35,123 bases of DNA from Deltaproteobacteria bacterium (GCA_030655955.1 JAUSOZ010000275.1:1-35123); one strand, 5' to 3'; positions 1-35,123 are shown, counted from the first letter of the stretch. The notes: a model not told the origin generated them from the sequence alone. Program-made: numbers and translations.

Positions 1-86
1 GTCTCCGAGGCGCTCGGGTCGCTCCCCAGCGTTGCCCTATCCTCCCCAGAGACAACTGCATAATATGACGATAGCCCTTAATAATC

Positions 87-139
87 AACCGGACATTTTA
101 TGTGCTATGAAAACCGGACATCTGTTTGTGCTATTGACA
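87..139 (-). mobile_element. Possible end of an IS21-like insertion sequence (two terminal direct repeats)
   Basis: A unit beginning AACCGGACAT and ending TGTGCTAT occurs twice in a row with a 25-bp period (87-108 and 112-134). Read on the minus strand, the outer end starts TGTCAATAGCACAAA at position 139. Several short repeats next to a TGT- tip are typical of IS21-family ends, so the rest of the element would lie left of the window. No transposase is visible in the 86 bases available, so this could equally be a solo relic. The identification is inference from pattern only. Confidence 0.4.
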
Positions 140-156
140 CAAGTATCCTTCTCAAG

Positions 157-185
157 TTGACAGGGCAGACGGTAGTGGCTATAAG
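157..185 (+). promoter_or_regulatory. Sigma70-type promoter of polA
   Basis: A perfect -35 box TTGACA (157-162) is followed by a 17-bp spacer and a -10 box TATAAG (180-185). Transcription would start near 192, about 13 nt before the ATG at 205, giving a very short leader that begins close to the AAGGA ribosome-binding site (192-196). A second TTGACA at 134-139 lies in the possible IS end but has no good -10 partner. Confidence 0.7.
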
Positions 186-204
186 GGGGGGAAGGATATC
201 TGTG

Positions 205-2889
205 ATGGAAACCCTGCCCCGCGTCCTCTATCTTATCGACATCAGCTCCTATTTTTACCGGGCCTTTCACGCCCTGCCGCCTTTGTCCAACACCCGGGGA
301 GTGCCCACCAACGCCGCCTACGGGGTGACCACCATGCTCCTCAAGGTGCTGCGGGAGCGGCAGCCCCAGCACCTGGCCCTGGTATTCGACGCCAAAGGCC
401 CCACCTTCCGGCACGAACTTTATAAGGAATACAAGGCGCACCGGCCGCCCATGCCCGAGGCCCTGGTGACCCAGCTCCCCTATATAAAGAAGATTATCGA
501 CGCCCTCAACCTGCCCTCGGTGGTGCATCAGGGGTATGAAGCCGACGATCTCATCGCCACTCTGGTGCGGCGGGCCCGGGAAGAGGGCTTTGCGGTGGAG
601 ATCATCTCTGGGGATAAGGACCTCCTGCCCCTGGTGGCCGACGGGGTGGACATGTGGGATCCCATGAAAGGGGTGCGCTATGACCCGGCGGCTATCCGGG
701 AGAAATACGGCCTGGAACCCGGGGAACTGGTGGAAGTGCGTGCCCTGGCGGGGGATGCCAGCGACAATATTCCCGGGGTGCCGGGCATCGGGGAGAAAAC
801 CGCGCTCAAGTTGATCGCCCGGTATCACAGCCTGGAAAATCTGCTGGCCCATAGAGATGAAATTAAAGGAAAGGCGTTGAAGGCCCGATTAGAGGAACAT
901 GCTGAACAGGCGCGGCTCAGCCGGCGGTTGACCGAGCTCGAGGCCCGGGTGCCCCTGACGGTGGACCTGGACGCCCTCCATCCCGGCCCCCCGGACCGGG
1001 AAGCCCTGCGCCGGTTGTTCGTGGAGTTGGAATTCAGCAAATTGGTGAAGGATTTGGGGTTTGACAGCCAACCCGGGGTGACCGGATCGCTGGTGCAGGG
1101 GCCCGAGGACCTGGACCGGGTGGTTCAGGCCATACGGGGCGCGGGTGAAATGGCCCTGGGCTTCGTCATGAGCCAGCAGCACCCAATGCTGGCCGAGGTG
1201 GCCGGGATCGGCCTGGCGTGGCAGACCGGGGAGGGGGCGTATATTCCCCTGGCGCCCGAAGAGTCAAACCGCATCGTCTGGGAGAAGCTGGGCCCGGTGT
1301 TCTCCGATGCGGGCATCGCCAAAGTGGGGGCGGATCTCAAGGCCGCCCTGCTCCTGGCCCAACGGTTCGGGCCGGACCTCAAGGGGATCACCGGCGACAT
1401 TCTGGTGGCCTCGTATCTCCTCAACCCGGCCCGGTATGAGCAGACCCTGGAAAATGTGGCCCTGCACTACCTGGGGCTCAACCTGCCGGGCCCCCGGGAG
1501 TTGGCGGGCCGGCCCACCACGGCGGTGGGGCTGGACCGGGATCTGGCCTGCCAGTATGCCGCCCAGCGGGCCGAGGTGGCGCTCCGGCTCTGGCCCCAGT
1601 TGAAGAACGAACTGGAAAAAGCAGGTCTCTGGGAGCTCTATGCCGGCCTGGAATTGCCGTTGTTGGGCACCCTGGCCCGCATGGAGGCCCGGGGGATTCT
1701 CCTGGACCAGGGATTTCTCCGCCGCTTCGGCCAGGACCTGGAAGTGGCGATGCAACGGCTGGAAAGCGAGATCTATGCCCTGGCCGGAGAGGAATTCCTC
1801 ATCCAGTCGCCCCAACAATTGGGCCGCATCCTGTTTGAGAAAATGAAGCTCACACCCCAGAAGAAGACCCGAGGCAAGACCGCCTTGTCCACCGACGTGG
1901 AAGTCCTCCAGGCCCTGGAGCAGGAGAGTCCCATCGCCGCCAAGGTCCTGGAGTACCGCAGCATGGGCAAACTCAAATCAACCTACGTCGATGCCCTCCT
2001 GAAGCTGGCGGACCCGGCCACCGGGCGGGTGCACACCACGTTTCTCCAGTCGGTGGCGGCCACCGGGCGTTTGAGCAGCCGGGATCCCAATTTGCAGAAC
2101 ATCCCGGTCCGGGGGGAGTTAGGCGGGCAGATTCGCCAGGCCTTCGTGCCGAACGCGGGACAGGTTTTCCTCAGCGCCGATTATTCCCAGATGGAACTGC
2201 GCATCCTGGCGCATTTCTCGGAGGACCCGGCGCTTCTCAAGGCCTTTCAAGACGGAATCGACATCCACCGGCAGACCGCGGCGATAGTGTTCGGTATCCA
2301 CCCGGAACTGGTGAGCTCGGATATGCGGCGTCAGGCCAAGGTGGTCAACTTCGGCATCATTTACGGCATGAGCGGGTTCGGTCTGGCCAAACAGCTCAGG
2401 GTGAACACCCGCATGGCCAACGAATTCATTCAGCGGTATTTTGCCAAATACTCCCGGGTCAAGGCCTATCTGGAGGAAACCTTGCAGCAAGCCCGGGACC
2501 AGGGGTGGGTGACCACGCTCATGGGTCGCCGGCGCCAGACCCCCCAGATCAACAGCAGCAACCGCATCGTCCGGCAGGAGGCGGAGCGCAGCGCCATCAA
2601 TACGCCGCTCCAGGGGACGGCGGCGGATATCATCAAGGCCGCCATGCTGGAAGTGGAATCGGCCATGCAAGGGGCAAACCTGTCCGGAACGATGCTCCTC
2701 CAGATTCATGACGAGCTCTTATTTGACGTCCCCCAGGACGAATTGGCCGACACTGTCCGGCTGGTTCGCCGGGTCATGGAGGGGGTTGTCAGGCTGAAAG
2801 TTCCCCTGACGGTGGATTTCCGGGTAGGAGAAAACTGGGGGGAGATGATTTTTTATGCTCCGGGGGGCGAAACAGGTAACCAATATTAA
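205..2889 (+). CDS. polA: DNA polymerase I, 5'-nuclease active, proofreading site degenerate
   Basis: Fills gaps and removes RNA primers in lagging-strand synthesis and excision repair. The 894-residue product has the three Pol I domains. The 5'-nuclease domain (about 1-290) shows FDAKGPTFRHE, YEADDLIATL, SGDKDLLPLV and GDASDNIPGVPGIGEKTA. The 3'-5' exonuclease domain is at about 300-480. The polymerase domain has motif A DYSQMELR (D659), the O-helix RRQAKVVNFGIIYG, and motif C QIHDELL (H835-D836-E837). In the exonuclease domain the metal-binding acidic residues are lost: the DTE position reads LGFV, the second motif reads DLKAA with Ala for Asp, and the third reads QRAEVA. The frame is open from an ATG at 100, but the ATG at 205 is preferred: the promoter lies between them, AAGGA sits 8 nt before it, and the protein then begins like family members. 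Confidence 0.96.
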   Translation: METLPRVLYLIDISSYFYRAFHALPPLSNTRGVPTNAAYGVTTMLLKVLRERQPQHLALVFDAKGPTFRHELYKEYKAHRPPMPEALVTQLPYIKKIIDALNLPSVVHQGYEADDLIATLVRRAREEGFAVEIISGDKDLLPLVADGVDMWDPMKGVRYDPAAIREKYGLEPGELVEVRALAGDASDNIPGVPGIGEKTALKLIARYHSLENLLAHRDEIKGKALKARLEEHAEQARLSRRLTELEARVPLTVDLDALHPGPPDREALRRLFVELEFSKLVKDLGFDSQPGVTGSLVQGPEDLDRVVQAIRGAGEMALGFVMSQQHPMLAEVAGIGLAWQTGEGAYIPLAPEESNRIVWEKLGPVFSDAGIAKVGADLKAALLLAQRFGPDLKGITGDILVASYLLNPARYEQTLENVALHYLGLNLPGPRELAGRPTTAVGLDRDLACQYAAQRAEVALRLWPQLKNELEKAGLWELYAGLELPLLGTLARMEARGILLDQGFLRRFGQDLEVAMQRLESEIYALAGEEFLIQSPQQLGRILFEKMKLTPQKKTRGKTALSTDVEVLQALEQESPIAAKVLEYRSMGKLKSTYVDALLKLADPATGRVHTTFLQSVAATGRLSSRDPNLQNIPVRGELGGQIRQAFVPNAGQVFLSADYSQMELRILAHFSEDPALLKAFQDGIDIHRQTAAIVFGIHPELVSSDMRRQAKVVNFGIIYGMSGFGLAKQLRVNTRMANEFIQRYFAKYSRVKAYLEETLQQARDQGWVTTLMGRRRQTPQINSSNRIVRQEAERSAINTPLQGTAADIIKAAMLEVESAMQGANLSGTMLLQIHDELLFDVPQDELADTVRLVRRVMEGVVRLKVPLTVDFRVGENWGEMIFYAPGGETGNQY

Positions 2890-3012
2890 CAAATAATACC
2901 AATAAGTTATCCGGGTAGCGCCCTGGTGCCTAAAAAAAAGTTTCAGATCAGGAAAGTTTTTACTTGAAATCTTTCAGACAATCCTTATAGTTAATCAAAA
3001 TTAAGGTCTCAT

Positions 3013-3030
3013 GGCTCCGCCCCCGGAGCC
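3013..3030. other. Stem-loop after polA
   Basis: A perfect 7-bp stem, GGCTCCG (3013-3019) and CGGAGCC (3024-3030), has a CCCC loop. It is followed on the plus strand by an A-run rather than a T-run, so it does not look like an intrinsic terminator in either direction. Confidence 0.5.
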
Positions 3031-3064
3031 TGGAAAAAAAAAAGATGGGAGGCCATAATTTTTC

Positions 3065-3093
3065 TTGATATTTTTAGCCCATTATTATTTAAT
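3065..3093 (+). promoter_or_regulatory. Candidate promoter of the lipoprotein pair
   Basis: TTGATA (3065-3070), a 17-bp spacer and TTTAAT (3088-3093) lie in an AT-rich stretch about 50 nt before the first lipoprotein start. The -35 matches consensus at 5 of 6 positions; the -10 is weaker. Confidence 0.4.
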
Positions 3094-3141
3094 GTGGGCA
3101 TCTTACTTACCTTAAACCATCTCTTTGAGAAGGGGGGATAG

Positions 3142-3435
3142 ATGATGAGGAAAGCTTTGGTAAGGAAAGGCTTTGCACTGGCCATTCTCTTGGCGTTTGT
3201 TGCGGCCTTGGGAATGGGGTGCTGCGACGCCTGCAAGAAGAGCGTAGACGAAGCCAAGATGTACGCTGATCAAGCGGCGGCTTCGGCTGCAAAGGCGGAC
3301 ACTGCGGCACGGAACGCCGAAATGGCGGCGGCAGACGCGAAAGCTTCGGCTGATAAGGCTGAGGCCGCGGCTGATCGGGCTGAGGCAGCGGCAGCGAAAG
3401 CTGAAGCATGCCTGATGAAAAAGATGCGGAAGTAA
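3142..3435 (+). CDS. Small alanine-zipper (Lpp-like) murein lipoprotein
   Basis: A 97-residue secreted protein. A basic start (MMRKALVRKG) leads to a hydrophobic segment ending in LGMGC, an approximate lipobox with Cys27 or Cys28 as lipidation site. The mature part is nearly all alanine-zipper heptads (AAASAAKADTAARNAEMAAA and similar), the coiled-coil type of the Braun lipoprotein family. It ends in MKKMRK; Lpp of E. coli also ends in Lys, through which it is joined to peptidoglycan by L,D-transpeptidases. A YkuD-type L,D-transpeptidase is encoded 1.2 kb away. GGGGGGA lies just before the start. A similar gene follows after 59 bp. Attachment to murein is inference; the lipobox is not textbook, so plain secretion is possible. 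Confidence 0.82.
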   Translation: MMRKALVRKGFALAILLAFVAALGMGCCDACKKSVDEAKMYADQAAASAAKADTAARNAEMAAADAKASADKAEAAADRAEAAAAKAEACLMKKMRK

Positions 3436-3458
3436 AGCACCTAGGGTTTTCAGCTCAT

Positions 3459-3479
3459 GGAGAGTGAAAAATTCTCTCC
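3459..3479 (+). other. Intercistronic hairpin between the two lipoprotein genes
   Basis: GGAGAG (3459-3464) and CTCTCC (3474-3479) form a 6-bp stem in the 59-bp gap. It lies just before the AAGGGGG ribosome-binding site of the second gene, so it could influence processing or relative expression. No T-run follows, so it is not a terminator. Confidence 0.4.
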
Positions 3480-3494
3480 GGAAGGGGGTAATCG

Positions 3495-3878
3495 ATGAGG
3501 AAGGTATTGAGAAAAGGCTATGCCTTGGCTCTCCTCGCGGTCTTTGCCCTGGTGCTGGGAGGTGCTGGCTGCTGCCAAAAGTACTATGATCAGTGTGCAA
3601 TGTACTCACAGCAAGCTAAAGCTTCTGCAGATCGGGCAGCTGCGTCGGCAGTAAAGGCTGAAATGGCCGCAAATGATGCCAAAATCCCCGTCCCTCGCGC
3701 TTCCGCAGCAGCCAACAAGGCTGAAGCGGCTGCAGCCAGGGCCGAAGACGCGGCGGCAAAAGTGTGCGCCATGGTTAAACCGTACAGGGCCAAGGCCAAG
3801 AGGTACAAAAGACGTGCTGTGAAGCGCGCCCCGGCCAAGGCCAAGACCAAAACTACTACTACTACAACTACTCAGTAG
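3495..3878 (+). CDS. Second alanine-zipper lipoprotein with basic, threonine-rich tail
   Basis: A 127-residue paralogue of the preceding gene: same start (MRKVLRKGYALALLAV), a lipobox-like LGGAGC ending at Cys26, and an alanine-rich coiled-coil core (ASADRAAASAVKAEMAANDA). It differs in a Pro-containing break (KIPVPRAS) and a C-terminal extension of about 35 residues rich in Lys/Arg (RAKAKRYKRRAVKRAPAKAK), ending in a run of seven threonines and Gln. The basic tail could bind peptidoglycan, teichoic-like polymers or nucleic acid; there is no direct evidence for any of these. It has its own ribosome-binding site (GGAAGGGGG) and probably shares a transcript with the first gene, ended by the terminator at 3921-3965. 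Confidence 0.8.
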   Translation: MRKVLRKGYALALLAVFALVLGGAGCCQKYYDQCAMYSQQAKASADRAAASAVKAEMAANDAKIPVPRASAAANKAEAAAARAEDAAAKVCAMVKPYRAKAKRYKRRAVKRAPAKAKTKTTTTTTTQ

Positions 3879-3920
3879 GTTAATTGAAGTTATCGGGGGT
3901 AACCCCGAAATCTTCAGAGA

Positions 3921-3965
3921 CAGAGGGTGTGTGTGAGTTTATCTCACCATACCCTCTGCCTTTTT
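3921..3965 (+). terminator. Rho-independent terminator of the lipoprotein operon
   Basis: CAGAGGGT (3921-3928) pairs with ACCCTCTG (3951-3958), and inside it GTGAG (3933-3937) pairs with CTCAC (3943-3947). A T-run at 3961-3965 follows. It lies about 40 nt after the second lipoprotein stop codon. Confidence 0.85.
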
Positions 3966-4103
3966 AGTCCCGCTCTCATCGCCCCTCCCGTGAGATCGCT
4001 CAAGCAATCGCCGGCGTTGCTCTCTTCCTCTCCCCGTGGGTGGTACGCCCCGACAGTTTTCCCTTTCACCCTTCGATAGGGAAGGCTAAGGTTCTGCCTG
4101 GCC

Positions 4104-4461
4104 ATGGTATGCCTGGCCGGGCCGGCCTTCTCGGCCACCATTGCCGACAGGGGACGGGATGCCTTAAGAGTGACGACCAACGGCCGCGTGGTGGCCTGGG
4201 GGGCTAACGACTATAGCGTTTGCCATAAATTCTTTCCGCTTGGAGGTTCTTAAATCCCCCTAAATCCCCCTTTTTCAAAGGGGGACTTTCACAGCAATTC
4301 CTTGTAGTTCCCCCCTTTTCTAAAGGAGGGTTAGGGGGGATTTGTGGATATCAAGGATCGGAAAAAACTTTTGGCAATCACTATATGTCCAGGGCAACGT
4401 ACCGGCTGAGCCGCTATGGTGCTCGGTGGTTGGGGTGCGCGATCTGCTCCTGGGAGATTGA
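4104..4461 (+). pseudogene. Relic of a secreted RCC1-repeat protein, interrupted by a MITE-like element
   Basis: The frame from ATG 4104 reads a signal-peptide-like start (MVCLAGPAFSA) and then LRVTTNGRVVAWGANDY, the opening of an RCC1-type beta-propeller repeat. It is broken right after GANDY by the element at 4214-4383. On the far side the sequence continues as VQGNVPAEP, the expected next part of such a repeat (family pattern WG.N.YGQ.NVP). Deleting 4214-4385 (the element plus one TA) joins the two halves in frame, giving 61 codons ending at TGA 4459-4461. The gene is still far too short for a propeller, so it had probably been truncated as well. Not expected to be functional. Confidence 0.65.
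4214..4383. mobile_element. 170-bp MITE-like element with 25-bp terminal inverted repeats and TA duplication
   Basis: The left end (4214-4238, starting TAGCGTTTGCCA) and the reverse complement of the right end (4359-4383, starting TAGTGATTGCCA) match at 20 of 25 positions. The element is flanked by TA on both sides (4212-4213 and 4384-4385), the target duplication of IS630/Tc1-mariner-type transposition. Its interior is a second, imperfect inverted repeat of C5/G5 blocks, and it contains no open frame of note. It splits an RCC1-repeat reading frame that is restored by removing the element and one TA. It must have been moved by a transposase encoded elsewhere. Confidence 0.75.
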
Positions 4462-4527
4462 GACCTGAAGAAGGGACCTGGAAGGCGGCAGTAGGGCGCG
4501 CTGGTGCAGGAGCAATACAGTTCTAGG

Positions 4528-4566
4528 GAAAAAATTAAGGGCAGGGCCACCGGCGGCCCTGCCCTT
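4528..4566 (-). terminator. Strong intrinsic terminator of the mtnA-ldt operon (possibly bidirectional)
   Basis: A perfect 12-bp stem, AAGGGCAGGGCC (4537-4548) and GGCCCTGCCCTT (4555-4566), has a 6-nt loop. On the minus strand it is followed by a T-rich tract (AATTTTTTCCC). It lies about 65 nt after the ldt stop codon. On the plus strand TTTCTT follows, so it may also work that way. Confidence 0.8.
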
Positions 4567-4631
4567 TCTTATCTGCCGGCGCTGCACCGGCGGGACGGCT
4601 GCGCTACCAACGGATTATTCCCGCAACCCGG

Positions 4632-5573
4632 TCATTCCACCAGGGAGGCCAGGCCATCGGCCCCGGCGGCTCCCCGCGTGATGTCTACCGGTAGGTCGTT
4701 TTGCTCCTCCACCGCCTGCATCACCTTGCGCATATTCACCTGGTCCGCCAGGCCCCGCTGCTCCAACATGTTGAGCACGTGCAGGATCATGGAACGGATT
4801 TTGAAGTACACGTCCTCGTGCACCGAGAGGTAGATGCGCCCCTGGCGGAAGCCGATCTTGGCTGGCTCGTAGATGTATTCCACACTAGTGCCCACCGGCA
4901 CCATGGGGAACAACTTCTTGATGTGTTCCGGATACATGCGGGTACAGCCGTGGCTCACCAGGCGTCCCACCCCCAGGGGCATGGCCGTGCCGTGGATGCC
5001 GTAATCGCCCCAGGAGAGGGTGAGTTTATAATCTCCCAAGGGGTTGCCTTCCCCCGGCGCCATTACCGCCATGCCGTACTTGGCCTGCAGGGACTTGGGG
5101 ATGTGCCAGGCCGGATGCACCTTCTTTTCGATTACCCGAAATTTTCCCTGGGGGGTCCGAAAATCCAGCACTCCCATGCCGATGGGGAAGGTGTAGACCT
5201 GGGTATTGTTCTTGATAAAATAGTAGAGGCGCATTTCCCCGGTATTGACGATGATCTGGTTGCCATGGTTGTTGGGCACGATCCACAGGGTGGGAATGGT
5301 CATCTCGGCGCCCACGGGAGGGAGGAACGGGTCCCAATGGCGGTACAGGACCCCGAGCTCCGAATAGCCCAGGCCATAGTACCGGGCCAGGTCCAGCAGA
5401 TCGTCGCCTTTCTTGATGCGGTAGTGCTGGATGGCTCCCACCAGGGTGAGGGCCTGGGGATCGACCCCTTGGGGGGAGTCCGGCAAATGGATGTTGTAAG
5501 GACCGGCGGCCATGGCCGGCTGGGCCAGCGCCACGATTAAACATACCAGCAAAAATCGGAATACGGTCCGCAT
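4632..5573 (-). CDS. L,D-transpeptidase (YkuD family) with LysM-like domain
   Basis: Periplasmic enzyme that forms 3-3 cross-links in peptidoglycan or attaches lipoproteins to it. The 313-residue product has a signal peptide ending AMA (1-22), a LysM-like segment (about 49-95, YRIKKGDDLLDLARYYGLGY) and a YkuD catalytic domain (about 104-235). The active-site signature is HGTAMPLG...SHGCTRM, with His194, Ser207, His208, nucleophile Cys210 and Arg212. A helical C-terminal extension of about 75 residues follows. The start at 5573 is supported by an AGGAGTGAGG site. The gene begins 4 nt after the mtnA stop, so the two share a transcript, although the pairing has no obvious metabolic logic. The lysine-ended Lpp-like lipoprotein at 3142 is a plausible substrate (inference). 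Confidence 0.93.
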   Translation of the reverse strand: MRTVFRFLLVCLIVALAQPAMAAGPYNIHLPDSPQGVDPQALTLVGAIQHYRIKKGDDLLDLARYYGLGYSELGVLYRHWDPFLPPVGAEMTIPTLWIVPNNHGNQIIVNTGEMRLYYFIKNNTQVYTFPIGMGVLDFRTPQGKFRVIEKKVHPAWHIPKSLQAKYGMAVMAPGEGNPLGDYKLTLSWGDYGIHGTAMPLGVGRLVSHGCTRMYPEHIKKLFPMVPVGTSVEYIYEPAKIGFRQGRIYLSVHEDVYFKIRSMILHVLNMLEQRGLADQVNMRKVMQAVEEQNDLPVDITRGAAGADGLASLVE

Positions 5574-5577
5574 CGCC

Positions 5578-6627
5578 TCACTCCTGGGTCGGACGATAGG
5601 GTTTTAGACTCGACGAGAAAGGCGGCTCCATGATGCCTTTCTCCGTGACAATGCCGGCAATCAAATTGTTGGGGGTGACATCAAACGCCAGGTTCAGGGC
5701 CGGGGCTCCGGCCGGGGCCACCGCCTGGCCCCAGAGATGGGTCACTTCTTCGGCGTCACGCTCTTCCACCGGGATGTGGTCGCCGTTGGGGATGGAAAAA
5801 TCAAAGGTGGACAGCGGCGCCGTGACGTAAAAGGGAATGCCGTGATGATGGGCCAGGACTGCCACGCTGTAAGTCCCGATCTTGTTGGCGGTGTCGCCGT
5901 TGGCGGCGATGCGGTCCGCCCCCAGGATGACCAGGTCCACCTTGCCCTGGTGCATCAATGTGGCCGCGGCCCCGTCGGGGATGAGGGTGTAGGGAATCCC
6001 CAGCTTGCCCAACTCCCAGGTGGTGAGCCGGGCCCCCTGGAGCAGCGGCCGGGTTTCGTCCACCCAGACGGAAAAGCGCTTCCCCCCCTCCCAGGCGGCC
6101 CGCAAAACCCCCAGGGCGGTGCCGTAAGCCCCGGTGGCCAGGGCCCCGGTGTTGCAGTGGGTCAGCACCCGCTGGCCGTCGTGGATCAGGACCTGCCCCG
6201 CCTGGGCCATGCGGCGGTTGGTGGTGTCATCTTCCTTGAGCATGGTTTGAGCTTCGGCCACCAACCGGGCTTTGATGGCTGCCACCGGTTCCCCCGCCTG
6301 GGCCTGGGCCAGCCGCTGCATGCGGTCCAGGGCCCAAAAGAGGTTCACCGCGGTGGGCCGGGCCTGGGCGATCTCGGCGCAAATTTTTTCAAAGCGCGAC
6401 AGGAACTCACCCGGGTTCTGGGTATCTAAATCCAAGGCTCCCAAGGCCGCTCCCATGGCCGCGGCCACCCCGATGGCTGGGGCTCCCCGGATCGCCAGGG
6501 TGCGGATGGCCTCGATGACCTCGTGGTAATCCGTGATCTCCAAGTATAACTCTTCCGCCGGCAGACGCCGCTGGTCCAGCAACTTGACCTTATCCACATC
6601 CCAACAGATGCTGCAATAGGGAATCAT
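5578..6627 (-). CDS. mtnA: S-methyl-5-thioribose-1-phosphate isomerase
   Basis: Cytosolic enzyme of the methionine salvage pathway that converts methylthioribose-1-phosphate to methylthioribulose-1-phosphate. The 349 residues match the usual family length. Visible signatures are RTLAIRGAPAIGVAAAMG (about 42-59), LTHCNTGALAT with catalytic Cys158, VWVDETRPLLQGARLT, and LGADRIAANGDTANKIG with Asp238. The N-terminus MIPYCSICWD fits family members, so the start at 6627 is accepted. No other methionine-salvage gene is in the window. It is the first gene of a two-gene operon with the L,D-transpeptidase. Some family members act on ribose-1-phosphate analogues, so the exact substrate is by homology. 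Confidence 0.95.
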   Translation of the reverse strand: MIPYCSICWDVDKVKLLDQRRLPAEELYLEITDYHEVIEAIRTLAIRGAPAIGVAAAMGAALGALDLDTQNPGEFLSRFEKICAEIAQARPTAVNLFWALDRMQRLAQAQAGEPVAAIKARLVAEAQTMLKEDDTTNRRMAQAGQVLIHDGQRVLTHCNTGALATGAYGTALGVLRAAWEGGKRFSVWVDETRPLLQGARLTTWELGKLGIPYTLIPDGAAATLMHQGKVDLVILGADRIAANGDTANKIGTYSVAVLAHHHGIPFYVTAPLSTFDFSIPNGDHIPVEERDAEEVTHLWGQAVAPAGAPALNLAFDVTPNNLIAGIVTEKGIMEPPFSSSLKPYRPTQE

Positions 6628-6662
6628 TTTTTCTCCGGTTTTCGGTTTTCAGTTTTTCCTCT

Positions 6663-6751
6663 GGTTCCCAAGTTGAACTTGGGAACCCAGGAAGATGCAA
6701 AGCTGTGCTTTGCACCGGCTTGAGAAAATGTAGGGTGCGCACCGCGCACCA
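6663..6751. repeat. Three short palindromes between gatB and mtnA
   Basis: Three hairpins lie in succession: a perfect 12-bp stem of the GTTCCCAAG family (6663-6674 with 6676-6687), TGCAAAGC/GCTTTGCA (6695-6702 with 6706-6713) and GGTGCGC/GCGCACC (about 6735-6751). The first belongs to the same family as copies between thiG and thiH. Their place just after the gatB stop could let them act as transcript 3' ends, but none has a clear T-run. Confidence 0.75.
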
Positions 6752-6758
6752 TCGTTAT

Positions 6759-8180
6759 CTATCCTAACAGCTTGCGAAAAATCTCATTGGCCAACTGCGG
6801 GTTGGCCTGGCCCTTGGTTTTTTTCATCAGTTGGCCCACAAAAAATCCCATGACCTTGGTCTTGCCGCCCCGGTAGTCGGCCGCCTCCTTGGGATTGGCG
6901 TTGATGATCTCCTGGGCCACGGCCTCCAAAGCCCCGGTGTCGCTGATCTGGGTCAGGCCTTTGGCTTTGATAATGGTTTCCGGGTCTTTGCCGGTAGCTA
7001 CCACTTCCTTCAATACTTCCTTAGCCTGATTGCGGCTGATGGTGCCTTTTTCCACTAAAGTCAGCAAAATTCCTGAGGTCGCCGGCGTAATAGTTGACAG
7101 GGAAGTGGGGTCATCCAGGAACCAATTGCTCACCTGTTTGGGCGCGAGGTGAGGGAAGTCCTTTACAACGGCCTCGAATTTATCGGCCCGAGTCTTATCC
7201 GAGGTCAGCACCTCGGCGTCGTATTCCGGCAGGCCATATTCAGTCTGGAAGCGATTAAGGCGCGCCGCCGGCAGCTCCGGTATGTTTAATGATTTTAACC
7301 ATTGGGCCTCGACTCTGACCGGCACCAGGTCCGGATCGGGGAAGTAACGGTAGTCGTGGGCCTCTTCCTTGCCCCGCATGGACACGGTCTGGTTGGCGGC
7401 CGTATCCCACAGGCGGGTCTCCTGGACGATTTCCCGCCCGGCGGATAGGAGCGCCCGTTGCCGCTTGATCTCGTACTCCAGGGCCGCCTTGACGAACCGG
7501 AAGGAGTTCATATTCTTGAGCTCGGCCCGGGTGCCGAACTCGGTCTGCCCCACCGGCCGCAGCGAGATGTTGGCGTCGCACCGGAGCGACCCCTCCTCCA
7601 TGTTGCCGTCGCAAATCTCCAGATATAAAAGGATGTTGCGCAGGCCCTTGAGGTACTCCACCGCCTCGTCGGGGGTGCGCATATCCGGTTCGCTGACGAT
7701 CTCGATGAGCGGCACCCCGGTACGGTTAAAGTCCACGAAGCTCACCGGCCGGGATTCGCTGTGGATCAGTTTGCCCGCATCTTCTTCCATATGAATGCGG
7801 GTGATGCCGATGCGACGGGCCGCACCTTCGACCTTGATGTCAAGAAAGCCGTGCTCCGCCAGGGGAAGTTCGTATTGGGAGATCTGGTAACCTTTCGGCA
7901 GGTCGGGATAAAAGTAGTTTTTCCGGGCGAAGACCGATTCGGGATTGACCCGGCAGTTGGTGGCCAGGGCCATTTTCAGGGCGAACTCCACCGCTTTCTG
8001 GTTCAGGACCGGCAGACTCCCGGGCATCCCCAGGCAGACCTCGCAGACATGGGTATTGGGCGGGGCCCCGAAGGCGGTGGCGCAGCCGCAAAAAATCTTG
8101 CTGGCGGTGAGTAGATGGGCGTGAACCTCCAACCCGATGACGACTTCGTACTCCAGTGTCTTCCTCCTGAATTTGCTCAA
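6759..8180 (-). CDS. gatB: Aspartyl/glutamyl-tRNA(Asn/Gln) amidotransferase subunit B
   Basis: GatB is the kinase and tRNA-binding subunit of GatCAB, which turns Glu-tRNA(Gln) or Asp-tRNA(Asn) into the amide forms. The 473 residues contain the N-terminal signature [13 protein letters not shown], zinc-site cysteines (CGC near residue 32, then CEVC), [41 protein letters not shown] and [13 protein letters not shown]. The C-terminal tail domain (GatB/YqeY type) is complete. The start is uncertain: there is no ATG. The frame opens with TTG at 8180, but a perfect AGGAGGA (8163-8169) lies inside that reading frame, 6 nt before a CTG at 8156, which would give the family-typical N-terminus (M)[11 protein letters not shown]. 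gatA and gatC are not in the window. Confidence 0.96.
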
Positions 8181-8263
8181 CCTGTTGAAGGTTATCTAAA
8201 TAGCGAAACTCTGTCAAGGCAAGGCTTTCAAGGGTTTGACCGGTAACCCCTAAACATCCCAGG

Positions 8264-8292
8264 TTGTTTGATGACTTGCAGAAGTTTATAAT
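8264..8292 (+). promoter_or_regulatory. Promoter of the thi cluster
   Basis: TTGTTT (8264-8269), a 17-bp spacer and a perfect TATAAT (8287-8292) lie 65 nt before the thiF-like ATG. The predicted leader of about 60 nt contains no TPP riboswitch motif. Confidence 0.6.
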
Positions 8293-8357
8293 TTGCATTA
8301 GATACTGGGAAGGCGTAATTTCCCCGGCCGCTGCGGCCGCAACCATGAGGACGCCTG

Positions 8358-9140
8358 ATGAAGATCGAACCCCGGGAGGATTTTTCCCCTCAGGAGACCG
8401 AACGCTATTCCCGGAACGCCCTCCTGGCCCAGGTGGGTTGGGAAGGACAGGCCCGCTGGCGCGCCGGCCGGGTCCTGGTGGTGGGGGCCGGGGGCATCGG
8501 CTCCGCCGCCCTGCTGTATCTCGCCGCCACCGGAGTTGGGCGCCTGGGACTGGTGGACGGCGACGCGGTGGAGCTATCCAACCTGCAGCGCCAGATTCTC
8601 CACGGCTCGGCCGACCTGGGGCGGCGGAAGGTGGAATCGGCTGCCGGGTCCCTGGCCGCCCTTAATCCCCTCTGTCGGGTCGAGACCTTTGACCTGCGCC
8701 TCAATCAGGCCAATGTGGGGGAAGTGGTGCAGGGCTTTGAGGTGGTGCTGGACGCCAGCGACAATTTTATAACCCATTTCCTGCTGGCCGAGTGCTGCTG
8801 GCGTTACAAAATTCCCCTGGTGTCGGCCGCGGCCACGGGCTGGCACGGGCAGCTCCTGGTGGCTGCCCCCGGGGCCGAGAATCCCTGTTATCGCTGTCTG
8901 GTGCCCGAGGCGCCGCCGGCGGAGGCCGTGCCCGCCTCCACCCAGATAGGCATCCTGGGCGCGGTGGCCGGCGCCATGGGCAGCCTCCAGGCGGTGGAAG
9001 CCTTGAAACTGCTTTTGGGGCTCGACTCCGACCTGACCCGCCGGCTCCTGGCCTATGACGGGCTGCAGGGCAGGTTTCAATCCCTGGCCCGGGTAAAAAG
9101 GCCGGACTGCCCCCTGTGCGGGCGGGAAAGTGAGCAGTGA
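8358..9140 (+). CDS. thiF: ThiF/MoeB/HesA-family sulfur-carrier adenylyltransferase, likely ThiS-activating
   Basis: E1-like enzyme that adenylates the C-terminal Gly of a sulfur carrier; with thiGHSE downstream the partner is most likely ThiS. The 260 residues show the nucleotide-binding loop VVGAGGIGS (41-49), DGDAVELSNLQRQ with the substrate-binding Asp/Arg, LDASDNF (131-137), and two zinc-binding pairs, C177-C180 (CYRC) and C251-C254 (CPLC). Where E. coli ThiF has Cys184 (NCRTAGV), which forms an acyl-disulfide with ThiS, this protein has Ser194 (ASTQIGI). GAGGA lies 8 nt before the ATG. The stop codon lies within a 13-bp repeat that also occurs inverted at 9450-9462. A MoeB role cannot be excluded by sequence alone. 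Confidence 0.88.
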   Translation: MKIEPREDFSPQETERYSRNALLAQVGWEGQARWRAGRVLVVGAGGIGSAALLYLAATGVGRLGLVDGDAVELSNLQRQILHGSADLGRRKVESAAGSLAALNPLCRVETFDLRLNQANVGEVVQGFEVVLDASDNFITHFLLAECCWRYKIPLVSAAATGWHGQLLVAAPGAENPCYRCLVPEAPPAEAVPASTQIGILGAVAGAMGSLQAVEALKLLLGLDSDLTRRLLAYDGLQGRFQSLARVKRPDCPLCGRESEQ

Positions 9141-9462
9141 GCTGTGAGCCGTCAGCCGTAAGATGAAAACGCACCAGCCGGAGCAGAAATTCCCCCCTTT
9201 TCTCAAGGGGGGCAGGGGGGATTAAAATAACCTCTCGATAATCCCCCTGAATCCCCCTTTAGGAAAGGGGGACTTGATCCCTTGCCCGGAATCAAGATCA
9301 ATGAGTTGGTGGGGCGGGCGTCTTCGCCCACCGCCTCTGGTGGCACAGGCTTCCCAGCCTGTGCGGACTAACTTTATCGGAGCCGCTTACCGTGAACCAT
9401 AAACAGAACTACCCTGGGCCACTCACGCTTTTACTGCTCACTGCTTACCGCTCACTGCTCAC
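9130..9462. repeat. Spacer between thiF and thiG bounded by a perfect 13-bp inverted repeat
   Basis: GTGAGCAGTGAGC (9130-9142) recurs inverted as GCTCACTGCTCAC (9450-9462). Between them lie C5/G5 palindromic blocks like those inside the MITE at 4214-4383 (9190-9272), a GGGCG/CGCCC hairpin (about 9308-9332) and a 29-bp palindromic element (9338-9366) found inverted after thiG. No gene is present in 9141-9477. Confidence 0.75.
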
Positions 9463-9477
9463 TCTCACGAGTCAATA

Positions 9478-10254
9478 ATGCCAAAAGATCCCTTGATCAT
9501 CGCCGGACGCACCTTCCGCTCCCGCCTGATGGTGGGCACGGGGAAGTTTCCCTCCGCCGCGGCCCTGAAGGCTGCCCTGGATGCCTCGGGAGCCGAAATC
9601 GTCACCGTGGCCCTGCGCCGGGTGGATTTGGGTAAACCGGCCGACGACAGCATCCTCTCGGTACTGGACCCCGAGAAATATCTGATCCTTCCCAACACCT
9701 CGGGAGCCCGCACCGCGGACGAGGCCGTGCGCCTGGCCAAAATGGCCCGGGCCATGGGTCTGCCCCCTTGGGTGAAGCTGGAACTCACCCCGGAGCCCAA
9801 GTATCTGCTGCCGGACCCGGTGGAAACCCTGAAGGCCGCAGAAATTCTGATTAAAGCAGGCTTTGTGGTGCTGCCCTACATCCAGGCCGATCCGGTTCTG
9901 GCCAAGCGTCTGGAGGAGATGGGGACCGCCACGGTCATGCCCCTGGGGGCGCCCATCGGCAGCAACCGGGGGGTCAGGACCCGGGACATGATCCGCATCA
10001 TCATTGAGCAGGCCACGGTGCCGGTGGTGGTGGACGCCGGCCTGGGCGCGCCCTCCCACGCCGCCGAGGCCATGGAGATGGGCGCCGACGCGGTGCTGGT
10101 AAACACCGCCCTGGCCGACGCCGCCGATCACGCCGCCATGGCCAAGGCCTTCGCCTTGGCCGTAGCCGCCGGCCGCCTGGCCTACCAGGCCGGCCTGGGC
10201 CCGGAGCGGGACACCGCCGCGGCCTCCTCGCCGTTGACGGGGTTTTTGGAGTGA
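9478..10254 (+). CDS. thiG: Thiazole synthase
   Basis: Builds the thiazole phosphate of thiamin from 1-deoxyxylulose-5-phosphate, dehydroglycine and ThiS thiocarboxylate. It is a 258-residue TIM barrel of normal family length. Signatures are [10 protein letters not shown] (15-24), VTVALRR (43-48), PPWVKLEL with the Schiff-base Lys100, [12 protein letters not shown] and [24 protein letters not shown] in short succession, and VNTALADA. ThiG pairs with ThiH in anaerobic-type pathways, and thiH is next. The spacers on both sides are full of palindromic repeats, and one 29-bp element lies in inverted orientation on either side of the gene. Transcription through the structured spacers is assumed but not shown. 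Confidence 0.97.
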
Positions 10255-10285
10255 AGCGGCACAGGCTTCAGGCTTGTTTGTGTAG

Positions 10286-10528
10286 GGTGGGCACTGCCCA
10301 CCGTCATCTCGTTCCCAAGCTCCAGCTTGGGAACGCAAATTTGGCCCGAGCTCCTGCTTGGACGACATGCCGTATCCACTCGTTCCCAAGTTGCACTTGG
10401 GAACGAAAATGGTTGCCAAGCTGAGCTTGGCGGGGAAGGCGTTCCCAAGCACAGCTTGGGAACGAGAAAGAAAAGGTAGGCGCAGGCTTTAGCCTGCGCC
10501 CGCACAGGCTGGGAAGCCTGTGCCACCA
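10286..10528. repeat. Array of seven perfect palindromes between thiG and thiH
   Basis: In order: GGTGGGCA/TGCCCACC (10286-10302); CGTTCCCAAGCT/AGCTTGGGAACG (10310-10335); CGTTCCCAAGT/ACTTGGGAACG (10381-10405); GCCAAGCT/AGCTTGGC (10415-10431); CGTTCCCAAGC/GCTTGGGAACG (10440-10464); GGCGCAGGCT/AGCCTGCGCC (10479-10500); GCACAGGCT/AGCCTGTGC (10502-10523). Three belong to the GTTCCCAAG family also seen at 6663. The last element (10500-10528) is an exact inverted copy of 9338-9366. Each is a separate hairpin, unlike CRISPR repeats. They resemble REP-type dispersed repeats; no REP transposase gene is in the window. Confidence 0.85.
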
Positions 10529-10541
10529 AAGATTTCACATA

Positions 10542-11717
10542 ATGAAGACACCATCAAAAAATTCCCCCTTCGCCAAAATCCTGGATGCCTGGCCCGAGGC
10601 GCGGCTGCGGGAGGTTGTGGAGCGGGCTGGGGCGGGGGATGTCAGGCGGGCCTTGGGCCGGGAGCTTCTGCATCCGGAGGACCTGGCGGCCCTGCTGTCG
10701 CCGGCGGCGGCGCCGTTTCTGGAGGACATGGCCCAGGCGGCGCATCGCCTCACCCGGCAGCACTTTGGGCGGACCATTGGATTGTACGCCCCCATTTACC
10801 TGTCCAACATCTGCCACTCCGACTGCACCTACTGCGGTTTCGCGCTGCACTCCGGCAGCCGGGGCGAGAAACGCACCCTGACCCCGGATGAAATCCGCGA
10901 CGAGTGCGCCGTCCTGGCCGGGCACGGTTTTCAGAGCGTGCTGCTCCTCACCGGCGAAGCCCCGCAGGCGGCGCCGGTGTCGTATCTGGCCCAGGCCGTG
11001 GCCATCGCCCGGGAGTACTTCGTCTCCGTGGCCGTGGAGGTTTACGCCCTGGAGCAGGAAGACTACCGTCTGCTGGTGGACCGGGGTCTGGAAGGAGTCA
11101 CCCTCTACATGGAGACCTACCACCGGGAGACTTACGCCGGGGTGCACCGCCGGGGCCGCAAACGCGATTATGCCTACCGCCTGGAGGCCATCGCCCGGGC
11201 CGGCCGGGCCGGGGTCCGCAAGCTCAGTCTCGGGGCGCTGCTGGGCCTCTACCACTGGTGGGCCGACGGCTTCTGGCTGGGCCTGCACGGCCGCCATCTC
11301 CAGAAGGAGTGCTGGCAGAGCGCCGTATCGCTGTCCTTCCCCCGGCTGCGCCACGCCCCCGAACGGTTCCAGGTGGAACATCTGCCCACCGACCGGGAGT
11401 TGGTGCAGTTGATGCTGGCCCTGAGGATATTTCTGCCGGAGGTGGGCTTCAACCTTTCCACCCGGGAGAGTTCCCAGCTGCGAGACCGCTTGATCCCCTT
11501 GGGGGTGACCATGATGAGCGCCGGGTCTTCCACCCGGCCCGGCGGTTACGCCCACCTGGACAACGACGCCGCCCTGGAGCAGTTTGAGATCGAGGATGGC
11601 CGCAGCCCGGCCGAGGTGGCCGCCGCCATCCGCCGGGCGGGCTACGACCCGGTGTGGAAGGATTTCGACCGGGCCTTTATAAGTGAGGGGGAAAAGGGGA
11701 AAGGGGCAAAAGGGTAA
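10542..11717 (+). CDS. thiH: 2-iminoacetate synthase (radical SAM tyrosine lyase)
   Basis: Cleaves tyrosine to p-cresol and dehydroglycine, which ThiG uses to make thiazole; the enzyme is oxygen-sensitive and points to anaerobic growth. The 391 residues hold the radical SAM cluster motif CHSDCTYC (C91, C95, C98), followed by GFALHSGSRGEKRTLT. The C-terminal Bats-type region reads VGFNLSTRESSQLRDRL and SAGSSTRPGGY. The last 12 residues (SEGEKGKGAKG) are low-complexity and are translated from the purine-rich arm of the hairpin at 11686-11784, so the native end of the protein has been overrun by a repeat. The next gene, thiS, begins 90 bp later. Confidence 0.96.
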   Translation: MKTPSKNSPFAKILDAWPEARLREVVERAGAGDVRRALGRELLHPEDLAALLSPAAAPFLEDMAQAAHRLTRQHFGRTIGLYAPIYLSNICHSDCTYCGFALHSGSRGEKRTLTPDEIRDECAVLAGHGFQSVLLLTGEAPQAAPVSYLAQAVAIAREYFVSVAVEVYALEQEDYRLLVDRGLEGVTLYMETYHRETYAGVHRRGRKRDYAYRLEAIARAGRAGVRKLSLGALLGLYHWWADGFWLGLHGRHLQKECWQSAVSLSFPRLRHAPERFQVEHLPTDRELVQLMLALRIFLPEVGFNLSTRESSQLRDRLIPLGVTMMSAGSSTRPGGYAHLDNDAALEQFEIEDGRSPAEVAAAIRRAGYDPVWKDFDRAFISEGEKGKGAKG

Positions 11718-11784
11718 AAGGAGTAACAAAATTTGTTCTTCCTTTTCCCCTTTTCCCCTCTTAACCTTTTCCCCTTTTTCCCCA
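11686..11784. repeat. Long purine/pyrimidine inverted repeat at the end of thiH
   Basis: A run of GGGGAAAA-type blocks (about 11686-11730) is followed around ACAAAATTTGT (11726-11736) by CCCCTTTT-type blocks (to 11784). The two arms are complementary over most of their length and would fold into a long hairpin, with the thiH stop codon in the left arm. It may act as an attenuator between thiH and thiS. Confidence 0.7.
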
Positions 11785-11807
11785 AGGTCTAACAAGGGAG
11801 CTGGTTA

Positions 11808-12005
11808 GTGAAATTACAGGTTAATGGAGAATACCGGAAAGTAAGCGCGACAACAGTCTTCGACCTACTCACCGAACTGGGCCTGCACCCCCAGGGGACC
11901 ATCGTGGAGCGCAACCGGGAGATTGTGGAGCCCTCGGCCTACCGGGACACCCATTTGTCCGAGGGCGACGTCCTGGAACTGGTGCGCCTGGTGGGGGGCG
12001 GCTGA
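11808..12005 (+). CDS. thiS: Sulfur carrier protein ThiS
   Basis: A 65-residue ubiquitin-like carrier whose C-terminal glycine is adenylated by ThiF and converted to the thiocarboxylate that donates sulfur to the thiazole. It begins MKLQVNGEY and ends ELVRLVGGG, the required Gly-Gly tail. It starts with GTG at 11808 after an AAGGGAG site. The stop (TGA 12003-12005) shares one base with the ATG of thiE, so the two are translationally linked. It is the sulfur donor for ThiG, two genes upstream. Confidence 0.94.
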   Translation: MKLQVNGEYRKVSATTVFDLLTELGLHPQGTIVERNREIVEPSAYRDTHLSEGDVLELVRLVGGG

Positions 12006-12646
12006 TGGACCTGGCCCGGCGCCTGGCCGCCTTTGAGTACGCCGATCTCTACGTGGTCATCACGGAAGCCTTTTGCGCCGGCCGCACGTCGCTTACGGTT
12101 TTGGACCAGGTCCTGGCCGCGGGGGTGAAAATTGTGCAACTCCGGGAAAAGGACCTGGCAGACCGCAGCCTTTACGAACTGGCGTTGGAATTCCGCCGGC
12201 GCACTGAGGCTGCGGGGTCTTTGCTGATTATCGACGACCGGGTGGACATCGCCCTGGCCGCGGGGGCCGACGGGGTGCACCTGGGCCAGACGGACCTCCC
12301 CGTGGACGCGGCCCGCCGTATCGCCCCGGACCTCATTGTCGGCGCCTCTTCGCATTCCCTGGAAGAGGTGCTGGCGGCCCAGGCGGCCGGGGCCGGATAC
12401 GTTAATATCGGCCCCATCTTCCCCACCGCCACCAAGCCCAACGCTGTGGTTTTAGGGGTTGAGGCCATTCCACGCCTGACGCCGCATCTGAGGATTCCCT
12501 GGAGCACCATGGGCGGCATTAATGTAGGCAACATTGCCCAGGTGGTGGCCCAGGGAGCCCGGCACCCGGCGGTAATGAGCGCAGTCACGACGGCCGCGGA
12601 TGTTATGGCCGCGGCCCGGGCCTTAAGGGAGACGATCATCTCCTGA
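12005..12646 (+). CDS. thiE: Thiamin-phosphate synthase (first copy)
   Basis: Joins HMP pyrophosphate and thiazole phosphate to give thiamin phosphate. The 213-residue TIM barrel shows VQLREKDL, IDDRVDIALAAGADGVHLGQTDLP, VGASSHSLEEV, IGPIFPTATKPNA and a GGI phosphate-binding motif. The usual NDR is DDR here. The start overlaps the thiS stop by one base. Just at its 3' end a 10-bp unit, TCCTGACGAA, is tandemly repeated (12641-12660). A second family member follows thiM; one of the two may have a TenI-like or salvage role, and sequence reading does not settle which. Confidence 0.9.
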   Translation: MDLARRLAAFEYADLYVVITEAFCAGRTSLTVLDQVLAAGVKIVQLREKDLADRSLYELALEFRRRTEAAGSLLIIDDRVDIALAAGADGVHLGQTDLPVDAARRIAPDLIVGASSHSLEEVLAAQAAGAGYVNIGPIFPTATKPNAVVLGVEAIPRLTPHLRIPWSTMGGINVGNIAQVVAQGARHPAVMSAVTTAADVMAAARALRETIIS

Positions 12647-12775
12647 CGAATCCTGACGAAAAATTCGGCCCGACAAGCCACTCCCTCCAGGGTCCCTCCT
12701 GCCGCAGATTTCATTTGCTTTTGCCCCGCAGGCACATAAACTATAGAGTCAAAAAAAATTCACCAGGATCGGTTC

Positions 12776-13579
12776 ATGCCCACCATTAAGCTCAAAGCCT
12801 TTACCCTGCTGGAGAGAGTCCGGGAGCAAAGCCCGGTGATTCATCACCTGACCAACTGGGTCACCATCTATGACTGCGCCCAGGTGGTCAAAGTGCTGGG
12901 GGCCTCCCCGGTCATGGCGCATGCCCAGGAAGAGGTAGCGGAGATGGTCCAGCTTGCCGCCGCCCTGGTCCTCAACATCGGCACCCTGACGGTGCAGTTG
13001 GTCGAGGCCATGAAGCTTGCGGCCCGGGCCGCCAACGTCAGGGGGATTCCGGTGGTTTTGGACGTTTGCGGGGCCGGGGCCACCTCCTTCCGGGACCGGA
13101 CGTGCTTCGAGTTGTTGGACGAGGCCAGGATTGACCTCATTAAGGGCAACGCCTCGGAGGTGGCCCGGATCAGCGGGGCCCAGGTCCGGACCAAAGGGGT
13201 GGACGCCGCCCCGGTCGAAATAGACCTGGAAGCGGTGGCCCTGAGCCTGGCCCTAAAACGGAAGTGCACGGTGGTCATCACCGGTCCGGAAGACCTGGTT
13301 GTAGACGGCAGCCGGCGGTTTGTGGTCAAAAATGGCCACCCCCTCATGTCCCGGGTGGTGGGCACCGGCTGCATGGCGGCTTCGGTGATCGGCACCTTTG
13401 CCGCGGTGGAGTCGGACCTTGCCATAGCCGCGGCCGCGGGCCTGATCTGCTTAAATGTTGCAGCGGAGCTCGCGGCCGAACTCTCCCCGGGCCCCGGCAG
13501 CTTCAAGGTAAAACTCTTTGACTGCCTTGACGCCCTGGACGAGCCGACCCTGGCGGAGTTGCGGCGGGTGAGCGGATGA
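12776..13579 (+). CDS. thiM: Hydroxyethylthiazole kinase
   Basis: Salvages thiazole by phosphorylating 4-methyl-5-(2-hydroxyethyl)thiazole. The 267 residues of ribokinase-like fold show SPVIHHLTNWVTIYDCAQ at the N-terminus, VLDVCGAGAT (family: DPVGAGAT), LIKGNASEVARI, VVITGPEDLVVDG and VVGTGCMAAS with the catalytic Cys199. It is separated from thiE by 129 bp without a clear promoter or riboswitch; only a weak TATAGA (12742-12747) was seen. It ends 4 nt before the GTG of the second thiE, so those two are co-transcribed. The cell therefore seems able both to make and to recycle thiazole. Confidence 0.95.
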   Translation: MPTIKLKAFTLLERVREQSPVIHHLTNWVTIYDCAQVVKVLGASPVMAHAQEEVAEMVQLAAALVLNIGTLTVQLVEAMKLAARAANVRGIPVVLDVCGAGATSFRDRTCFELLDEARIDLIKGNASEVARISGAQVRTKGVDAAPVEIDLEAVALSLALKRKCTVVITGPEDLVVDGSRRFVVKNGHPLMSRVVGTGCMAASVIGTFAAVESDLAIAAAAGLICLNVAAELAAELSPGPGSFKVKLFDCLDALDEPTLAELRRVSG

Positions 13580-13583
13580 GCGG

Positions 13584-14219
13584 GTGAGGGGCTACTATTT
13601 CATCACCGAGGCAGCCCTGAGCCGGGCCGGGAACTTAAGCGACGTGGCCGCGGCGGTGGCCGCCGGGGTGCGAGTGGTGCAGTACCGGCAGAAGCAGGGC
13701 CGTACCCTGGATCTGGTGGCCGAGGCCCGGCAATTGCGGCAGATCTGCCGCCACATCCGGTTTTTGGTCAACGACCGGGTGGATCTCGCCCTGGAGGTGG
13801 GGGCCGACGGGGTGCACCTGGGCCAGGAGGACTTTTCATACTACGAGGCCCGGAACCTACTAGGCCCTGATAAAATCATCGGCGTCACGGTCCACACTGT
13901 GGCCGAAGCCCTGGCGGCCCAGGCCGCGGGAGCGGATTACCTGGGAGTGTCGCCCATCTTCAGCACCGCCACCAAGGGCGACGCCGGCGCCCCCGCCGGG
14001 GTGGCGCTCCTGGCCGAGATTCGCCGGTATGTGTCCCTCCCCCTGGTGGCCATCGGCGGCATCACTCTGGCCAATGCGCCGGCGGTCATCGCGGCCGGCG
14101 CCGACGCGGTGTGCGCCATCGCCGCGGTGGTCACCCGGCCCGAAGTCAAGGCGGAAATTGACCAGTTCCAGAAATTATTCTGCGGCAATCCGTCAATTTT
14201 TTGCAGGGCCGGGTCCTGA
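13584..14219 (+). CDS. Second ThiE/TenI-family protein
   Basis: A 211-residue TIM-barrel protein related to ThiE and to the thiazole tautomerase TenI. It shows VVQYRQKQG, VNDRVDLALEVGADGVHLGQED, IGVTVHTVAEAL, GVSPIFSTATKGDAGAP and IGGITLANA. The ThiE substrate-binding motifs look complete, so it is likely a thiamin-phosphate synthase serving the ThiM salvage branch; a TenI role is the alternative. It starts with GTG 4 nt after the thiM stop. Its 3' end overlaps the convergent SGNH gene by 27 bp, and the last 12 residues (GNPSIFCRAGS) look like an unselected extension. Confidence 0.85.
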   Translation: MRGYYFITEAALSRAGNLSDVAAAVAAGVRVVQYRQKQGRTLDLVAEARQLRQICRHIRFLVNDRVDLALEVGADGVHLGQEDFSYYEARNLLGPDKIIGVTVHTVAEALAAQAAGADYLGVSPIFSTATKGDAGAPAGVALLAEIRRYVSLPLVAIGGITLANAPAVIAAGADAVCAIAAVVTRPEVKAEIDQFQKLFCGNPSIFCRAGS

Positions 14220-15476
14220 TAGCGGTTCTTTCAGAAATGGTTTTATGCGGGGATTTTGGGCAATTTTATCCATCATATATGCGGCCAACAATTCTTTGCC
14301 GCGCTGGTTATAATGGCAGCAAGTATCTATATAAACAGTCTCTTTTTCTTTGGCAAACACCATGGTGGCGTCAAAGAATTTAATGTTCCTCTCCAGCAGT
14401 TTCCTGCCTTGTTTGATGAGGATCGGATAACCGATAAGAGCCGATTGGCTAGTTTTGACCCGTTCCAAATAGGCCGTGCGCCTCTCTTCCGCAGTCAGGA
14501 CCTTTGACCCCTTAACATATTGATTAGGTTGGAGGAAATGATAATATTCTATGCTGTTTTCTCTGGCCAGTTGGTCAAGCAACACCGAACTCCGTTCCCA
14601 AACCGCCGCGGCATCATCATAAAGCTGCCGAATATCCTTATAGGGAAAGAATGGTCCGGTCTCTTCGAATTTTTTGGCTTCCTCCTGCTGCAATTTGAGC
14701 AATTTATCGATGGTGCGATCAATATTCCGGTTTAATAGTCTAAATTGCTGCACCTTTATAAGGCCGAATACGGCGCTGCCTCTAAAGAAACTGGAGGTCA
14801 AGGCTTCCAGGTTTTCCTGCTTGAGGTCCCGCAAGTATCGCACCTCGCCGATTACCGTCAGGATTTTTTTGCTCGGTTGGCGAGAGATCCTCAGATTCCA
14901 ATTCCGGGGGAAAAAGGGATTGACCCCTACACTGTAATTATCGGTAACAGGCAGCACGATATCGTTATAGCCATCCAGGTTGATAATCAGGTCATATTCG
15001 GCCCCCAGGGACAAAAAATAGGTCAACGCCAACAATTGTTGAGGCTGCTTATAGCCGGCGACCCCCAAGGTGACTATGTTGGGGGGCACGCGGCAAACCC
15101 GGTGGAAGGCGTCTCGAAAGATCGGTCCCATGCTTCCCGCCACCGATCCCCCCAAGACTACCACGTTCAATTTGCCGGGCTCCCTTTTGATTACCGGGTT
15201 CACGGTGGTGGTAAATCCGTAGGTCTCGTTATTCTTTTTTTCATCCTTAAAATCAATCAAAAAACCTAAATATGGATGAATGATCTCCTGATCCCACCAC
15301 AAGGCAAATTCATCGCTATTCTTGTAGTTGCTATATTTTAGATAATTATACAAATTAGACACATCGTAGGCACGCCGGTACATAACGAAATACGTCAGGC
15401 GGGCCAGGCCTTCTATACAAATGACCACCAAAAGAATCATTAGACCAGTAAAAATTAATTTCTTAGACTTTTTCAC
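14193..15476 (-). CDS. Membrane-anchored SGNH/GDSL-hydrolase-like protein
   Basis: A predicted 427-residue protein with an N-terminal membrane anchor (KKLIFTGLMILLVVICIEGLARL) and an extracytoplasmic domain resembling SGNH esterases. Block I is VVLGGSVAGS with the candidate nucleophile Ser, block II is GVAGYKQPQQ, block III is LDGYND, and block V is DTCCHYNQRG with Asp and His. Such proteins often modify exported polysaccharides, but the substrate here is unknown. There is no ATG: the frame is open to a TTG at 15575, but GTG 15476 is preferred because the anchor then lies at the N-terminus and an AGGA lies upstream. The gene is clearly richer in A+T than its neighbours, which suggests acquisition. 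It converges on and overlaps thiE2. Confidence 0.8.
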   Translation of the reverse strand: MKKSKKLIFTGLMILLVVICIEGLARLTYFVMYRRAYDVSNLYNYLKYSNYKNSDEFALWWDQEIIHPYLGFLIDFKDEKKNNETYGFTTTVNPVIKREPGKLNVVVLGGSVAGSMGPIFRDAFHRVCRVPPNIVTLGVAGYKQPQQLLALTYFLSLGAEYDLIINLDGYNDIVLPVTDNYSVGVNPFFPRNWNLRISRQPSKKILTVIGEVRYLRDLKQENLEALTSSFFRGSAVFGLIKVQQFRLLNRNIDRTIDKLLKLQQEEAKKFEETGPFFPYKDIRQLYDDAAAVWERSSVLLDQLARENSIEYYHFLQPNQYVKGSKVLTAEERRTAYLERVKTSQSALIGYPILIKQGRKLLERNIKFFDATMVFAKEKETVYIDTCCHYNQRGKELLAAYMMDKIAQNPRIKPFLKEPLSGPGPAKN

Positions 15477-15657
15477 AGTGCAATTTATCCTATTATTATT
15501 CCGGGCAATAAATATTGAAAACCGTAATTTCCCTCTGGCAAGTTCAAAATATCCGAACCTTAAGGGCCTTGTCAACCCTCAAAGCCTGAAAGGGCTAGAG
15601 GGCAGGTTCAGGTTTGAGGAAAATTTTGGCCCGGGCAGAAAAATCTCCCCGCCCGGC

Positions 15658-15686
15658 TTCCGATGCCAGGCTTTTAGAAGTATAAT
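15658..15686 (+). promoter_or_regulatory. Candidate fabD promoter with overlapping dyad
   Basis: A perfect TATAAT lies at 15681-15686, with a weak TTCCGA 17 bp upstream (15658-15663). AGAAGT (15676-15681) and ACTTCT (15696-15701) form a dyad across the -10 and start region that could be an operator. A transcript would begin about 25 nt before the fabD ATG. Confidence 0.45.
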
Positions 15687-15718
15687 AAATAATTAACTTC
15701 TTTAGCTTGAGGTGATCT

Positions 15719-16654
15719 ATGGCTCTTGTGGCTTTTCTCTTTCCCGGGCAGGGTTCCCAGTACGTGGGCATGGGCCAGGACCTTTTTGAAGCCGACCCCG
15801 GCGCCCGGGAGTTGTTCGACCTGGCGGAGGACACCACCGGGCTGCCTTTAAAGCGGCTCTGTTTCACCGGGCCCATGGAGGAACTCACCCTGACGGTGAA
15901 TCTCCAGCCCGCGGTGACCGTGGTCAATCTCTGTCTCTACCGGGCCCTGGCCAAAGCCGGGGTTACGCCGGTCGCGGTGTGCGGCCACAGCCTGGGGGAG
16001 TACAGCGCCCTTTACGCCGCCGGGGTGTTGAGCGCCAATGATACCATCGCCGCCGTCGCCGAGCGCGGCCGCCTCATGCACCGGGAAGCGGAGAAATATC
16101 CGGGCGCCATGGCGGCGGTCATCGGCCTGGCGCCGGAGAAGCTGAAGGGGCTGGTCCATCCCTTGACCAAGGAAGGCCCCATTGCCCTGGCAAACTTTAA
16201 TACCCCGGTACAAACGGTAATTTCCGGTGCCCCGGAAATGGTGGCCCGGGCGGGGAATCTGGCTAAAGCCGAAGGAGCCAAGGTGATTCCCTTGAAGGTC
16301 TCCGGGGCCTGGCACTCGCCTTTGATGGCGGAGGCCAGCCGGGATTTCGCCGCGTTCATGGCGAACCTGGACTTTAGGGCTCCCCGGCTGCCCCTCTATC
16401 TCAACGCCACCGCGGCGACGGAGACGGACCCGGGCGTCCTGCGGGCGGCCATGGGCGCCCAGCTCACCAGCCCGGTGCGGTGGGCCGAACTCATCCTCAA
16501 TCTAAAGGCCGCCGGGGTGGACACCTGGGTGGAGGTGGGGCCCAAAAACGTCCTCACCGGACTGGTGCGGAAAATCTTGCCCGAAGAGCCCAAGGAGAAC
16601 TTTCACAACGTGGAGAACCGGGAGAGTCTGGAGAAGTTTTTGGCGGCAATTTAG
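15719..16654 (+). CDS. fabD: Malonyl-CoA:acyl-carrier-protein transacylase
   Basis: Transfers malonyl from CoA to ACP for fatty-acid elongation. The 311 residues show the complete set of family motifs: FPGQGSQYVGMG (8-19), GHSLGEYSAL with nucleophile Ser91, ERGRLMH with the malonate-binding Arg, VSGAWHSPLM with His199, and VGPKNVLTGLV near the C-terminus. GAGGTGAT precedes the ATG. It stands alone here; the usual fab neighbours are absent and the next gene converges on it. The role is well supported by motif conservation; a dedicated polyketide transacylase is a remote alternative. Confidence 0.96.
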   Translation: MALVAFLFPGQGSQYVGMGQDLFEADPGARELFDLAEDTTGLPLKRLCFTGPMEELTLTVNLQPAVTVVNLCLYRALAKAGVTPVAVCGHSLGEYSALYAAGVLSANDTIAAVAERGRLMHREAEKYPGAMAAVIGLAPEKLKGLVHPLTKEGPIALANFNTPVQTVISGAPEMVARAGNLAKAEGAKVIPLKVSGAWHSPLMAEASRDFAAFMANLDFRAPRLPLYLNATAATETDPGVLRAAMGAQLTSPVRWAELILNLKAAGVDTWVEVGPKNVLTGLVRKILPEEPKENFHNVENRESLEKFLAAI

Positions 16655-16769
16655 GAATTCAGGGAGACCGGGGGCTATGAGGAGAAAATTATGATTGGTA
16701 GATCATAACGTCGTTTATGGGGTTCAAGTGGCTAATATTTAATATAAATTAATCTTACGTCGAGGGATT

Positions 16770-19700
16770 TCACTCTGTCCCCCCCCTATCGAGTACTCTC
16801 TGCAATACTTTGCTCAAGTCTGCAACCCTATAGGGCTTAGCTATGACCCCGGAGAACCCATATTCTGTAAAGTTGGCCATTATCGGATCATCTGAATAAC
16901 CACTGGAGACTATGGCCTTTACCTGGGGATCGATCTGGAGAAGTTTCTCTATGGCTTCTTTGCCCCCTATGCCGCCCGGAACGGTGAGGTCCAGAATCAT
17001 GGCATCAATCGTCTGCCCCAGTTCTCGGGCCTGGATGAACTGTTCGATGGCTTCATCCCCATCCCTGGCAAACATCACCTCGTAGCCCAGATAGCCCAAC
17101 AACTTACCGAGAGTTTGCCGCACGATTTCCTCATCGTCCATCACCAATATCTTCCCTTGCCCGGTTACCACCTTTACTGTCTCTGGCAACGGCTCAATCT
17201 TGCTCTGGGCTGTAGCTGGCAGGTAGACGCGCACGGTCGTTCCGGCGCCTAATTGTGACTCCACGGCAATATGGCCCTGGTGATTTTTCACAATCGAATA
17301 GGCCGTGGCCAAACCCAGGCCGCTCCCCATTTGTTTGGTGGAAAAATAGGGGTCAAAGATTCTGGGGAGATACTCTGCCGGTATACCGATGCCTTGATCT
17401 TGAATGGTGGTCTGCACATATTTGCCGGGGTCCAGAGGCAGATCGCTCCCTGGCCCCACTTCCACATTTTCCCCCCGCACCTGGATCGTCCCTCCTGTGG
17501 GCATAGCTTGAATGGCATTGATGATCAGATTCTGAAAAACCTGGCTGATTTGGCCAGGATCTGCATTGACCCCCCAAATGCCTTCTGGAAAATCAAATTC
17601 GCATTTGACGTTTGAGCCCCGGGAGGCAAAGAATCCGGTTTCAGTGACTTTTTTTGCCAACGAGATCAGTTCCTTGATCGGTGCGCCGCCCTTGGCGAAG
17701 GTCAGCAGCTGCCGGGCCAAAGCCTGAGCTTGTATACAAGCCTTTTCAGCCTCGTTCAATATTAATCCGATGTACTCATTCCCCCGAAGGTCCAAGATCG
17801 CCAAGCTGATGTTGCCCATGATGGCGGTGAGGATATTGTTAAAGTCGTGGGCGATGCCTCCCGCCAGGGTAGCCAGGGACTCCAGTTTACTCAACCGCAA
17901 CCGTTCTATTTCACTTTTCTTGCGGTCGGTGATGTCGATCATTACCCCCACCAACCCGGCCAGGGCGCCTTGCGGGGTGAAGTAGGTCGCCTTATTGAAA
18001 TTGACATCATGCCTGGTGCCATCAGCGTGCAACATGGAATAATCGTATATCTGCACCCCGGGCTCCCGGAACAAGGCTGAATCCATGGCGCAGTACTTGT
18101 CGGCCATATCTTTGGGATACAGGTCGTACACCGTCCCCCCGATAATTTTATCTTTCGGCACGCCCATGAAATCACTGAGGGCCTGGTTGCAGCCCAAATA
18201 TACCCCTTCGACATCCTTATAAAAAATGGGGCTTGGAATAGTGTCCATCAGGGTTTGCAGGAAAGACAAATGGTATCGCAATGCTTCCTCGGCCTGGACC
18301 CGCGCCGTGACGTCTCTGAAACTCCAGACCCGGCCCACAATAGTGCTATCCAGATACTGGGGAATGGAATAGCGTTCAAACACCCGGCCATCTTTAAAAT
18401 AGAAGCTGTCTGAGCTTTCTGCGGCCGGCTGGGCATAGAGCTCCCTCACTTTCTGCAAGAAGCCCTGAGGTTCCGCCAGTTGATCCAGAGCCAAGGCTAA
18501 GGCGCGATCATCATCCCTGGTGGCGATAATCTCTTCGAGGATACCCCACATCTCTTCGAACTTTTTGTTCCAGCTCACCATCCGCCCTTGAAGATCAACC
18601 ACCAGGATGCCGTCGGCAGTGGACTCCAGGGTAGCTTTATAGAGGGAGAGAGATTCCTCCAAGGCGGCCTGAGCCTGCTTCTTTGCAGTGATATCCGTGA
18701 TGGTCCCGACCAGGCGCAGTGGCTTGCCATTCTCGTCATATTCGCCGCGCCCCAAGTTGGAGACCCAACGAACCTCGCCGCTGGGGTAGATGATGCGGAA
18801 CTCTTCCGTGAAAGCCGTCCTTTGGGCCAAGGCTTGCCCGGCCGATGCCATTGCCTGGCTCAGATCTTCGGGATGGATGAGTTTTTTGAAGGACTCCAGG
18901 TTGCCGTCAAAGCTCTCCACCCCAAAGATTTCGTAGCATTCCGGCGACCAGAAACAGGCTTCCGTGTGCACATTCCATTCCCAGACGCCCATTTGCGCTG
19001 CGGTCAGGGCCAGGTTGAGCCGTTCCTGGCTTTCCCGCCAGGCTCGCTCCGCGGCCTTGCGTGGCGAAATATCCCGGCACACACAAAATATCAGCTTTTG
19101 CCCGGCCAAGACGGCCCCGTTGGTGCTGATTTCAACCTCGAACCGCGTGCCGTCCTTGCGACGATGGACCGTCTCAAAGTGATCGCCCTCAGCATCAACG
19201 AGCCGGAGCATCTCCTGAATTTGCTCTCGGGGAAATTGTCCGTCCCAATCCCAGACGTGGAGTTGGCGCATTTCATCGGCGGAATACCCCAGCATCTCGG
19301 AAAATCGCCGGTTCGCCTCGAAGACCTTGCCGTTCTGATCCAGGACGACGATGCCGTCTCTGGACTGCTCCACCAGGAGACGTCGCCGGATCGCTTCCTG
19401 GGCCAGGGACTCCTCCAACTGCCTGGAGTCGGTGACATCAAAGACGACACCGCTGATATGCTCAATTCTCCCGGCGGCATTGCAGAATATCCGCCCCTGA
19501 CAATGGAGCCAGCGAATCTCCCCATCCTTTCTCCGGATGCGGTAATTTCGGCTGAAAGACCTGTCGGTCTTCAGGGCGTTAACGATAGCCTCTTGGGCCT
19601 GAGCCAGGTCTTCTTCGTGAATCAGCTCAGACCATTTGACCCGACGCGCATCGAAGTCTTCTTTACGGTAGCCGGTGAGCGCCTCAACTTTCCGATCAAG

Positions 19701-20603
19701 AAAATCCACGCTCCAATCCGGATAACCTTTAAAGACTACCGCCGGGATCTGTTGCACCAGCAGCCGGTATTTTGCCTCATTCTGCCGCAGCGCGTCCTCG
19801 GCCTGTTTTTGCCCGGTGATATCTTTGTCGGCCCCCCGATAACCCAGGAGATTGCCCTGTTCATCCAGGATGGGGACTCCGCTGGTCGATAGCCAAATAA
19901 TCTCCCCATTCTTGTGGAGGTTGCGATTGAGGAATTCGGTGAACGGCTGTTTGGCCGCGAATACCCCAAAAGCGGCTTCTTTCAGTTCTTCCCGCTCATC
20001 GTACGGGAACAGATCATAAAAATGTTTGCCGAGTATTTCCTCAGGCTTATAGCCCAGCAATTTCTCCACCACCGGGCTGGCGTAGGTGTATCTGCCCTGG
20101 GGGTCGACTTCCCAAACCCATTGCTGGGTGTTATCGGCAATATCCCTGAACCTCTTCTCGCTCTCCTTTAGAGCCGCCTCGACCCGCTTCCGGTCGCTGA
20201 TATCAAAGGCATAGTGCAGGAATAAGTCTGGTCCCACCGGTTGCCAATAGGCGTCCCATAAAGTGCCCAAGGCCTCCCATTCCTGGTGATGTGGGTCCCC
20301 GGTCTCCTGGAGAACAGAAGCGAGACACCACGGGCAAACATCTTCCCTCTGTCCCCAGGTGGCAAAACATTGGGTTCCGGGGCTGGCTCCAACTTTGGCC
20401 GCGGCCTGGTTAGCAGCGACGATGGTCCAGGTGGAAAGTCGAATCAGGAGGGCGATACAAGGGATGTTGTCCAGAAGGACCTTGTTTAAGTGATTCCTGT
20501 CAAAAAAATCCTCTTCGACGTTGCCATCAGATCTCACTTCCATGTTTGACCCCGTATCACTAGACCGGTACTGGGCGAGGGTTCCAGGTAGTGTCCCCTT
20601 CAT
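16770..20603 (-). CDS. Hybrid histidine kinase with seven PAS domains and a receiver
   Basis: A 1277-residue sensor without membrane segments, so probably cytoplasmic. Seven PAS units precede the kinase: about 36-138, 148-265, 275-392, 404-515, 525-642, 652-770 and 780-893. The first carries a cysteine cluster, C79 and C90-P-W-C93, like PAS domains suspected of binding metal or sensing redox. The phosphoacceptor region is LATLAGGIAHDFNNIL with His919. The ATPase domain shows the N box (NLIINAIQAM), DQGIGIP and GSGLGLA. The C-terminal receiver (about 1151-1273) has KILVMDDEE, acceptor Asp1205 in MILDLTVPGG, and the conserved KPY. No DNA-binding output is fused. The start at 20603 has no clear ribosome-binding site; ATG 20543, preceded by GGGG, is an alternative. 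Confidence 0.94.
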   Translation of the reverse strand: MKGTLPGTLAQYRSSDTGSNMEVRSDGNVEEDFFDRNHLNKVLLDNIPCIALLIRLSTWTIVAANQAAAKVGASPGTQCFATWGQREDVCPWCLASVLQETGDPHHQEWEALGTLWDAYWQPVGPDLFLHYAFDISDRKRVEAALKESEKRFRDIADNTQQWVWEVDPQGRYTYASPVVEKLLGYKPEEILGKHFYDLFPYDEREELKEAAFGVFAAKQPFTEFLNRNLHKNGEIIWLSTSGVPILDEQGNLLGYRGADKDITGQKQAEDALRQNEAKYRLLVQQIPAVVFKGYPDWSVDFLDRKVEALTGYRKEDFDARRVKWSELIHEEDLAQAQEAIVNALKTDRSFSRNYRIRRKDGEIRWLHCQGRIFCNAAGRIEHISGVVFDVTDSRQLEESLAQEAIRRRLLVEQSRDGIVVLDQNGKVFEANRRFSEMLGYSADEMRQLHVWDWDGQFPREQIQEMLRLVDAEGDHFETVHRRKDGTRFEVEISTNGAVLAGQKLIFCVCRDISPRKAAERAWRESQERLNLALTAAQMGVWEWNVHTEACFWSPECYEIFGVESFDGNLESFKKLIHPEDLSQAMASAGQALAQRTAFTEEFRIIYPSGEVRWVSNLGRGEYDENGKPLRLVGTITDITAKKQAQAALEESLSLYKATLESTADGILVVDLQGRMVSWNKKFEEMWGILEEIIATRDDDRALALALDQLAEPQGFLQKVRELYAQPAAESSDSFYFKDGRVFERYSIPQYLDSTIVGRVWSFRDVTARVQAEEALRYHLSFLQTLMDTIPSPIFYKDVEGVYLGCNQALSDFMGVPKDKIIGGTVYDLYPKDMADKYCAMDSALFREPGVQIYDYSMLHADGTRHDVNFNKATYFTPQGALAGLVGVMIDITDRKKSEIERLRLSKLESLATLAGGIAHDFNNILTAIMGNISLAILDLRGNEYIGLILNEAEKACIQAQALARQLLTFAKGGAPIKELISLAKKVTETGFFASRGSNVKCEFDFPEGIWGVNADPGQISQVFQNLIINAIQAMPTGGTIQVRGENVEVGPGSDLPLDPGKYVQTTIQDQGIGIPAEYLPRIFDPYFSTKQMGSGLGLATAYSIVKNHQGHIAVESQLGAGTTVRVYLPATAQSKIEPLPETVKVVTGQGKILVMDDEEIVRQTLGKLLGYLGYEVMFARDGDEAIEQFIQARELGQTIDAMILDLTVPGGIGGKEAIEKLLQIDPQVKAIVSSGYSDDPIMANFTEYGFSGVIAKPYRVADLSKVLQRVLDRGGTE

Positions 20604-21030
20604 ATTAAACTATAATATAAATAAATGACAATTAATAATTCAATAATTATTATCGGATCGACGATGCGGATAGAGTAATTTTTTCCTAAGATTCTTTTCC
20701 TGCCCTGCGGCAGGGGGATTTAATAATCCATAGGGGAAAAAGCTAGAAGTTATTACAAAACCCATTTTCTCCATCATCATTAACAACGGAGCTGATTAAT
20801 ATAACCTATTTACAATAATAGATTATTAGCTTCGTTTGGAATGGCTTTATCTCTGTGTCTGGGGTTTTACACCAGCTTGTAGCAGAAGCATGAAAAAAAA
20901 TCGGCTTTGGCAGACTCTCTCGTGAAAATATTTAACCTCGTGGGGGGGCAGCTATAGAAAATCTTTTGTTATTAAGATAATGAAGTTAGTTTTTTAATTG
21001 AATTAGCCTCTATCTTTGGCTCGTTTAAGC
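20604..21030. other. AT-rich 427-bp gap upstream of the hybrid kinase
   Basis: No open frame of note. The right side is the 3' flank of the cyclase and the left side should hold the kinase promoter on the minus strand (A+T-rich, with TTGTCA and TATATT-like boxes but no convincing pair). One hairpin was seen, CCTGCC/GGCAGG (20699-20714), without a T-run in either direction. Confidence 0.5.
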
Positions 21031-23277
21031 CTACTTTCCATCCATGATGGTCACGGCTTCCCAGTCATGGGCCGGGGGGGTCTCGTGGTGCTTTTGGGCC
21101 AGGGTGACGTAGCGCTGGCAGGTCTCGTCGCCGGGATGCAGTTCCAAGGCCTGGGCAAAGACGGGCAGGCACTCGGGGAAGTGTTTATCCCGGTAGAGGG
21201 CCAGGGCCCGGTGGTGTAACTCGAGGAAACGGGCCAGGTCCGGGTCCGGCTCGCCTTCTCCCAGCAATTCATGGATGCGGACCCCCTTGACCTTGCCTTT
21301 GACCCTTACCAAGTCCACGTCCCGGAGGATGAAGCCGCCTTCCAGAGCTTTGGCGGTGGTGTCGCTGATGAGGATGCTGGTGCCATAATATTTGTTGAGC
21401 CCCTCCAGGCGGGAGGCCAGATTGACGTTGTCGCCGATGGCGGTGTAGTCGAAGAGCCGGTCGGAGCCCATGTTGCCCACGGCAACCGGGCCGGTATTGA
21501 CCCCTACCCCGACCTTCAGGGGCGGGCGGCCCTGCTCGGCCCAGGTCCGGTTCAGGGCCGCCAGGCTGGCCACCATCTCCAGGGCGGCCCGGCAGGCCAA
21601 GTGAGGATGGTCCGTCTGCGTGAGGGGAGCCCCGAAGAGGGCCATGATGGCGTCGCCCATGTACTTGTCGATGGTCCCCCCCTGGTTGATGATGATGTTG
21701 CTCATGGGATTGAGGAAGTCGTGGAGGAGTTTTACCAGGGCCTCGGGGTCCAGGTTCTCCGACATCGTGGTGAAGCCCCGGATGTCGGTAAACAGCACGG
21801 TGATCTCCCGGCGCTCCCCTCCCAGGCGCAACTGCTCGGGGTGCTTCAGCATCTCCTGGACGACGGCGGGGGCCACGTAGGATTCAAAGGTCTTGCGGAT
21901 GCGCTCCCGCTCCCGTTCCTCCGCCAGGAACCGCTGCATGGTGACCCCCAGGTAAACCAGGACGATGAGGCCCAGGGGATAAAACAGTTCTAGCTGCAAG
22001 CCCTGCCGGGTGAACAGGAAATAGTTGAGACCCACATAGGCTTCTATGATGATGAGGATGAAGATGAAGGCCCAGGCGGCGGAGAACCGGGGCAGGACCA
22101 CGCCCAGCAGGACTGCCAAGGCCACCAGGACCAGCAGCATGATGATCAGACCGAAGGGTGGGGTACGGATGAAATTGCCGCGGAGCAGATTGTCCATGAT
22201 GGTGGCCTGGACTTCCACCCCGGGGAAGGTCCCGGAGAATGGCGTCACCCGGAGGTCGTAGATGCCCACGGCGGTGGCCCCGACGATGACGACCTTGTCC
22301 TTCAGGGCCTCGGCCGGCAGGGTGCCATTCATGACGTCGGCGGCGGAATAAGTGGGGATGATCCCCTCGGGGCCGAGGTAATTGATCAGCATGCGGCCAT
22401 ATCGGTCCACGGGCACCGTCCGCGGCCCCAGGCGAACCTCATCCACCCCCCACCGGGACAGGGTGATGGCCATGGGGGCCCGCGCTTCGGCGTGGGACAG
22501 GGTTACCAGGGCCATGGGGGCAAAGAACTCCCCGCCATACATGACGGCCATGGGAAACCAGCGCACGGTGCCGTCGGGATCGGGAATCATGTTGAAATAG
22601 CCGTCGCCGGCGCCGGCCTCGGTGATCTCCGGGAGATTGCGTTCGACCCCGGCGGCGCCGACCAACTGGACCTGGGAGGGTTTGGTGTCCAGGAGCCGCA
22701 CCACGTTATAGGTGGAGGCCCGGAGGAAAGAAGCTCCTACGAGCTTTTCCGCCTCAACCCCGCCGCTCTTGCCGCCCAAGCTCCGGAAAAAGAACCCCAG
22801 GATAGTGGGCGGGCCCTGCTTGAGGACCTTGGCCAGGAGACGGTCCACGTCGGCCCGATTTTTCTCCACCTCCAGGACTTTGAGGATCTCCGGCGAGACC
22901 CCCCGCCGGGCCAAGTCGTCGCTGAGATTCTTGAGGGCCTGGTACGATGCCGTTTGTTCCTTTTCGGCAAAAATGATGTCAAGGGCGATGACTCGGGGAC
23001 CGGCCTGTTTCAGCCGGGCAAGCATGCGGGCCATGTCCTCCCGGGACCAGGGCCAGCGGCCCACGGCCTTCAGGCTGTCGTCGTCAATGGCCACGATGGC
23101 TACTTGTTGGCCGGCCGCTATAGGGCCCCGGAATCGGAATTTGAGATCGTAGAGCTTGAGTTCGAGAAACTCGCAGAAGGTGGGACGCCAGATGAGCAGG
23201 GCGCACATCACCAGAGTGACGCCGACAATCCATCGGGCGATGGGCGACTTAACGAAAGCGGCCAGGCGGCGTATCAT
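21031..23277 (-). CDS. CHASE2-domain adenylate cyclase with C-terminal TPR-like tail
   Basis: Inner-membrane receptor making cyclic nucleotide from ATP. The 748 residues contain an N-terminal membrane segment (about 13-30), a periplasmic CHASE2 sensor (about 35-370, with IVAIDDDSL, ALDIIF and VVIVGATAVGIYDLR), three transmembrane helices (about 375-448), a helical linker, and a class III cyclase domain (about 490-670). Metal-binding Asp498 (LFTDIRGF) and Asp542 (YMGDAIMAL) are present. Lys538 and Asp610 at the base-selecting positions predict ATP as substrate, and Asn619/Arg623 are the transition-state pair. The last 70 residues resemble a TPR pair (FLELHHRALALYRDKHFPEC). CHASE2 cyclases and FecR-domain proteins are often neighbours, and here a FecR gene lies just upstream. 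Confidence 0.94.
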   Translation of the reverse strand: MIRRLAAFVKSPIARWIVGVTLVMCALLIWRPTFCEFLELKLYDLKFRFRGPIAAGQQVAIVAIDDDSLKAVGRWPWSREDMARMLARLKQAGPRVIALDIIFAEKEQTASYQALKNLSDDLARRGVSPEILKVLEVEKNRADVDRLLAKVLKQGPPTILGFFFRSLGGKSGGVEAEKLVGASFLRASTYNVVRLLDTKPSQVQLVGAAGVERNLPEITEAGAGDGYFNMIPDPDGTVRWFPMAVMYGGEFFAPMALVTLSHAEARAPMAITLSRWGVDEVRLGPRTVPVDRYGRMLINYLGPEGIIPTYSAADVMNGTLPAEALKDKVVIVGATAVGIYDLRVTPFSGTFPGVEVQATIMDNLLRGNFIRTPPFGLIIMLLVLVALAVLLGVVLPRFSAAWAFIFILIIIEAYVGLNYFLFTRQGLQLELFYPLGLIVLVYLGVTMQRFLAEERERERIRKTFESYVAPAVVQEMLKHPEQLRLGGERREITVLFTDIRGFTTMSENLDPEALVKLLHDFLNPMSNIIINQGGTIDKYMGDAIMALFGAPLTQTDHPHLACRAALEMVASLAALNRTWAEQGRPPLKVGVGVNTGPVAVGNMGSDRLFDYTAIGDNVNLASRLEGLNKYYGTSILISDTTAKALEGGFILRDVDLVRVKGKVKGVRIHELLGEGEPDPDLARFLELHHRALALYRDKHFPECLPVFAQALELHPGDETCQRYVTLAQKHHETPPAHDWEAVTIMDGK

Positions 23278-23669
23278 GGGTAGGACCTAAATCCATCGAA
23301 GTCATGGGCCGGTGTCCCACCAAGGCCTGCCCTGAGGATTAAAGCTGACCCTCCCCTAAAGGTATGGCTTGGTGGGCTCGGTCCACAAGGGACTGCCGGC
23401 ATCATAAGGGGATACGAGGGAGAAGTAAATAATTTTAGAAGGCCCGTCGAAAATATTGCCGCGCCAGGAAGGCAAGACTCGCAATTTCCTGGCTGAATGC
23501 CGTTCCCCGGCGGGGACGGCGCCATCTCTTCCCTGCCGGGCTAAGGGTGGGGCGATGCGCTTATGGCAGCCTCACTTCCGGCGCCCCTTCCCGAGCTTTC
23601 CGCGTCCAGCCCGGGAAGGGGCAAAGAATCTAACCGCCTCTCATAGGTAATAATCCCGTTGAGCCCGAA
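23278..23669. other. 392-bp gap between fecR-type gene B and the CHASE2 cyclase
   Basis: Holds a strong 10-bp hairpin, CCCCTTCCCG (23584-23593) with CGGGAAGGGG (23612-23621), 48 nt after the end of FecR gene B on the minus strand. It lacks a T-run. A second hairpin of about 10 bp (GCCGTTCCCC/GGGGACGGC type) lies at about 23500-23522. No gene was seen. Confidence 0.55.
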
Positions 23670-24611
23670 TCATTGGGGGGAGATGTAGGTCTGGGAGGAC
23701 TGATGGGTCGGCTCAGGGGGGGGCGGCGGCGGCGGCGGCGGCGGGACCTGGACCTGAGGCACCAGTTTGGGCGGGACCGTGATGGTAGTCAGGTTGTTTA
23801 CGGTGTTCTGGCTCCCCGGCAGATAGAGGCCGACCGGGTGGTTTGAGCCAGAGCCCGACTGGGTCACCGGGATTCCCGGGGCGTGGTGTCCACCCGGAAG
23901 GGCGGCATAGGTAGTGAGCTGACGCATGAACAGCATCTGGTCTTGGGGAGTGATACCAAAGGGCACGGTCGGGAGCAGATTACGGCCCACTGTGGTCCCC
24001 TGCATATCGTGCAAAAGCACCCACCGGCTGGAGCCATTGTTCCACGAGCCTGCGGAGAAGGCCACTTTGAAGGCCTTGAGGAACAGGCGGCTCACCTCCG
24101 GAAAGATATTGCCCACCTGGGTGCGGCCTTGAAAATTGAGAATCGTGGAACTATTGGGCTGATTACGCATACCGATCTCGGTACCTCTCACCCCCATGAC
24201 TGCGGTCTGGGTCTTGATGACGAAATCCGGCTCCTCGGCCTTCAAGATTTTGTTGACCACGGCCAGGGCCAGCCCCTGAAAGATCTCCAATACCGCCTGG
24301 CGTTTCCCCTGACCGGGTTCGAACTTGAACGCCTCGATGGCAATGCGGGCTTCCTGGGATAAGGTCAGGAGAGAATCGTCGATAAAGGTTATCTGGGCCT
24401 TGGACAGGGACTTGGTGCGGATGACATCCCCGGGCTCCACCGTATCTCCTACCTTGAGGGCCACGGCGGGCAGTTTGCCGCCTTTCAGGAGATCCACCCG
24501 ACCTTCCACCTGGGTCAGACGGCCCACGACCTCGGCCCCGGCAACGGTTGAGAATATCAGCATCAGAGCGAGGGCGACCCACCCAGACATCAGGACCTGA
24601 CGCAGCTTCAT
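23670..24611 (-). CDS. FecR-domain periplasmic protein with polyproline tail (copy B)
   Basis: A 313-residue secreted protein: signal peptide 1-26 (ending VAGA), then a FecR/LysM-like beta domain (about 28-150) with VEGRVDLLKGGKLPA, GDVIRTKSLSKAQITFIDDS and KTQTAVMGVRGTEIGM. A middle region of unknown fold follows (TQVGNIFPEVSRLFLKAFKV), then a Gly/Ser/His-rich linker and a run of prolines near the C-terminus before EPTHQSSQTYISPQ. FecR domains of this kind occur in envelope-signalling proteins outside iron uptake; no sigma factor or TonB receptor is nearby. It is a clear paralogue of the FecR gene at 27098. A GGGGGG site precedes the ATG, and a short hairpin (GACCTG/CAGGTC, 24635-24650) lies in its leader. 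Confidence 0.88.
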   Translation of the reverse strand: MKLRQVLMSGWVALALMLIFSTVAGAEVVGRLTQVEGRVDLLKGGKLPAVALKVGDTVEPGDVIRTKSLSKAQITFIDDSLLTLSQEARIAIEAFKFEPGQGKRQAVLEIFQGLALAVVNKILKAEEPDFVIKTQTAVMGVRGTEIGMRNQPNSSTILNFQGRTQVGNIFPEVSRLFLKAFKVAFSAGSWNNGSSRWVLLHDMQGTTVGRNLLPTVPFGITPQDQMLFMRQLTTYAALPGGHHAPGIPVTQSGSGSNHPVGLYLPGSQNTVNNLTTITVPPKLVPQVQVPPPPPPPPPPEPTHQSSQTYISPQ

Positions 24612-25020
24612 GTTCCCCCCTTTTTTCCTCAGAAGACCTGACTGCAGGTCGGTTTTGAGTCGGGACCGAGCCGAAGTTAAGGCAAACTCAGCCCCCTATC
24701 CAGCATTATCGGCAGGGTTGATTATTTTCTTGATTTTTGGGGGGATCACCGCGGTTCACCTTGGAGCGCATCCGGTTTTCTGGACCCCAGGTTTTTTAAG
24801 CTTTCCGGGCGAAGGAGTTCTGGAGGCGCCACCGGTCCATGACAGGTCGGGCCAGATGGTAAGTATCTCTATGATATTTATCATGAAAATCGACAGGAGC
24901 CGAGAATCTCGGCGGCAGATGGAGAAGAGGAGCAGGTGGCTTTACCGTCAAAAACCTCGGCCCCGTTATCCAGGGGACAACGGGGCCGAGGCAAACCTCC
25001 GGGCCTCCGAAGCTATTCAG
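24612..25020. other. 409-bp gap between VWA gene and FecR gene B
   Basis: Contains the VWA-gene terminator (24950-24991), a leader hairpin of FecR gene B (24635-24650) and a perfect palindrome, ATGATA-TT-TATCAT (24871-24884), that could be a regulator site. No gene is present. Confidence 0.6.
24950..24991 (-). terminator. Strong intrinsic terminator after the VWA/LytM-like gene
   Basis: A perfect 13-bp stem, CCTCGGCCCCGTT (24955-24967) with AACGGGGCCGAGG (24979-24991), is followed on the minus strand by TTTTT (24950-24954). It lies about 30 nt after the VWA-gene stop and separates that gene transcriptionally from FecR gene B. Confidence 0.9.
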
Positions 25021-26802
25021 CTAATAGCCGATTTGGGGGGGGGCGTCATCATCGAGCAACAACAATAACAAGCCTTCCAGGTGGGCGGCGTTGGGCAGCC
25101 AGAGTCCCAGTTTGTAAGGGTCCACCACGTTTTGGTGGTCGATGCCGTTATAGCGCACCTCGAAATGCAGGCGATCTTTAATGGTGCTGGGGTCAGCGGC
25201 AGCAACGTGGCCGATGATCTGCCCCCTGGTCACCTGGGCATACCCGTCGGGGTTGGCGCTTATCTCCGCCAGGATAGCGGGGGTCAAGGGGGCGTAAAGG
25301 TACCAGGAGTAGTAGCCGTTTTGATGGTCGATGTAGGAATTCTGGTAATAGTCATAACCGGCGCCGTTAACCGGATCGATCACGGCTTTATAAAGCTTGC
25401 CGTCGGCGGTGGCCAATACCGGCGTACCCGCGGGCACATCATAGTTGTAACCGGGATTGCCGGCATAGGAAAGGTAGGCGCCGTTGATGTAGTTAAGCGG
25501 ACGCACGCCCGCAATGGAGGGCGGGAAGAAGTCGGTGCCGGTGCTGTTCTTGTAAGCCGGCCAGTAGAGGCCATAGGGATCCAGATAGATAAACCCGTAT
25601 TGTTTTTTGCCGATTTCACCGTTAAATGCTTTGATCACGTTGGCGGGGACGTAAAACTCTATGGGGATCCGCTCCAGCACGGAGTTGTCCATTACCGCGC
25701 TCACCGGGGCGGTGAAGGGAGTTAAGCCCGGCAAGGGGAAGCCCAGCCCCAGCAACCCTCCAACCTGAATATTATCCTGTTCAGTAGCCATGGTCCCCCC
25801 ATCTACCAGGACCGGGATGGTAAAACTATAAGAACCGGGGGAGACTGCGGTAAAAGTCACGTCAAAGGTGAAGATGCGATCCATGCTGCGATCATATGCG
25901 CCCATATAGGACGGCGGGACAACATTGACTGTCAGGCCGGTGGGCACCATGGACGTGCCTAAGCGAACGGTGCTGTAAGTTTGAAAAGAATTGATAATGG
26001 CATTCTGGATATCATCGACAATCTGAGAAATGATTACGGTGGGATAATACGTTCCGCCGGTGGCGTCGGCAATGCTTTGGGCCTGACCATAATAGTCTAA
26101 CTCGCCAGGATCACCTGACGACGTTGGAACATTAAGGGCCATCACTTTAATCGTTTGGGCAACTAAAGCGGCGGTGGCTTGTGCCTCGTTAACTCCCACA
26201 GAGGGATCGTGGCCCGGGGCATCCCCGAACCAGATGATGATACGGGTGGAACCTTCTCGCCAGGCAACATTGCTGGCCACCTGATACAGGGCATATAGTT
26301 GACCCTCCGCCCAGTCTTCGCCCCCGCTCGCAACCCAAGCGTTTATCCCGTTTTGAACATCAGTCTTATTATCAGTGATGTCCTGGTTCAGCCGATAAAC
26401 AAAAGGGTCGTATGCGTTAAAATCCTTATATTCACCCACGCCGTAGGCTACATCTCCCAGTCCGGAGGTGCCGGCCATAATTTCGGCCGCTCCGGACTTG
26501 ACGGCGGCAAGCGTTTCGCCCATGCTGCCGGTAGTGTCGGCCAGGAAGAAGATGTCAACCTTGGCGGAAGTGGGTGTCCCGGCGCTGATGGTTACGGTTT
26601 TGGTAATAGTGACGCTTTGTCCCGGCTTCAAAGAGGTGGCGTAACTCGATGGAACGACGGTATCGCCCCCCATACTAACGGCCAGGACATTAACCGGGAT
26701 CAGCAGTACTAACAAGGCAAAAAACGCCGAACCTGCCAGACCTAAAAGAGCCATCACACACGTCAAAGCTCCGCCACAAAATTTTGAGGCTTTACTTTTC
26801 AT
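25021..26802 (-). CDS. Exported VWA protein fused to a degenerate LytM/M23-like domain
   Basis: A 593-residue protein with a long hydrophobic signal or anchor (about 10-42). A von Willebrand A domain spans about 80-285. Its metal site reads DTTGSMG (D89, T91, S93), with a further Asp in IIIWFGDAPGHDP. A beta-sandwich-like stretch (about 285-380) follows. The C-terminal domain (about 455-580) resembles LytM/M23 peptidases: YDVPAGTPVLATADGKL, SYIDHQNGYYSWYLYAPL, VTRGQIIGHV and DRLHFEVRYNG. Key residues are lost, however: the first zinc-ligand His is absent before YD, YAHL is YAPL, and HLHFE is RLHFE. It is therefore probably non-catalytic, like EnvC/NlpD domains that activate amidases or bind peptidoglycan. 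It is flanked by two FecR paralogues; AGGAGG lies before the ATG. Confidence 0.85.
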   Translation of the reverse strand: MKSKASKFCGGALTCVMALLGLAGSAFFALLVLLIPVNVLAVSMGGDTVVPSSYATSLKPGQSVTITKTVTISAGTPTSAKVDIFFLADTTGSMGETLAAVKSGAAEIMAGTSGLGDVAYGVGEYKDFNAYDPFVYRLNQDITDNKTDVQNGINAWVASGGEDWAEGQLYALYQVASNVAWREGSTRIIIWFGDAPGHDPSVGVNEAQATAALVAQTIKVMALNVPTSSGDPGELDYYGQAQSIADATGGTYYPTVIISQIVDDIQNAIINSFQTYSTVRLGTSMVPTGLTVNVVPPSYMGAYDRSMDRIFTFDVTFTAVSPGSYSFTIPVLVDGGTMATEQDNIQVGGLLGLGFPLPGLTPFTAPVSAVMDNSVLERIPIEFYVPANVIKAFNGEIGKKQYGFIYLDPYGLYWPAYKNSTGTDFFPPSIAGVRPLNYINGAYLSYAGNPGYNYDVPAGTPVLATADGKLYKAVIDPVNGAGYDYYQNSYIDHQNGYYSWYLYAPLTPAILAEISANPDGYAQVTRGQIIGHVAAADPSTIKDRLHFEVRYNGIDHQNVVDPYKLGLWLPNAAHLEGLLLLLLDDDAPPQIGY

Positions 26803-27097
26803 AGTATCCTCCTGGTATCGCTCCGTTGCCCAGATGGCGGAATTCGAAACTCGTGACGGCCTGGCCCGCGCCGCGTTGTGCCTGCCTTTATGGTGGGACC
26901 GCCGGCCATCAAAAAACGCCAGTAAGCAAGCCCAGCCGGCATTGCCAAATTGTTATCCACCATTACCAGAATCATCTTGAGGTCTTACTGATCCCAACAG
27001 CCTCTAAGGGCGCCAAACGAGAGGGGATTAAGAGGCAAATCGTATCATTGCCGCTCGGCTTCATAAGCCCCTTTATTTCCTGCATCCAACATCCCCA
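26803..27097. other. 295-bp gap upstream of the VWA gene
   Basis: Leader of the VWA gene and 3' flank of FecR gene A. A 17-nt stretch at 26828-26844 resembles the 5' end of tRNA-Leu but has no matching 3' half. No gene, convincing promoter or riboswitch was recognised. Confidence 0.45.
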
Positions 27098-28117
27098 TCA
27101 CCGCGGCGGATGTGGAGGCAAAGGCGAGGGTGGCGGCGGCGGCGGTGGCGGCGGTGGTGGTGCTACCACAATGGGGGCGACTACCGGAGGGGTGACCACG
27201 CCCACAGGGTTTCCGGCTATGGTGGAATCAAGGGGAATGATCGCTCCGGTCCCCGGCTGATTTATGCTGAGAAACCCGCTGCCGGGAACGGTACCGTCGC
27301 CACCGGGGATGCCGCCGCCAATGCCGATAGCGCCAACGCCGGCGGTGACGCCAACGCCGGCGGTGACGCCACCGCCACCAGTGGCGCTACCGCCACCGGG
27401 GCCCCGGCTGCCCAAAGTACTGAACAGATCCATGAAGGAAGTCTTCATGGCAGGGGTAACGGCAAAGACCGCACTGGGAGGCAGACCTCGGCCCACCGAG
27501 GTGCCCTGCATAGCCTTCAAGAACACCCATTGCTGACCACCCGCGCCTCCGGAGCTAAAGGAGTAGGCAACCTTGAAGGCCCGGCGGAACAGTTGGCTCA
27601 CCTCGGGGAGAATATTGCCCACCTGGAGGAGGCCCTCAAAATTCAAAACGTCCGAACTGTTGGGATAGATGCGAACCCCGAAGTCGGTGCCCCTCACCCC
27701 CATAATGGCGGTTTGGGTCTTGACGACAAAATCCGGTTCGGCGGCCTTGAAGATCTTGCTGACCGCCACGTGGGCCAGGCCCTGGAAGAGTTGGACCACG
27801 GCACTGCGCTTATTCTTGGCGGAGTCGAACATATAGGCTTCGATACCTACCCGGCTCTCGGGGGAAATCGTCATGGTGGAATTATCGATAAAGGTGATCT
27901 GGGCCTTGGACAGGGACTTGGTCCGGAGTACATCGCCTATTTGCACCCCATCATTCAACTTAACCGCGATGGCCGGAAGCTTCCCGCCTCTCAGTATGTC
28001 GACCCTGCCTTCCACCTGCGTCAGGTGTCCCACCACGTCCGCCTGGGCGCTGGTAAGCGTCCCCACCTGGAATGCCAGGATCACGAGTACCACCCAAAAG
28101 AATGCAGACTTTCTCAT
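27098..28117 (-). CDS. FecR-domain periplasmic protein with glycine-rich linker and polyproline tail (copy A)
   Basis: A 339-residue paralogue of the FecR gene at 23670. Signal peptide 1-26 (ending AQA), then a FecR domain with VEGRVDILRGGKLPA, GDVLRTKSLSKAQITFIDNS and VKTQTAIMGVRGTDFGV. The conserved middle region LLQVGNILPEVSQLFRRAFKV is followed by WVFLKAMQGTSVGRGLPPSA. The linker is a Gly/Val-rich low-complexity stretch (GVTAGVGVTAGVGAIGIGGG) encoded partly by an 18-bp tandem repeat near 27331-27372. The protein ends in an 11-proline run and SPLPPHPPR. The polyproline tail could reach through the periplasm or dock on partners (inference). AAAGGAG precedes the ATG; a GGCGGTC/GACCGCC hairpin (28166-28181) lies in the leader. 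Confidence 0.88.
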   Translation of the reverse strand: MRKSAFFWVVLVILAFQVGTLTSAQADVVGHLTQVEGRVDILRGGKLPAIAVKLNDGVQIGDVLRTKSLSKAQITFIDNSTMTISPESRVGIEAYMFDSAKNKRSAVVQLFQGLAHVAVSKIFKAAEPDFVVKTQTAIMGVRGTDFGVRIYPNSSDVLNFEGLLQVGNILPEVSQLFRRAFKVAYSFSSGGAGGQQWVFLKAMQGTSVGRGLPPSAVFAVTPAMKTSFMDLFSTLGSRGPGGGSATGGGGVTAGVGVTAGVGAIGIGGGIPGGDGTVPGSGFLSINQPGTGAIIPLDSTIAGNPVGVVTPPVVAPIVVAPPPPPPPPPPPSPLPPHPPR

Positions 28118-28437
28118 AAATCGGGCTCCTTTGGTGAGCTGGGTCAGCAGCGTCTCCCCAAGCGCGGCGGTCAGGACCGCCTGCCTAAGTCTATTTTAAC
28201 TAAATTTAATTAAAAATTAAATAAATCAAATTGAGAGTTAATTAAATTATAAACCATCCCGACAACTTTCCCCTTGCAGGAGATTCGGGGAAAATGCCAG
28301 GGCAATTGGTAAGCGCCGCATCACCGCAGGCTGGTCGACGGAGATAGACAACCGGGGTGATTCAGGTGAACTGGAGAGATAGTGGGCAATTAACCGGGTG
28401 CTACGAATGCTCAATCTTTTTCGCCAGGTACCTCCCG
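28118..28437. other. 320-bp gap between TPR/barrel gene and FecR gene A
   Basis: Contains the leader hairpin GGCGGTC/GACCGCC (28166-28181) and a very A+T-rich block (28195-28252). On the minus strand the block offers a perfect TATAAT (28246-28251 on the plus strand as ATTATA) without a good -35 box. A promoter for FecR gene A is likely here. No gene was seen. Confidence 0.5.
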
Positions 28438-29988
28438 TTAGTACCGGTACGCCAACTGGCCGCCGGCGATGTGACGGCTATAGTTATACAAATCGATGTT
28501 GGAGTTGTCCCGGATAAAGTACCAATGGATCCCGGCTTCCAGGCCTTTGCAAAGTTCATAAGAGAACTGCATCCCAAACATCAGAATTTGGTCCCGCCGT
28601 TTGGGTTGGGGGATCAGGGGCGCGCCCTGGACGTTGCCGACAGTCGCACCGTTGTACCAGGTGTTGGCAAACGGCTGCTGCGTGAGGTCCAGCCACATAT
28701 TGTATTTTAACTTGTCGGTGATGGGCCAGAGCAACGACAGGAGCAGATTGTAGCTGTTGCTGTCCCAGTTGTCGCCCTTGGTGTTGTTGTTCCAATAGCC
28801 GAGGCGGGCCTGGACAAATCCCTTTTGCTTTTTGAAAAAGTAATACATCCCCACATTGCCGCCCCAGAGATTGCCGCTGCGGTTTTCCTGGATAAGGAAC
28901 TGGGGGGTCCAAAAATGCTGGTTATTAAACTTGGCTCCCACTTCCAGGCCGATTTTCTCGGTGACCTGATGGAGATAGGTGGGGGTCACCAGGTAGCCGG
29001 TGTAGTACTTGTCTGACGCCAGGTCCATATAGGTATAATTCACCGGCAGCCAGAAGCGGCCATTCTTGAAGGCATAGGTGGGGGTCAGGCCGATGCAGTG
29101 GGTCATGATGTCGTACGTTGGCACCGCGAAGTGAAAATTCTGGAAATAGGAGTATTGGGTCAAAAGGCTGAAGGGACCGGCGGGCAAGATGGTGTATTCC
29201 AGCAGGGCGGTTTGAAAAGATACACCGCTGGCCTTCCCGGAAACCCCGGTCACTTCGCCCCCTCCACCAGGAGAGAGGGTGACGTTGGAGTCGTAATCAA
29301 AGCCTGACGAGACGGTGATGCGGAAGGGACGCTGCTCATCCGCCCGCTGGGCCAGGATCCCCATGTAACGCTTGGCGAAATCAGCGGTCTGGCTCTGGGG
29401 GTTAAGGGCAATGCTCTCGGCCATGGCCTGCTTGGCTTCTTTGACCCGGTTGAGGGCGGCCAGGGCCAGGCTCGCCTGGAACTTGGCCTCCTGGGCCACC
29501 TTGGGCTCGGCCTCGGCCTTACGGAAATAATCCAGGGCTTCGCTATAGTTGCCCTCTTTGGTGGCCACGACGCCCAGCAAAAAGGCAGTCTGCCCCGGCT
29601 CGTACCCGGCGGCCAGCAGATTCTGCAAGATGGGTTTGGCTTCTTTGGACTGGTTGAGGGCCAGTAACGTGTCGGCCAGCATTAATTGCGCCGGACGAAA
29701 ATCCGGCTTGAGCCGCAGGGCTTCCTGCAAATATTCTTTGGCCTTGGCGTAATTAAGCATGAGCCGGTAAACCTGGCCAAACATAAAAGCTTTTTCCGGA
29801 GTGTGCGTGCCTTTGTTCCAGGCATCGCTCAAGGCCACCAAGGCTTCGTCGTAATTCTCCTGTTGAATGTCCTTGGCCGCCTGCTGCACCAATACGTCGT
29901 CATAAGGCGTAATTGCCAGGCTCGGCTGGGTTCCCAGCGCGAGCATCAAGACCATCCATCCCAGGATTAAAAGTGTACGCCAGGCCAT
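28438..29988 (-). CDS. Outer-membrane beta-barrel protein with N-terminal TPR domain
   Basis: A 516-residue protein with signal peptide 1-25 (ending SLA). Tetratricopeptide repeats fill about 30-215 (ENYDEALVALSDAWNKG, NYAKAKEYLQEALRLKPDF, GNYSEALDYFRKAEAEP). From about 224 to the end it is a predicted beta-barrel with alternating aromatic strands (SGFDYDSNVTLSPGGG, LLTQYSYFQNF, GMYYFFKKQKGFVQARLGYW), ending in an aromatic strand QLAYRY typical of outer-membrane insertion. The TPR-plus-barrel plan resembles Slam-like lipoprotein translocators and PgaA-type polysaccharide porins; which of these applies is open. It is the first gene of the minus-strand envelope run, with GGGGGGG just before the ATG, and is divergent from phoU. 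Confidence 0.85.
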   Translation of the reverse strand: MAWRTLLILGWMVLMLALGTQPSLAITPYDDVLVQQAAKDIQQENYDEALVALSDAWNKGTHTPEKAFMFGQVYRLMLNYAKAKEYLQEALRLKPDFRPAQLMLADTLLALNQSKEAKPILQNLLAAGYEPGQTAFLLGVVATKEGNYSEALDYFRKAEAEPKVAQEAKFQASLALAALNRVKEAKQAMAESIALNPQSQTADFAKRYMGILAQRADEQRPFRITVSSGFDYDSNVTLSPGGGGEVTGVSGKASGVSFQTALLEYTILPAGPFSLLTQYSYFQNFHFAVPTYDIMTHCIGLTPTYAFKNGRFWLPVNYTYMDLASDKYYTGYLVTPTYLHQVTEKIGLEVGAKFNNQHFWTPQFLIQENRSGNLWGGNVGMYYFFKKQKGFVQARLGYWNNNTKGDNWDSNSYNLLLSLLWPITDKLKYNMWLDLTQQPFANTWYNGATVGNVQGAPLIPQPKRRDQILMFGMQFSYELCKGLEAGIHWYFIRDNSNIDLYNYSRHIAGGQLAYRY

Positions 29989-30080
29989 TATTTCCCCCCC
30001 GCTGGTCAGCAGTTCCTACCCCCTAGGTTTTTCTGCAGACACACCTTAGCATAGTAGTGTAATATGTAAAGAGGATTCTG

Positions 30081-30098
30081 ATATTTTTGAAAAAATAT
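30081..30098. promoter_or_regulatory. AT-rich palindrome in the TPR/barrel-phoU divergent gap
   Basis: ATATTTTT (30081-30088) and AAAAATAT (30091-30098) are a perfect inverted repeat around GA. It lies between divergent genes, where a regulator of either could bind. No Pho-box-like repeats were seen beside it. Confidence 0.35.
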
Positions 30099-30246
30099 TC
30101 ACTCGTGCAATCATTGTGTGCTCTTTAAGTTGGGTGACCTAATTCAGTCCAGAGTGCGGGCTAAGGCCGGTTTAACCAGGGCGGATTTGTTGAGGTGCCA
30201 CTGTGGGGGGAACCCTGGGGTTCTGAGGAGTTCGTGAGGTGAGATA

Positions 30247-30936
30247 ATGGCAACAGAGCTGGAAGAAAAGTCCCAGGTGAAGGCCAAATTTTCCCGAAAT
30301 CTGGCCACGGTGAGGGACGACCTGATGGAGTTGGCGGGCCTGGCGGCCACCGCTATGGAGCAGAGCGTCAAGGCCGTGCTGACCCGGGACGGGGACCTGG
30401 CCCGCCAGGTGATCGTCGGAGACGTGGCGGTCAATAGCCTGGAGGAGGCCATTGACCGGGAATGCGTGCGCCTGATCGCCCTGTTCCAGCCGGTGGCTGG
30501 AGATTTGCGCCAACTCATGGCCGTTGACCATATCATTACCGAGTTGGAGCGGATCGGCGACTCCGCCACCAACATCGCCGAAGAGGTGCTCACCCTGAGG
30601 CACCTGCCGCCCCGGCCCATCCACCCCAGCCTGGCGTCCATGGCCCAAACCGTCCAGGAGATGGTGCGCCAGAGCCTGGAAGCCTTTTTCCGCAGCAATG
30701 CCCACCTGGCGCGGCAGGTCTGCCTGACGGACTCCGACGTGGATGCCCTGGACCAGGCCATTATCCAGGACCTGCTCGGGGAAATGACCGGGGCCCCGGA
30801 GGCCATCCTGCCCGGCCAGTGCCAGATCAACATCGTGCGCAACCTGGAGCGGGTGGGGGACCACGCCACCAATATCGCCGAGCAGGTGGTCTATATGGTG
30901 GAAGGCCAAAGCGTCCGCCACCGCTGCCAGGGGTAG
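30247..30936 (+). CDS. phoU: PhoU-family phosphate signalling protein
   Basis: Cytoplasmic regulator that couples the PstSCAB phosphate transporter to the PhoR-PhoB system. It is a 229-residue protein with the two PhoU repeats of three helices. The metal-binding E/DxxxD motifs are seen twice, as ELERIGDSATNIAEE and NLERVGDHATNIAEQVVYM. The N-terminal stretch also fits (KFSRNLATVRDDLMELAGLAATAMEQS). A GAGGTGAG site is just upstream of the ATG. No pst or phoBR gene is in the window, so this copy is detached from its usual operon. The next gene, hrcA, begins about 150 bp later with its own promoter-like sequence. Confidence 0.94.
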   Translation: MATELEEKSQVKAKFSRNLATVRDDLMELAGLAATAMEQSVKAVLTRDGDLARQVIVGDVAVNSLEEAIDRECVRLIALFQPVAGDLRQLMAVDHIITELERIGDSATNIAEEVLTLRHLPPRPIHPSLASMAQTVQEMVRQSLEAFFRSNAHLARQVCLTDSDVDALDQAIIQDLLGEMTGAPEAILPGQCQINIVRNLERVGDHATNIAEQVVYMVEGQSVRHRCQG

Positions 30937-31052
30937 GTGAGCCGGGATGCCACGTCGGCGCCGTGGTTGGACCTGCGGTCGGGAGCTCCCAGGCCGGTAA
31001 ATGGGGTGCGGCGGTCCGGCGTTTCCCCCAGGGTAAAAATCCCCCATATCTC

Positions 31053-31081
31053 TTGACAAATCCATGTGTTCTTATTAACTT
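31053..31081 (+). promoter_or_regulatory. Candidate promoter of hrcA-grpE-dnaK
   Basis: A perfect TTGACA (31053-31058) has only a weak -10, TAACTT, at 17-bp spacing (31076-31081). It would place the start of the transcript about 6 nt before the hrcA ATG, downstream of the AAGG site, so either the message is nearly leaderless or the real promoter lies elsewhere. No CIRCE element (TTAGCACTC-N9-GAGTGCTAA) was found. Confidence 0.3.
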
Positions 31082-31093
31082 ATAAGGTTGAAA

Positions 31094-32149
31094 ATGGAAC
31101 AGAATCGCGTCATGGAACTCCTGGGGGAGCGGGATACCTGGGTCCTTAAAACCGTGGTGGCCCAGTATATTATTACCGGGGAACCGGTGGGGTCGCGGAC
31201 CGTGGCCAAGACCTCGGGCCTGAACCTGTCGCCGGCCACCATCCGCAACCTCATGCTGGACCTGGAAGAGCGGGGTTTTCTCAGCCAGCCCCACACCTCG
31301 GCCGGCCGGGTCCCCACGCCCCAGGGCTTGCGATATTATGTAGACCGGATCCTGCCCGTCCAGTCCTTGGGCCGGTCGGTGCAGCAGCAGATCCAGGAGG
31401 GCTTCGGACCGCCGGCCCACGAGCCGCAAGAGTTATTCCGCCAGGCCTCCCGGGTGCTCTCCCTGGTGAGCGGCCATCCAGCCCTGGTGCTGGGCCCCCG
31501 CCCCCAGGGCATACGCCTCAAACATATCCAGTTCATCAACCTGAGTGGGGATGGGGTGCTGACGGTCCTGGTGTCCCAGGACAATCAGGTCCAGAACCGG
31601 TTCGTGCGCACCAAGAGCCGTTTTTCCCAGGAGGTGTTGGACCGCTTCAGCCGGTATCTCAATGAGCTCTGCCAGAACCTGACCCTGGGGGAATCCCGGC
31701 GGCGGATCCTGGCCAAGATGGAGGAAGAAAAGAGCCTGTTCGACAAGATGGTGTCGCAGGCCCTGAACCTCAGCCGGCAGGCCCTGCAAAAAGACGAGGC
31801 CGAAGAGCTCTACATCGAGGGTACCAGCCATATCCTGGATTACCCGGAATTCACCGGCGATGTGGACAAGATCCGGAGCATCTTCAGGGCCTTTGAAGAG
31901 AAGCACCATCTGGTCACCTTGCTGGATCAGACCATGGTGGCCCAGGGAGTGCAGATTATTATCAGTCCGGAGGATCAATTCCCGGAGATGCAGTTGTCCC
32001 TGGTGGCCACCTCCTACGGTTCCCAGCAAACGGCCCTGGGCAGCCTGGGGGTCATCGGACCCATGCGCATGGACTACGCCCGGCTGGTCCCCATTGTGCG
32101 GTACACCGCGGCACTGGTCACGGAGCTGCTCAACAAGCGCCAGACGTGA
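31094..32149 (+). CDS. hrcA: Heat-inducible transcription repressor HrcA
   Basis: Repressor that binds CIRCE operators of chaperone genes and is stabilised by GroEL. The 351-residue protein has an N-terminal winged-helix domain (about 5-75) with YIITGEPVGSRTVAK, LNLSPATIRNLMLDLEERGFL and HTSAGRVPTPQGLRYYVD, then the HrcA ligand-like domain. Its C-terminal part reads LVTLLDQTMVAQGVQIIIS, followed by a serine-free variant of the GPMRMDYARLVPIV motif. ATG 31094 is chosen because AAGG (31084-31087) lies 6 nt before it; a TTG two codons upstream is the only other start. It is the first gene of hrcA-grpE-dnaK. Confidence 0.95.
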   Translation: MEQNRVMELLGERDTWVLKTVVAQYIITGEPVGSRTVAKTSGLNLSPATIRNLMLDLEERGFLSQPHTSAGRVPTPQGLRYYVDRILPVQSLGRSVQQQIQEGFGPPAHEPQELFRQASRVLSLVSGHPALVLGPRPQGIRLKHIQFINLSGDGVLTVLVSQDNQVQNRFVRTKSRFSQEVLDRFSRYLNELCQNLTLGESRRRILAKMEEEKSLFDKMVSQALNLSRQALQKDEAEELYIEGTSHILDYPEFTGDVDKIRSIFRAFEEKHHLVTLLDQTMVAQGVQIIISPEDQFPEMQLSLVATSYGSQQTALGSLGVIGPMRMDYARLVPIVRYTAALVTELLNKRQT

Positions 32150-32239
32150 ATTTCCTCGCCCCGGGCCCGTCTCAGGCTGGGGTTTAGGTTGTGCATAAAT
32201 TTTTAGGTAGTTGGCAGTATGACGAGGAGAAGAGGCTTT

Positions 32240-32869
32240 ATGACCCGATCCAAATCTGATTTCTTCACCAAGAAATCGTCTAACCCTCCGTCTCAGGAGG
32301 AGAAGACCGCTTCGGGAGTTTCCCCTCAGTCCCCGGAAAGTTCGGGGGAGGTGACGGAGCTGCGCCATATGTTGGAGGAAAAGACCAAGGAAGCCGAAGA
32401 GAACTATGCCCGCCTGCTCCGGCTGGCCGCAGATATGGAAAATTTGAAAAAGCGTCAGGAGCGCGAACGGGCGGACCTCTTGCAGTTTGCCAACGAGAAC
32501 CTGGTCAAAGAACTCCTGCCCGTGGTGGACAACCTGGAGCGAGCCTTGGACCACGGCCGGCAGTTGGAGGCGCCGCAGGCGTTGCTGGAAGGCATCGAAA
32601 TGGTACACCAGGGTTTTCTCAAGGCCCTGGACCGGTTCGGGGTCACGGCCCACAACAGCCTGGGCCAGCAATTCGACCCGGCTTTTCATAACGCCATGAT
32701 GCAGGAAGAGGCTCCGGATGTCCCGGACGGCAGCGTCATCAAAGAATTACAGAAGGGCTACCTCATGAACCAGCGCCTGCTGCGGCCGGCCATGGTAGTG
32801 GTGGCCAGCAATACCCAAAACGAAACCACGTCAAATCAAAACGATTCGATGGTTCAGGAGGAGAAATAA
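32240..32869 (+). CDS. grpE: Nucleotide exchange factor GrpE
   Basis: Releases ADP from DnaK. The 209-residue protein has a disordered, charged N-terminus, a long coiled coil (TELRHMLEEKTKEAEENYARL and on through AADMENLKKRQERERADL) and a C-terminal beta domain (DRFGVTAHNSLGQQFDPAFH, then NQRLLRPAMVVVASN). An in-frame ATG lies at 32219, but ATG 32240 is preceded by GAGGAGA and AAGAGG and gives a normal-length N-terminus. The stop codon directly abuts the dnaK ATG, and the dnaK ribosome-binding site (GGAGGAG) lies inside grpE, so translation is probably coupled. Confidence 0.95.
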   Translation: MTRSKSDFFTKKSSNPPSQEEKTASGVSPQSPESSGEVTELRHMLEEKTKEAEENYARLLRLAADMENLKKRQERERADLLQFANENLVKELLPVVDNLERALDHGRQLEAPQALLEGIEMVHQGFLKALDRFGVTAHNSLGQQFDPAFHNAMMQEEAPDVPDGSVIKELQKGYLMNQRLLRPAMVVVASNTQNETTSNQNDSMVQEEK

Positions 32870-34804
<1,935 letters not shown>

Positions 34805-35123
34805 GACCCAAGAAAGTTAAGAGACCTGAGGGAGGGGACCGGAGGCGTGTAGCACAGGCGTCTCGCCTGTGGGAACCGCCAACCCCCTCCCGCAGGTTTC
34901 ACCACCGCATAATTTTTGCCGGGCGCGCCAAGGGGTGCGCCCGCGTTTCAGGCAGGGCTGCAATCCAACGCCCTGATGCATAATTGGTATGGGGATTAAC
35001 AATGAAGCGTCACAGCAGGTCCAACTCTCCAGAAACTGGTGAGAGGGGGGCCGGGGAGTCTCTGACCTCATAGCAGAAATTGCCCCCCGTCCCCTCCTGA
35101 AAAGTCTTTTCGGAACTCCTGGC
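34805..35123. other. 319-bp flank after dnaK
   Basis: No gene and no convincing intrinsic terminator. Two short palindromes of the dispersed kind were seen: CACAGGCG/CGCCTGTG-like (about 34852-34870) and GGGCGC...GCGCCC-like (about 34920-34942). The remainder shows nothing recognisable. Confidence 0.5.

Follow-up and report, generated by a model that had tools for sequence, protein, structure and literature searches.

A barrel, FecR and CHASE2 cyclase locus of Desulfobacterota as a probable split NsrA/CyaK-type transenvelope cAMP pathway

Introduction

Few inputs are known for CHASE2, a sensor domain common among bacteria. To our knowledge the one worked case is the NsrA-CyaK pair of rhizobia, legume root symbionts in which a one-protein outer-membrane receptor turns on cAMP synthesis. 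Here, we asked what is encoded between positions 16770 and 29988 of a contig from a sediment deltaproteobacterium, where six consecutive minus-strand genes place a CHASE2 cyclase near a TPR protein with a putative barrel, two FecR proteins, a VWA protein with an M23 (LytM) domain, and a multi-PAS kinase. A first-pass annotation of this DNA had proposed an envelope machine reporting through cAMP and phosphotransfer, but gave it no name. Among known systems NsrA/CyaK comes closest, and on balance we think that the cluster is probably a split version of this type of transenvelope cAMP pathway with a lineage-specific surface partner. Such a pathway would represent a way of reporting outside events to the cell interior that is widespread but unstudied in bacteria.

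Results

The window that was analyzed is one whole contig of 35,123 bp from a genome of 3.5 Mb in 323 contigs. All six minus-strand open reading frames were recovered by a codon-bias gene call at the coordinates first reported for them, and Pfam confirmed the domains that had been named in each. Four of the products, P0003 to P0006, carry N-terminal signal peptides by inspection. An intrinsic terminator, consisting of an 18-bp GC-rich stem followed by TTTTT, lies on the minus strand between the VWA-M23 gene and the second FecR gene (24954..24992). It folds at -37.5 kcal/mol, compared with -19.8 ± 3.2 for shuffled sequences, and was not called by a generic terminator scan of the window. The strong terminator that had been suspected to split the cluster is therefore borne out, and it leaves the barrel, FecR1 and VWA-M23 genes on one side and the FecR2 and cyclase genes on the other. 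A second stable hairpin (23583..23622, minus strand, -35 kcal/mol), which has no T run, separates FecR2 from the cyclase. Intergenic gaps within the cluster measure 295–427 bp, making internal promoters likely, and together with the terminator they argue against a single operon. A search for RNA elements gave no Rfam match anywhere in the window.

The outermost gene of the cluster encodes P0006 (28438..29988, minus strand), for which the presence of a barrel had previously been only a guess. The AlphaFold model, built with 18 sequences (pLDDT 86), supports it: behind the signal peptide, TPR helices (residues ~28–218, also matched by Pfam) are followed by a predicted 14-stranded outer-membrane β-barrel (222–515), and the chain ends in AYRY. 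In Foldseek searches with this model, BcsC was the top match overall and OmpG was among the best barrels, while the sequence-level PDB matches were TPR proteins. A barrel profile search found orthologues in 60 of 395 Desulfobacterota genomes. Desulfobacca species are among the named relatives, as is 'Deltaproteobacteria bacterium CG07_land_8_20_14_0_80_60_11', which suggests that the source belongs to the Desulfobacca lineage of Desulfobacterota or close to it. P0006 gave no tblastn match to a plasmid collection that included pSymB.

The genome contains only three FecR genes, two of which are found at this cluster. Both P0005 (FecR1; 27098..28117, minus strand; Pfam FecR 5e-15) and P0003 (FecR2; 23670..24611, minus strand; 6e-12) are exported FecR-domain proteins with polyproline tails. 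These tails, first noted by eye, are real, with 47% and 63% proline in the richest 30-residue stretch, and that of FecR1 ends in PPHPPR. The modeled core of FecR1 (residues ~31–170, pLDDT mostly 90 and more) belongs to family PF04773 and finds its best PDB match in the cell-surface-signaling domain of PupR (Foldseek E 1.7e-7); a Parabacteroides anti-sigma protein is also matched. FecR-type domains may, in addition, serve as anchors of surface proteins, as hinted by two weak matches: FecR1 aligns locally with 5ix9, an anchoring domain of the cell surface (64 columns, 1.4 Å, E 0.011), and FecR2 has a sub-threshold hit to a retention module of the LapA type.

Beyond its core, FecR is variable. 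Among relatives in the window's order the C-terminus is either a short proline-rich tail or additional β-rich domains. The long FecR tails of G001, a genome of the same genus, leave no remnant in the window DNA by tblastn, and the short polyproline forms therefore do not look like broken genes; frameshifted C-termini were rejected on this ground. The FecR proteins adjoining the barrel are often giant (750–2413 residues), some with Ig-like repeats. We also observed a conserved C-terminal domain of ~210 residues in the giant proteins, ending in G(S/T)FSGTAAGV and shared by L173, L175, L181-L184, L187, L191, L195, L199 and L205; a TbpB-like nature was considered for this domain and rejected, as neither Pfam nor the PDB gave a match. 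Separately, G002 and G003 each have a contig that stops within FecR polyproline codons (first bases of L081 and L082). Such tails may thus interrupt assemblies, and counts of the locus may be too low.

In nearly all relatives in the order, the barrel orthologue sits beside a FecR gene, and barrel and FecR are also both present in G024. Outside the order, we surveyed the surroundings of the barrel gene at 37 loci in other families. Barrel and FecR were adjacent, with no more than one or two genes between them, at 33 of these, or 33 of the 34 that can be evaluated, three of the four remaining loci running off their contig. At fewer than half of the loci (14/37, spread over nine families), a CHASE2 cyclase was located less than 6 kb from the barrel. 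The chance of a nearby cyclase is roughly 1–3% per locus. At a generous 3%, the probability is ~1e-12 by loci and 6e-8 by families, values that are indicative only, given kinship; the number of families tested, 27, is an estimate. Tight same-strand barrel-FecR-CHASE2 runs also occur on contigs of Binatota and Myxococcota, namely L139 and L138, the latter with genes 5 and 13 bp apart. On this comparative evidence, barrel, FecR and CHASE2 cyclase belong together.

In roughly 20 loci of relatives from the same order, FecR, TPR and barrel are joined in a single chain of ~1210–1250 residues, with a barrel ending in ALYF, and the gene often adjoins a CHASE2 cyclase. The single-chain form has no strong match in G000-G003, the first of which is the window's own genome, and in the window the receptor is split. 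Used as a query, one single-chain protein led to rhizobial plasmids, a Methylocystis pair, and the annotated nsrA-cyaK of S. meliloti. By Pfam, NsrA of S. meliloti (CP140934) has a FecR domain at 66–160 and TPRs up to ~587, and the barrel is reported at 600–1200 (PMC7529298). CyaK, whose gene is overlapped by nsrA, is composed of CHASE2 and a cyclase domain (Pfam, CP140934). An alignment of P0013 with NsrA reached 22–25% only. FecR, TPR and outer-membrane barrel parts and a CHASE2 class III cyclase are thus present in both systems; in contrast to NsrA-CyaK, the window encodes FecR and the TPR-barrel as separate genes, has FecR duplicated with polyproline tails, and adds the VWA/dead-M23 protein. 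The proposal that FecR and CHASE2 recur as a pair is hence supported by neighborhoods, by fusions beside CHASE2 cyclases, and by the known NsrA/CyaK pair. Both NsrA and CyaK are needed for the response to a protein signal from outside the cell (PMC7529298; PMC13001267). The pair is the only functional precedent, and by analogy it is what the mechanism proposed below rests on.

The cyclase of the window, P0002 (21031..23277, minus strand), combines a CHASE2 periplasmic sensor, membrane helices and a class III nucleotidyl cyclase (Pfam CHASE2 3e-63, Guanylate_cyc 1e-25). Aligned with CyaK, it shows 33% identity across 689 columns. The two proteins agree in the FTDIRGF, DKYMGD and VNLASR regions, and the cyclase motifs of this active relative are kept. 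Four cNMP-binding proteins are encoded in the genome. Outside the genus, orthologues of P0002 in the window's order lie beside fabD, phoU, purA or other genes and not beside barrel or FecR; the P0002 orthologue and barrel/FecR occur together in the order only in G000 and G001, and in G002, of the same genus, the cyclase is apart from FecR. The gene-neighborhood comparison on which the first-pass annotation had staked its idea therefore gave a mixed answer, in that the adjacency of barrel, FecR and VWA-M23 is conserved, whereas the window's cyclase orthologues are mostly elsewhere in the order. In a tree whose sampling favored linked cyclases, the clade containing P0002 (95/92) takes in linked cyclases from outside the family and from outside the phylum. 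The linkage may be ancestral and since lost, or it may have been regained.

The last of the six genes encodes P0001 (16770..20603, minus strand), a soluble hybrid histidine kinase with several PAS domains, HATPase_c and Response_reg by Pfam. A search at E 1e-150 returned no match to it in G001-G008, nor is there one at the locus elsewhere, and in G001 the genes past the cyclase differ from those of the window. P0001 is probably a neighbor unrelated to the system.

P0004 (25021..26802, minus strand; Pfam VWA_4 2e-7, Peptidase_M23 2e-10) is an exported protein that joins a VWA domain with a DxTxS MIDAS-like motif to a conserved, degenerate C-terminal M23 module (~345–577) and a hydrophobic LLLLLL tail. 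The description of the LytM domain as dead proved correct. For the zinc ligands H, D and H and the catalytic H of M23/LytM, P0004 has N, N and RxH: aligned with zoocin A, it carries Asn in place of both the ligand His and the ligand Asp (GNPGYNY instead of GHxGxDY), and HLH has become RLH. Judged by these residues, the module is catalytically dead. The C-terminal module is constant, and the N-terminus may be a VWA domain, a β-propeller with DUF11, InlB-type repeats, or an unassigned domain. At E 1e-10, the module was found in 5 of 395 genomes of the phylum; these belong without exception to the window's family and carry it next to barrel and FecR. G019 and G021, of the same family, have it as well. 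The gene is therefore accessory, confined to a few genera of one family. With regard to the LLLLLL tail, LLL near the C-terminus is kept in close relatives and missing in the G019 and G021 forms.

The presence of the M23 module tracks the end of FecR. All seven loci with the module have a FecR ending in PPR (FecR1 in the window), compared with none of the 12 read-through loci that lack it (Fisher 2e-5, not corrected for kinship). G020, which has the PPR tail on a contig cut at the barrel, lies outside both groups. Both module states occur within one genus (G000 versus G001; G009/G017 versus G018), which makes the link between module and PPR tail more than inheritance. The GC3 of the VWA-M23 gene is 0.64, compared with 0.71–0.84 in the exported and cyclase neighbors, and its identity to G010 at four-fold sites is 0.70, against 0.50 for the barrel and 0.46 for FecR1. 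Together, the low GC3 and high identity suggest that the gene has moved laterally.

Discussion

Of the envelope machine originally envisaged, the envelope and cAMP parts are well supported by neighborhoods, fusions and the NsrA/CyaK pair. Two other parts fall away: phosphotransfer, as P0001 lacks a strong orthologue even in same-genus G001, and the unity of the six genes, which are split by a terminator and include an accessory one.

We infer the physical contacts, the direction of signaling, the cAMP output and the role of the VWA-M23 protein as follows. The P0006 barrel with its periplasmic TPR arm would be an outer-membrane receptor or pore. P0005 and P0003 would act as periplasmic relays, in which the FecR fold binds the partner in the outer membrane, like PupR/FecR, and the stiff polyproline tail extends into the periplasm, a periplasm-reaching rod by analogy with TonB. 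The signal would then reach P0002, the inner-membrane cyclase, at its periplasmic CHASE2 domain, and the cAMP that it makes would serve regulators of the CRP type. The VWA/dead-M23 protein would be a lineage-specific, exchangeable binding subunit at the surface or in the periplasm, and a partner of the polyproline-tailed FecR.

Elements of this arrangement are found in other known systems. The FecR fold is shared with FecA-FecR-FecI and PupB-PupR, where it is thought to relay from an outer-membrane barrel. Unlike these, the window has no TonB-dependent receptor, its gene list contains no ECF sigma gene, and the FecR domains of P0003 and P0005 follow directly on the signal peptide without a cytoplasmic anti-sigma part. 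The same set of parts occurs in a Campylobacterota cluster of CHASE2 cyclase, phosphodiesterase, FecR outer-membrane protein and TPR protein, which are proposed to act in one pathway (PMC9239204). In contrast to that cluster, from a different phylum, the window joins barrel and TPR in one chain, keeps FecR separate, and has no recognized phosphodiesterase among the neighbors. Finally, an operon of Burkholderia and Pseudomonas also places a periplasmic (LysM-)FecR protein beside a CHASE2 sensor; its output is a histidine kinase, and no barrel is reported (PMC5192318).

An alternative that we regard as unlikely, though with some evidence behind it, is that the TPR-barrel is foremost an exporter, type XI/Slam-like or BcsC-like, of FecR-anchored and VWA/M23 proteins to the surface, with FecR as a periplasmic retention plug and a cyclase that only regulates. 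An N-terminal TPR domain with a 14-strand barrel, as modeled for P0006, is the architecture of Slam (PMC8406197), and BcsC, the model's best overall PDB match, is a polysaccharide exporter. The giant size, Ig-like repeats and common C-terminal domain of many barrel-adjacent FecR proteins would suit exported cargo, as would the constant C-terminus and variable N-terminus of the VWA-M23 proteins, which resemble type XI cargo; the weak 5ix9 match of FecR1 points to anchoring. However, the Slam barrel family PF04575 has no Pfam match at the locus, for which reason membership in type XI secretion was rejected, and TbpBBD and other known cargo domains were not found. Moreover, NsrA, the characterized relative in architecture, is a receptor. 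The exporter reading and the split NsrA/CyaK reading are compatible and do not exclude each other.

A more speculative and rather doubtful extension would combine the two. Here, FecR would be a shared periplasmic plug that holds surface partners in the TPR-barrel and reports their occupancy or tension to the CHASE2 cyclase, so that surface display and touch sensing would be joined in one system across Desulfobacterota. In many families the partners held would be giant C-terminal extensions, and here the exchangeable VWA/dead-M23 protein clamped to the PPHPPR tail, with the dead M23 domain reused as a proline-tail receptor.

It is improbable that the cyclase lies beside FecR and barrel by an accident of synteny, barrel and cyclase each favoring the phoU-hrcA-grpE-dnaK vicinity and having met in the window's genus. 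Such separate placements do exist, since the cyclase is between fabD and phoU without barrel or FecR in G018 and G009, and the barrel is by phoU without a cyclase in G010 and G011. Against this stand the recurrence of the trio in nine other families and in other phyla, and the FecR-TPR-barrel fusion proteins beside CHASE2 cyclases.

Dead LytM domains are known amidase activators, and P0004 has likewise lost its M23 zinc ligands, yet the notion that it regulates a peptidoglycan amidase in the style of EnvC or NlpD, within a cluster monitoring cell-wall turnover, is very improbable, as its exchanged N-termini better suit ligand binding or surface display and no amidase is in the window gene list. 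Pycsar defense was also considered and rejected: the similarity to PycC covers the cyclase domain only, P0002 has CHASE2, and no effector was recognized in the window gene list.

If the split NsrA/CyaK reading holds, the separate receptor, relay and cyclase of many environmental anaerobes would make the CHASE2 input approachable outside symbiosis, and the FecR-TPR-barrel proteins, annotated only as 'FecR domain-containing', would gain a role. The co-occurrence of a dead M23 domain with a proline tail would offer a natural experiment.

Further observations concern the surroundings of the cluster and its FecR genes. Positions 8358-14219 of the window hold a thiamin gene cluster, assigned by eye as thiF-like, thiG, thiH, thiS, thiE, thiM and a second thiE, with no TPP riboswitch match in the Rfam search of the whole window. 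The third FecR gene of the genome (G000:C103:22579-23091) also has a proline-rich tail, and no barrel was seen in the surrounding stretch that was read. In G001, the DNA of the FecR pair (L080:8670-13598) is 94–98% identical in windows starting at codons 31–91, compared with ~70% for the window's pair, a pattern indicating recent gene conversion between the tandem copies of G001.
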